Assembly: GCA_964017195.1 (NCBI GenBank)
Contig: OZ024890.1
Span: 67,235,376-67,299,375, forward strand
DNA from: Siderastrea radians
Taxonomy: Eukaryota; Cnidaria; Anthozoa; Scleractinia; Rhizangiidae
Reading direction: 5' to 3'
DNA: 64,000 nucleotides
The position numbers and the translations under genes are program-made. The first letter of the stretch is position 1; every line of letters starts with the position of its first letter. Shown here one piece after another: positions 1 to 64,000 of the stretch. A model generated the notes under the pieces. That model made no database searches and was not told the origin of the DNA. It was given only the letters and a program-made list of their open reading frames with translations.

Positions 1-2
1 GA

Positions 3-374
3 GCCCATACGATCTATGCCTTTGGTATCTTGGAACAGGATAAGAAACGCGTGAAAGGGGGCACCGGTTGGACTGTGCAATTGGCCATGGATCAAGGCAA
101 ACCCGTCTACCTGTTTGACATCCCCAGTCAATCATGGTACCGTTCGGACCATTACTACCAAGTCAACGAGAATGCCGCCACCCTGGTCACTGGCAGTCAA
201 TTTGTCCCTTGGGGACCCAAAAAGCCCACCCTTCATCAAAGCAGTGCTATCGTGGGATCCCGGGATGTGGACAACAACACCCGAGCCGAAATTGAAGCCT
301 TGTTCAACCGCACGTTCTGTCTCCCCGAGAACATTGATCAATTACGCCTGGAAATGGAAGACTTTCATTTGTAA
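3..374 (+). CDS. SLOG-like nucleotide-binding (Rossmann) protein, C-terminal part, 5' end outside the window
   Basis: The reading frame is open from base 3 with no ATG, so the gene starts before the window; it stops with TAA at 372-374. About 123 residues are visible. The motif KGGTGWTVQLAMDQGKPVYLFD, spread over codons near 57-120, and the later AIVGSRDVDNN followed by ALFNRTF match the pattern of SLOG/DprA-like proteins seen in large phages and DNA viruses (GGTGWAVQ...GKPVYVFD, then a GI/VG(T/S)R segment). Such folds bind nucleotides or nucleotide derivatives, but the substrate here is unknown. Its neighbours are a 66-aa ORF and a virus-like structural ORF on the opposite strand, so I take it as cargo of a virus-derived mobile element rather than a host gene. 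Family recognition is from memory of motif patterns; the element assignment is inference. Confidence 0.55.
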   Translation, partial: AHTIYAFGILEQDKKRVKGGTGWTVQLAMDQGKPVYLFDIPSQSWYRSDHYYQVNENAATLVTGSQFVPWGPKKPTLHQSSAIVGSRDVDNNTRAEIEALFNRTFCLPENIDQLRLEMEDFHL

Positions 375-594
375 TGTTTTAGTTTTTATGTTTTGAACTG
401 TACATAGTCCTTTTTTTTAGTTTTTACTTTTTCAATTTTTAGTTTTTTCCAATTGTAAATAGGTGCGCCCCACCCCGCGTGGTAAAGAACACAGACGACC
501 CTTTGTAACAACATCCACTCTTTTTTAATTAAAAAAATTTTAAAAAGCTCACAACACTGAGTTTGCACGTGGATTATAAATACTTTGTCTTGAC
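375..594. other. Short non-coding spacer between the SLOG-like gene and the 66-aa gene
   Basis: AT-rich spacer lying 3' of both convergent genes (plus-strand gene ends 374, minus-strand gene ends 595). It is rich in T runs and holds a TTAATTAAAAAAA stretch near 525-540. No ORF or clear poly(A) signal was found. Confidence 0.4.
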
Positions 595-795
595 TCACAG
601 CAGCCTTGACTCACAATGTCCCCACAAAACACTCAACATGAATAAAAAATGTTCATCCTTCAATTGTTCTCCAAAAGCAGTCACCCTGTGGTCCAGACCA
701 CAGTCCGTCTTGATCTTCTTCAACACCTGCTCCACTTCTAAATTCCCCTCGACCTTTTCAAACTCTATGAGTAACTCGTCTTGACGAGAGGCCAT
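595..795 (-). CDS. Small 66-residue protein of unknown function in a virus-like element
   Basis: The ATG at 795 sits in a good context (CAAGATGG), and a minus-strand TATA box at 827-833 lies about 32 nt upstream, so the 5' leader would be only a few bases. The protein is charged and helical in look (MASRQDELLIEFEKVEGN at the start, then VLKKIKTDCGL), with no signal peptide or membrane segment. I do not recognise the family. The same TATA-to-ATG spacing is seen for the 350-residue gene at 1204-2256, which supports both being expressed from the same kind of compact promoter. It could still be a chance ORF. Confidence 0.4.
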   Translation of the reverse strand: MASRQDELLIEFEKVEGNLEVEQVLKKIKTDCGLDHRVTAFGEQLKDEHFLFMLSVLWGHCESRLL

Positions 796-826
796 CTTGA
801 GATGACTCAGCCGGAGGTTGCATCTG

Positions 827-833
827 TTTTATA
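827..833 (-). promoter_or_regulatory. TATA box (TATAAAA) of the 66-aa gene
   Basis: Read on the minus strand the sequence is TATAAAA, about 32 nt before the ATG at 795. Transcription would start close to the start codon, giving a nearly leaderless mRNA. Confidence 0.45.
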
Positions 834-981
834 GTCTCTGGGTCCTTCCCTGCAAAGCCTCATGGGTCCAAACTAGGGAGAGGGGAGGGGGATCCCCCCA
901 CCCCGTCCCACCCCTCCCAGAGGCACCGTGGGCCCTGCTTGTGATTGGTTCATGTTCTTCTTCACGTGACCCATTTTTCTC

Positions 982-1077
982 TATAAAAAACCGCCTCTGC
1001 TCCCCGTTTTTTCACTCCCAAGCCAGCAAGCAGTCAAGCAAGCAAGCAAGCAAGACAAGCAACAGCTACGGATACCG
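982..1077 (+). promoter_or_regulatory. Plus-strand TATA box and possible spliced leader exon
   Basis: TATAAAAA at 982-989 is followed by a short CAAG-repeat-rich stretch (1021-1077) that ends in a good splice donor, CCG|GTAAGCC, at 1077/1078. No plus-strand ORF with family resemblance follows within the element. This is either the first non-coding exon of a longer transcript, an antisense transcript, or chance. It faces away from the minus-strand TATA box at 827-833, so the interval could be a divergent promoter. Confidence 0.35.
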
Positions 1078-1203
1078 GTAAGCCATTTTATTCCTCTTCT
1101 CTTTCAATCTAAGTAGTTAGTCTGTTCTGGAGCAAACCGGGCTAGGTCCCAGGTGCTCCAGGATTTAATTAATGATTCGCTTTCTCTATAAAAAACAACC
1201 ACG

Positions 1204-2256
1204 TCATGTCCGTTGACTTTTTCTGGAGAGTTGAAGGGTGAGGATGGTTCGACCTTGTTTGAAGGGAGCCGGCTGTCCGTCGGCTGTTTGAATGTCCACG
1301 GCAATGCTGCCAAAGATGGTTTGGCCAAGAGGAAAATACATCCGTTGCCTGGTATCAAATTGATGATCGGTATTGCCGGCATCCAAGGTACGTAAAAACC
1401 CTTTTTCTTGATTTCCAACAATTCTCGGTGCCACCAGATCCGTATAAATCATCAATTGTTGTTGTCCTTGTTGCGGTTTGACCGTGGGGGTGCTAGGAAA
1501 GGGTTGTCGACTCAAATTCGGACCCAAGAAAAAGTAATAATCAAACTCGGGGTGGGTAAAACTGACGGAGACATGCCCCAACGGGGGATATTTGGCGGGA
1601 GGACCGAGGGTGGGTGTCCATTTATGGCGATCGTCGTAATCCACGATATGTTTCACCAGATAATTCTTTTCTTGGACAATGCGTTCCGTGGGCGTTCCAT
1701 CTTTCACCAATCCCATCAGACCGGCCAATTTCCATTCCCTTTCAAATTGCATGTTGGCCTGAATGAGGACATACAGGGAATCTAATTCAGGGGCCACGCC
1801 CGTATTGGTGATTTTCACATAGGGTTGAGCCAGGTTAAGCGCGGCTAGTTGTTGTCGTTTGGCTAAATCATCCACGTTCATTTTAGCTATATCCATCATG
1901 ACTTCCATGTGTTGTTTTTCCATTTCGTAGGCGATGGCAATCCAGGCTTCTTTCAAAGTGTGGTAATACCCTGGCGGTAAATAAATTTGTTTGGTGACTT
2001 TGAGGGGCGCCGTGCCATCCGCACGTTTTGGCATGTATTTGATATCTGTTTTCATCCAATGTTTTTGACTATCTTCTTGCGTCCAATTCTGCTTGGTTTG
2101 ATCTTCCAAGGATTGATTAAACCCCGGGTGGGAGATATGTACCAACGCCACTTCCCAATCATCTTCCACCAAATAATAGGAACGAGGCAGTCGTGCCGTA
2201 AATTTTTGACCCGTGCCTTGCGCTTGATCACTCAGGAGGGTGATGTAGAAACTCAT
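1204..2256 (-). CDS. Structural-type protein of a virus-like mobile element, 350 residues
   Basis: The ATG at 2256 (MSFYITLLSDQ) is chosen over an upstream GTG because it starts the recognisable domain and lies about 28 nt from a TATA box at 2284-2291. The N-terminus (SFYITL..., then FTARLPRSYYL, then DDWEVALVHISHPGF) follows a pattern I associate with multicopy proteins of invertebrate virus-like elements: 'FYxTLxSN...FxxxLPxxxxLxGxWEVALxEIxxP'. The middle (LPPGYYHTLKEAWIAIAYEM) and the C-terminus (FPLGQTIFGSIAVDIQTADG) look like a beta-rich virion or coat-type protein, but I cannot name the fold. No signal peptide and no introns are visible. It is intact over its full length. Neighbours are a SLOG-like gene and an iterated promoter-type repeat. 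An alternative is a host gene of viral origin. Confidence 0.55.
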   Translation of the reverse strand: MSFYITLLSDQAQGTGQKFTARLPRSYYLVEDDWEVALVHISHPGFNQSLEDQTKQNWTQEDSQKHWMKTDIKYMPKRADGTAPLKVTKQIYLPPGYYHTLKEAWIAIAYEMEKQHMEVMMDIAKMNVDDLAKRQQLAALNLAQPYVKITNTGVAPELDSLYVLIQANMQFEREWKLAGLMGLVKDGTPTERIVQEKNYLVKHIVDYDDRHKWTPTLGPPAKYPPLGHVSVSFTHPEFDYYFFLGPNLSRQPFPSTPTVKPQQGQQQLMIYTDLVAPRIVGNQEKGFLRTLDAGNTDHQFDTRQRMYFPLGQTIFGSIAVDIQTADGQPAPFKQGRTILTLQLSRKSQRT

Positions 2257-2283
2257 GACTATCCCCACACCCTTATGGTACTC

Positions 2284-2291
2284 TTTTTATA
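2284..2291 (-). promoter_or_regulatory. TATA box (TATAAAAA) of the 350-residue gene
   Basis: Minus-strand TATAAAAA lies 28 nt before the ATG at 2256. The spacing copies that of the 66-aa gene and implies an almost leaderless transcript, a trait more common in compact viral promoters than in animal genes. Confidence 0.5.
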
Positions 2292-2363
2292 CCCTGCCCC
2301 CGCCGCCCCAGTTGGACTTTGGACTTTTGCGCACGCGTTTTCTCCACGGTTTTCCTTCCCCTT

Positions 2364-2940
2364 GAGCCCACGATCGCTTTTTTCGACTGGTCAGCGGTTT
2401 CCCCTTCCCAACCACGTGACTTCCGGTTGCATGAGCCCACGATCCTTTTTTACCCCTGGTCAGCGGTTTTGAGCCCGCTATCCCCTTAGCAACCCATGGT
2501 CAGCGGTTTGCACTTCCGGTTAGCAACAAAACCCAAGCCATTCAACGCATGAAAACCTGCATGAGCTTCTCCTAAAAGGACCCCCTACGGTGGGGCGTTT
2601 GGACTTTGAACTCTTTCCACTTCTTGTCAAACAGGAAAAACCAATAAAACATGTTCCATGGCAAATCCTGTGTGGTTTTCTCTGAGCTGAGCCCGCGATC
2701 CTTTTTTGCCAACTGGTCAGCGGTTTCCCACCCTAGCCAGAGGCCTATTCTGATACGTCATGTAAGCGTCACGAAATGTCCTCTCTTTTATTCATCTGAG
2801 CCCGCGATGCTTTTTGGACCAACTGGTCAGTGGTTACCCACCCTAGCCAGAGGCCTATTCTGATACGTCATGTAAGCGTCACGAAGTGTCCTCTCTTTTC
2901 TTCCTCTGAGCCCGCGATCCCTCCTGGTCTGCTGAAATAA
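2364..2940 (+). repeat. Iterated GAGCCCRCGATC...GGTCAGCGGTT motif, including two 110-bp tandem units
   Basis: The motif GAGCCC(A/G)CGATC (GAGCCCGCTATC at 2471) starts at 2364, 2443, 2471, 2689, 2798 and 2908. In the first five copies it is followed 8-15 bases later by TGGTCAGCGGTT or a one-base variant. The copies at 2689 and 2798 are near-identical tandem units of about 110 bp, each also carrying GATACGTCATGTAAGCGTCACG; a third unit begins at 2908 and is cut short. The array lies between the promoter of the 350-residue gene (minus) and a plus-strand TATA at 3002. It could be an enhancer, a replication origin with iterated binding sites, or a terminal region of the element. Confidence 0.7.
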
Positions 2941-3001
2941 CCCACGCGCATGCGTCCCTGTTTTTTGGTACCACAAGCTTAGCAGGATCTTTCTCTTGTC
3001 C

Positions 3002-3046
3002 TATATAAACCAACCTGTTTTCTAGTACCAATTGGCCGCCATCTTG
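3002..3046 (+). promoter_or_regulatory. TATATAAA box followed by a YY1-like GCCGCCATCTTG motif
   Basis: TATATAAA at 3002-3009 is followed 25 nt later by GCCGCCATCTTG (3035-3046). That equals the consensus for the zinc-finger factor YY1, which often sits just downstream of transcription starts. The first downstream ATG (3067) opens a frame of only seven codons, so no coding product is assigned. Confidence 0.3.
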
Positions 3047-3270
3047 AATTTACCTCAACGGTTGCTATGCAAGAGCGTCTTGACCTTTGAACCCCTCGGA
3101 ACCCCTCTTGTTGCTAGGGTGGCACGTGATACCCATGAGCCTTTGCGACCCCCATTTCTCATGAACCAATCACAAGCCAGGATTTTAGTCATGTGATCGC
3201 TCTCGACCAATCAGATCGCTGCATTCAAACGAGGCTAACTTCCCCAGGTGAGCCTACATTACTACTCCTA

Positions 3271-3501
3271 TTATTTCCATCCGAGGGAGTGTTTGTGTAG
3301 TTCAGTAAAGATCTTATCCTTTCTTGAGGATATTCTCAATGCTTTGCACGGCTCTTTAGACTTCAATGTTTGACTGAGGATAGTGAGGACTTGAAGTGGT
3401 GTACACAAAACCATAACTCCTGCTGAAATCGTTGAATGCTGAACATGCGTACTGGGAGCCATTGTCGCTGATAAGTTCATCAGGGATACCTTACCTTGCA
3501 A
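3271..3501 (-). pseudogene. Integrase core remnant of the Gypsy element
   Basis: In one minus-strand frame the sequence reads as the retroviral-type integrase core (PDELISDNGSQY, then YGFVYTTSSPHYPQSN), including the second catalytic Asp (D of SDNG) but with later stops. The listed open frame over this interval is a different, shifted frame. It ends the recognisable retrotransposon. Confidence 0.65.
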
Positions 3502-3649
3502 ATTGACTCTTCAGGTGACAGATAATATTGCTACTGGTTAGGTCGTCTGCTTGGCAACTTCTATCCATTTGGAAAAGTAATCTACGCTCAGCAAGTAGTG
3601 AACACCATTGAGCTCGAACAGGTCACAAGGTATGGTGGCTCTTGAATTA

Positions 3650-4090
3650 CACTCTTTTTTAAATAAGAATGTTGTTTTCCGGCCCAGGCTGAATATTCTT
3701 ATTTTCTGCCGATTTTAGGCTGGAAATATTCTTGTATTATTCTTTAATTATAGCTTATGACATTTCATGACAGAATGTATTGGGTAATCAATGACAAGTG
3801 TTCGGTGTCTAGAGCTGTATCGCGTTACATTGTGCACGTGCTCCATCGCTTTTCGTTGCAGTCAGTGAGGTTTTTTCGTTTTGTTGGCCAGTTTTGCCGT
3901 TTAGAGAAAGGAATAATTTTATACGGTTAAGTTAAAAACATGTAATTGTATTGTATTTACAGATTTTCAACACACAAAATTATATCCTTTTCAAAATCTC
4001 TGCCTCGGGTTTATTCTGAAAATATTTTTAAAACTTCGCAAATTTCAGCGTCGATATTCTTATAAAATATATTCTTATGAAAAAAGAGTG
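3650..4090. mobile_element. 441-bp MITE with 20-bp terminal inverted repeats and TA target duplication
   Basis: The ends read CACTCTTTTTTAAATAAGAAT and, inverted, CACTCTTTTTTCATAAGAAT, each next to a TA (3648-3649 and 4091-4092). No coding capacity. TA duplication suggests mobilisation by a Tc1/mariner-type transposase, although the terminal bases are not diagnostic. It lies inside the dead Gypsy element and is therefore younger. Confidence 0.7.
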
Positions 4091-4225
4091 TATCATTGGC
4101 TCTCTGTGTTGAGCTCACTGGAACTGGTTACTAGCGGAACAAAAGGCTTGCATGCCTGGATCATCTGCAGTGATTTTCTGGAACTCAGCATACTTCTCTG
4201 GTGAAATGGGAAGGTGCGCAGTAAA

Positions 4226-5463
4226 CTAAGCCTCATTCACTTCAAGGTCTGGAATGAGACTTTCTGTAGTCTCTTGTAGGTATGATCTGCTCAATTCATC
4301 GGCTACAGAACGTTCTGAACCTGAACGATATTTGACCTGCAAATCATACCGTTGCATTGTCAGCATCATCTTTTGCAGTATGAGTGGTGCTTGGTGCAAA
4401 GGCTGACTTAAAATGTACTGCAATGGCTTGTGGTGTGCCTCTACTTGCGTTTTTCTTCCATAGATAAACTGATGAAAGATCTGTGCTCCATACACAATTG
4501 CGAGGGCATATCGCTCTTGGGTTGGAGTGAGGGCTCTTGATGCATAAGCTCCGGGTTTTCAATCTTGCAAAAGGGCTGCACCCAACCCTTTGGAACTAGC
4601 AGTCCAACTGATAGGGTTGATGGCTTGCTTGGATCATAGTATCCAAGTACCGGTGTTGACGAGGCCATCTGCTTGAGTCTTTGAAAGCTTGCTTCTTGCT
4701 CTTGGTCCCAGTGCCAGGCAATGTTCTTCTCTAACAATTCTCTAAGTGGTGCACTTACTGTAGCCATATTGGGCATAAACTTTCCAAGATAATGAATGAA
4801 TCTAAGGAATGTCTTAAGTTCCTTAGTGTTCTGGGGAAGGGGGGAGGGGGGTCATTTCTTGTACTTATCTTCTCGGGATCTGGTTTTAAGCCATATTTAC
4901 TTAGGACATGGCCAACGCAGAGGACTTCTTCTTGCCTGATTCGGCATTTTTAGCGCTGAACTTAAGATTGACTTCGTGTACTCGGTCTAACACCTGCTTT
5001 AGTCTGGCGTCATGCTCATCATCATCTTAACTTTTCCACATATTAAGAGGTCATCCACTATCACTTTCACACCATCCATATCAGCAAACAGGTCAGAAAT
5101 GCAGTTCTGGAAAACTTCAGGAGCTGACTTCATTCCAAACCTAGTGAAGCGGTTTCTTCCAAATGGTGTGCTAAAAGTGCATAACTTTGAGCTTTCCTCG
5201 TCCATCTTCACCTGTCAGTATCCTGATGTGGCATCTAGAGCTGTAAATACTTTGGCCTAAGGCATGCTAGCAACAACGTCTTCTGTTGTTGTCATTGGGA
5301 CGTGCTCTCTTCTTATGGCTTCATTCAAATCGTTGGGGTGTATGCAAATACGGAATGCCATGTTGTTGAAGTAATTGTATTCTAGCGAGTAGACCCATTT
5401 TTTTTTGCAGGTTTGGGCACTGAGTACTGAAGGTGCTTCAATCTCAACCGCAAAGAATTTCAC
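4226..5463 (-). pseudogene. Reverse transcriptase and RNase H pseudogene of the Gypsy element
   Basis: The RT palm is visible in pieces: RICIHPNDLNEAI, then KVFTALDATSGY, then STPFGRNRFTRFGMKSAPEV and VIVDDLLI (the two-Asp catalytic motif). Stops interrupt it at about 5258 (TAG) and a few codons later, where a TGA replaces the usual Trp. The RT-RNase H connection (HWDQEQEASFQRLKQ) and RNase H C-terminal part (VEAHHKPLQYIL, then DELSRSYL) follow in other frames. These belong to one polyprotein whose frame is now lost. Confidence 0.8.
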
Positions 5464-6355
5464 TTGACAGTTTTGCTTTCAATTCTTAGGTTTTTGTACC
5501 TCTCTCCCATATCTACTGCATTAACTGAAGTGATGCATCCATCAAATAGCTCCTCATCACTATCTTCGTCTTCTTCTATACGGTGTTTTCTTTTCCTAAC
5601 TGTGGTGTTAGATTGACAAACACTGGCAAAATGGTTCAACTTTTGATGCTTGGCACATCTTTTTCCTTGTGCAGGGCATTTTCCTTTGTCATGTTGATAA
5701 CCACATCTACTACAATCTTTGCTTGGGAATTTCTTTCTGCCAGACTCTGTTTTTCGGTGGCTTTTTTGTTTCTTCGGATTTACACTGTTAATGCTAGGAT
5801 TCTCAGTTGTCAAGGTTTTCAGTTGTGCTTTAGACATCTCGCCAGTTCTAGCAATGTCAATTGTTTTTTCTGGAGTAAGGCCTGAACCTTCCTGAATAAG
5901 CTTTTCTCTTGTTTTGGTAGTATGACACCCAATAACCACTCTATCTCGAACCATTTCATCAGGGTCTGCATAACCACAATCTTTAACAAGCAACTTCAAA
6001 TCAGTGAGAAAATTAAGTTGTTCAAATGACTCACCCTCTTGTTGAACCTTCTGGTGGAATTTGTACCTTGCAAACTTTGTTTTTTTGATTTGGGCTTCAC
6101 GTTGGCTTCGTACTTTGTATAATACGTGTCGAGTTTCTTCGCTTCTTCTGCAGTGCGTTCCCACGTATTGTATATGTATGGTTTACGTCACGACCTTTGT
6201 CTCCATTACAAATCATCAAGTAATTGCATTTTTCTTCTTCGCTTTCCGCTTAAGAGGTCCGTGAACTCGCAGTGTTGCCTGAATGCTCTCCACGCGTTCG
6301 GCAAATCTTCGCTCGTCCAATCCATCTTTTGGAGGGCTGCCTGCAGAATTTCCAT
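5460..6355 (-). pseudogene. Gag-like pseudogene with zinc knuckle
   Basis: The likely start is the ATG at 6355 (MEILQAALQKMDW...), leading into LPNAWRAFRQHCEF, a stretch typical of gag proteins of invertebrate Gypsy elements. A frameshift between about 6260 and 6165 breaks the frame; it then runs open to 5460. A capsid-like helical region (FEQLNFLTDLKLLVKDCGY) is followed by a basic segment and Cys/His spacing CSRCGYQHDKGKCPAQGKRC, a CCHC-type zinc knuckle with a second Cys-His cluster. Gag coats retrotransposon RNA in the cytoplasm; this copy cannot be made intact. Confidence 0.8.
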
Positions 6356-8109
6356 CCATTTTGTCGCTTTCGTCGTTAGAGATGTATAGCGAATGTTTAC
6401 TGAAGCGCGGTGGCTTTCTTTGCGGCGGTAGTTCCTTTACTTACTGACACCATGACATGTAATTCACATCCAGTCCGCCATCTTGTCTAAACCTCGAGGT
6501 ATATTTACCCATGTTGCCTCATTGTACAACTTCATGACAGCATTCATAGCAAATGGAGATACCTTTCACGTTTGGACACGAATTACACCACTCTATACAC
6601 AATGGGCATATGCGACAGCAAAAACGCTGGGGTTGACTTATACCATTTTCTCTTTTACTTTTAGATGGTCAATCTGAAATTTTGCCACAATACACCACTT
6701 TGCATCCCAAAACAATCTATATTTTTAGATTTTAATATGTTTGCATTTTTGGCGGGAAAATGACTTCACTGTGTCACAAACTTGAATCGTGGGACATTTG
6801 ATGACGATGTCTGAAAGAGCGTGCATTGAGGACCTCAAAAGTGCACATTTTTTAAAGTGATTCAATCAAAAGATCTAACGTTTTAAATTTTGATTTCGGC
6901 CGCCATTGGTTGGTAAGAAATAGCACAAAATGGCGGTAAATTCAAAAAGTTGCCTCTTTTCATTGGATCAACCTATTTCAAAAAATGTTTTCAGTTTTAG
7001 CTAGGTCATTATGTCTTATTTCAGAACTGCATGTCTAGTGCTAACCCTGTTTAGTCTGAGGAAGAGACAAAGTGTCCACGCTGACATTGAACGTTTTTAA
7101 CTTTTTCAACCTGCAAGCAAAAGCCACCAAACTTTGTGACTGTTCCTAAATTTTATCTGGAGACAGTTTGGAAGACATTTTTTTCAAAATTTTGAAAATC
7201 ACTGTTATAAATGAGGACTTTTATCTTCATTTTGAGTGTTCTTTCATTGCTTTTTACTACTTTGGGGGTAATTGTAATGGTTTTTGAAGGTTTGAAAAAA
7301 GCCAAAAATTCAAGAGGGCAGATCATAAACGGTTGCCATTTTGAAATCATAACGTAATTCCAACGTCATAAGACTTCATCAAGTTGTGTTGTGGACCTCA
7401 AAGACAACATTTTAAACGTACTATCTGCCTTCTAAGTTTTGTTGCCATAGCCTTAATACTTTTGAAGTTAAGGGGAGGGGGATGCTGAGAAACTAAAAAA
7501 AGCCCCTTTGGTTAAGAGTTTAAAGTCAAAAAACGTCAATAGTTTCCCACAATGCTTGATTGCCCTTGAAAAATCTTACCTTTGCCCACGATAACTTGTG
7601 GGAAAGACGACAACCTAAATTAGAATGTTTTTAAAATAAGCACAACTAGAGCCAATGTTATACTGAGAGTTACTCAAGTTTGACTCAGATGTGAGCATCA
7701 GCATATTCGGCTTAGAATAAAGAATGACGAAGTTGGAGGAAGAATTATTTTTTTATTTTGTAATGACCTGTTATGAAAAAACATTGCCATTTTGGTCAAA
7801 AGAACAAAATACACATCTTATTTAAAGGTAAAAATTTCAGCTGAAGTTGCCTTGAACCGTTTTAAACAAATTCGACGTCATTAAGTTTCTATGGCAACTC
7901 CGATTGTAACACATCTCAATTCAGCTGAGACTCGAATTTAATCCAGCGAAAGTGTGTTGTTTGAACACACTGTCCTTTTTTTCTCATGTTGATGTATTTC
8001 ATGCTCAAACTTGGAAAGCATCGCCACAGACTAACAAATTTGATCAAACTTATGCCTGTTTTTTGGATGAGCGTGCGCAGAATGGCTCACCCTCTGTCAG
8101 CATTATTTG

Positions 8110-8110
8110 T

Positions 8111-8141
<31 letters not shown>

Positions 8142-8146
8142 TTTTT
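8110..8146. repeat. (TTTA)n microsatellite
   Basis: About nine TTTA units in a row; the hydrophobic open frames across it are artefacts of the repeat. Confidence 0.9.
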
Positions 8147-8388
8147 CTCTTTATTTTTTTGTCACTTTGCTCCATAACCCGGAACATGTGAAACATCCTG
8201 TTCAGAATGGTAAGTTTCTTCTCAGGATTTCAACATTGTGAGTTCTACTATTCCACGTTTTACCACTACTCCTCTATCCAGTTAGTTTTTTATTTCACTG
8301 TAAGGAAAAAGGGAAACGGCGTGAATTTTCTGTAGGCTCGCGGCCTTACGTAAAAAAAGCTATGATATCATAGGGATGCTCAAATTCA

Positions 8389-8434
8389 TGCAACCTCGTT
8401 CCCAAGGAAGAGAGAGAACCCTGGGAACGAGGGT
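8389..8434. repeat. Short inverted repeat CCTCGTTCCCA/TGGGAACGAGG
   Basis: An 11-bp inverted pair separated by about 17 bases. A related CGGGAACGAGGTTG occurs near 34413-34426 and CTCGTTCCCAG near 16133, so this looks like a dispersed short repeat family of this genome. Confidence 0.5.
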
Positions 8435-9204
8435 CAAATTCGTGACTTGAATTACCGAATTTCCAAGAAACAAAATTTATATTAAGCGAACGAAAACCAA
8501 ATGAAATGGCCCTTAGCAAATTAGCTACACCACGTCCATTGTGTTCTTTTGTTAACGAAGGTTTTAATTAATACTTTTCATGCTTTTTTGTGGAAATGCT
8601 TTGTCTTCGCCAAGCCACAAAAGGCTTATAAAAGAAATTATTATTACACCTATCTTTTGCTGAATCGAGAGTGCGAAACCATAAGTTAAGCCAAATTTGT
8701 CTTGTTCAACGGGTTATGCCACCTACGAATCGCACTCGGGAGAACCACGGAGGGTTCTCGTCTTCTCACTTTCTGGTGAAAGGGAGAAGACATCTTCCGG
8801 CCTCTTTTTGTAACGTGTTGCCAATCTACATTCGGCTCTTTCGTTCAAAAATTTAATTTCCTGTTCCGTTACTTACCGACCAACCTTAACCTGGAATCCG
8901 AAAATTCCATTTTGCGAACTTGACTTACAGTCAAGCTAGTCAGCTAGTCAGGTCACATATGTCACGAAAGAAAGTCCCGTGGAAACTTCACGGTGAAAGA
9001 AAACCGTTGGTCTGTTTGTGTTAAGAGGGGCCTAAGGAACATCACCTTTCAAAACTTGAGGTAAAATGTTTAGCATAAAAACGAGGCTGGAACATCAACT
9101 TTCCTTTAATTTGTGTTAATAAAGAGAAATCACGGTAAAAACTACTCATAATAAACATTTGCATACCTTAGAATTGATCTTTAGAACGTTTGTATTTTTT
9201 TCAG

Positions 9205-9576
9205 ATTACATTCCCGCCTACGTCCTTGCTAGAGGGATAAAAGCACTTGAAGCATACCAAAGGGCTCTGGATTCTGGCAGGACCTACGACAAACGTGTCA
9301 AGGTTTTACTGGTTGGCCAGGACCGTGTGGGTAAAACAAGCCTCGGTAAATGTTTGAGAGGTGAACCATTTAACAAAGATGAACCCAGTACTGACGGAGT
9401 GCAAATGATTCCCGCTATCAAAAACGCTGGAATAGAAGCCTGGAAAAATCCCGCTTCTCTTGAAAACACGGCTGTGTTTGATCACAAGATTGCTGCAAAG
9501 ATAGCTGAAGAGTTCTTAAACACTCCAAAACAATATGAATTAAAAACCAAAGGTACCAAAGCAAACGATTTTACTG
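9205..9576 (+). CDS. ROC-COR gene, exon with the GTPase P-loop
   Basis: Acceptor TTTTTTTCAG at 9204. It encodes [18 protein letters not shown], then [19 protein letters not shown], the Walker A/G1 motif of the ROC domain. The donor ACTG|GTAGAA at 9576/9577 leaves phase 1, which fits the 81-bp exon 10550-10630 ([16 protein letters not shown]...) through a Glu codon. The in-frame stop shortly after 9585 is intronic. Confidence 0.8.
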
Positions 9577-12500
9577 GTAGAATATGAGGGATGTAGCTAA
9601 GGTAGCAAGCGTTCAATCACTTTCCCTGAAAAAGTTGCCGTAAGTTTGTCTAATTTGACGAAGCTTGTCTTCTTTATTCCTGTTTTGTTTTGCTGTTTGT
9701 TTATTCTTTTTGTTTCGTTTCGTTTTGTTTGGTAAGAACATCGACCCTCTTAACTCTATTAAGACCGGGCTCTTTTTGGTCTTTTTTAACTCCCAGAATA
9801 TTCAAGCTATGAAAACGAAACTTAAAGGACAGATGGTACGTCCAAAATGTTTCCATTGAGGGTCGCAACATCAGCCGATGACGTCATATGACGTCACAAA
9901 AACGTTTTGTTCTCAAACGGCGGCCATCTTGGATCCGCCATCTTGGATTTCTTAATTTCTGCAAAGCCTTCAAAAACCGCCAAAACTGATCAAGAAGTGA
10001 TCAAAATCAATAAATTAACAGAGAAGTGATCTGAAAATTTAAACTTTACTTCAAAAAAGTAATGATTGTTTATTAAAAAGAGGGAAATTCAACATTCTGA
10101 AAAAAACCGCGTGCCAAAAAATGGTTACCATGGTAACGTCAAACTTAATACACTAGGATTTGCTATACCAAATTGTTCCCAGGTCAATTTTAGGAAAAGT
10201 CACCAGGTTTGGTGGCTTAACCCTGCTTATTAAACAAATTATAAACGACCAAAGCCCGTGCGGGCAGAATCCGCCGAATTAATGAATTAATTCATTTGGT
10301 GTAAATTATCTGTTCTATTGTTTTTTTGCCTTCTTTTGGTTTTGTTTCTGTTCAGTGTTTTGGGTAAATAATACTTTGTGTGTCAATCTTGATCACAGGA
10401 AAGGCAGTAGAGACACCAGCATTGTTCCTTAGCTCATTATTGTTCTTGGACACTAGAGACCTAGAAGCAATGGTTATATATTTTTTTACTAATATAGCGT
10501 CCTTTTTTATTTTTCACTGCTTCAACAATGCACCCTACTCCATCATCAGAAGGAAAATCCGAAGGAACTGCAGGCAACCTCTCTAAAGAAGGTCGAGAGA
10601 CAACAAGGCAAGAAGACATGAAAAGAAATGGTAAATTGTCACTGTTCTTGATTCTTCTTAATTTTAAGTATCGTAGCTAGCTTAGTGGTGCAATCGAATT
10701 TGTTAAAAATGAACGTATTCAATCACACTGTTGAGCACTGAATGAATGCAGATTGTCAACTTTATTGTTGTTGTTAATTCTTTGTTTTTGTAATCGGGTT
10801 CTTTTAATCTGGTAAGAACACCAAACCCCTTAATTTATTTGATGTAAAATATCTGTTCAGTTTCTTAAAAAAAAGAAAGAACTATCAGGGGCGTACATTG
10901 TTCAAGACCGTCGAGTTAGCTACAGAGAAAACAAATTACGGCAGAAAGTTTGTCTGCAAGAACTTACCCCGAGAGAAAAAATATATACAATTTGCAGCCA
11001 ATACAGAGACGTAGCACCACGTTTTAGGATGGGAAGAGCGCATGATTGTCATGTTTCCCTATCTACGAGCGTAAAGGACTTAAAGATTTTTAGATGGGCG
11101 TGGTAAGTAAGGTTTTCAAACAGTTTTCAAGATTATGTTAATTGTTGTGACATGTTCACAAACACAAGCCATGACAAGCAGAACATTTATTTTCCCTAAG
11201 CTATACTCACTTTAAATACATTAAAAGCCTTATTATCATCAATTTTTGTTTATTATCCTGGTTCATCAAACACAGACTAACTTGAGCTCAAACGCATAAA
11301 ACGTCACCTATTTTCTTTAGATCGTCTTCTTCTTATAATTAGTCACTAATATGGTTGGTAAACTGAGAAAACTGTTTTTAAGAGGATTGGTTTTGAAAAA
11401 AAAATGGGGTGCTCCGTCAGTGAGGAAATGAAACACAATAATTTGGTTTTTTCAACTGAGTTGGTAAGGTAAATTTGCCACCGTAAGCTGACGTTTCATG
11501 CGTTAGCCCTTGGGTCAGATCGAATCGGCTCTGACGAAAGCCTAAGCGCTCGAGACTTTACCTTTTGAATTTATTTACGGTGGCAAATTTACCTTATCAA
11601 TCCAATTGATTATCGGAAGAAAACTACGAGCTTGTTGAGATTAATATGAACTAAATAAATTACCCTGTCCCTTAGGACAAGAGAAAAATCCCTACGTAAA
11701 GAAATTTTTAGTGACGAGTCAGCCAGACATAATTAAAGCTGCAACTCGCTATAAATTTTCAGTGTTTAGTGATATTAATCCGGTTTCAAAGTTCCTAGAA
11801 ATGTTAAAATGTGTTGATTCATGCCTGCTGACTAAATGTGAGGTTGTTTTAAAAATGAAAACTATTACTATTATTACCTTTTTTTAATAGAAAAGGAAAG
11901 TGATGAACAAGAAGATGCTATGCCGGTGGAGGTTGTGTCACTGTTAGAAGAGCGGTTGCAGGAGAATAAAATCGATGAAGATGACAAAATTTGGCCTATC
12001 ATTTGGGACTTTGCTGGACAAGACATCTATCGCGCTATACACCCCATCTTCATGTCTTCAGAGGACATCTATCTGCTAGTGTTTGACCTCACAAACGAAT
12101 TAGGCCTCATCGCAGAGTGTCGAGTAAATCAGGGTGACGGGGAGCACGCTGTACCTGCCCGTGAGAGCAAGGACAGCAACCTGGATCACATGATGAGGTG
12201 GATGGACTTGATACGTTCTTTGAAGAACTGTGAAGGTATTGAGACGTCATCACCTGAGTTGTCACTTCCTCCCGTTATAGTTGTTGGTACTCATGCCGAC
12301 GAACTGGGAGAAGAAGACCCAAGAAAAAAAATTGAATTGGCAGAAACAAAATGGGAACGGGTACGTGAAGCATTTCCCGCGCACTACATTGCCCACATCA
12401 AAAGCTTTTTGCCAATGGATAACACGAAGGCTGGCGAGGCAACAGGTCAGGAGGAAATTATTACTTTGAGGAGAAAGATACTGGATTTAGCCTACGAAAT

Positions 12501-15500
12501 GCCACATACGATGAAAGAAATCCCTTTGCAATGGCATCTTTTAGAAAAGGAAATAGGCAAGCCGATCTGGCAAGACAGAGAAGAACCTTTTCTTCCAAGG
12601 AAAGCCTTTCAAGAGGAAATTGTTTCGCGATTCTGTAAGGCTGACAACGAGGATGACTTTGATGAACTGTTGCATTTTTTGCATGCCCGTGGTTCCATAG
12701 TGTACCATGAACACCTTGATAAAAATGCTGGTGACAAAAATGGTCTGGTTTTCTTGAATCCTCAGTGGCTTATTAATATTCTCTGTCAGATCATCAAAGT
12801 GGAATCCTGTAAAGACGAGCCAGAGATTATTAAACAAGATCGCAAAATACTACAATCAAAAGGAATTCTAAGCAATCGATTATTGGATCGTGCTTGCCGA
12901 AAACTGAAATTGGAGTCAATAAAACACTCCTTGCTTTCTCTGATGAAGACGTTTAACCTAATTTGTGAGTGGTCGACAACGAAACCTGAAGATTCACTTA
13001 TCCTTGTCCCATGTATGCTGACAACAACAAGCGAGGAAGGAGACACAGCCCACGAGGGGACGAGTGACTCCCTTGCGCCAGTGTACCTCACTTTTGATGG
13101 AACTAATTATGTTCCAGAGGGGCTTTTTAGTCGACTGGTTGTGCTCTTTGGAGCATGGCTGTCAGATCCACAATGTAAAAATGAGTACGAGCTACATGCC
13201 AATGAAGCCACATATGCACTTGACGAAGACCATTTCCTCCATTTAGTGTGCTACAAAACAATCATTAAGCTGCGCATTTCAGCAGAAGGCGATGCCGCTC
13301 CGTCAGACTACCCTAAGAACGTATTGAGGTAGGTGGTACAGCCACCCCCAAAAGTTTATTTTTAATTGCCTATTTTTTTAATTGTGTTACAAGGCCTCTT
13401 AAGCGCACAAAGTCTTGGAAGTGAAAAAAATCTTTATGTGTTAAAGGAAACGGGTGCAATTTCTTACTAGCTGTTTACTTAGTTATTGATCAATCATAAA
13501 AGTAAAACCCCCGGCTGGTTGTTAACAAGCAATAACAGTTCATCTAAACTCTAATGCCTAAGAACAACTTGAAATTCAAATAACGCTTTGGCAGCCTTTA
13601 AGCGTTTTACCTATGATTTTCACAGTTATCTACATTGATGCGGTATCTTCTTTGGAATTTCCGTGGCCAGTCTACCAGCAAATTACCTACAAAATTTCTC
13701 AAAGATTAAATGATCAAGATAACCGTTATCGCCAATCTACAGTTTTGATGAAATGTTTTGATAAAATTGTTATTATGTATTATTCTGACGACGTAAGAGG
13801 GAAGGTAAGGATCTATAAGGCTGTATTGCTAAAAGCTGTCTTTAATCATGCTTAAATTATCCGTTTGTTTGCAATATGTAGGCATTTAATGGGGTTCCTG
13901 AAAACACTTAGAGAAGAGTGTCACTGGTTACATTCGATGATGGCGAAGTTGTGTGCTCGGTGCACAGCTTGTGCAGGAAAGAGTGACAAAAATGCCACGC
14001 CCTGTACCAGGCACGGCAAGCCAGCATGCCGGCACTACGACTGCGCACACTACATTCCTTTGAACTCAAGATTCCTTTGTTGTCGGCCTGGTTGCCCTGT
14101 GCCGCGGAAGCCCCTCAAGCCTTGGATTCAGGTCAGTTTGTTGAGTTCCATGCTGTTTATTCAGTTGCTTTTTGGTTCTTTTATTATCTCTCAGTTGACT
14201 TACGTCTATTGCGCTCATATATTTCTCCAACAGGTTTATTTTGATTGTTACTGTCTCGCCTCTCTCGTGAACGTGCACGCGTGTCATTTCACATTTTTAA
14301 TTTAGAACAGAATCGCAATAACCGAATGCAGAACGAAAACCAGTTCTAGTCTTCCTGAAACGTTGTCAAGTTAATGATGTCAGGTTTACGCGCTGGCAGT
14401 TTGAATCACTACGACAGAGTAAGACAGGGGAAATCTACTGAGTTGGGGAAACGTCGTAGCTACATACAGAGCCTAACAATGAGTACGCGGAAGTTACAAT
14501 CAACATAAACACACTGTTATCATTATTTCTTTGTCTCTTGTTCACCCATTCTTCTTTTTGTATTATTGCAAATTAAGTTTTTTTTACCAAATCTTTCTTT
14601 TAGCAGAACTTGGTTTTAGTTAGTTGGTGTACTGTTTTACTAGATTGTTGTTGATTGTCGGTTGCATTAAACTGACAGTACTTAACTGCCAAGGTCCATT
14701 CAAACTTGGTTTTGTTTTGTTTTTTTCTTTTGAAAAATTCTTGTGGGGTTTCAGGTTAGCATGTCGCATAATCCTGACCTTTCTTGGTTGTGAATAAGTG
14801 CAATTTTAACTTTTACTTCTTGAGGTCGCGTACCTCTATATTTTGCCCCTCGCACTGACATTGCTGGCAGTATTAACATACAATTGAATCCTGTTAACTC
14901 GAATACGAACGCTTAACCATCTCAAAACAAACATGTTTATTCTTGATAAACTTCTTCTGAAGGTTTCCAAGCAAGTCATTGGTTCACAATGGATTCTGTT
15001 TTAATTTTGTAGGCTTTGAAGAGCCTTCAGCTTACAAATAATCCTGGTACGTTTCATCAAATAATTTTATTTCTACTTCGTGTGTCAGGTTATGCCTTCT
15101 ATTTAACTGTTGCGGCGTTGAAATGATGACGCTTTAATTCAACTCAACGAGTAATGGTTGTGGCGCATTGCGTTAGAGAGAACCTGGCGAGGATTGTACA
15201 AGTAGCTATTCCATAAATGTCACTTATTAAATGTAAATATTGCTAATTGATATTTACATTACAGAAATAAAAGTCTTCTTTAAAAAACATGATCAGTTAT
15301 TCTAAGCCACGCTAAGTCTAGTTGTCGACTAAAACAAGAACAAGACGACACGAGCGTTAGGCAACTTGGCTGTGCCTCGATGACTTCGCTCATGGAAAAC
15401 TAAGTCTCGTAGTACAAATTGACATCGGGTACTGTCGAACTTATTACAAAGGGTGCAAGTATATTTTTCTTTTAATTTAAAAACGTTAAAAAAGAAAAAA

Positions 15501-15513
15501 AAATTTGAACTTA

Positions 15514-15555
<42 letters not shown>

Positions 15556-18500
15556 TCTTTTTTGTTACACAGGTACTTCCACTCAGTGTTCAGTTGTGAG
15601 ACGAAGAGCAGACTCGCCTGATTCCAGTACCACTACGTCTAAACAGGGCAAGTTTGTCGCTGCAGGTAACTTAAATAACATCCGTAGTAAAGGCAAGTTT
15701 TATTTATCCGTCAAACTAGTCAAAGACCTATACAGCCATTTATCATTTGATCTATATGTCTGTCAAGGTGTCTTCCTGTTAGCTTGACTGTATATTTGTC
15801 CGCATTTATTTACTTCTGGTTTGTACCGAAATTGCTAGTGGTCAAACTATATACGCACTGACAGGTTATCGGCTTTGAAAGCTTTGTATAGCCTCTTTAA
15901 TAATTTTCCCCATAATACCGGCTACCATCCTGCAAAACGTTTTATACTCAGTAGTGTTTTAATGTTACCGCAGGTACTTCCGCTCAACAACATCGCTCAC
16001 CTGTAAAGCGAAAGAGAGAGCTGTCGTTTTCTGGTACCATTGCTTCTAAACGAAGTAAACTTGCCACTGCAGGTAATAAATACGAAAAGAAAGGAAAGGT
16101 ATATTTAGAGACTTCTCCCTACGTTTGCTCAATCTCGTTCCCAGTATCCTCAGGCTTCTTGGTCAGCGGGTGCTCGCCAGGAGAGACTCTGAGGTACTGG
16201 AATTTTTACCGCAGAAATCCTACGGTTGCCGGTTGCCTTAGTTTTGTTACTGTGAACAGCCAATCAAAAGATTCATAATTTTTCCCATTATTCCAGAGTC
16301 TCTCTTGGCGATTACCCGCTGTCTGCCAGTAGGAAGGTTTTACTTTTGACTTTGATTGGTCAAACTTCTCAAGTCTTCTAAAAGGTTATTACTGTAAAAG
16401 CTCTACTGAGCCCTTCTGACAGTCCAGCCCCTAGAACGTGACCTGCTGCAATTTATACCAATGATACAACTTACTACTTTACAAATCATGCAAGAACTTT
16501 TCTCTATATTGCACAGGTACTTCTGCCAAAGATCAGCGCACTAAAAAAACTGAGTCATTGGTTTCTAGCACCAGTTCTTCTAAACTGAAAAAAAGAAAAG
16601 TTGCCGTTGCAGGTAATAAGTACAAAAAGGAAGGAAACTGTAATCAACGACACATCTGATGTCTGTCTGTCTGTCTGTCTGTCTGTTTCTGTCTGTTTCT
16701 GTCTGTCTGTTTGTCTGTCCGTCTGTCTGTCCGTTTGTCTGTCTGTCTGTCTGTCTGTTTCTGTCTGTTTGTCTGTCTGTCTGTCCGTCTGTCTGTCTGT
16801 CTGTCTGCCTGTCTGTGTATACAAGTTGTCTATTCATCTGTATTGGTCAAACCTCCAGTTTGTAGGGAAATTGACATCAACTGTTATTAACTCTGTTAGC
16901 GAAATTTACAACTATTGAAAGCCAGGTGATTGCGGAGTACAGAATATTCGCTATTGTCTGTGAGAGCCTGTAATCTTTAGAACGCGAGAACCCATTCGAG
17001 ATATATTCTACTGATCGACTTGAACTTTAAAACCGGACAATTTCATATGAAAGGTAGTTGCAATCACGGAATTTCTGTGAACTTACCTTATGATAGGAAA
17101 TTAATGACCCAGAAATGAACTGGAATTCAAAACTTCACGTTAATTTTGTTTTCGGAGTATTAATATCCACGACGCTTATTTTAATATTAAAATATCTCTA
17201 TTACGTGTTTTTACCTCAAATTCTAATTCCTGTCGTTTATTAATTAGCTGTAGCCAATTCAGGCGATCATCAAATAACATCTTTCTTTCTTTAGTATATT
17301 TCAGTCTTATGATACATTGCTTTTGATACATTCGTCCTCAGAAGTGTTTAGGGTATTTCGGTATAAATGCCCTTGGAATTAATGATCAACGTTCTCTTCC
17401 CCGACAAAATACAAGGCCTCCCCACTCGCGCTAATTATCCTTCGTTTGGAAATTGTACTTTTTTAAATGTTGGATTTAATTTTATTCAATTAACACTAAG
17501 ATGTGCACCAGGACCTGGTGAAGGTAAAATATTTTGAAAGAAAAATGACCAATCACAACGTTAATTAGGACCAAAACAAGGCTACGTTTTTTCAAAAACT
17601 AACCAATAACGGCATGAGTGATGTTCACAATTAGGAATTTGAAGGAATGGTTTCAGTTGTGCGTGCTCAGTTTCTTATTGTTCTTCTCGTTAGCATTTAG
17701 TGATTCTCATTACCATACAAGAAACGGGTTATACGAAGTCACTCTAATAAGCTGATTGGGAACTTCTGTTTATTATTAAACGATTACAGCGGGCAATGTC
17801 GATATCTTTTGTTTTCAATTAGCTTTGTGATTGGTCACTTTTCTTCCAATTAGGCTGGTTCGAGTAATCGCACAGTAAATGACACTGCTTGGGAGCGGGC
17901 TGTTAAATCGTTAAAGATGGTAAAGTTTTGCTTATAATCGCAACCAATTACTATAACGAGAAACAGATCTGTTTGTACATGTTCTTAAATCATTTTATGT
18001 CTATAGGTGCATCAGCTGAGTCAAGCTTAAAAAGACCTTCAACTACTACTGAGATCCAGCAGGAATCGAAAAGACCAAGGACGATGACCGAGACAAATTC
18101 AGGTGATGTTGTATTCCTGTAACTTTTCAGGTTATAATTGATAATTGATTTCTAAAAGTTCACAATAGAAACCAAACAATTATTATACGGTTCGTTTTCG
18201 ACATTATCGGGAACAAATGGCACTTGTTTCTTTTCGTAAGACATGTGCTGAACGTCCTTAACAGAGAGGCTTGAAGGGGTGGTATTTCAGTTTCTGAATA
18301 AAAAGACACAAAAACATCATTACTCCTATGCAGGCTTTCCCCTTTTGCCCTTCATTACCAGGAAATATATTTTCATTAGCGTACATACAGTTTTTCATTG
18401 AAATGAATGTGAAATCATTGTAGCAAATAACAAAATAAACCTAAAATTCTAAAAAAGTGGATTAAAATGTGGCAAAACCTCTCGTTTACTAAAAAACGTT

Positions 18501-21212
18501 TCCTTAAAGGGTTCCTAAAACATTTAACGGACTAGATGGGTAGCGCATTCCATAGCTGACACGTACACTGTACTGACTATAGAAGTTTTGCTACCTTCAG
18601 TTTTCCGCTTGAACCGAGGGCACACAAAATTTTTCCCCCTTGAATTTTAAACTTTCCATTAAGTGATGTGGAACTCCACCCTGAGTTCGTTCAAATAAGG
18701 CCAACGAGCTTTTGGCAGCTTTCGCTTCCTCATAGAAAGGTATCCAGCCAAGCTCGTTAAACAGCGGTATAGAAGGTGACCACGAACCTGCGTCCGGTAT
18801 AATCCTTGCACTCTCTTCTGCAAATGGGGGAGTCTTTGAAGATTCTCTTACTACAACGTTCAAGCCATGCACGCAGTTACCGAGGAGCCCTAATAGACCT
18901 TGTCACGGTTTTCGACGCACCGTGACTGGTAGGCAAGCAGGCATGAAATTTCCGGGTTTGTATGAGAATCCGATGTCGAATAGTTTTGATAAAACGTCCG
19001 TTCAATGGAAAACTAAAGCTACAAGGCAAAGGATTTTTCCGACAAATTTTGTGGGCTGTATCCAAACTAGAACGTGCCCGATCGCTTGTTTTAGATTTTA
19101 TATACATTTCTCTCTAATTTTTCCCGAGAAATTTCAGTCGGCGGGGAAAACTTTTTCTACAGAAATAGAAAAATTAAAGAAAAGAAAATTATAGAAAATT
19201 ATAGAGTCATTAGAAGAAGTGATTCTATAGCACAGGTGAGGCCTTCAAAATTTGTTACAAGAATCTTTTCCCTAATTGCTTTAGTTTGCAATTAATTCAC
19301 ATTGTCTTTTTCAGAACGGACGTTTTACAGAAATTATTTGACATCGAATTCTCAGACAAACACTGTAATTTCATCCCTGCTTGCCTACCCGTCAAGATGG
19401 CGTCCAAAACCGTTACAAGGTCTATTGAATACAGATCATTCAAAGTAACTATGAATGACTACAAACTACTGTTTTAGCTGGCCTTCACACACAGTCGCAA
19501 ACACCGACAAAGACTTTACAGAGTCGAGGGCATACAGCATTTGTGATATCAACTTTCATTAAAGGAAATGAGTTATTCATTTTTCCGAATTTTCAGGCTC
19601 TAAATATTCCTTATTCATTTACTGTTTTAACTCGTTATTTATCATTCATTATTCCCCTTCAACCACCGAAAGGATTTGAACAATGCGGCTAAGAATCTCA
19701 TTCAGAAAGCAAAGTACAAACGAGGAAAATCAACCAGGCAACAATCACAAGATTTAGCAAGTAAAGGTTTGTCAGGATCGAAAAATTCGCTCTGGAGATT
19801 TATGAAAAACAAAGGTTGGAAACCTTTAAGCGACAAAAGAAGCCATTGCTGACTGAAAAACAACAAGGAGATCGGCTTAGATTTGCAAAAAAAAAAACAA
19901 AAACAAAAAACAGAAGTCCGAAGTATTTGTTTAAACTACCGAATCCCAAAAATGACTTCGTCTGGGGATCCCAAGAAAGAGAAATTCCTCCTGCCTATCA
20001 AGTCAAGCAAAGTTCCAAATGAACAAGGTGTGGTGCTGCGTCGGCGGGGACGTGAAACAAATGGCCCTTCGTCTGACGAAGGGCTAACGCTCGAAACGTC
20101 AGCTTTCAATCTCTTTACGGTGGCCAATTTACGTTATCAACTCAGTTGATAAATCCAAAATTTAAAGTTCCAAATGGATTATCTGGGGCGGAATGACTGG
20201 CCGTGGACTGACTGGGCGTCACTTTATTCCACCATGACAAACCCTAACAGCTGATAAATTACACAACGTATTAGAGAAGGAAGTAAAGCGTCTTCTTAGA
20301 CGTAAATTGACAAACGAATTAAGCAACTATTAAGAGAAAACTTTTCAGCTCTAGCCCTTAATATGACTTTGTTCAAGACGGACCACCACCTCATGCAGCA
20401 AAGGCAAAGCAATCATGGTGTTTAAAGAATTTGCCTAATTTCTTGCAAAAAGAGAATGGCCCGCAAAGTCTCCGGACATAAATCCCATTGAGAATCTTTG
20501 GAGTATAATAGATGAGGAAGCATATATAAAGATCCTATCTCGAAGACAATGAAAGAACTGAAAAGGAGGCTTAAAGAAGCTTGGAAAAATGTGCCTCTTA
20601 CAACACCACAAGAATTATCTCACTCGCTGCCTCAACGGCTAAAAAATGTGATAAAAAACAAGGGAGGCCACGCAGACTACTGAAATTGTGAAAAAATAAT
20701 AGTGTAATTATCGGCTGCGAGACAGCACAAATATATATACTTATAATTATATATTTATATATAATTTTTCTACCCTCCCCAGTCTTACTTTTCGTTTTGC
20801 TCTCCTTTTTTTGAAGTTAACTTGTAAGGTTTCTATGGTATGCCGCTTGCAATTAAACAAACCGTATAGTGATTTTGTTTCTCGCTGTATTGAATGTTTT
20901 ATTTTTCTTTTTACCATTGCAGTCAAGGCGGGCAAAGTTTCAGATAAAGACCTACAGTTGCTATCTGGAAAACTCGTCGGGGATAAATGGAAGAAACTGG
21001 GGCGTCGCCTGGAGGTCGATGAAGCAAAGATAAGTGATTATAATAAACAACATGAGCAACTGGACGAAAAGGCGTATCACATGTTGAGGGACTGGAAGGA
21101 AAGAAAAGGATCTGGCGCTACTTATGAAGTTTTGTACGACGCTTTGTGTGATGAAGAGAGAGTGGCCTGTAGAAATTTAGCGGAAGAAATTTGTTGTGTT
21201 CAGTCTTCATAG
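9205..21212 (+). CDS. ROC-COR GTPase with C-terminal Death domain (ROCO family), 5' part not identified
   Basis: Ten exons join without a stop: 9205-9576, 10550-10630, 11891-13328, 13882-14131, 15013-15046, 15573-15665, 15974-16072, 16517-16612, 18007-18102 and 20923-21212, giving 948 visible residues. All have AG/GT borders and matching phases. The ROC GTPase has a P-loop ([10 protein letters not shown]), a switch-II DFAGQ and a base-binding THAD. A COR dimerisation region follows to about 13328, then a Cys-rich tail, four Ser/Thr/Lys-rich linker exons and a Death domain. ROC-COR-Death order is known from DAPK1, but no kinase is seen here. Likely a cytoplasmic or nuclear signalling switch that recruits Death-domain partners. 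The exon at 9205 starts in mid-protein (phase 1), so an upstream start exon exists. Additional exons between 18102 and 20923 are possible. The domain calls are firm; the join to the last exon is inferred from phase and order. Confidence 0.75.
9754..10278. mobile_element. Diverged piggyBac-like MITE copy in ROC-COR intron
   Basis: Begins after TTAA (9750-9753) with CTCTATTAAGACCGGGC and is similar along its length to the elements at 39461-40040 and 52939-53519, including GGCCATCTTGGATCCGCCAT and TGACGTCATATGACGTCA. The right terminal inverted repeat is missing: the end runs into AATTAATGAATTAATTC. Confidence 0.6.
11453..11609. repeat. 157-bp palindromic repeat in a ROC-COR intron
   Basis: The left arm (CAACTGAGTTGGTAAGGTAA...) and right arm (...TTACCTTATCAATCCAATTGA) are inverted copies of one sequence. 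The same sequence occurs singly at 20022-20163 and, weakly, in the 3' flank near 22139-22196. The head-to-head arrangement suggests two retroposed ends or a foldback element. Confidence 0.55.
11891..13328 (+). CDS. ROC-COR gene, main exon: ROC C-terminal half and COR domain
   Basis: Acceptor TTTTTTTAATAG at 11890. After an acidic lead ([15 protein letters not shown]) it holds [20 protein letters not shown] (G3 region), LLVFDLTNE, and [13 protein letters not shown] (G4 region), then the COR domain with [27 protein letters not shown] and [11 protein letters not shown] mediates dimerisation in ROCO proteins. The donor at 13328/13329 (GAG|GTAGGT) removes the in-frame TAG at 13330-13332 and joins in phase 2 to 13882. 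Confidence 0.85.
13882..14131 (+). CDS. ROC-COR gene, Cys/His-rich exon
   Basis: Acceptor ATATGTAG. Joined to the COR exon it reads [20 protein letters not shown], a natural helix, then [27 protein letters not shown] and [11 protein letters not shown], a cluster of about a dozen Cys and His that looks like a metal-binding knuckle. It ends CAG|GTCAG at 14131/14132 in phase 0 and is followed by the 34-bp exon 15013-15046 ([11 protein letters not shown]), which returns the frame to phase 1. Confidence 0.65.
15514..15554. repeat. (AAT)n microsatellite
   Basis: About 13 AAT units, 18 bases before the acceptor of the linker exon at 15573. Length changes here could affect splicing of that exon. Confidence 0.9.
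15573..18102 (+). CDS. Four symmetric phase-1 linker exons of the ROC-COR gene
   Basis: Exons 15573-15665 (93 bp), 15974-16072 (99 bp), 16517-16612 (96 bp) and 18007-18102 (96 bp) each begin after AG with GTACTTC or GTGCATC, so each peptide starts G-T/A-S. All are phase 1 at both ends and Ser/Thr/Lys/Arg-rich; three of the four end GCAG or TCAG before GTAA or GTGA. Basic clusters occur: [19 protein letters not shown] and SKRPRTM, of which KKRKV equals the core of a classical nuclear localisation signal. They look like tandem duplicates of one cassette that can be skipped or repeated without shifting the frame. Confidence 0.65.
16161..16327. repeat. Foldback element of about 165 bp in ROC-COR intron
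   Basis: The left arm (CAGCGGGTGCTCGCCAGGAG at about 16164) and right arm (inverted, CAGCGGGTAATCGCCAAGAG) pair over roughly 35-40 bases. No coding capacity. Confidence 0.5.
16660..16816. repeat. (TCTG)n / (CAGA)n microsatellite
   Basis: About 157 bp of TCTG with a few variant units. The long RQTDRQTD and CLSVCLSV frames on both strands come only from this repeat. It starts about 47 bp after the linker exon that ends at 16612. Confidence 0.95.
18597..18872 (-). mobile_element. LINE ORF2 C-terminal fragment
   Basis: The minus-strand frame includes [20 protein letters not shown] followed by [15 protein letters not shown]. This resembles the conserved 'LxWLPFxExxKxxKxxxxxKxxxGxxPxYL' segment near the C-terminus of reverse transcriptases of cnidarian non-LTR elements. 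The rest of the LINE is absent. Lies in the intron before the Death exon. Confidence 0.5.
18892..19426. mobile_element. 535-bp foldback MITE
   Basis: The ends AATAGACCTTGTCACGGTTTT and (inverted) AATAGACCTTGTAACGGTTTT open inverted arms of about 112 bp (18892-19003 and 19314-19426) that are roughly 80 percent alike by eye. No ORF with family resemblance. Target duplication not resolved. Confidence 0.6.
19680..20685 (+). pseudogene. Tc1/mariner-type transposase pseudogene
   Basis: The N-terminal helix-turn-helix region ([20 protein letters not shown]) is followed by [19 protein letters not shown], then, after an interrupting insertion, [10 protein letters not shown], the catalytic-type [14 protein letters not shown] and [19 protein letters not shown]. 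The last two hold the second and third catalytic acidic positions. Frameshifts separate the parts. It lies in the intron before the Death exon, in the same direction as the gene. Confidence 0.75.
20022..20163. mobile_element. 142-bp retroposed fragment with 13-bp target duplication
   Basis: AAAGTTCCAAATG occurs on both sides (20009-20021 and 20164-20176), splitting the Tc1 transposase at a point where removing the insert restores its similarity. The insert contains GACGAAGGGCTAACGCTCGA and ends GTTGATAAATCCAAAATTT. A 13-bp direct repeat and no inverted ends point to retroposition. Confidence 0.65.
20923..21212 (+). CDS. Death-domain terminal exon, copy 1 (of the ROC-COR gene)
   Basis: Acceptor TTTTTACCATTGCAG at 20922; the exon enters in phase 1 (completing a Val codon) and stops with TAG. 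It encodes about 96 residues: [53 protein letters not shown] and [17 protein letters not shown]. The spacing W-LGRRL, I, MLxxW, ATxxxLxxAL is that of six-helix Death domains, which assemble signalling complexes by homotypic contact. It differs from copies 2 and 3 by only a few bases over 290 bp (one clear change is DYNKQ against AYNKQ). The 3' flank has an AATAAA at 22191. Confidence 0.8.
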
Positions 21213-21326
21213 CAGCCTTGAAGACGAATATAAGGTAGAACTCGCGAGCTTTTGTGAAACCAACCGAAATCCGTTTACTTTGGATAAGCTTACTTAATTT
21301 TCAGTAATTGCCTATCTCGAACTTAA

Positions 21327-21710
21327 AGGGGCATAGTCACGAGTATTTCGCAGATTTTTTGGTCAAAACTGTGCTAAAATTATCAGTAGCTAACTTTGTC
21401 CATACCCAACATTGTGTTTAAACATTTAAAGGAACATATTAACTTAATTTCATTGAGAGAAAACAAACTATGACCATTTAATATCGATTTAATGTCAACA
21501 CGCTTAAAGATTTTGAAAAGTTTAACCTAATTTTTCGAGTTGCTATCCATTTCCATCCGTGCCACCGGTAATAACAGACGACAAAAAATAGTTTCAGTGA
21601 AGTAATATAGTCTTTAGTAACAAAACTAGACCATTATTTGTGGGCGTTCATTGATGTGAGGACATATTTTTGGTTTTTAAAGTGAACTAAAACAGCGTGA
21701 CTATGTCCCT
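21327..21710. mobile_element. TTAA-flanked MITE (copy in block A1)
   Basis: Ends AGGGGCATAGTCACG and (inverted) AGGGACATAGTCACG, each next to TTAA (21323-21326, 21711-21714). TTAA duplication is the mark of piggyBac-type transposition. 384 bp, non-coding. Also present in the other two block-A copies, so it predates the duplication. Confidence 0.65.
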
Positions 21711-24554
21711 TTAAGGCCATCTCAAAACAATGTTGTAGTTTTTTGTTTCAGGTTGAGCCTCATAACTTGTATGCTGGTAAATACCAGCGGTTGTAACAGT
21801 AGTTTTCACACGATTTCCCTTAGTTTACTCCATGTAACCCGAGTTCAACTGACGCTAACTACAGTAGATACCGCTGTCTCCAACTCCGGTTATCTTGAAT
21901 TCCCGCTATCTGGAAATGAAACCCGTTTACCTTGGATCTACTTACTATTTTCAATCATTTTACTATTGCCCATTTGGAGCTAGGTTATCTCGAATCCCCT
22001 GCTATCCTTTTCTCGTTGCCGAAGTTGGCACCCCGCAACTCGAACTGCAGTAATTATGACATCGTGAACTGGCTTACCGGTAATTACTACAGGAAACAAC
22101 GTTGCACAAAATCTTGACGTATATTAAATCGGTCATTTGAACCCTTCGATCGCCTTTGCAGTGGCCAACTTAGCTTATACCATCTAAGTTAATAAAATAG
22201 AAACGCTGATTAGAATTAACAGGAGCCCATGGAATTAATAAACAGCACGGATAACCAATATCACATACTTTAGAAAGAACTAGAGACTGCAAACACTAAT
22301 GTAGTTTGTATCATTGCTCATCAGTTTAGTTTTAAAAAAAGGCAACACCCTCGCTACCTCGTTTCCCTTTGAGAGTTCGAGATAGCAAAGGTCTACCATA
22401 GAAACATTTGTTCCTAATTGAGCCTGTAAATGTTTTGATTTCTTTTGAATATGCAGAGAAACTGCAAATAATTGAAGGATACTCGATCCTTTAAGGTCAG
22501 TATTAACCATCGGACGTACAAGCATTCACACCCCCACCGTAATACAATGGGGGGTGTTGATGAACCCCCCTTGGGTTTCGTTATGTTACAATATTTCGAA
22601 AAGATATCATTTTTAGTAGAAAGCATGACGTACATATTATGGGCTGCTGCGCTGCTAAGGGGCCTGTAACGTCATCCAAGATGGGCGCCATCTTGGATTT
22701 TACCAAAAATTAGAAATTGTCAAAAAATGTTACAAACCGGACATTTTTGATGCTAGGCATGTAGAATATGACATAATTAAACATTTTTCTGCTTTTTATT
22801 GATATTTGTTTGCATTTTTCACCTAAAAGGGTAAAAACACATTTTTCTTCAAAAATGGCTTGACAAACTGCCACTTATCTCGTAACCATAGTAACCAATT
22901 CTCATTGGTTTTATGTCTGTGCAGACGTCCTTTCTGATGTAAGTTTTTTAATCCCCGCCATACGGTATAGTGTGAACAATTCAAAGTGGCAATCAATTTG
23001 TTATGGCACGTAAAATCGCTGGTGTTTTACACTGGTGATTTGGTATCGCACTTACCTTATTAAGGAAATTAACGCTTGTGTTAATGAACTGTGCAATAAT
23101 TATAAGGAGGGAGTTACTGAAATGAGTACAACACGGCACAGAGTTAACTTCACCCCCCCCCCCGGTACAAAGGCTGAAAGATTTTCTTACCTCCGCTATA
23201 AAAGCCAATGGCTAAGGTACAACCCCCTCCACCCCTGGCCCCCATTTTCAACAAGCTTTATAAGACATTGGGTCATATTAAAACCATAGCAAAAACAACG
23301 AACTGCGTTAATTTCCTATAAAAAAGGAAATAAAACGCCGCGAACGTCACTGCTAAAATCGAAAGAAATATCGCATGCGAAACGGCTCTTGATGAGACTT
23401 TGCTATAAATGCTGTAACTTTTTGAGAGGTTTCGACCTCTTCCTTTCAATGTTGAAACAATAACAGAATTTAATACGCTCTCTCTATTTATGACGTTATT
23501 CTTATTAAGTGAATTTCAAATGCAAAGATTCGATATTTTTGTTTGGACGTGCAAGCAAATTTATACCCCCACCGTAGCACAAAGGTGGAGGGATGGGTTT
23601 TGCCCCCACCCCCTTTAGTTTTTGATGCGTTAAAATACTTCTGAACGACTGTTTTAGCAGTTGAGGTTGAGATTGAGTTCTAGAATACGTTACAAAACCT
23701 AACCTTGCCAGGTATGCCGTAAAATTCCGATCATATCCGTGGGCTTAGATTTGTCCAAAAGGGTTTTTTGGCGGACTTATTTTCGTGGGGAGCTTATTAT
23801 CGGAGGCTTGGTTTTACTACCCAATAGCAGTGGTCACACCCACGGCTATATCCTCAGGCCAAACACGACCAGTAATACCAAAGCATGTAACAACAGGAAC
23901 GTCTGCCGCACGAAGCGTTCTGGCTCATTTATCACCTTTCAACAAGGGCACAGTGTGTAAATGCTGATAATTTAGTTGATTAGGAAATCCTTTATCTAAT
24001 AGTCTGTATATATTATTATTCGTATCATTATAGTAGTGTTAGTATGTTAGTAGTGTTTTAGTATTATTATTGTAGTGCTAATTTTTAGCTTGTATTTTAT
24101 CCCTGTTCATTCAGTTTCTTAACTGCAATGGTGATTAATAAACAGTTGTTTATTTATCTATTTATTTATTTTAATTTTTGTATTTATATTTGGAAAGGAG
24201 TTCACGTGTGAAAATGCTGCGACAGAAAGAACGTTGGTACAAGGTGGAGGAATTGACTATCCTTGCAAATAGCAGTTGCATACTCCCAAGAAATACAAGC
24301 ACAATATTAGCAATGCAATACAACAAAAACAATGATCGTACAATCGAACTTTTAAATTACCTCTTTTTATACAATTTGCCTGTATGGCACCCTCTTGAGG
24401 TAAATTTAAGCCCACAATTGCTCTACCCCATTATCCAGCTTACTATTTACGCAGGTAGAATAGCACGGTAGTATGTGATATCACACCGTAATCGTCCTTG
24501 TTGGCGTATATTCGGGAAGGGGGAGGGGGGTGGGGCTTATCATCGGAGGGCTTT

Positions 24555-27500
24555 GGTCAAAAAATGAAATTTTTGTTTTCTTGAAAATACACATCCTTAA
24601 CTATTTAACTTTTCATGAAAAGGTGTATTTTTGAATTATTTTCACTAATTTGAGTCTAACGAGACACTTAACAACATATTGTATGGAAAGAAGGCCAAGT
24701 TGCCATGGCAACGGAAGAAAGCATTTTTTGTTTTTCCCTTGTTTACGACTCCTGTTTGGCACAAAAAGAACTGAAACGGGCGGGAAAATGAAATGGGACA
24801 TCTCTGTGACCCCTACATGAAGTAAACGCTTTCGTATTGCATCAACCGCTGTAGAACAGTCTGGAATGAAAACCAACTCCTACGAAAACCTAATTTCAGA
24901 GCAATAAGTGGTACACACGAACATTTTTTGTCGATTATGAGTGGTAAAAAGCATAGAAGCCGTTTCAGAAAGTCAAGGAAAGGAAAAGGGTTCACTGGAA
25001 GCTACTGGAGTTCCACGGTACGCAAAATCTGCCGAAGTAACAGCTTCACAAGATAGTGAAATCGCTCAGTCAAGTTCAGTGACTTCCCACGTGCAATTGG
25101 CCGAATTGGGTGATGTGTCAGATTCTGAGAGGGAGCTTGAACAACCATCAAGTGCTTCTAGGAAGAAAATGAAGCTTGATATTGCCGATGATAAGACTTC
25201 TCACTGCTCTAAAAAGGAAATAGTTACAGAATCAGATGGAGATGTAGCCGGATACAGACTGGTACAACTGGAAAACTTGTCTTCAGTGCTGTCCAGTGTA
25301 CACAGATGTGAAGAAGGTCAGTAAACTAGTCAAGCATGAACTTTCGTTCTTTTGACTTTCATTTCACTGGTTATGTTTTGTAGTGAACAGTATTAATTTA
25401 TAGTTATTTGTCTAAATTGAAACATATAAGCTTATCTATATTTCGATAAGGGCATTTGTGGTTTGCATTCAGACACAGCTCATCTGGTCCACTCTATTTA
25501 TTACTGTTTTGTTATTATTCCAGCAAGTCTTACTGTTAAAGAGGACAGTGATGGACGTGCAGGATTGATGTCAGACCTTTTCCTTTGCTGTGGTGGTTGC
25601 GATGAAAGTACCAGATTGCAGACATCCATCAACATCACCCCAAGAGGAAAGTCTTTTGATGTGAATCGGAGGGCGGTCTATCACTCAATTGAGTCTGGAT
25701 CTGGATATGAAGGGCTTTCTTCTTTCTGCAGCATTATGAACATGCCTTGTTTGTCCAAAAATGCCTATTATAATCAAGTAGATACTATTCTGGATGTTCT
25801 GGAAGGAGAAACCAAAGAGGAACTTGTCAGGGCAGGCCAGAGGCTGCGAAAGCTGATCATGGAGGAAAATGGAGATTTAGATGATACTAAAGTTTTAGAG
25901 GCTGCTGTTAGTTTCGATGGGACATGGGCCAAGAGAGGCTTTACCTCATTAACTGGGGTGGTGTTTGCGATATCAGTTGACACTGGTGAGGTATTAGATT
26001 ACCATGTATTGTCAAAGGCATGCCAAGCATGCTCCCTCAAGAAATCACAATGCGAAGGAGACGAGGAACGGTTTGAAGAGTGGAGGAGAGAGCATGTGGC
26101 ATCTGGCAAATGTGACATCAACTTCGCAGGGAGTTCACCAGCTATGGAAGCCGAGGGTGCTGTAATTCTTTGGAAGAGGTCTATTGAACTACACAATATC
26201 CGCTACAAATGGATGGTCTCTGACGGAGACAGTAATTAAAAGCTTTTAGCTCTGTTGAACATGTGTATGATGATTGCCAAGTAGTGAAGCTAGACTGTGT
26301 AGGCCACGTCCAAAAGAGGATGGGCAAACATCTTTTGAATCTTAAATCCAGAACAAAAGGAAAACTTGATGATGGAAAGCCTATTGGTGGTCAAGGCCGG
26401 TTAACTGAAGGTAAAATTAAACAGTTACAAAAATATTATGGCCTAGCCATCCGTCAAAATACTATCTCCAAGGCAAATCCCTCAGATAGGGAAGTTGATA
26501 TTGCTGTCTATGCAATGAAGAAGAACATAGTTGCAATTCTGCATCATTCTGTGAAATCTGGAGACCTTGCAAAGCAGCACAGATTCTGCTTTCCAGGAGA
26601 ACATTCATGGTGCAAATGGCAGCAGGACATGGCGTCGGGAACAAAGACTTACAAAGGGGATGACTGTTTGCCAGAGATTTTTCTGGAACTCCTTAAACCA
26701 ACATTCATGACCCTCAGTGAATCTAAGCTTCTTGAGAGATGTGTACTGGGTACAACTCAGAATCGTAATGAGTCTATTAACTCACTGGTTTGGGTTCGAT
26801 GCCCAATACATAAACATCATGGTGCCAAAGCCATATGCTGTGCTGCAGCATCTGCAATATTGCACTTTCACAAAGAAGCAGAAAGCTGAAAGGAAGTCAT
26901 GGAGAGACTAGGCATCCCAGCTGGGTCACACACTAGCCACTCTGTAAACATTAAGGACACAAAAAGGCTGCAAAAAGCAGATAAGCAAGCAACGATAAAG
27001 GAGAAGAAGCGTCGCCAGCGCCTTCAGTTGGCTCGTACTAGACGAGAGGAAGCTCTGCGGGAGAAGGAGGGGGTCTCTTATGAAAGTGGAGGATTTTAAT
27101 GTGCTGCCTCAAACTTAAATGATCAAAACATGTACTGTTTTGTACTCACTGGAGACATAATTTGCATGATAACGTCGATTAATTCTTTTTTTCCACTTTA
27201 AATCCATTTTTCTCAAAATGCGGGAATTTAGGCTTTGAGTAACGATAACTCAACAAGGATTTAAGCTATAAACCTGAAATTTTCAGGGTAGAAAGTTCTC
27301 ATTGCATTGATGGTAATAAGCGATGGATTTTGTCATGGGGTGTTTAGTATAGGAATTATTAATTTTAAAGAATTAAAATTTTGCCAAGATTTGGTGTTGC
27401 AACTTGCTACTGGCGCTGTTTTGGATTAATTTAAAATTTGACAAATTCCATCGCTTATTGCCATTGTTTATTCATATACTTCAGAATGATACCAAAAACA

Positions 27501-27741
27501 ACAGTTTCCTGTAGCCAAAAGAGAGATATCATTGCTCAAGTGCATGTAGGCCATGCACAGTGAGTGGTCTTTTTAAATACTCGGTGTCAGATTATATTGG
27601 CCGATGGTGCTCTGAAACATCAATTTTCGAAATCTTTGGCTCACTAGCTTTCCACTGATATATAGTTTGTTATGGTTTCAAGTTAAAGCCTCATTGTGCC
27701 ATTCGTTTAAAAAATGCGCATTTTTCAGGTAGACCCCCGCC
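24555..27741 (+). mobile_element. Mutator-like (MULE) DNA transposon inserted between blocks A1 and B1
   Basis: This 3.2-kb stretch interrupts the A-B junction that is continuous at 45324-45337 in the next copy. It encodes a broken Mutator-type transposase (24937-27099). Terminal inverted repeats could not be delimited with confidence by eye; the right end near 27690-27741 contains GGTAGACCCCCGCC. The 3' portion 27100-27741 is AT-rich and non-coding. Confidence 0.7.
24937..27099 (+). pseudogene. Mutator-like transposase with one intron, frameshifts and a nonsense codon
   Basis: The ATG at 24937 begins MSGKKHRSRFRKSRKGKGF, a basic start typical of this family; the frame shifts near 25005. Exon 1 ends GAAG|GTCAGT at 25316 and exon 2 starts at 25524 (phase 1 intron). 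Catalytic-core stretches: VLEAAVSFDGTWAKRGFTSL (first Asp), then LSKACQACS, YKWMVSDGDS (second Asp), LDCVGHVQKRMGKHL and NRNESINSLVW. A frameshift sits at about 26237 between DGDS and the next conserved block. A TGA at 26887-26889 cuts the last part (KEVMERLGIPAG..., basic coiled end, stop at 27099). The order and motifs match the metazoan Mutator-like transposase domain. Not functional as read. Confidence 0.8.
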
Positions 27742-27832
27742 TTAAGGGGCTTACATGCCGAGGGGGAGGTTCTTATCGAAATTATGCGGTATTTTTAAAC
27801 GTACGTATAGACAATCTGTAGACGAAGGGAAA

Positions 27833-28114
27833 TCAAATGTTGCAAGTTTGTAGGATGAAAGAAGTTTTTTGGTGCTCTGACAAATTGTTTTGATTCTCAT
27901 CAGATGGGTTTCTGTTGTTCAGTGATATAAATTCAAAACCTCCATCACGCTTAGCTGTTCTAGATGTATTTCCAGCCATTTCAAAGGATATAGTTTTGTT
28001 CCGGGTTATTATGTCCCCAGACCCTCCTTTCAGGTGGTGCTGGTAGCGAAATCTACCACGTCTATCTAAAACTTTAATGAAAACAATAACGTAACTTATT
28101 ATATAACAAAACAC
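27833..28114 (-). CDS. Uncertain 93-residue ORF in block B1, possibly an exon remnant of a membrane protein
   Basis: The frame reads FCYIISYVIVFIKVLDRRG (hydrophobic, then basic), then a polar tail ending ILQTCNI. This could be the end of a transmembrane segment plus a cytoplasmic tail, as in a GPCR piece, but no family motif is decisive. The protein is identical in the unit-2 copy, and the one base change seen is synonymous. That is weak evidence because the two units are nearly identical everywhere. Confidence 0.2.
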   Translation of the reverse strand: MFCYIISYVIVFIKVLDRRGRFRYQHHLKGGSGDIITRNKTISFEMAGNTSRTAKRDGGFEFISLNNRNPSDENQNNLSEHQKTSFILQTCNI

Positions 28115-28648
28115 GAAAACCTTTGTCTGGTCTTTTTAACACTTAATTAATGGCACAAAAGCCCGTTTTAACAGTTATACCCTAGTTAAGAGCCTTTTTA
28201 TCGATCCTTCAAGCTCTGATTTTTACGTTAACGTTTAATGCAACAGTTGTATATTATTATTGGCGTGATCATGATGTAATTTACATAACTATCAGACACA
28301 TTTCATTGTTTCCGGGACAATGCTTTGTTATTGATTCCTTTTCTTCGGAGGCCATTTCATAACAATTTTCTTCTATTTGTTTGTATTATTAAGAATCTTT
28401 AAATTCTGCGTTTTTTCCATTGGTAAGCTTCTCGATCTGAAAGTTTGTTTATACCACGATCTGTTTCAAAAGCTCAAACGGCAAACTCATGATCAATAAC
28501 TCAGAGCTACTTTAGCTGTGACGTACCTACCAAGTACAAAAAGATCTTTATCTTTAAATGGCATTATTAAGGCAGCACGATAAAGGGCAATATAACAGTT
28601 TCCTTTTCCTTTCTACCGTTTCGATTAGTTACACTCACGATCGATCCA

Positions 28649-28933
28649 TGACGTCAAACCAATGTGAGCCGATTTCCAAGTGACGCCAACAAACAATGGA
28701 TCTTTATTCTCAAACCGACTCAAGGGCAAGAGGTTGAGTCAATATTTGAATAGTTTATGCACTGCAGGCGCTGACGCTGTGAGCTGTGTTCATAAACTTC
28801 CCGTCACGTTTGTTACTGCAAAGGAAACTACGTTATAAGTTCTTCATCCAAAATTTTGGGTGCCAGTCTTGCATTTATCCACATTTGGGTGGCAAGGAAT
28901 TGAATAGGAAAGAAAAACTGTATTTAAGCAGAG
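28649..28933 (+). promoter_or_regulatory. Possible promoter and first non-coding exon of glycosyltransferase-Death gene 1
   Basis: A palindromic CRE (TGACGTCA, 28649-28656) and a CCAAT (28659-28663) are followed by a G/C-richer stretch, then a strong donor, GCAGAG|GTAAGAT, at 28933/28934. This would give a 5' untranslated exon spliced to the acceptor at 32760 just before the ATG at 32766. All of these are kept in unit 2 apart from a 12-bp deletion next to the donor. No TATA box or transcript evidence. Confidence 0.3.
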
Positions 28934-29304
28934 GTAAGATTATATTTTCCTTAGTGACCGAATCCATTCCCGTTGAGTTGAAAAGCCTTTCATCTAGTAT
29001 TATCTTGCAGTGAATTGAAGCACCCTACAGTTTGAGAAAAACGCTTTTACTGAAGATTTGATCTAACGAGTTACTTCCGTATAGCCTTTGTTATAGACAA
29101 ATCTTACAGAGAGATACGGTAACCTTGAATGAATTGAGATTGAAATTGAAACTCGGCCGGCCAATTGCATTTGGTTGTCAGCCATTTTAGGATGAAACCA
29201 TTTGAAATCAGGGTTTTCATGTTCGAAGTTATCAGAGTGAATGTCGTGTTTTGTGTGTTTTGTGTTTTGTGTGATAAGCCGGCCCCGAACAATCTTAGCC
29301 GTTT

Positions 29305-30412
29305 AAAATCGTTTATTAGCTATTCTCTAAAACTTTTAGTGTTTCAATCGGTCTGGAATCCTTCGTCGTGGAATTTTACAATACAATTCCTGTTAAATGT
29401 TTAAAGGAGCACTGAGAGCTAAAGGAAGACAAGAATTCGGCCGAACGTACGTGCCACAGTTTCAGCGTAAAAAACGTGAAAGACAAACGGTTCTCTTTTC
29501 CGCGTATAAACAGATATTGCTGACTAAATTAGATAATTAAAAGCTATTCCGGGAAATGCTATATGGATGTAACGAGTCTCTATATATACAAATATACCAC
29601 AGGATGAGGGCAAAATTACAGTGTGCACAGTGTATATAACGATTTGAACACAAAGCCATTTAAACCCTTTTTCGCCATGAGACGGGGTCGATATCCCTCA
29701 GCTGGCACAAGGTGTTTTTAGTCGTGTTTGCCTTTAATCTCGTACAGACAGTTTTTGCTCGCATATAGTTTCGCAGGAGATCAGAACAAGATCTGTTGAG
29801 CTTATATAATGCACTATCATTACACTGTTATTATAGATCTCCCTGAGTGTAATATTTAAGTTAAGCACGAGGAGGAAGAGTTAATTGTTGCATTCATCAA
29901 AACGGATTATTTGCATATACCTATAGAGATTTATTGCATTATCGAGCCTTAACTATTTATAGTACGCCCAAGATATATTTACCAGTTTGGAACGCAGATT
30001 ACTTATGGATTTAGGAATATACTATGCGATCATTTGCGATGAGTTGCAGTGCAATCAGTTCATCAGGTTAGTTGAAGGATATTTCACGTAATTGCTCCAC
30101 AATCACGGCTATACTTCAGAGACATGTATCTAAATAAGACAATGTCCATATAGCATTTCCCGGAATAGCTTTTATTTCATTTAGTAGTCGGCAGTACCTG
30201 TTTATACCTGGGAAAAGAGAACCGTTTGTCTTTCACATTTTTTACGCTAAAACTGTGGCACATACGTTAGCCGAGTTCTTGTCTTCCCTTAGCTCTCAGT
30301 GCTTTGAAAAACATTTATTGAAATTGTATTATAAAATTCCACGACGAAGGTTTCCAGACCGATTAAAACACTAAAAGTTTAATAGTTTTAGATAATAGCT
30401 AATTAGTTTTAC
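29305..30412. mobile_element. 1.1-kb foldback element with about 265-bp inverted arms (unit 1)
   Basis: Left arm 29305-29570 and right arm 30144-30412 are inverted copies: CGGTCTGGAATCCTTCGTCG on the left pairs with the region around 30340-30365 on the right, and GGGAAATGCTATATGGA with TCCATATAGCATTTCCC. The loop (29638-30141) is a direct copy of DNA at 31206-31709. Confidence 0.7.
29638..30141 (+). repeat. Direct repeat, first copy (inside foldback loop)
   Basis: About 500 bp that starts near CGATTTGAACACAAAGCCAT and ends near GACATGTATCTAAATAAG. It matches 31206-31709 in the same direction at roughly 90 percent or more by eye. Unit-2 counterparts are near 47236-47736 and 48800-49294. Confidence 0.7.
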
Positions 30413-31205
30413 TGAACTCAACGTTTTGCACACGTGCTGTTCGCAAAAGTTTGGCTTTAGAATGTTCTTCCGAGATGCAAGATTGGCAAGATTAAGCATT
30501 TCGAATTTCCCGTGGGCTTGAAGAAGTTTGCTTTTACTTTTTTTATTACTCAGACGTACGAGCGACATCATCATCAGCAACATCATCAGCAGCTAACTTT
30601 GCAACAGGTGTTTAAACGAAAGTATATAGAAAACGGATTTATTCTAGTATCAAGAGATACGAACGATTTATGTTCTTTCGTCACTACGTCCACGGTGCTT
30701 TTTTGTATAGAAATTATTGTCCAGGCAATAAAAATTTTATGCTGCCCCTCGGTTAATATTTAAACTGAACTATTATGCTGGTTAGGGTATTTTAATGGGG
30801 TTACAACATATTGAACATTCTGGGAACCCTCTAGGCGATCTATCCATGCCTCGTGGTTTTGGCCGGACTCGACAAAAACAGAAATTGTTGATCGTCGCCT
30901 TTTTTATTTTACCCACTTCCTCCCACCCTTGTCCTAGCCACATATACCTATTAGATGATGACTATTACATGGAGATTTTTGCCCTCACCTTTGCTGGGTA
31001 GGGCTTCCTTTCATTTGTCTGTAATTGATATTGAATTGAAACGATTATTAAAGCGGCTATGTGGCCAGCCACATAGCCAAAGCTTATCCAAAAAGAAATT
31101 TGAGTTTGTTGATTCATCGTCAAACACCATTTCCAGCAAACAGAGCAAGCCTAAACAATAGTGTTTCTTGTTGTAATATATATTTTGGAGAGGGGCAGGA
31201 TAAAT

Positions 31206-31709
31206 AATATTAACAACGATTTGAACACAAAGCCATTTTAACCCTTTTCCGCCAGAAGGGTCGATATCCCTCAGCTGACACAAGGTGGTTTTATTTGTTT
31301 GCCTTTAATCTCATACATGCATACAGTTTTTGCTCGCATATAGTTTCAGCAGGAGATCAGAAGAAGATCTGTTGAGCTTATATAATGTACTATTATTACA
31401 CTGTTATTATAGATCTCCCTGACTGTAATATTTAAGTTAAACATGAGGAGGAAGAGTTAATTGTTGCATTTATCAAAACCGATTATTTGCATATACCTAT
31501 AGAGATTTATTGCATTATCGAGCCTTAACCATTTATAGTACGCTCAAGATACATTTAAGTGGTTTGGAACACAGATTACTTATGAATTTAGGAATATGCT
31601 ATGCGATCATTTGCGATGAGTTGCGATGCAATCAGTTCATCAGGTTAGTTGGAAGGATATTTCACGTAATTGCTCCACAATCACGGCTTCAGGGACATGT
31701 ATCTAGATA
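31206..31709 (+). repeat. Direct repeat, second copy
   Basis: Partner of 29638-30141, 1.07 kb downstream of the first copy's end. A perfect 11-bp stem hairpin (GGCTATGTGGC/GCCACATAGCC, 31055-31078) lies just upstream of it. Confidence 0.7.
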
Positions 31710-32760
31710 AGAAAACCTGTAGTTTATCAAAGAGGGGCCCTTACAAGATGGAGTTATACATTTTTGGGCACCTAGATTCACGGATTTTGTCTATTTGGTA
31801 TTAGAAATAAATTTTGCGTGATCTGTTTTGGAAATTGCAAAAAATACATACAGTGGAACCAAGAGAGTTGTGGAACCCAGGTATAACGAAAACGCCCGGG
31901 GATAGAGGTTGCTCCTGTAAATCAGGACGCTAAATGTTTTGATTGCACAAAATTAGGATATTCTGTTTGGGAATAGTGATAGAAGTTTCTATAACAGGGC
32001 CATGACAAAAAAAACTCATAGATCAAACCCTCGGGGAGTCCTGTATTCTCTGCTTCCGCATTCTCAAAGTACACCAATGAAAAACCTGACAGCTTCCCAT
32101 GGAATTCTATGAAACTGGAGTGAGGTCCCAAGAAGTGCTTTAAGATTATCCGTAGACTTTTTTCAAGCGTCTGTTGCTCGCCTAAAGCAACTATCAAAGC
32201 TATGCTTAAATATTGATGGCTTTAGTTGAATTTTCCCCTTTAAGCAAAAAAAAAAGGTATATTAACGAAATAAATGCAAACAAAAATCAGAAGTGATTTA
32301 TTTGAAAACACGCTTTGGAGTGATTTCACAGAATATCGAGAAATATTTATTGTACTTGGTTAGATTCAACACTAATTCTATTATTTCGTTTCGTCTTGTT
32401 GAAAGATATTGCATATTTCTTTACCGCGTGTGGTCCCCATTTATTTACGTCGACAATAGTCAGTAGGAAATTAACAAGCGCACATTTCAGCACTTACGAG
32501 GCTTTCATAACTTAGATGGACATTTTAAAAATATAATTTAACTAGTTAGTAAAAATTTAAAAGGTCTAATTCGTACTAGTCGTAACAACTGTAATGGGGG
32601 ATCCTTCACCACTCAGGAAAAAAGCCCACAATCTAAACATTTTAAGTTGCGTTCTGGCAACAAATGTACCAGGTCCTTCTCGACCGATAACAGGTTGAAT
32701 TACACGCTGTTCTAAGAATATTTTAATTGTTATCTGTTTCTTATAAAAGTGTTTTTTCAG

Positions 32761-33921
32761 GTTCCATGGCTTCCCCCAGTAAAATAAAAGTAGTTCTCCT
32801 CGCATCTGAGTGGGGATCAAAGCGTGGTGGACTGTCTACTTTCAACAGAGAGTTAGCAATAGAATTAGCGAAACATCCCGAGGTACAAGTGTCTGTTTTT
32901 CTTCCACGTTGTGACCATGAAGAACAGAATGCAGCTCGGAGCAAGAACGTCACTCTCGTTCAAGCAACAAGAAGGCCTGGATTTGATGATGAAACCCAAT
33001 GGCTTAGCTTTCCGCCAAACGACCTCCAAATAGACTTCGTAATTGGGCACGGGGTGGTACTTGGTCGTCATGCGCAGTTTATAAGAGAAAGTCGCCAGTG
33101 CAAGTGGATTCAGTTCGTGCATACCAACCCAGAGGAGCTGGGGATGTTCAAGGATTACCCAGCTGCCCTCTCCAAGGGAGAAAAGAAGCATCGAGATGAA
33201 GTGGATCTCTGTGTCATGGCCGATTTTGTCGTGGCCGTGGGGCCAAAGCTGGCAGAAGCCTATCAGTATTATCTTCGCTTTTGCGAGAAAGACCAAAAGG
33301 TATTTGTCTTTACGCCAGGCATTTTTAGTGAGCTTTTAAACGTACCACAGAGCCAGCGAGACGGGAACAAGTGTCAAGTTTTAGCGTTTGGCCGTGGCGA
33401 TCCTGAAGATTTCTCTTTAAAGGGATTTGACATCGCAGCTAAAGCTGTAGCAAGGCTCGATGATGCTCATCTGATCTTTGTTGGCGCAAAGCAACAGGAA
33501 GAAGTAGCAAGCCGATTGAAAGAATGCAACATTCCTCCAAGTCGACTAAGAGTAAGGACTTTTATAGAACTGAGGGAACGTTTAAAACAGCAGTTTTCTG
33601 AGGTGGATCTTGCCATAATGCCATCAAGAACCGAGGGCTTCGGTCTCGTTGCTCTGGAAGCGATGTCAGCAGGTTTGCCCGTTCTTGTAAGTGCCAACTC
33701 GGGATTTGGAGAAGCCATGAAAGAGGTTGACTTCGGTTCGCCATGTGTGATCGACTCTGAAGATCCTGAGGTTTGGTCTGCGGAGATAAAGAAGTTATGG
33801 AAGAAAAAAAGGGATCAACGACTGCGAGAATCAAAAGCCGTCCGCAACAGCTATGCGACGAAGTACACCTGGAAAGAGCAATGCAACGATCTTGTGGAGA
33901 AGATGAGGTGCATCCTTAACG
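32761..33921 (+). CDS. Glycosyltransferase exon, gene 1
   Basis: One 1161-bp exon (387 codons) carries the whole enzyme domain. Acceptor GTGTTTTTTCAG at 32760, donor AACG|GTATGA at 33921/33922, phase 1 on both sides, so it can be moved between genes as a unit. Both lobes look complete and there are no internal stops. Confidence 0.85.
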
Positions 33922-36900
33922 GTATGACCCGTTCTTGTAGGCTAACCGTTTTCTGAGTAATTTTAGTTATTTGTCTCTGGTCCTTTTGTTGCCATTTACC
34001 TGATCGCAGGTAGCCAACCGTCGCGTAGAATACCCGGTCACATCCGGGAATTTAACTGGCTAGAAACGCATTTAAGCCATGTGGTGGTCTTAAAAATATG
34101 GCGGAATTATAGGATTTGAACAACTTTCAGCGAAGACTCTGAATTTAGCCTGAGCCCGTGAGGGGAGGTGTGCGCGAAGGAAAATTCAAAAAACTTATTT
34201 CAAAGTCGTGAAAAATTTTTCACGAATCGGACCCGCCATCTTTTGTTTTTCAAAACTAGTTTCCAGTACTGCACGGCTGTTTCGTAGTGTTTACTTCATG
34301 TATTCTTCATATAGTCCTGGCATACGGTGCACGCGACTGAAATTGAAATTGACCAATCAGAGCTCAGTACGCGGGGCAAACTGAGTTTTCCTACGTCATA
34401 AGGAGAAAGGACCCCGGGAACGAGGTTGTCGCCTGTTCAGTCGAGCATCGTGTTTGTGTTCGTTTACCAGCAATGTCACACCAGTGATTCTGGTTCGATT
34501 TACATTTATACGTATGAATGCAGGCAAACAAGTGCTTATCTCAATGCAGTTTTAGTTTGTGAAAGTCAGTTGTCCCATTTTCTACGTTTAGTCATTAAAG
34601 GAATTTCGTAAATAAGCGATCGTAAGCTTAAAAAATTGCAGTTCATTGCGTAGTCTTTTAAGATTTTTTTCGTTAAAGTTTTTTGAGCAATTCTCATTTC
34701 CCAAGTGGTTTACATTTTATCCCAAAATTAGAAAGTGTGACTATTTTAGACTGGCTCGGTGTTGTTTTCTCAATCCAGTTTAGTATTCGTCACCGCACAT
34801 TGGGTTGTTTTGACTGACTGCTAATTTAATTATCCAACAATCTGAAGAGACAGTCGCTCTGTCGTCAAGTTTATAGTGAAAAGCTCTATGTTTTTTCAGT
34901 TGTGGAATATTTTATCAGCTCCCTGTATTGTTATATTTTCAGCTTCCTCATTTGAAGCGAATGCCATTTCTGTCCTAATTTAGAGGCTAAAATAAATTAG
35001 AATCGCCGATTCAGTGAGTGAGTTCAGTGTAGCATGGTTTTGTAGCGTGTCTGTAGATCAAAATGAAAAAGTTATTCAAGCAACTATAGGTGAAACAGTT
35101 CTCGGTCTAAAGCTATTTTGTCCAAAACGAGACTCTAAAAGCTTCCGAAAAATAGTTTAGGGTGTGTTCTTTAAAACACCCGAGTAATACTTCGCGGGCG
35201 AAAAAGTTGTGCCATTTTCCCTCTATAATTGTGTTTGGAAGCTTCAGAAAACATTTTTCGGGCGACATTTCCCAGTAAACGGCCTGATGCCTGAGTGATA
35301 TTGTTTATGTTATTAAAGTTGTTTAATGAATGACAGAACTAAACAGCCAGTGGGCATGCGAATCAGTGAAAAATGCTTACCAGTATTTAGATTGCAAAGT
35401 CTCAGTGTCGAGTCGCTCCTCGGCTGTCGGGAGGAACTGACGTGAGTTCATTCGTTTTTATAACAGCCGGAGCAACTGTATTTTCACGAGTACTCTTCTT
35501 GACCTTAATAAGCTTTCCAAAGAATGCTGCAAAAAGCGCTGTCGGTGAACGTCTTGCTGAAGTCTTATTTTTGAAGGAAAATAAGTCGACTTTACTGTTT
35601 CCTCAGCGGTCCGCATTGTGTTTTTGCGTTTATGTTTTCCCTTGTTGTTTTTCATCTTTAAATATGAGCAAGCAACCTGGTGAGAAAAATGGACGAGAAA
35701 AATCACCTTTCAACGAATTTAAATTAAGCAGAAATTCCAACAGCGTCACTGAGACACAAATCAAAATTGTCCCGGAGTACCTAATTTCTTAAACGACAAG
35801 AAACTGTGTAGAAATAGAAATTTAAGCAGTTCGCGTTGTGTTTCCAATTCAGCTTAATAATTTCTTTCATCGTCACGTCGATCACAAAATATTACAAGCG
35901 GTGGGTTCGATCAGTCAGGAAGGCTTTCCACTCCGAAGTATCAAAACAAGACAAAATAAAACACAGTAAAATGAAAGAGAAGCATTTAATAAAAACTGTC
36001 ACACATTCATGGCGAGTCAGTACGAAAATCAAGAAGCAATCTAAGCAAGAACCGAGCAAACTACCGAGAAAGAAGGAAGGGCGACATTTTTTGGCTATAC
36101 CACACAAAGTTGACTCTGGTCTACCTGCACTCGTTGTAACTCTCTGTTCCAAAAGTTCCAAATGCTCTGATACAAATCGGATGCTATCTAAAAGAAGTTG
36201 AATCGCTTCCCAGTTGTTTGAGTGTTGTTTTTACCATTCCGTCCACAACCCTAAACTGAGAACAACTGCGTTTTGTGTCTTGCCTTTAACAAACTAGGAT
36301 GGTGAATTCTGACGTTCCTCACCGCAGTAATCCTGTTTCTGAGCTGCATAGAGATAACCTGTTCAACTGGTTAAAATTCTGTCTTCAGTTCGATCAAACA
36401 AGCACATCGTTGTGCGAAAGGGATTACAATCTTGCTCCGTTTCAACTCCTGCAGCTAATATGGTGAAATCGTACAGCCTCAATCCACTTTGAACGATGAT
36501 TATAACAATGTTTCAAGAAAAATCAAACACGTACGGCATTTTCAGAGCCAAAAATTAGTAGATTTTTTCCCAAAACTTGTGCCACTTCGTTCCGTTTGGA
36601 TCGCCGAAGCAGTTTCATTTAGATTCATTCAGCTTTGGAGAGGAAGGCTGCACACTTAGTGAGCTTTTGGCGCCTTTTTCTTTCGGTCATGTGACCAATT
36701 CTTGTCCCTTTTTATCTCTTACTGGTCTTTTTCTCTCTGTCTTGATTTTATAACAGCTATGGTTATTCTACTCGGACTTGCTGGATATCGAATAATTATA
36801 ACCAGCTCGCCGCTATGCACCTCGTTGGTTATCTATCATTGCAAAAACCTAACACTGGATGTAACAGCTAATGACGGACGTTAAAATAGTGACTTTGACT

Positions 36901-39900
36901 GGAGTGAACGTCTGGTGTTGTAAGTTTCGCCGGACGTTAACTTTTATGCAACTCGCTCCCGTTGCGCTGCATGCTTTCCTGCCCTCTGGCTCGAGTTGGA
37001 AAAACTGGACAATTAGCAAGTCACATCATGTAATCCATATCGCAATGTACCCTAGCCTGAATTTCAGCCGTCTCCTCTGGTCGCTCACTCCCGAGAGAGA
37101 CGTCTGAATCAATGAGCCGCTAATGCCGTCCAGTGACGTCACGGCGAATCAATGTTAATTTATGCGAATTATTTCTGTTCTCGCGAAAAATTCAGCTTTT
37201 GCCCGCCCTCGAGTCGATGATAGACGCACGCCTGTCGCTCGATGGCAAGGGTCAAGTACCTTTTGTTTTGCTTCTACTGGAAAGTGAAGTGCTGCGGGTA
37301 AAGCGCATGCAGTGGTTTAACGGCCAAAAGTCAATTATTCACAAATATCTTGGTCGTTGGTGAAACGCGTGACGGACGTCACTGACGCATCCGTGACACA
37401 GACCTGACGAGTAGGTTTTTCCCCCAAATCTTCGTCATGAATGAAAGAACGGAGAACGAAGTACAACAATTATTTTTAGGTAATATTTGACTCAGAGGAG
37501 ACCTGCTTTGCTTAAAAAAGCGTTTACCCAGATAAGAACTGCTTTACCTCAAAAAACGAATCGCGTTCAATCCTCGCTTCATCGTGCAAAACGCTTTCTT
37601 CACCTGCTTTCAAACTCTTCGCCGCCTTCGCAAAAACGTGGCTTCCTACACGAAACAGGATTTCTCCGCTATAAGTTTTCCAAATCCCACTTTACCGACG
37701 GTCGAGTGTTCTTTAAGGTTCCAACGTTAAAATGGTGTGTTTTCTTTCTGAATCGATTAATGACTCAATGAAATAATACAACAAAATAGAAGAATCCTCG
37801 ATAAAACATCGAATTTTAATAATACTGCACAGTTCCAGGAATTGCTAAAAATATTCTGAGAAACATATCGGCTGCAATTCAAGATAATTTACCTTCACTT
37901 GCTTTCAAACTCTTCGCCGCCTTCACAAAAACGTGGCTTTCTACACAAAACAGGATTTCTACATACCACTTGTCATTCATGAGAGCAACCAAGGGAAAAA
38001 TAACAATGATACAGTGTGCTTCAAATTGTGTACACGATTGGAGAGTTCACTCGCAACAAGTGCAATCTGAAAAATTTACCTGCCATAGCTGGTCGGAAGA
38101 TTAACGAAAACATTTTCCCTCGACAGGAAGTGAAAGAGAGCGTTTACCTGTTCGGGGTATAACTTAGTTAACCCCAAGATTCGATATTGCTTCTTTGAAA
38201 GCCTTCGCACAAAGTGGATTCCCCGTAACCGCCACTTTGTAAACATTCCTCGCACTTTGTCAGTCAGCCAATCAACACCGCTGTCTGGTTTTTGGACAGT
38301 GACGTCACTGGACGGCATTAGCGGCTCGTTGATTCAGACGTCTCTCTCGGGAGTGAGCGACCAGAGGAGACGGCTGAAATTCAGGCTAAATGTACCCAAT
38401 GTCCCCAATGTTACGATGAAGGATGATGACGTAGGAAAACTCGGTTTTCACTGCCGATAGCACCGCGGGCGCAAGCTTCGTATGCCAGGACGCCGCAGAA
38501 AAAGAGCGACATAACACTGACCCCCTCCCAGACGGGATGTTTTTTGTTGACTGCACTGGACTGGGAATTCTACGCGACGGCTTTGGGTATGTCAAATACT
38601 GGTCTAAAACATCTTGAGTAATGCGCAAGTATGTTTTAGATCAGATCTGCGACCATTTCTATCGTACTTTGCAAGCAAGATAAAGACCCTTCCGAAATTA
38701 TATTGTTAACGAAGGTAAAAGGTAATAATAATTCGATAATAATTTATCACTTATAGTGTGCATAATCGATGAATATAATCATATAATCAAGGAAAAAGCC
38801 TCTCTTTTTGGTTTCCAAGAACAGCTATCATTGTAATGAACTGCTCATCAATTAACGTTATTATATTTTATTTACTCTTGTGTTAGTAGATTTTTTTAAG
38901 GAGCTGATAAGAAAATCTAGGAGAGGAGAATTTCACAAGTTTGGAACATTTAGGTCGCCTTTGAAATAGTGAAACTCTTAACTAAAGGAAGCATTATATA
39001 TTTATTTCAAAAGGTTCAACAAAGCCAGAGGCTAAGAAGAGGTCATCCGGCTCCATTTCTGAGGAAGCTGAAGATGGTAATATCATTAAATTAATAATTT
39101 AAAGATAAAATCAAAATAATCTACGTCACGGATAGCAGGTATAAGTTGTGCATTCATTACTGCGTGACCGTGGTACTCTATTCTAATTTCGTTTAAAATA
39201 ACTGTTAGAACAGGGCGCTTAAAAAAGACGCCATCGCTGAAGTAAGGGATTCTGATGTTGAAGTTTCTTTTCCCATTTGTGTGCAAATATGACACTTCAA
39301 ATGAAGGGGAAAAAAAACTTGTCGTTTAAACAGAGACGCAGCGTTGGTGCATGTAGAGCTTAGTGCGTTGGATTTTGAACGAGAGTTCCATGGGGAGCCA
39401 AGAACTGTCGGGTCGGTGATTCTAAGTTGGTCTGTGCTTCATGTCGTGTTGTTTCCTTAACCCTATTCAGACCGGGGTTTTTTGGGTCTTCTGGGACCTG
39501 GGGGGGGGGAGCCGGATTCGGCCCCCACCTCTTAACTCCGAGAATATTAAAGCCATGACAACGAAACTTGGAGGGCAGATAATACCTTTAAAAAGGTCTC
39601 CTTTGAGGTCCCCAAAATCAGCTGATGACGTCATATGACGTAGCAACTACGTCAGGTTCTAAAATGGCGGCCATCTTGGATCCGCCATCTTGGATTTCTT
39701 GTTTTTTTCAGAACCTTTCAAATTTACCAAAATTGACCAAAAAGTATCCGAAATCAATAAAAGAACACAAAAATGATATAAAAATGTAAAATTTACTTTG
39801 GAAAAGTTACAATTTTGCAATGTAAAGGTTAAAAATTAAAACTCTGAAAAATCAGCCTGTCAAAAAGTGGTTGACATGGTAACGTCAAACGTGATGGGCA

Positions 39901-41968
39901 AGCATTTGCTGAGCCAAATTGTTCCCAGATAAATTTTAGGAAAAGTCACTACGTTTGGTGGGTTTAGCTTGCTTTTGAAAAAAGTTATAAACGTCCAAAG
40001 TCAGTGCGGGCACAATCGGCCTGCCCCGGTCTGAATAGGGTTAAGAAAGAAACTCTATTCGACCTCATTTGCTGCACTTCACGCAGGCACAAAAAAAAGG
40101 CCGGCGTACCAGTAAATCTTTAGGGAAACCTTACAAAGTTTTGAGGGTAGGGGTGGGGTGGGAGATTGTGACTAGCATCCCATTCAGAAGAGAGTAACAA
40201 ATATACTCTTAGTCGCTTCATGCTTCCGAAGCCGTGTTCACTAGGTTTGTGCAGTTTTTGCCATGTCAGTAAAACCGAAAACGATAGGAGAATTATATTT
40301 GGTTAAGTCTATGTCAATAATTGTAGCTGGACCAGTGTCCAGTTACACCCCCCCCTCCCCCCTCAATGTTATGCGACTGCAAGGAATCATAGTAGTTGTA
40401 TGCAATATAAGTAGACCAACATTAGTTTACCCCTGCATCGTATTGAAGACGTTGTTTTACTATTCAAATAGTTGGATTTTTTCCTTTCGTTATTACCTTA
40501 AATACCTCATGATTCATTGGCAGGATAGAAAATAACATCATAATGTCATTTTGCAAACAGCTTCCATGAATCCCTGCAGGCAGGTTACATAGACGGAAAT
40601 GGGAATAATTGAATATCATTTTAATTCATATCATCTATTTTTAAAAAGGTGCGCCACCACCAAAAAGAACGATACCCTCAGATGAAAGTATTCAAGATCC
40701 CAAGACATCCGTGCCCACGACAGTGTATGCTGAAGGTCAGATATCCCATTTGATGTGCCTGTGATGAAACCCTGAAGTATTAATTCACGATTCCAATGGG
40801 ATATTTTGAGCAGTTATTATAAATATACTACGGTTTGCTTCTAAGAATTTGGCAGAAGGGGATTTTTTTTTATTTCTGCCCGGCGATAAGTAATCACAGC
40901 GTGCTGTTAGATGTGTACACTGCTGTATGTCAGAAAGCTCGTGGCCAATGGTGTCATTAGATATAGCTCACAAATAGACTTTTAACAATTCAGGAAGTAT
41001 TCCTGTATCATAAGGCAACACTTGGCGATGGCCGTTGCATCTGGAGCGTCTTAGCCGAGTATTGAGAGACTTAAAGAGACTACAATCTATTAATCCAAGC
41101 AAGTCTGAGATTATTTCTTTTACTGTAACCATGAAAACAATGTCTCAGTGTCCCAATCTTTTTTTGTTCTAGTAAAGGTTTTGTCGGACCATTAGCTCTA
41201 CAGACCACACCCTTACATCGTGAGCTAGCGGCGGCTACAAATGCCTCTCTCACATTTATATATATTTTTCTGCACTACAATGTGGACAGTGCTCCGAAAT
41301 TGAACCTGATTTAAATTCCTCGGTTTTTGTTTCTCTAATCGCAAAGTTTCGAGACAGTTTCGTTAAATAAATGCTTAGACAAGACGGCTACAAATAAGTC
41401 TTGCTGTATTTCTCTTAACAGGTTCTTCTGCGCTGGAGCACGGTTCAACCTCGACAACAGGAAGTTCTCGTGCCATGAAAGGTATTATTATTGATATTCT
41501 GTGTATATCCATCATCGGCCAGAAAGTAAGCTGGTGAAGAAAAGGAATTCGTGATTCGTGGAGGTTTAAAACAATGCCAGCCCTCTCGCGCGCGATAAAG
41601 CTTCGAGACTACAGAAATATTTATATTTGCTCTACCTTTCTTATGGTAAACTTGTAAGATATATTTTTTCTATTGCAGTAAAGGCGGGCAAAGTTTCAGA
41701 TAAAGACCTACAGTTGCTATCTGGAAAACTCGTCGGGGATAAATGGAAGAAACTGGGGCGTCGCCTTGAGGTCGATGAAGCAAAGATAAGTGCATATAAT
41801 AAACAACATGAGCAACTGGACGAAAAGGCGTATCACATGTTGAGGGACTGGAAGGAAAGAAAAGGATCTGGCGCTACTTATGAAGTTTTGTACGATGCTT
41901 TGTGTGATGAAGAGAGAGTGGCCTGTAGAAATTTAGCGGAAGAAATTTGTTGTGTTCAGTCTTCATAG
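32766..41968 (+). CDS. Glycosyltransferase (GT-B, family-4-type) fused to a Death domain, gene 1
   Basis: Proposed exons 32766-33921, 39014-39076, 40649-40735, 41422-41481 and 41679-41968 have AG/GT borders and phase 1 at every internal join, giving 551 residues with no stop. The start is MASPSKIKVVLLASEWGSKR in a good context (TTCCATGG) six bases inside an exon. The enzyme domain (about 385 residues) has the N-terminal glycine loop GGLSTFNRELAIELAKH, GRGDPEDFSLKGFDIAAKA in the C-lobe, and EGFGLVALEAMSAGLPVLVS, which holds the EX7E motif of retaining family-4 enzymes. Three short linkers and a Death domain follow. No signal peptide or membrane segment, so a cytosolic enzyme; donor and acceptor are unknown. 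If the donor at 33921 is not used, the frame stops at 33956, giving an enzyme-only form. Coral genomes are known to join 'glycosyl transferase group 1' domains to NLR-type proteins; a direct join to Death is my inference. Confidence 0.65.
34316..38489. mobile_element. 4.17-kb DNA element present only in unit 1
   Basis: Begins CCTGGCATACGG and ends CGTATGCCAGG. The inverted ends share CCTGGCATACG and, further in, GAGTTTTCCTACGTCAT. The matching place in unit 2 (51966/51967) is an empty site reading ATATAGTAACGCC, one A longer than the joined flanks here. No transposase-like ORF was recognised, so it is probably non-autonomous. A second element (37053-38388) is nested near its right end. Confidence 0.7.
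37053..38388. mobile_element. 1.34-kb MULE-type non-autonomous element with 89-bp TIRs and 9-bp TSD
   Basis: Terminal inverted repeats 37053-37141 and 38300-38388 start TAGCCTGAATTTCAGCCGTC and differ at about one base. They are flanked by the 9-bp direct repeat AATGTACCC (37044-37052 and 38389-38397). Long TIRs plus a 9-bp target duplication are typical of Mutator-like elements. Inside, about 60 bp (TGCTTTCAAACTCTTCGCCG...) is repeated directly near 37606 and 37900. No transposase is encoded. Confidence 0.85.
39014..41481 (+). CDS. Three symmetric linker exons of glycosyltransferase-Death gene 1
   Basis: 39014-39076 (63 bp, GSTKPEAKKRSSGSISEE...), 40649-40735 (87 bp, GAPPPKRTIPSDESIQ...) and 41422-41481 (60 bp, GSSALEHGSTSTTGSSRAMK) are phase 1 at both ends, begin G-S/A, and are Ser/Thr/Pro/Lys-rich like the ROC-COR linkers. 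Low-complexity peptide; likely a flexible, phosphorylatable spacer before the Death domain. Confidence 0.55.
39461..40040. mobile_element. piggyBac-like MITE (unit 1)
   Basis: Starts CCCTATTCAGACCGGGG and ends CCCCGGTCTGAATAGGG, flanked by TTAA on both sides (39457-39460, 40041-40044). TTAA duplication with CCC ends is the signature of the piggyBac superfamily. 580 bp, non-coding; contains GGCGGCCATCTTGG and ATCCGCCATCTTGG. Confidence 0.8.
41679..41968 (+). CDS. Death-domain terminal exon, copy 2 (glycosyltransferase-Death gene 1)
   Basis: Acceptor TTTTTTCTATTGCAG at 41678. Encodes the same Death domain as copy 1 with AYNKQ in place of DYNKQ; identical in protein to copy 3. Stops with TAG at 41966-41968 and is followed by the shared 3' flank. 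Confidence 0.85.
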
Positions 41969-42099
41969 CAGCCTTGAAGACGAATATAAGGTAGAACTCG
42001 CGAGCTTTTGTGAAACCAACCGTGTTAATTACTCAACTGAAATCCGTTTACTTTGGATAAGCTTACTTAATTTTCAGTAATTGCCTATCTCGAACTTAA

Positions 42100-42484
42100 A
42101 GGGGCATAGTCACGAGTATTTCGCAGATTTTTTGGTCAAAACTATGCTAAAATTGTCAGTAGCTAACTTTGTCCATACCCAACATTGTGTTTGAACATTT
42201 AAAGGAACATATTAACTTAATTTCATTAAGAGAAAACAAACTATGACCATTTAATATCGATTTAATGTCAACACGCTTAAGGATTTTGAAAAGTTTAACC
42301 TAATTTTTCGAGTTGCTATCCATTTCCATCCGTGCCACCCGGTAGTAACAGACGACAAAAAATAGTTTTAGTGAAGTAATATAGTCTTTAGTAACAAAAC
42401 TAGACCATTATTTGTGGGCGTTCATTGATGTGAGGACATATTGTTAGTTTTTAAAGTGAACTAAAACAGCGTGACTATGCCTCT
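42100..42484. mobile_element. TTAA-flanked MITE (copy in block A2)
   Basis: Ends AGGGGCATAGTCACG and ...CGTGACTATGCCTCT, flanked by TTAA (42096-42099, 42485-42488). Same element as at 21327-21710. Confidence 0.65.
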
Positions 42485-45427
42485 TTAAGGCCATCTCAAA
42501 ACAATGTTGTAGTTTTTTGTTTCAGGTTGAGCCTCATAACTTGTATGCTGGTAAATACCAGCGGTTTTAGCAGTAGTTTTCACACGATTTCCCTTAGTTT
42601 ACTCCATGTAACCCGAGTTCAACTGACGCTAACTACAGCACATCCCGCTGTCTCCAACTCCGGTTATCTTGAATTCCCGCTATCTGGAAATGAAACCCGT
42701 TTACCTTGGATCTACTTACTATTTTCAATCATTTTACTATTTCCCATTTGGAGCTAGGTTATCTCGAATCCCCTGCTATCCTTTTCTGGTTGCCGAAGTT
42801 GACACCCGACAACTCGAACTGCAGTAATTATGACATCGTGAACTGGCTTAATTACTGCAGGAAACAACGTTGCACAAAATCTTGACGTATATTAAATCGG
42901 TCATTTGAATCCTTCCATCGCCTTTGCAGTGGCCAACTTAGCTTATACCATCTAAGTTAATAAAATAGAAACGCTGATTAGAATTAATAAACAGCACGGA
43001 TAAGCAATATCATATACTTTAGAAAGAACTAGAGACTGCAAACACTAAATAAATGTAGTTTGTATCATTGCTCATCAGTTTAGTTTAAAAAAAGGCAACA
43101 CCCTCGCTACCTCGTTTTCCCTCTATCTCAAAAAATTTTTAGTTCCCTTTGAGAGTTCGAGATAGCAAAGGTCTACCATAGAAAAATTTGTTCCTAATTG
43201 AGCCTGTAAATGTTTTGATTTCTTTTGAATATACAGAGAAACTGCAAATAATTGAAGGATACTCGATCCTTTTAGGTCAGTATTAACCATCGGACGTACA
43301 AGCATTCACACCCCCACCGTGGTACAAGGGGGGGGGGGGTGTTGATGAACCCCCCTTGGGTTTCGTTATGTTACAATATTTCGAAAAGATTTCACCTTTA
43401 GTAGAAAGCATGACGTACATATTATGGGTTGCTACGCTGCTAAGGGGCCTGTAACGTCATCCAAGATGGGCACCATCTTGGATTTTACCAAAAATTAGAA
43501 ATTGTCAAAAAATGTTACAAACCGGACATTTTTGATGCTAGGCATGTAGAATATGACATAATTAAACATTTTTCTGCTTTTTATTGATATTTGTTTGCAT
43601 TTTTCACCTAAAAAGGGTAAAAACACATTTTTCTTCAAAAATGGCTTGACAAACTGCCACTTATCTCGTAACCATAGTAACCAATTCTCATTGGTTTTAT
43701 GTCTGTGCAGACGTCCTGTCTGATGTAAGTTTTTTAATCCTCGCCATCCGGTATAGTGAGAACATTTCAAAGTGGCAATCAATTTGTTATGGCACGTAAA
43801 ATCGCTGGCGTTTTACACTGGTGATTTGGTATCGCACTTACCTTATTAAGGAAATTAACGCTTGTGTTAATGAACTGTGCAATAATTATAAGGAGGGAGT
43901 TACTGAAATGAGTACAACACGGCACAAAGTTAACTTCACCCCCCCCCCCGGTACAAAGGCTGAAAGATTTTCTTACCCCCGCTATTAAAGCCGATGGCTA
44001 AGGTACAACCCCCTCCACCCCTGGCCCCCATTTTCAACAAGCTTTATAACACATTGGGTCATATTAAAACCATAGCAAAAACAAAGAACTGCGTTAATTT
44101 CCTATAAAAAGGAAATGAAACGCCGCGAACGTCACTGCTAAAATCGAAAGAAATATCGCATGCGAAACGGCTCTTGATGAGACTTTGCTATAAATGCTGT
44201 AACTTTTTGAGAGGTTCGACTTCTTCCTTTCAATGTTGAAACAATAACAGAATTTAATACGCTCTGTCTATTTATGACGTTATTTTTATTAAGTGAATTT
44301 CAAATGCAAAGATTCGATATTTTTGTTTGGACGTGCAAGCAAATTTATACCCCCACCGTGGAGGGATGGGTTTTGCCCCCACCCCCTTTAGTTTTTGATG
44401 GGTTAAAATATTTCTGAACGACTGTTTTAGCAATTGAGGTTGAGATTGAGTTCTAGAATACGTTACAAAACCTAACCTTGCCAGTTATGCCGTAAAATTC
44501 CGATAATATCCGGGGCTTAGATTTGTCCAAAAGGGTTTTTGGCGGGCTCATTTTCGTGGGAGCTTATTATCGGAGGCTTGGTTTTACTACCCAGTAGCAG
44601 TGGTCACACCCACGACTATATCCTCAGGCCAAACACAACCAGTAATACCAAAGCATGTAACAACAGGAACGTCTGCCGCACGAAGCGTTCTGGCTCATTT
44701 ATCACCTTTCAACAAGGGCACAGTGTGTAAATGCTGATAATTTAGTTGATTAGGAAATCCTTTATCTTATAGTCTGTATATATTATCATTCGTATCATTA
44801 TAGTAGTGTTAGTATGTTAGTAGTGTTTTAGTATTATTATTGTAGTGCTAATTTTTAGCTTGTATTTTATCCCTGTCATTCAGTTTCTTAACTGCAATGG
44901 TGATTAATAAACAGTTGTTTATTTATCTATTTATTTATTTTAATTTTTGTATTTATATTTGGAAAGGAGTTCACGTGTGAAAATGCTGCGTCAGAAAGAA
45001 CGTTGGTACAAGGTGGAGGAATTGACTATCCTTGCAAATAGCAGTTGCATACTCCCAAGAAATACAAGCACAATATTAGCAATGCACTACAACAAAAACA
45101 ATGATCGTACAATCGAACTTTTAAATTACCTCTTTTTATACAATTTGCCTGTATGGCACCCTCTTGAGGTAAAGTTAAGCCCACAATTGCTCTACCCCAT
45201 TATTCAGCTTACTATTTGCGCAGGTAGAATAGCACGGTAGTATGTGATATCACACCGTAATCGTCCTTGTTGGCGTATATTTGGGAAGGGGGAGGGGGGT
45301 GGGGCTTATCATCGGAGGGCTTTTTGCGAACAAGATTTAAGGGGCTTACATGCCGAGGGGGAGGTTCTTATCGAAATTATGCGGTATTTTTAAACGTACG
45401 TGTAGAGAATCTGTAGACGAAGGGAAA

Positions 45428-45709
45428 TCAAATGTTGCAAGTTTGTAGGATGAAAGAAGTTTTTTGGTGCTCTGACAAATTGTTTTGATTCTCATCAGAT
45501 GGGTTTCTGTTGTTCAGTGATATAAATTCAAAACCTCCATCACGTTTAGCTGTTCTAGATGTATTTCCAGCCATTTCAAAGGATATAGTTTTGTTCCGGG
45601 TTATTATGTCCCCAGACCCTCCTTTCAGGTGGTGCTGGTAGCGAAATCTACCACGTCTATCTAAAACTTTAATGAAAACAATAACGTAACTTATTATATA
45701 ACAAAACAC
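45428..45709 (-). CDS. Uncertain 93-residue ORF in block B2 (copy of 27833-28114)
   Basis: Same protein sequence as the unit-1 copy. See that entry for what can be seen; function unknown. Confidence 0.2.
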   Translation of the reverse strand: MFCYIISYVIVFIKVLDRRGRFRYQHHLKGGSGDIITRNKTISFEMAGNTSRTAKRDGGFEFISLNNRNPSDENQNNLSEHQKTSFILQTCNI

Positions 45710-46242
45710 GAAAACCTTTGTCTGGTCTTTTTAACACTTAATTAATGGCACAAAAGCCCGTTTTAACAGTTATACCCTAGTTAAGAGCCTTTTTATCGAT
45801 CCTTCAAGCTCTGATTTTTACGTTAACGTTTAATGAAACAGTTGTATATTATTATTGGCGTGATCATGATGTAATTTACATAACTATCAGACACATTTCA
45901 TTGTTTCCGGGACAATGCTTTGTTATTGATTCCTTTTCTTCGGAGGCCATTTCATAACAATTTTCTTCTATTTGTTTGTATTATTAACAATCTTTAATTC
46001 TGCGTTTTTTCCATTGGTAAGCTTCTCAATCTGAAAGTTTGTTTATACCACGATCTGTTTCAAAAGCTCAAACGGCAAACTCATGATCAATAACTCAGAG
46101 CTACTTTAGCTGTGACGTACCTACCAAGTACAAAAAGATCTTTATCTTTAAATGGCATTATTAAGGCAGCACGATAAAGGACAATATAACAGTTTCCTTT
46201 TCCTTTCTACCGTTTCGATTAGTTACACTCACGATCGATCCA

Positions 46243-46515
46243 TGACGTCAAACCAATGTGAGCCGATTTCCAAGTGACGCCAACAAACAATGGATCTTTA
46301 TTTTCAAACCGACTCGAGAGCAAGAGGTTGAGTCAATATTTGAATAGTTTATGCACTGCATGCGCTGACGCTGTGAGCTGTGTTCATAAACTTCCCGTCA
46401 CGTTTGTTACTGCAAAGGAAACTACGTTATAAGTTCTTCATCCAAAATTTTGGGTGCCAGTCTTGCAATTATCTACATTTGGGTGGCAAGGAATTGAATA
46501 GGAAAGAAAGCAGAG
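46243..46515 (+). promoter_or_regulatory. Possible promoter and first non-coding exon of glycosyltransferase-Death gene 2
   Basis: Copy of the 28649-28933 region: CRE at 46243-46250, CCAAT right after it, donor GCAGAG|GTAAGAT at 46515/46516. A 12-bp deletion lies just before the donor relative to unit 1. Confidence 0.3.
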
Positions 46516-46895
46516 GTAAGATTATATTTTCCTTAGTGACCGAATCCATTCCCGTTGAGTTGAAAAGCCTTTCATCTAGTATTATCCTGCAGTGAATTGA
46601 AGCACCTTACAGTTTGAGAAAAACGCTTTTACTGAAGATTTGATCTAACGAGTTACTTCCATATAGCCATTGTTATAGACAAATCTTACAGAGAGATACG
46701 GTAACCTTGAATGAATTGAGTTTGAAATTGAAACTCGGCCGGCCAATTGCATTTGGTTGTCAGCCATTTTAGGATGAAACCATTTGAAATCAGGGTCTTC
46801 ATGTTCGAAGTTATCAGAGTGAATGTCGTGTTTTGTGTGGGTCAGTACCTTTTACGGCCCGAAGGTGGTAAGCCGGCCCCGAACAATCTTAGCCG

Positions 46896-47993
46896 TTTAA
46901 AATCGTTTATTAGCTATTCTCTAAAACTTTTAGTGTTTCAATCGGTCTGGAATCCTTCGTCGTGGAATTTTATAATACAATTCCTGTTAAATGTTTTTTA
47001 AAGCACTGAGAGCTAAAGGAAGACAAGAATTCGGCCGAACGTACGTGCCACAGTTTCAGCGTAAAAAACGTGAAAGACAAACGGTTCTCTTTTCCGCGTA
47101 TAAACAGACATTGCTGACTAAATTAGATAATTAAAAGCTATTCCGGGAAATGCTTTATGGATGTAACGAGTCTCCTATATATACAAATATACCACAGGAT
47201 GAGGGCAAGATTACAGTGTGCACAGTGTATATAACGATTTGAACACAAAGCCATTTAAACCCTTTTCCGCCATGAGACGGGGTCGATATCCCTCAGCTGG
47301 CACAAGGTGTTTTTAGTCGTGTTTGCCTTTAATCTCGTACATACAGTTTTTGCTCGCATATAGTTTCAGCAGGAGATCAGAAGAAGATCTGTTGAGCTTC
47401 TATAATGTACTATTATAACACTGTTATTATAGATCTCTGTGAGTGTAATATTTAAGTTAAGCACGAGGAGGAAGAGTTAATTGTTGCATTCATCAAAACG
47501 GATTATTTGCATATACCTATAGAGATTTATTGCATTATCGAGCCTTAACTATTTATAGTACGCCCAAGATATATTTACCAGTTTGGAACGCAGATTACTT
47601 ATGGATTTAGGAATATATACTATGCGATCATTTGCGATGAGTTGCAGTGCAATCAGTTCATCAGGTTAGTTGAAGGATATTTCACGTAATTGCTCCACAA
47701 TCACGGCTATACTTCAGAGACATGTATCTAAATAAGACAATGTCCATATAGCATTTCCCGGAATAGCTTTTATTTCATTTAGTAGTCGGCAGTACCTGTT
47801 TATACGTGGGAAAAGAGAACCGTTTGTCTTTCACATTTTTTACGCTAAAACTGTGGCACATACGTTAGCCGAGTTCTTGTCTTCCTTTAGCTCTCAGTGC
47901 TATTGAAATTGTATTATAAAATTCCACGACGAAGGTTTCCAGACCGATTAAAACACTAAAAGTTTAATAGTTTTAGATAATAGCTAATTAGTT
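46896..47993. mobile_element. Foldback element, copy in unit 2
   Basis: Same structure as 29305-30412, with arms about 46896-47163 and 47740-47993 and the same loop sequence, so the insertion predates the tandem duplication. Confidence 0.7.
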
Positions 47994-50411
47994 TTACTGA
48001 ACTCAGCGTTTTGCACACGTGCTGTTCGCAAAAGTTTGGCTTTAGAATGTTCTTCCGAGATGCAAGATAGGCAAGATTAAGCATTTCGAATTTCCCGTGG
48101 GCTTGAAGAAGTTTGCTTTTACTTTTTTTATCACTCAGACGTACGAGCGACATCATCATCAGCAACATCATCAGCAGCTAACTTTGCAACAGGTGTTTAA
48201 ACGAAAGTATATAGAAAACGGATTTATTCTAGTATCAAGAGATACGAACGATTTATGTTCTTTCGTCATTACGTCCACGGTGCTTTTTTGTATAGAAATT
48301 ATTGTCCAGGCAATAAAAATTTTATGCTGCCCCTCGGTTAATATTTAAACTGAACTATTATGCTGGTTAGGGTATTTTAATGGGGTTACAACATATTGAA
48401 CATTCTGGGAACCCTCTAGGCGATCTATCCATGCCTCGTGGTTTTGGCCGGACTCGACAAAAACAGAAATTGTTGATCGTCGCCTTTTTTATTTTACCCA
48501 CTTCCTCCCACCCTTGTCCTAGCCACATATACCTATTAGATGATGACTATTACATGGAGATTTTTGCCCTCACCTTTGCTGGGTAGGGCTTCCTTTCATT
48601 TGTCTGTAATTGATATTGACTTGAAACGATTATTAAAGCGGCTATGTGGCCTGCCACATAGCCAAAGCTTATCCAAAAAGAAATTTGAGTTTGTTGATTC
48701 ATCGTCAAACACCATTTCCAGCAAACAGAGCAAGCCTGAACAATAGTGTTTCTTGTTGTAGTATATATTTTGGAGAGGGGCAGGATAAATAATATTAACA
48801 ACGATTTGAACACAAAGCCATTTTAACCCTTTTCCGCCAGAAGGGTCGATATCCCTCAGCTGGCACAAGGTGGTTTTATTTGTTTGCCTTTAATCTCATA
48901 CATGCTTACAGTTTTTGCTCGCATATAGTTTCAGCAGGAGATCAGAAGAAGGTCTGTTGAGCTTATATAATGTACTATTATTACACTGTTATTATAGATC
49001 TCCCTGAGTGTAATATTTAAGTTAAACATGAGGAGGAAGAGTTAATTGTTGCATTTATCAAAACCGATTATTTGCATATACCTATAGAGATTTATTGCAT
49101 TATCGAGCCTTAACCATTTATAGTACGCTCAAGATACATTTAAGTGGTTTGGAACACAGATTACTTATGAATTTAGGAATATGCTATGCGATCATTTGCG
49201 ATGAGTTGCGATGCAATCAGTTCATCAGGTTAGTTGGAAGGATATTTCACGTAATTGCTCCACAATCACGGCTTCAGGGACATGTATCTAGATAAGAAAA
49301 CCTGTAGTTTATCAAAGAGGGGCCCTTACAAGATGGAGTTATACATTTTTGGGCACCTAGATTCACGGATTTTGTCTATTTGGTATTAGAAATAAATTTT
49401 GCGTGATCTGTTTTGGAAATTGCAAAAAATACATACAGTGGAACCAAGAGAGTTGTGGAACCCAGGTATAACGAAAACGCCCGGGGATAGAGGTTGCTCC
49501 TGTAAATCAGGACGCTAAATGTTTTGATTGCACAAAATTAACCCAGTGTAGATTATAGCGTTTTTGTTCCCTCTTTACATGACCTAGATCTCAAATGCGT
49601 GAATTAGGATATTCTGTTTGGGAATAGTGATAGAAGTTTCTATAACAGGGCCATGACAAATAAACTCATAGATCAAACCCTCGGGGAGTCCTGTATTCTC
49701 TGCTTCCGCATTCTCAAAGTACACCAATGAAAAACCTGACAGCTTCCCATGGAATTCTATGAAACTGGAGTGAGGTCCCAAGAAGTGCTTTAAGATTATC
49801 AGTAGACTTTTTTCAAGCGTCTGTTGCTCGCCTAAAGCAACTATCAAAGCTATGCTTAAATATTGATGGCTTTAGTTGAATTTTCCCTTTTAAGCAAAAA
49901 AAAAAAGATATATTAACGAAATAAATGCCAGCAAAAATCAGCAGTGATTTATTTGAAAACACGCTTTGGGGGGATTTCACAGAATATGGAGAAATATTTA
50001 TTGGACTTGGTTAAATTCAACACTAATTCTATTATTTCGTTTCGTCTTGTTGAAAGATATTGCATATTTCTTTACCGCGTGTGGTCCACATTTATTTACG
50101 TCGACAATAGTCAGTAGGAAATTAATAAGTTCACATTTCAGCAGTGACGAGGCTTTCATAACTTAGATGGACATTTTAAAAATATAATTTAACTAGTGAG
50201 TAAAAATTTAAAAGGCCTAATTCGTACTAGTCGTAACAACTGTAATGGGGGATCCTTCACCACTCAGGAAAAAAGCCCACAATCTAAACATTTTAAGTTG
50301 CGTTCTGGCAACAAATGTACCAGGTCCTTCTCGACCGATAACAGGTTGAATTACACGCTGTTCTAAGAATATTTTAATTGTTATCTGTTTCTTATAAAAG
50401 TGTTTTTTCAG

Positions 50412-51572
50412 GTTCCATGGCTTCCCCCAGTAAAATAAAAGTAGTTCTCCTCGCATCTGAGTGGGGATCAAAGCGTGGTGGACTGTCTACTTTCAACAGA
50501 GAGTTAGCAATAGAATTGGCTAAACATCCCGAGGTACAAGTGTCTGTTTTTCTTCCACGTTGTGACCATGAAGAACAGAATGCAGCTCGGAGCAAGAACG
50601 TCACTCTCGTTCAAGCAACAAGAAGGCCTGGATTTGATGATGAAACCCAATGGCTTAGCTTTCCGCCAAACGACCTCCAAATAGACTTCGTAATTGGGCA
50701 CGGGGTGGTACTTGGTCGTCATGCGCAGTTTATAAGAGAAAGTCGCCAGTGCAAGTGGATTCAGTTCGTGCATACCGACCCAGAGGAACTGGGAATGTAC
50801 AAGGATTACTCAGATGCCCTTTCCAAGGGAGAAAAGAAGCATCGAGATGAAGTGGATCTCTGTGTCATGGCCGATTTTGTCGTGGCCGTGGGGCCAAAGC
50901 TGGCAGAAGCCTATCAGTATTATCTTCGCTTTTGCGAGAAAGACCAAAAGGTATTTGTCTTTACGCCAGGCATTTTTAGTGAGCTTTTAAACGTACCACA
51001 GAGCCAGCAAGACAGGAACAAGTGTCGAGTTTTAGCGTTTGGCCGTGGCGATCCTGAAGATTTCTCTTTAAAGGGATTTGACATCGCAGCTAAAGCTGTA
51101 GCAAGGCTCGATGATGCTCATCTGATCTTTGTTGGTGCAAAGCAACAGGAGGACGTAGCAAGCCGATTGAAAGAATGCAACATTCCTCCAAGTCGACTAA
51201 GAGTAAGGACTTTTATAGAACTGAGGGAACGTTTAAAACAGCAGTTTTCTGAGGTGGATCTTGCCATAATGCCATCAAGAACCGAGGGCTTCGGTCTCGT
51301 TGCTCTGGAAGCGATGTCAGCAGGTTTGCCCGTTCTTGTAAGTGCCAACTCGGGATTTGGAGAAGCCATGAAAGAGGTTGACTTCGGTTCGCCATGTGTG
51401 ATCGACTCTGAAGATCCTGAGGTTTGGTCTGCGGAGATAAAGAAGTTATGGAAGAAAAAAAGGGATCAACGACTGCGAGAATCAAAAGCCGTCCGCAACA
51501 GCTATGCGACGAAGTACACCTGGAAAGAGCAATGCAACGATCTTGTGGAGAAGATGAGGTGCATCCTTAACG
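50412..51572 (+). CDS. Glycosyltransferase exon, gene 2
   Basis: 1161 bp, same borders as gene 1: acceptor TGTTTTTTCAG at 50411, donor AACG|GTATGA at 51572/51573, phase 1 both sides. Intact. Read-through past the donor would stop at 51607. Confidence 0.85.
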
Positions 51573-54500
51573 GTATGACCCGTTCTTGTAGGCTAACCGT
51601 TTTCTGAGTAATTTTAGTTATTTGTCTCTGGTCCTTTTGTTGCCATTTACCTGATCGCAGGTAGCCAACCGTCGCGTAGAATACCCGGTCACATCCGGGA
51701 ATTTAACTGGCTAGAAACGCATTTAAGCCATGTGGTGGTCTTAAAAATATGGCGAAATTATAGGATTTGAACAACTTTCAGCGAAGACTCTGAATTTAGC
51801 CTGAGCCCGTGAGGGGAGGTGTGCGCGAAGGAAAATTCAAAAAACTTATTTCAAAGTCGTGAAAAATTTTTCACGAATCGGACCCGCCATCTTTTGTTTT
51901 TCAAAACTAGTTTCCAGTACTGCACGGATGTTTCGTAGTGTTTACTTCATGTATTCTTCATATAGTAACGCCGCAGAAAAAGAGCGACATAACACTGACC
52001 CCCTCCCAGATGGGATGTTTTTTGTTGACTGCACTGGACTGGGAATTCTACGCGACGGCTTTGGGTATGTCAAATACTGGTCTAAAACATCTTGAGTAAT
52101 GCGCAAGTATGTTTTAGATCAGATCTGCGACCATTTCTATCGTACTTTGCAAGCAAGATAAAGACCCTTCCGAAATTATATTGTTAACGAAGGTGAAAGG
52201 TAATAATAATTCGATAATAATTTATCACTTATTGTGTGCATAATCGATGAATATAATCATATAATCAAGGAAAAAGCCTCTCTTTTTGGTTTCCAAGAAC
52301 AGCTATCATTGTAATGAACTGCTCATCAATTAACGTTATTATATTTTATTTACTCTTGTGTTAGTAGATTTTTTTAAGGAGCTGATAAGAAAATCTAGGA
52401 GAGGAGAATTTCACAAGTTTGGAACATTTAGGTCGCCTTTGAAATAGTGAAACTCTTAACTAAAGGAAGCATTATATATTTATTTCAAAAGGTTCAACAA
52501 AGCCAGAGGCTAAGAAGAGGTCATCCGGCTCCATTTCTGAGGAAGCTGAAGATGGTAATATCATTAAATTAATAATTTAAAGATAAAATCAAAATAATCT
52601 ACGTCACGGATAGCAGGTATAAGTTGTGCATTCATTACTGCGTGACCGTGGTACTCTATTCTAATTTCGTTTAAAATAACTGTTAGAACAGGGCGCTTAA
52701 AAAAGACGCCATCGCTGAAGTAAGGGATTCTGATGTTGAAGTTTCTTTTCCCATTTGTGTGCAAATATGACACTTCAAATGAAGGGGAAAAAAAACTTGT
52801 CGTTTAAACAGAGACGCAGCGTTGGTGCATGTAGAGCTTAGTGCGTTGGATTTTGAACGAGAGTTCCATGGGGAGCCAAGAACTGTCGGGTCGGTGATTC
52901 TAAGTTGGTCTGTGCTTCATGTCGTGTTGTTTCCTTAACCCTATTCAGACCGGGGTTTTTTGGGTCTTCTGGGACCTGGGGGGGGGGGAGCCGGATTCGG
53001 CCCCCACCTCTTAACTCCGAGAATATTAAAGCCATGACAACGAAACTTGGAGGGCAGATAATACCTTTAAAAAGGTCTCCTTTGAGGTCCCCAAAATCAG
53101 CTGATGACGTCATATGACGTAGCAACTACGTCAGGTTCTAAAATGGCGGCCATCTTGGATCCGCCATCTTGGATTTCTTGTTTTTTTCAGAACCTTTCAA
53201 ATTTACCAAAATTGACCAAAAAGTATCCGAAATCAATAAAAGAACACAAAAATGATATAAAAATGTAAAATTTACTTTGGAAAAGTTACAATTTTGCAAT
53301 GTAAAGGTTAAAAATTAAAACTCTGAAAAATCAGCCTGTCAAAAAGTGGTTGACATGGTAACGTCAAACGTGATGGGCAAGCATTTGCTGAGCCAAATTG
53401 TTCCCAGATAAATTTTAGGAAAAGTCACTACGTTTGGTGGGTTTAGCTTGCTTTTGAAAAAAGTTATAAACGTCCAAAGTCAGTGCGGGCACAATCGGCC
53501 TGCCCCGGTCTGAATAGGGTTAAGAAAGAAACTCTATTCGACCTCATTTGCTGCACTTCACGCAGGCACAAAAAAAAGGCCGGCGTACCAGTAAATCTTT
53601 AGGGAAACCTTACAAAGTTTTGAGGGTAGGGGTGGGGTGGGAGATTGTGACTAGCATCCCATTCAGAAGAGAGTAACAAATATACTCTTAGTCGCTTCAT
53701 GCTTCCGAAGCCGTGTTCACTAGGTTTGTGCAGTTTTTGCCATGTCAGTAAAACCGAAAACGATAGGAGAATTATATTTGGTTAAGTCTATGTCAATAAT
53801 TGTAGCTGGACCAGTGTCCAGTTACACCCCCCCTCCCCCCTCAATGTTATGCGACTGCAAGGAATCATAGTAGTTGTATGCAATATAAGTAGACCAACAT
53901 TAGTTTACCCCTGCATCGTATTGAAGACGTTGTTTTACTATTCAAATAGTTGGATTTTTTCCTATCGTTATTACCTTAAATACCTCATGATTCATTGGCA
54001 GGATAGAAAATAACATCATAATGTCATTTTGCAAACAGCTTCCATGAATCCCTGCAGGCAGGTTACATAGACGGAAATGGGAATAATTGAATATCATTTT
54101 AATTCATATCATCTATTTTTAAAAAGGTGCACCACCACCAAAAAGAACGATACCCTCAGATGAAAGTATTCAAGATCCCAAGACATCCGTGCCCACGACA
54201 GTGTATGCTGAAGGTCAGATATCCCATTTGATGTGCCTGTGATGAAACCCTGAAGTATTAATTCACGGTTCCAATGGGATATTTTGAGCAGTTATTATAA
54301 ATATACTACGGTTTGCTTCTAAGAATTTGGCAGAAGGGGATTTTTTTTTATTTCTGCCCGGCGATAAGTAATCACAGCGTGCTGTTAGATGTGTACACTG
54401 CTGTATGTCAGAAAGCTCGTGGCCAATGGTAACATTAGATATAGCTCACAAATAGACTTTTAACAATTCAGGAAGTATTCCTGTATCATAAGGCAACACT

Positions 54501-55446
54501 TGGCGATGGCCGTTGCATCTGGAGCGTCTTAGCCGAGTATTGAGAGACTTAAAGAGACTACAATCTATTAATCCAAGCAAGTCTGAGATTATTTCTTTTA
54601 CTGTAACCATGAAAACAATGTCTCAGTGTCCCAATCTTTTTTTGTTCTAGTAAAGGTTTTGTCGGACCATTAGCTCTACAGACCACACCCTTACATCGTG
54701 AGCTAGCGGCGGCTACAAATGCCTCTCTCACATTTATATATATTTTTCTGCACTACAATGTGGACAGTGCTCCGAAATTGAACCTGATTTAAATTCCTCG
54801 GTTTTTGTTTCTCTAATCGCAAAGTTTCGAGACAGTTTCGTTAAATAAATGCTTAGACAAGACGGCTACAAATAAGTCTTGCTGTATTTCTCTTAACAGG
54901 TTCTTCTGCGCTGGAGCACGGTTCAACCTCGACAACAGGAAGTTCTCGTGCCATGAAAGGTATTATTATTGATATTCTGTGTATATCCATCATCGGCCAG
55001 AAAGTAAGCTGGTGAAGAAAAGGAATTCGTGATTCGTGGAGGTTTAAAACAATGCCAGCCCTCTCGCGCGCGATAAAGCTTCGAGACTACAGAAATATTT
55101 ATATTTGCTCTACCTTTCTTATGGTAAACTTGTAAGATATATTTTTTCTATTGCAGTAAAGGCGGGCAAAGTTTCAGATAAAGACCTACAGTTGCTATCT
55201 GGAAAACTCGTCGGGGATAAATGGAAGAAACTGGGGCGTCGCCTTGAGGTCGATGAAGCAAAGATAAGTGCATATAATAAACAACATGAGCAACTGGACG
55301 AAAAGGCGTATCACATGTTGAGGGACTGGAAGGAAAGAAAAGGATCTGGCGCTACTTATGAAGTTTTGTACGATGCTTTGTGTGATGAAGAGAGAGTGGC
55401 CTGTAGAAATTTAGCGGAAGAAATTTGTTGTGTTCAGTCTTCATAG
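50417..55446 (+). CDS. Glycosyltransferase (GT-B, family-4-type) fused to a Death domain, gene 2
   Basis: Proposed exons 50417-51572, 52492-52554, 54127-54213, 54900-54959 and 55157-55446 repeat the structure of gene 1 exactly, with the same lengths, phases and splice borders, and give 551 residues. The EX7E segment (EGFGLVALE) and the glycine loop are unchanged. About eight residues differ from gene 1 in the enzyme domain, in clusters (HTDPEELGMYKDYSDALSKG against HTNPEELGMFKDYPAALSKG; SQQDRNKCRV against SQRDGNKCQV; EDVAS against EEVAS). The Death domain is identical. Both copies being open argues that they are, or were very recently, functional. Gene 2 lacks the 4.17-kb intronic element, so its first coding intron is short. 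Confidence 0.65.
52492..54959 (+). CDS. Three symmetric linker exons of glycosyltransferase-Death gene 2
   Basis: 52492-52554, 54127-54213 and 54900-54959, the same lengths (63, 87 and 60 bp) and phases as in gene 1; the second has GAPPPKRTIP with one synonymous change at its start. Confidence 0.55.
52939..53519. mobile_element. piggyBac-like MITE (unit 2)
   Basis: Copy of 39461-40040 with the same TTAA flanks (52935-52938, 53520-53523), carried along by the tandem duplication. Confidence 0.8.
55157..55446 (+). CDS. Death-domain terminal exon, copy 3 (glycosyltransferase-Death gene 2)
   Basis: Acceptor TTTTTTCTATTGCAG at 55156; protein identical to copy 2. Phase 1 entry, TAG stop. Confidence 0.85.
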
Positions 55447-55577
55447 CAGCCTTGAAGACGAATATAAGGTAGAACTCGCGAGCTTTTGTGAAACCAACCG
55501 TGTTAATTACTCAACTGAAATCCGTTTACTTTGGATAAGCTTACTTAATTTTCAGTAATTGCCTATCTCGAACTTAA

Positions 55578-55958
55578 AGGGGCATAGTCACGAGTATTTC
55601 GCAGATTTTTTGGTCAAAACTATGCTAAAATTATCAGTAGCTAACTTTGTCCATACCCAACATTGTGTTTGAACATTTAAAGGAACATATTAACTTAATT
55701 TCATTAAGAGAAAACAAACTATGACCATTTAATATCGATTTAATGTCAACACGCTTAAAGATTTTGAAAAGTTTAACCTAATTTTTCGAGTTGCTATCCA
55801 TTTCCATCCGTGCCACCCGGTAGTAACAGACGACAAAAAATAGTTTCAGTGAAGTAATATAGTCTTTAGTAACAAAACTAGACCATTATTTGTGGGCGTT
55901 CATTGATGTGAGGACATATTGTTAGTTTTTAAAGTGAAAACAGCGTGACTATGCCTCT
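55578..55958. mobile_element. TTAA-flanked MITE (copy in block A3)
   Basis: Same element as at 21327 and 42100, flanked by TTAA at 55574-55577 and 55959-55962. Confidence 0.65.
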
Positions 55959-58069
55959 TTAAGGCCATCTCAAAACAATGTTGTAGTTTTTTGTTTCAGG
56001 TTGAGCCTCATAACTTGTATGCTGGTAAATACCAGCGGTTTTAGCAGTAGTTTTCACACGATTTCCCTTAGTTTACTCCATGTAACCCGAGTTCAACTGA
56101 CGCTAACTACAGCACATCCCGCTGTCTCCAACTCCGGTTATCTTGAATTCCCGCTATCTGGAAATGAAACCCGTTTACCTTGGATCTACTTACTATTTTC
56201 AATCATTTTACTATTTCCCATTTGGAGCTAGGTTATCTCGAATCCCCTGCTATCCTTTTCTGGTTGCCGAAGTTGACACCCGACAACTCGAACTGCAGTA
56301 ATTATGACATCGTGAACTGGCTTAATTACTGCAGGAAACAACGTTGCACAAAATCTTGACGTATATTAAATCGGTCATTTGAATCCTTCCATCGCCTTTG
56401 CAGTGGCCAACTTAGCTTATACCATCTAAGTTAATAAAATAGAAACGCTGATTAGAATTAATAAACAGCACGGATAAGCAATATCATATACTTTAGAAAG
56501 AACTAGAGACTGCAAACACTAAATAAATGTAGTTTGTATCATTGCTCATCAGTTTAGTTTAAAAAAAGGCAACACCCTCGCTACCTCGTTTTCCCTCTAT
56601 CTCAAAAAATTTTTAGTTCCCTTTGAGAGTTCGAGATAGCAAAGGTCTACCATAGAAAAATTTGTTCCTAATTGAGCCTGTAAATGTTTTGATTTCTTTT
56701 GAATATACAGAGAAACTGCAAATAATTGAAGGATACTCGATCCTTTTAGGTCAGTATTAACCATCGGACGTACAAGCATTCACACCCCCACCGTGGTACA
56801 AGGGGGGGGGGGTGTTGATGAACCCCCCTTGGGTTTCGTTATGTTACAATATTTCGAAAAGATTTCACCTTTAGTAGAAAGCATGACGTACATATTATGG
56901 GTTGCTACGCTGCTAAGGGGCCTGTAACGTCATCCAAGATGGGCACCATCTTGGATTTTACCAAAAATTAGAAATTGTCAAAAAATGTTACAAACCGGAC
57001 ATTTTTGATGCTAGGCATGTAGAATATGACATAATTAAACATTTTTCTGCTTTTTATTGATATTTGTTTGCATTTTTCACCTAAAAAGGGTGAAAACACA
57101 TTTTTCTTCAAAAATGGCTTGACAAACTGCCACTTATCTCGTAACCATAGTAACCAATTCTCATTGGTTTTATGTCTGTGCAGACGTCCTGTCTGATGTA
57201 AGTTTTTTAATCCACGCCATCCGGTATAGTGAGAACATTTCAAAGTGGCAATCAATTTGTTATGGCACGTAAAATCGCTGGCGTTTTACACTGGTGATTT
57301 GGTATCGCACTTACCTTATTAAGGAAATTAACGCTTGTGTTAATGAACTGTGCAATAATTATAAGGAGGGAGTTACTGAAATGAGTACAACACGGCACAA
57401 AGTTAACTTCACCCCCCCCCCGGTACAAAGGCTGAAAGATTTTCTTACCCCCGCTATTAAAGCCGATGGCTAAGGTACAACCCCCTCCACCCCTGGCCCC
57501 CATTTTCAACAAGCTTTATAACACTTTGGGTCATATTAAAACCATAGCAAAAACAAAGAACTGCGTTAATTTCCTATAAAAAGGAAATGAAACGCCGCGA
57601 ACGTCACTGCTAAAATCGAAAGAAATATCGCATGCGAAACGGCTCTTGATGAGACTTTGCTATAAATGCTGTAACTTTTTGAGAGGTTCGACTTCTTCCT
57701 TTCAATGTTGAAACAATAACAGAATTTAATACGCTCTGTCTATTTATGACGTTATTTTTATTAAGTGAATTACAAATGCAAAGATTCGATATTTTTGTTT
57801 GGACCTGCAAGCAAATTTATACCCCCACCGTGGAGGGATGGGTTTTGCCCCCACCCCCTTTAGTTTTTGATGGGTTAAAATATTTCTGAACGACTGTTTT
57901 AGCAGTTGAGGTTGAGATTGAGTTCTAGAATACGTTACAAAACCTAACCTTGCCAGTTATGCCGTAAAATTCCGATAATATCCGTGGGCTTAGATTTGTC
58001 CAAAAGGGTTTTTGGCGGGCTCATTTTCGTGGGAGCTTATTATCGGAGGCTTGGTTTTACTACCCAGTA

Positions 58070-58330
58070 GACCTACAGTTGCTATCTGGAAAACTCGTCC
58101 GCGATAAATGGAAGAAACTGGGGCGTCGCCTGGAGGTCGATGAAGCAAAGATAAGTGCATATCATAAACAGCATGAAGAATTGGATGAAAAGGCGTATCA
58201 CATGTTGACGTACTGGAAGGAGAAAGAAGGTTCTGGTGCTACTTATGAAGCTTTGTACAATGCTTTGTGTGATGCAGAGAGAGTGGCCTGTAAAAATTTA
58301 GCGGAACAAATTTGTTGTCATCAATCTTAA
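58070..58330 (+). pseudogene. Fourth, diverged Death-domain exon, lacking its 5' end and splice site
   Basis: Open from the junction: [20 protein letters not shown], then [40 protein letters not shown] and a TAA stop. About a dozen residues differ from copies 1-3, so it is an older paralogue. The first few codons and the intron acceptor present in the others are missing, so it cannot be spliced in the normal way. The 3' flank (58331-58988 and 59679 to about 59900) is a diverged relative of block A. Confidence 0.75.
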
Positions 58331-58988
58331 TAACGGCTCAGGTGAAGACAAATACAAGGTAGAACTCGGTGGGATTTGATGAAACCAACCTTGCTAGTTA
58401 CTCAAACCAAAAAGTAGTTTCGAATTCCTTTGTTTCAGATTGAGGCTCATAACTTGTATGCCAGTAAACACCAGCAGTTTTAACAGCAGTTTTCCCGTGA
58501 TATGCCTACATTTACCCCATGTAGTGAGATTGCAACTGACGCTAACTACTAACTATCCTGCAAGCAGACTCACTTGTTTGATGTCTGGGACTGAAACCCG
58601 TTTACCTTGGATTTGCTAACAATTTTTAATCATTTTACTTTTGCCTATTTGGAGCTAGATAATCTCGAGTTCCTCGCTACCTCCTTCTAGTTGCCGAAGT
58701 TGACACATCGCAATTCGAACGACAGTGTATTTTTAGTGTATGCTGCTTAATTATCACAGAAGACAACGTCGCACAAAATCCTGACGTATATTAAATTGTC
58801 ATTTTTTGATGAGAAAAAAGAACTTGATTCTTAATCCTTTGATTGCCTTTACAGCGGCTAACTTACCGAATATTATCTAAGTTTACAAAATAGAACGCTG
58901 ATTAGAAGTAATAAACAGCATGAATGGCCTGTATTACATGAAAGGAAGACTGCAAGAACTAATGTAGTTTGTACCATTGTTCAGTTTT
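58331..58988. other. Diverged block-A 3' flank
   Basis: Similar in parts to 21750-22310 (for example TTGAGGCTCATAACTTGTATGC) but without the TTAA MITE, which is therefore absent from this older paralogue. No gene seen. Confidence 0.5.
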
Positions 58989-58994
58989 GTTAAA

Positions 58995-59672
58995 CTCTAC
59001 TCTAGTGTTATGAGGATGTCTGAATACTATAATTTGCCTGATTTTGACCCCAATGTCTTAAATAAATCTAAGATCAAACACTATATAAGCCTAATGCAAC
59101 ACAAATATATCCTACACTGGCAACATTCTATTCAACACTCAAAGAAACTAGAATTTTATAACACTTTTAAAAACGAATACACACCTTCTTGTTATCTAGA
59201 ACTTACAAGCAAGTTAAATGAAAGGAGAGAATTAGTGAAATTCAGAATAGGTAATGATTGAAACTGGTAGAGATAGTCAAATCCCGAGAGTTAATAGACT
59301 TTGCCCTACTTGCCGATATAATCAAATTGAGGATGAAATTCACTTACTTTTTCACTGTCCTAAATACTCAATTTTTAGAGACAGGTTTTACAGGAAACTA
59401 GAGTATCACCTACTATTTATAAAACGATTGTCTACATTGGAAGCTACAAAAGAATTAATCAATTCTGATAATTGTTTTGTGAGCATTCAATTGATGAGAT
59501 TCATTCTATCATGCTTAAATTTTCGCAATAATTTATCATCAATTCAGACTGATGTAACTTAATTCTTATCTCCTTATATAACTATTACATTATAAGTTCT
59601 TTTTGTTGAGTTGTATGCTTTTGCAATACTGTAATAACCTATAGTCATGCAAATAAAGCTATTGTTGTTGTT
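58995..59672 (+). mobile_element. 5'-truncated LINE with 6-bp target duplication
   Basis: Two overlapping frames (to 59261 and from about 59254) are one ORF2 end with a frameshift near 59255: ELTSKLNERRELVKFRIGN, then ETGRDSQIPRVNRLCPTCRY and DEIHLLFHCPKYSIFRDRFY, a Cys-x2-Cys...His-x4-Cys knuckle. It ends AATAAAGC(TATTG)TTGTTGTTG and is flanked by GTTAAA on both sides (58989-58994, 59673-59678). Confidence 0.8.
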
Positions 59673-61107
59673 GTTAAAAATGACAGCACCCTCGTTATCT
59701 CGATTCCCCTTCATCTCGAACAATTTTCACTTTCCTCTAAGAGTTCGCAATAACAGAGGTCTGCCCTAGAACATTTGGCAATGTTGCATCAGTTATACCT
59801 AGCGGTTCGTTTATTGACACTGTACGTCTTTTGATTTCTTTTTTAATATGCACTACAACTGCAATTAATTGGAGGATACTCGAGTCCTTGTAGGTCAGTA
59901 CCAATAAAAAAACAGTTGTTTGAGACTTCAGAGGAGAATTATTGTGGCAACATGCATAACAGTAATTTTACTTAACCCGTGAAATAGATACTAACTATTA
60001 CTTACTAGTACACACTAATTCCATTGTTTTCTTTTGTTTAACTTTGAGTGTTAAACACTAATTGTTAGATTAAGTAAAATCATTCTGTTACAGTGTACTG
60101 TTACAGCAATAGCGTTTACGTATATACTTTAACCTGGGTAAACACTACACTGCATGGCTTGGAATGCCGGCACAAAAAGCCGGTAAGATCAAGTACCTAG
60201 CACGTACGAAGCAAGGCAATTTATACCAGGCTTGCATGCAGGTTTCATCCTGGAGCAAATCCCATACAGATATCTTTGGGACGTAACGCGATGACAAGTA
60301 TCACTGAGGATTTCAACCATCGATCTTCAGGGCAAAAGCTCCGAAGTCAGGCGATCACCACTGAGACTCGGTGCTCTTGGTAACATTAACTTTACTTTTA
60401 ATTGACGTTGACTCGTAAACGTATCCGCTATTCAGATGTTTGGTGCAGCATGATTCTGGCACGAAAATCACGCAAGCAAAATGGTTTTTCTCTTGTCCGA
60501 ACAGACGTCCTATCCCCGGTATTTTTTTTTTTATCCGCCTGACCATCCGGTATAGTGTGAACCCAACCGTAACTGAGTAATCGCTAAACACGTGTTTGTA
60601 TTTCATAGTACAACGGACTCGGACAGTATTTTAATAGGACCATATATCTATGCATATATATCAACTATGCAATAAGTTGATTAAGTTTTTAGACGGAATC
60701 AACAGAAAGGTTAACTAGACATTCTAGTCATCTTTATAAGTTTAGATACATAATGTCTTATGCTTAGGACTCAGTTTATCTTATTGCCTTGAGGAAATGT
60801 TAGGCCTGAGTTGGTATAGTAAAGCGACTTTGGATGCGATTTCATCGCAATTTGTCTGTGATTTTAAAGTGATAACATCAGAGAGCATGCAGAGCGCGTA
60901 AAATGACGAGACTTTTCTGCAACTTTTTGGAGCAAGTTTCGACTCCACTTGCCTACTTTCCATGTTCGTATGATAATTGCCGGATTCTTTTTATTTTTTC
61001 AAACCTTTTTTTGGGTGAATTCTAAATACAACATGTACACAAGGGCTTCAGTAAAGAACGCCCTATTCGATTTCCCATGTTTTTTTTTTTTAAAGAGGGT
61101 GCCTCTT

Positions 61108-61406
61108 AATACAGAGGTATTTTTGCAAAGGTTATGAATGTGGGGGGAAAGCAGATCTTAGCAAGGGTTATTGGAATCTAAAACGAAAACTGGTGAGTAA
61201 CCATGCATTTTTCAGAGATAATTAAGCAAACATAATTCTAAAAACGCTTTAAAATACATGGTATATGGTAATTTCTTTATGAATTTAAGCTCAATTATCT
61301 CTGAAAAATGCACTTGTTACCCCCAATTTTCGTTTAGGATTCTGACGGCCCTTGGTAAGATCTGATTTTTCCACATAGACATAAACCGCCAAAATACCTT
61401 CGTATT
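61108..61406. mobile_element. About 300-bp foldback MITE
   Basis: Inverted arms of about 110-140 bp: left TAATACAGAGGTATTTTTGC through GCATTTTTCAGAGATAATT, right the inverse ending CGTATTA. Imperfect pairing, no ORF. Confidence 0.55.
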
Positions 61407-61920
61407 AGCAGGCGAATTCCGTAAGAAACTTGAATATCTCGGACCAGGCGTGTTTTTCTTGACAGCCCCGAAACTTTTTGGGCCAATTTTGGCAAGATAA
61501 TTTACACTGTACCTTTGAAACGAAAAAGTTACAAAGCAGATAACGTTGCCATAAGTTAAAAGGTCTTATAGATTTCTTATCTTACAGGCATGTCAAAATA
61601 ACAACTTTGTAGAGTACGTGTTTCATATTTTTGCAAATGGCTTTTCGCGAACGGAAAGTTTTCGGGGCTTTCGAGAAACGTGCACCAGACCCGAGATGCG
61701 CAAAACGTGTGCGTAGTAACAAAAGGAGGCATCATCCTTAAATTTGTTGGGACTAAAACCAATAAGTAGTTAGAGAGTTGGGAGTTTTGGCACAGCTGTC
61801 AAACTTTCAGTTAAATTTTAGCAGAAATTATTTTCAGTCAAATTTCCCAACCCGACCCCATTTAAAAACACAGTTTTGTCAAATCTCCTGCTAAATTTCC
61901 CAACACGACCCCTTTTTGAA

Positions 61921-61950
61921 AATTCTCATATAAGGTTTTATATGAGAATT
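61921..61950. repeat. Perfect 13-bp hairpin with 4-nt loop
   Basis: AATTCTCATATAA, GGTT, TTATATGAGAATT. AT-rich, so weak as RNA. It follows a pair of direct repeats (AAATTTCCCAACxCGACCCC near 61840-61912). Confidence 0.6.
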
Positions 61951-62087
61951 TATGGGATATTTTTGTGACCGTACGCATGACTTGTTACACCATTTTCATG
62001 AATATATCTTTTATCGTCGAAGCAGCTGAGTGATATTTTATCAACCACGTAGCTCCCAATTTGATGTTTTTCACTTTTAATTAGTCC

Positions 62088-62500
62088 ACAGGGACTTTCC
62101 CGAGGAAATGAGCCATTAAGTTTTTCAATTGTTTTTATAACGCGTTAGACAGTTCTTTTGTCTTAAAAACCACAGCTGCAAATTCAAGCGCATCTAGTCA
62201 AATATTTACATACACACTTGCTTTAATGCTACCCATTCATCGAAGTATTGGTATGGCCCCTTTTTCTCGGAAAAGCGGGAAGTCTATGATGTAATACTAT
62301 AGGAAATGAGTCATTGTCTGTCTAGCGCGTTAGACAGTTTTTTGTCTTGAAAACAAGAAGACTATGATCTCATATGTTAGGGGCTTTCCCGCGGATAACG
62401 ACTAATCACATGCTGACAGATACATCTTCCGCTTCTTTGTTCTTAGAAAAATAAAATACAGACGCTTTCAATAGACTGTCTAACGCATTAGACATTTTTT
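62088..62500. repeat. Degenerate repeat array with GCGTTAGACAGTT(T/C)TTTTGTCTT and kappa-B-like motifs
   Basis: The core GCGTTAGACAGTTC/TTTTTGTCTT recurs near 62142 and 62327, with a related TGTCTAACGCATTAGACA at about 62477. GGGACTTTCC (62091-62100) and GGGGCTTTCC (62380-62389) fit the NF-kappaB site consensus, and GGAAATGAGYCATT occurs twice. Confidence 0.4.
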
Positions 62501-62699
62501 GGGAGAGAAGGTATGAATAAGCAAAGGTTCAACGAGTTTAAAAGTGATTTGAAAAAGCTTTATCTCACAAAGACTCTAGTTTAGTGACTTTGATGTATAT
62601 CATACACATTAATTGACAATTTAAAGTTATTTGTACTTTGGACACTTGTGATTTCACCACAGCTGTAGCGTGACACCACATCTTTAGATTTTAAAATGT

Positions 62700-64000
62700 T
62701 TATGACACTCTATATTCAATCAAAATTAAGAATTGTTTATTTTTAAATTTTGGAGATAACAAAAAAACCTTTAAAAAACCACTAGGTAATTTCAAATTAA
62801 TATCTATTTTTTGTTTTTGAATCGCTTTTTTTGAAGCGAAACTTAATGGAGGAAAACCAATAGTAACTACTCTTAAAGTAATAGCTGGAAATGGGCTTAT
62901 AGTGTTTTTAAATAATACTATTGCATTTGATAAAGTACTATTTGCTGGAATGAGTATCTCTGAATTACCATTTAATTCAAAAAGTGTTCTATCATTTTTC
63001 GTTGATAAATACCCGTTTATGTAATGAATTGAACCACTCAAATGATGACCGTTTAAAGATAAATCCGTTTCCATCACCATCTTACCATTCTCAATAGCAA
63101 AAGCGGTGTCATAGACACTTGGGTCAACGTTTGAAATCGTTTCTTTTACACCATAAACAATAAGATGTCCAATTGTTAAAAGTGATGGAAAAGTGACTGT
63201 ACCCTGTAGATCGAGATAAATAAATTGTGGAGGCGAGCTACCCCATCGATGAAAATTGACAACTGTTTTGGTATAGTTTTCGAATGTTTTTGTTGTATAA
63301 TTAGAAATTGAAATCGTGGTGCCTTGCACTGCCACACTCAACTCACTCATTTCCGGTGGAAACCATTCAACTACAAAAGTATAGTATCCAACAGGAAGTT
63401 TATAAAGGTTAAAACCGAGGCGTGATTGGTACTGGTTTGGTGAGCTTTTTTGAAACAGGAGTTTAAGTTGGTAAGCTTTTTTATTAATTTGATGTGGAGA
63501 ATTGGAAAAATCAACAATACCCAAAACCTGAATATTTGATTCACTTGAAGATTCGTCGTCGTTTTCCATCAAGTATCTGAAGGCGTCTTTTTTTTGTCCT
63601 GAATTAATAATCTGAGTTTCATGAATTTTTTGAGTGACAAGATTTCTCAAATCTGTTATTTCATTTTCCATTAACTCAACATTAACTGCGGATTTCGAAT
63701 TTTTTGAATCGGTTTGCAAGTTAACAATTTTATTGTTATTTAAATTCAAGTCCCCCGACATACTTGTTGTACCATCAAGTTTGAGATAATTTTTTTGTGT
63801 TTCACTAAGTCTGTAGTTGACAAACTCGACACATGCTGCGTCTCTTGGGTTTGTTGGAAGATTAAGATTGATAATTGATTTATTTTTCATATCAATTTTA
63901 GCTCCTTTATCTAATTTTTTCGCAAGCTGATTATCAACATATTTTTTATTTACTCCATGGTCTGAATTAACTGGGTCTTTGATATTTGTTATGAAATGGT
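62700..64000 (-). CDS. Fibre-like protein with phage-tail-type repeats, 5' end outside the window
   Basis: The minus-strand frame is open from the window edge to a stop at 62700-62702. An ATG at 63890 is internal, because coding resemblance continues upstream (DPVNSDHGVNKKYVDNQLAK). At least three repeats fit 'I-x-NL-x-x-P-x-x-x-x-DA-x-x-x-YV': NLNLPTNPRDAACVEFVN, KIVNLQTDSKNSKSAVN and the one at the edge. They are followed by LKLDGTTSMSGDLNLNNN, as in bacteriophage tail fibres. The C-terminal half is beta-rich (LPVGYYTFVVEWFPPEMS, DLSLNGHHLSG). Such fibre-like proteins occur in cnidarian genomes in multicopy virus-like elements. Intact as far as visible, intronless, and more AT-rich than the host exons. 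Function could be attachment or structural; host use is not shown. Confidence 0.55.
   Translation of the reverse strand, partial: HFITNIKDPVNSDHGVNKKYVDNQLAKKLDKGAKIDMKNKSIINLNLPTNPRDAACVEFVNYRLSETQKNYLKLDGTTSMSGDLNLNNNKIVNLQTDSKNSKSAVNVELMENEITDLRNLVTQKIHETQIINSGQKKDAFRYLMENDDESSSESNIQVLGIVDFSNSPHQINKKAYQLKLLFQKSSPNQYQSRLGFNLYKLPVGYYTFVVEWFPPEMSELSVAVQGTTISISNYTTKTFENYTKTVVNFHRWGSSPPQFIYLDLQGTVTFPSLLTIGHLIVYGVKETISNVDPSVYDTAFAIENGKMVMETDLSLNGHHLSGSIHYINGYLSTKNDRTLFELNGNSEILIPANSTLSNAIVLFKNTISPFPAITLRVVTIGFPPLSFASKKAIQKQKIDINLKLPSGFLKVFLLSPKFKNKQFLILIEYRVS

Follow-up and report, generated by a model that had tools for sequence, protein, structure and literature searches.

Bacterial AP-GTPase conflict systems carry a GT4 glycosyltransferase in the effector position, and in such systems adaptor domains are repeated on both the NTPase and its effectors, as described in the text of Kaur et al. 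(Kaur et al., 2021; PMC8195603). The same text reports a massive expansion of the GT4-conflict family in a coral, with more than 500 GT4 paralogues in Acropora digitifera and with fusions to TRADD-N and other conflict domains (PMC8195603). A literature search returned no paper under GT4-conflict or PF20706 and nothing that combined Roc-COR, coral and glycosyltransferase; it covered running text, and a published GT4-Death row may exist in a figure or supplement. Coral GT4 conflict enzymes have thus already been published, while the Death-matched ROCO/GT4 pair described here looks new. The window is the whole stretch of Siderastrea radians DNA that we analysed, 64,000 nucleotides long, and its exon chains, domains, tandem duplication and common terminal Death exon are read directly from its letters (Table 1).

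Table 1. Predicted exons of the ROCO gene and of GT4-Death genes A and B, with a truncated Death exon (window coordinates)
Feature	Position	Strand	Basis
ROCO Roc exon with P-loop (first identified exon; incomplete N-terminus)	9205..9552	+	Roc E 1.7e-5; P0122 tblastn 69%
ROCO short phase-1 exon	10550..10630	+	Phase and splice sites only; no homologue match
ROCO Roc (second part) and COR exon	11891..13328	+	COR-A E 3.6e-14, Roc E 3.2e-8 (measured on frame 11842-13332); P0122 tblastn 62%
ROCO C-terminal COR-region exon	13882..14131	+	P0122 tblastn 62%; in-frame join to 13328
ROCO short exon, phase 0 to phase 1	15013..15046	+	Phase chain
ROCO phase-1 linker exon 1	15573..15665	+	Phase chain
ROCO phase-1 linker exon 2 (basic)	15974..16072	+	Phase chain; alignable to P0122 linker
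ROCO phase-1 linker exon 3 (basic)	16517..16612	+	Phase chain
ROCO phase-1 linker exon 4 (basic)	18007..18102	+	Phase chain
ROCO terminal Death exon D1	20923..21212	+	Pfam Death E 2.7e-14; matches D2 and D3 at 95/96 residues
Gene A GT4-conflict exon (ATG at 32766)	32761..33921	+	Pfam GT4-conflict E 1.1e-88
Gene A linker exon 1	39014..39076	+	Phase, splice sites, Oculina alignment
Gene A linker exon 2	40649..40735	+	Phase, splice sites, Oculina alignment
Gene A linker exon 3	41422..41481	+	Phase, splice sites, Oculina alignment
Gene A terminal Death exon D2	41679..41968	+	Pfam Death E 6.5e-15; six-helix model, mean pLDDT 91.8
Gene B GT4-conflict exon (ATG at 50417)	50412..51572	+	8/386 residues unlike gene A
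Gene B linker exon 1	52492..52554	+	Copy of gene A linker exon
Gene B linker exon 2	54127..54213	+	Copy of gene A linker exon
Gene B linker exon 3	54900..54959	+	Copy of gene A linker exon
Gene B terminal Death exon D3	55157..55446	+	matches D2 at 96/96 residues
Truncated fourth Death exon D4	58070..58330	+	85% over 86 residues; without the shared type of splice acceptor

A GT4-conflict enzyme joined to a Death domain

The preliminary description of this DNA had proposed a single gene in which a glycosyltransferase exon runs through three linkers into a Death exon. All five exons were verified at their coordinates: they are bounded by AG and GT, every junction is in phase 1, and translation from the ATG yields 551 residues and a stop with no internal stops. 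As with the ROCO gene below, the splice junctions are predicted from sequence and homologues, and on that footing the five-exon model of gene A is well supported. The enzyme exon matches the Pfam family GT4-conflict (PF20706) at 298.2 bits (cut-off 26), across positions 2-385 of the 385 in the profile, and it also matches Glycos_transf_1 (E 1.5e-20), one of the families named beforehand; Death (PF00531), named there as well, is matched by the last exon at 55.5 bits (cut-off 22.6). The EX7E active-site motif noted earlier is retained at E290/E298. A structural model of the Oculina relative P0009 has MshA as its top match, consistent with a GT-B fold; identity to MshA and other GT4-family GT-B enzymes is 19% and gives no guide to the substrate. 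The modelled Death fold is closest to TRADD, p84 and FADD, the top Foldseek match being the TRADD death domain (E 1.9e-3), with none reaching E 0.001; by sequence, the closest solved Death domains are those of TRADD, FADD and RIPK1. The protein had also been called soluble, which is plausible from a rough hydrophobicity scan in which the most hydrophobic 19-residue stretch (residues 292-310, Kyte-Doolittle 1.69) lies inside the enzyme core.

The direct joining of enzyme to Death domain recurs in two proteins of Oculina patagonica (551 and 552 aa), the only ones to combine GT4-conflict with Death among the 120 listed of 4580 matches. These proteins, P0009 and P0013, align over the full length of the gene A protein at 60% and 58% identity and show only the GT and Death families in Pfam, with no NACHT or NB-ARC domain. 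Joined together, the three linker exons score above all 2000 shuffles against P0009 and above 1999 of the 2000 against P0013; no single linker exon is significant against P0009, where 0.25, 0.12 and 0.46 of shuffles reach the score. A search for bacterial relatives among genome contigs gave 55 pattern matches, none of them confirmed. The architecture is less of a surprise than had been claimed, since the GT4-conflict family was already named, known to be expanded in a coral and known to be fused to TRADD-N in the text of PMC8195603, but the direct GT-Death layout itself stands.

The open frame of the enzyme exon continues as far as its stop codon at 33956, and two ORF-type database entries, P0004 and P0005, carry such a read-through tail at their ends, as would be expected if the glycosyltransferase were a separate gene and the Death exon belonged only to another. 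We regard this as extremely improbable and reject a stand-alone enzyme ending at 33956 on the evidence of the full-length Oculina proteins and of P0017, P0031 and P0099, relatives from short contigs that depart from the enzyme at the codon which intron 1 interrupts; the linkers, moreover, are retained in both copies of the gene.

That second copy, gene B (50417-55446), is intact, with every splice site and the frame kept, so the fusion gene exists as one of two tandem copies rather than as a single gene. Between A and B there are 8 synonymous and 8 non-synonymous changes, giving a dN/dS of 0.28 (NG86) or 0.44 (YN00), which is weak evidence of constraint. The window as a whole is a duplication-rich array. 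The sequence that precedes D4 is part of a duplicated flank, and this older, truncated exon at 58070 may be a remnant of the effector's former end. Transposase frames are also present in the array. Two intact copies that retain the catalytic motif, together with an architecture shared with Oculina at 58-60% identity, speak against a functionless relic of an over-expanded family; the more than 500 Acropora digitifera paralogues mentioned in PMC8195603, together with the transposase frames and the truncated D4 of the array, would suit such a relic, which we nonetheless judge very improbable.

An upstream ROCO gene predicted to end in a near-identical Death exon

Upstream of gene A on the same strand lies a Roc-COR (ROCO) GTPase gene, whose predicted exons chain in frame into Death exon D1. 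This neighbour, absent from the preliminary description, tells more about the locus than any other part. Roc and COR stand in tandem in one of its exons, both above their Pfam cut-offs, while the P-loop exon alone scores 25.4 bits against Roc, slightly below the cut-off of 27. All junctions of the predicted ROCO-Death chain are in phase over 941 residues with no stops, and P0122, which together with P0126, P0128 and P0129 represents ROCO-Death relatives in other corals, has the same layout. A further candidate exon at 13626-13804 was dropped because its phases do not fit; 13328 joins directly to 13882 in frame.

The predicted Death domain of the ROCO gene matches that of each GT4 gene at 95 of 96 residues, placing one adaptor on an NTPase and on its candidate effectors inside a single locus. 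The shared block begins at 20908 and 41664, about 15 bases ahead of the Death exon. Around D1 and D2 the exons are 98.3% alike and the downstream sequence 93%, whereas the upstream introns are only 58% alike (59.7% for one unrelated control pair) and so are unrelated between the two genes. The ROCO and GT4 linkers have no detectable kinship, the score being reached by 315 of 2000 shuffles. We therefore reject the idea that the two genes are simple mutual duplicates, as the gene end alone is shared. The array may instead have grown by tandem duplication of a unit spanning 20908-41663, from the ROCO Death exon through the end of the GT4 linkers; such a duplication would on its own put a duplicate of that Death exon behind GT4.

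Candidate switch and effectors

The near-identity between the adaptor of GT4-Death and the one predicted at the end of the neighbouring switch gene suggests a functional coupling of both proteins during an immune or cell-death response. The reading we prefer, to which we give about an even chance, is that the ROCO gene and the two GT4 genes with the same Death ending encode a GTPase switch and its GT4 effectors, linked by homotypic Death contacts. The ROCO protein would be the switch: once activated, it would assemble through its own Death domain and recruit the GT4-Death proteins through homotypic contacts, and the clustered GT-B enzyme would then move a sugar from a nucleotide sugar onto molecules of the invader or the host. 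GT4-Death would thus act as an immune or cell-death effector, an idea already put forward for this DNA and in agreement with the text of PMC8195603, where the family is described as predicted conflict effectors. We infer the partnership of switch and effector, as well as the sugar and its target.

The ROCO neighbour could also be incidental: GT4-Death would then be a real effector whose Death domain docks on FADD-like or death-receptor assemblies of general use in corals, and segmental duplication alone would account for the shared exon. The closest solved Death domains by sequence are indeed TRADD, FADD and RIPK1, a duplication-rich array could yield a shared Death exon as a mere by-product, and related Death domains also terminate P0241, a nucleoside-phosphorylase protein, and the COR-OTU protein P0141; P0241 was the one match among 111 candidates in a search limited to the Death part, a poor gauge of how frequent the domain is. 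The Death-matched pairing, moreover, was seen in this window only, and the six listed Oculina ROCO matches come from contigs that differ in length from the 64.4-Mb one carrying P0009 and P0013. Set against this are the 95/96 match itself and proteins of Oculina and amphioxus in which Roc-COR and GT4 are parts of one polypeptide. Roc, COR-A and GT4-conflict share a single chain in four of the ROCO matches scanned by Pfam (P0123 of Oculina; P0136; and P0195 and P0196 of Branchiostoma), and Stylophora P0169 combines LRR, Roc, GT4-conflict and OTU. An incidental neighbour is a possibility we take seriously, if one we would not expect to prove right.

Another role for the Death domain would be to guide the enzyme to death-domain proteins, which it would glycosylate and so switch on or off, much as bacterial NleB, acting from outside, modifies FADD Arg117, TRADD Arg235 and RIPK1 Arg603 (PMC7199390). 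In the WRRLAR/WRKVGR stretch, the arginine of FADD and TRADD lines up with R28 of the Death exon, the FADD residue probably being Arg117 as judged from chain length, and 9 of 10 aligned Death domains retain R28. Binding would also conserve this arginine, however, nothing points to a protein as the acceptor, and NleB is not known to be a GT4 enzyme; we consider this role improbable.

The two GT4-Death paralogues of Oculina are 91% alike over the enzyme and 50% over the Death domain, and for this reason we view Death as an exchangeable terminal exon. A broader version of the switch-effector reading, which we hold tentatively and think rather unlikely, is that an interchangeable terminal Death exon wires coral immune switches to enzymes, serving as an address code that recombines. 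By duplication, gene conversion or the swapping of exons, a ROCO protein and its own GT4 effectors would acquire a private, near-identical Death domain, and the effectors of other switches would bear diverged ones.

Comparison with known systems

DAPK1 ends in a Death domain, and the DAPK1-type ROCO family has Roc-COR in common with the window gene, but the exons found for the latter, whose N-terminus is incomplete, include no kinase. Among metazoan GT4 conflict proteins, those with a GT4-TRADD-N-LRR layout in the text of PMC8195603 resemble the window protein in GT4 family, predicted effector role, coral expansion and fusion to a cell-death adaptor; the window protein differs in its C-terminal classical Death domain and lack of LRRs. 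The Acropora proteins described as NACHT/NB-ARC with glycosyl transferase group 1 (PMC4083563, PMC5013795, PMC12314368) belong to the same broad Pfam group and are likewise immune-type coral proteins in tandem clusters, but GT4-Death has no NACHT or repeat domain. The bacterial AP-GTPase (ROCO) systems with a GT4 effector, as presented in PMC8195603, unite a Roc-COR switch and a GT4 enzyme in one system; the coral locus splits these over two genes that Death domains would join. The locus offers a concrete candidate activator-effector pair for the GT4 conflict enzymes expanded in corals, and possibly an animal parallel to the bacterial arrangement, where a single adaptor stands on both switch and effectors. 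The address code, if true, would be the animal counterpart of bacterial effector-associated domains.

Structure of the GT4-Death genes and their array

The preliminary description proposed that a glycosyltransferase exon joins a Death-domain exon through three linker exons in an open frame of 551 residues. Rebuilding the gene (gene A) from these five exons bore this out: AG/GT borders occur throughout, each internal exon begins and ends in phase 1, and the 551-residue frame runs uninterrupted from ATG to stop. In a Pfam check the enzyme exon covered the entire GT4-conflict profile (298.2 bits, E 1.1e-88) and the terminal exon was assigned to Death (55.5 bits, E 6.5e-15); the expected EX7E motif is present as E290/E298, alongside H119, R210 and K219.

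Self-comparison of the window revealed a tandem array with a second copy, gene B, that is complete and keeps every splice site. Four Death exons occur in the window, the last of them truncated. The two proteins differ at 8 residues, all within the enzyme; the enzyme halves of the genes are 98.35% identical (37 mismatches in 2366 aligned columns) and the linker-Death halves 99.72% (8 mismatches in 3612 columns). The coding changes comprise 8 synonymous and 8 non-synonymous differences, with dN/dS of 0.28 (NG86) or 0.44 (YN00). If neutral evolution is roughly taken to make 75% of changes non-synonymous, the probability of at most 8 such changes among 16 is 0.027. This pattern suggests, short of proof, constraint on the coding sequence.

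In gene A, intron 1 is interrupted by a 4.2-kb insert that gene B lacks. The insert is bounded by short inverted ends, contains an inverted repeat of 90 bases, and is probably a mobile element. Another segment, upstream of gene A, has no counterpart in the downstream unit; its flanks at 24554 and 27742 match 45323 and 45337, and Mutator-like transposase matches lie inside it in two frames. Two outlying open frames (360 and 432 aa, the latter running past the window edge) had no Pfam match at E 0.1.

Features of the window, in window coordinates
Feature	Position	Strand
Open frame, 360 aa	1204-2286	-
ROCO gene, start of ten-exon chain	9205	
ROCO gene, four linker exons (phase 1)	15573-18102	
ROCO gene, Death exon	20923	
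Segment without downstream counterpart	24555-27741	
Mutator-like transposase matches	25430-26239, 26236-26889	
Gene A, exons	32761-33921, 39014-39076, 40649-40735, 41422-41481, 41679-41968	
Gene A, ATG; stop	32766; 41966-41968	
Gene A, intron 1 insert	34316-38489	
Inner inverted repeat of insert	37053-37142/38299-38388	
Gene A, Death exon	41679	
Gene B	50417-55446	
Gene B, Death exon	55157	
Death exon, truncated	58070	
Open frame, 432 aa	62700-63998	-

Relatives of the joined exons

A search with the spliced GT4-Death protein gave 4580 matches, and among the best 120 listed, two combine GT4-conflict with Death: P0009 and P0013 of Oculina patagonica (551 and 552 aa; 60% and 58% identical to the window protein), whose alignments start at the first residue and run through the linkers almost to the C-terminus. 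Aligned to P0009, the joined linkers scored above all 2000 shuffles, and aligned to P0013 above 1999 of 2000; single linker exons tested alone by shuffling were not significant. In three further matches, P0017, P0031 and P0099 (contigs of 1862, 2811 and 3495 bases), the enzyme is exited at the codon split by the window's intron 1 and is followed by tails that differ from the window protein's, which supports the splice donor but not the Death end. A TRADD-N match in P0031 reaches 20.3 bits, short of the 23.7 cut-off.

P0013 and P0045, also from Oculina, have their first 406 residues (enzyme and linker start) in common and then diverge, P0013 into the Death end and P0045 into a long tail whose weak match to GDSL-lipase falls below cut-off; the two ends may be alternatives, or the gene model may be mixed. 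P0001, P0002 and P0003 (Montipora, Acropora) each contain two GT4-conflict domains, and could be true double enzymes or the product of merging adjacent genes.

A Death exon common to ROCO and GT4 genes

Upstream of gene A, on the same strand, Roc and COR exons precede the first Death exon. Ten exons with compatible phases chain into it, encoding 941 residues in a frame that stays open throughout; one base of the missing preceding exon was assumed in order to complete the first codon. Among the ROCO matches listed (best 120 of 181), the closest relative with Death is P0122, a ROCO-Death protein of 903 aa on a 2981-base contig, whose coding part must therefore be intron-free. Its tblastn matches cover the Death exon and three of the window's Roc-COR exons, and local alignment also relates it to one basic linker of the ROCO gene. 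Death also ends ROCO proteins in Stylophora (P0126), Acropora cervicornis (P0128) and Montipora (P0129), while in P0127 (Oculina) the Death matches sit N-terminally instead. By eye, the ROCO linker exons carry many basic runs resembling nuclear-localisation signals, with weaker ones in the GT4 linkers.

The Death domains of the ROCO and GT4 genes are identical at 95 of 96 residues, and the exon DNA is 98.3% identical, with 93% over the following 300 bases. The preceding 300 bases of intron are 58% alike, compared with 59.7% for one unrelated pair used as a control, and the blastn block starts at 20908/41664, about 15 bases ahead of the exon. Linkers of the two gene types had no detectable relation (score reached by 315 of 2000 shuffles). 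What the ROCO and GT4 genes have in common is thus confined to the terminal exon and the flank downstream of it. The block order fits tandem duplication of a unit that begins with the ROCO Death exon and extends through the last of the GT4 linkers; such a duplication alone would leave GT4 followed by a copied ROCO Death exon. In this scenario the effector gene's older end could be the truncated exon (85% across 86 residues).

The reverse case is seen between P0009 and P0013, where the enzyme is 91%, the linker 69% and Death 50% alike. Related Death domains also terminate P0141, a COR-OTU protein, and P0241, a nucleoside-phosphorylase protein. P0241 is 340 aa long and has, behind its nucleoside-phosphorylase-like domain (PF01048), a Death domain 53-54% identical to the window's; it is possibly another enzyme with the same adaptor.

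A putative ROCO-GT4 pathway and known systems

Most likely, the ROCO protein would act as a switch, Death contacts would recruit GT4-Death, and in a defence or cell-death response the enzyme would mark a target. The gene structures, domains and common Death exon are observed in the window; for the two proteins we infer expression, binding, activity, target and outcome. A bolder version, in which the enzyme marks death domains themselves, draws on R28 of the Death exon, which aligns with the FADD/TRADD arginine in the stretch modified by the bacterial glycosyltransferase NleB; we consider it very improbable.

GT4-conflict lies within the ROCO polypeptide in 5 of the 120 ROCO matches listed (the best of 181): P0123 (Oculina), P0136, P0169 (Stylophora), and P0195 and P0196 (Branchiostoma belcheri). 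A Pfam scan of the four other than P0169 found Roc, COR-A and GT4-conflict in each. P0169 is listed with LRR, Roc, GT4-conflict and OTU and has no COR-A match in that listing, though it aligns to the window's COR exon at 26%. By eye, the coral fusions P0123 and P0136, unlike GT4-Death, have a hydrophobic C-terminal stretch that looks like a membrane anchor. P0009 and P0013 lie on a 64.4-Mb contig, and the six Oculina ROCO matches listed (P0123, P0125, P0127, P0131, P0137, P0141) all have contigs of other lengths, which counts against conserved pairing but is not proof of its absence.

Neither a GT4-Death protein nor a Death-matched ROCO/GT4 pair is described in the published text passages considered. 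Coral GT4 conflict enzymes, including ones fused to adaptor domains, and ROCO proteins were already known, as, from the text of four papers, were glycosyltransferase-NACHT proteins (PMC4083563, PMC5013795, PMC12314368, PMC10236652). According to the text of Kaur et al. (2021, PMC8195603), Acropora digitifera has >500 GT4 paralogues, GT4-TRADD-N is known from cnidarians, cephalochordates and hemichordates, and in bacterial AP-GTPase systems GT4 occupies the effector position, with adaptor domains repeated across NTPase and effectors.
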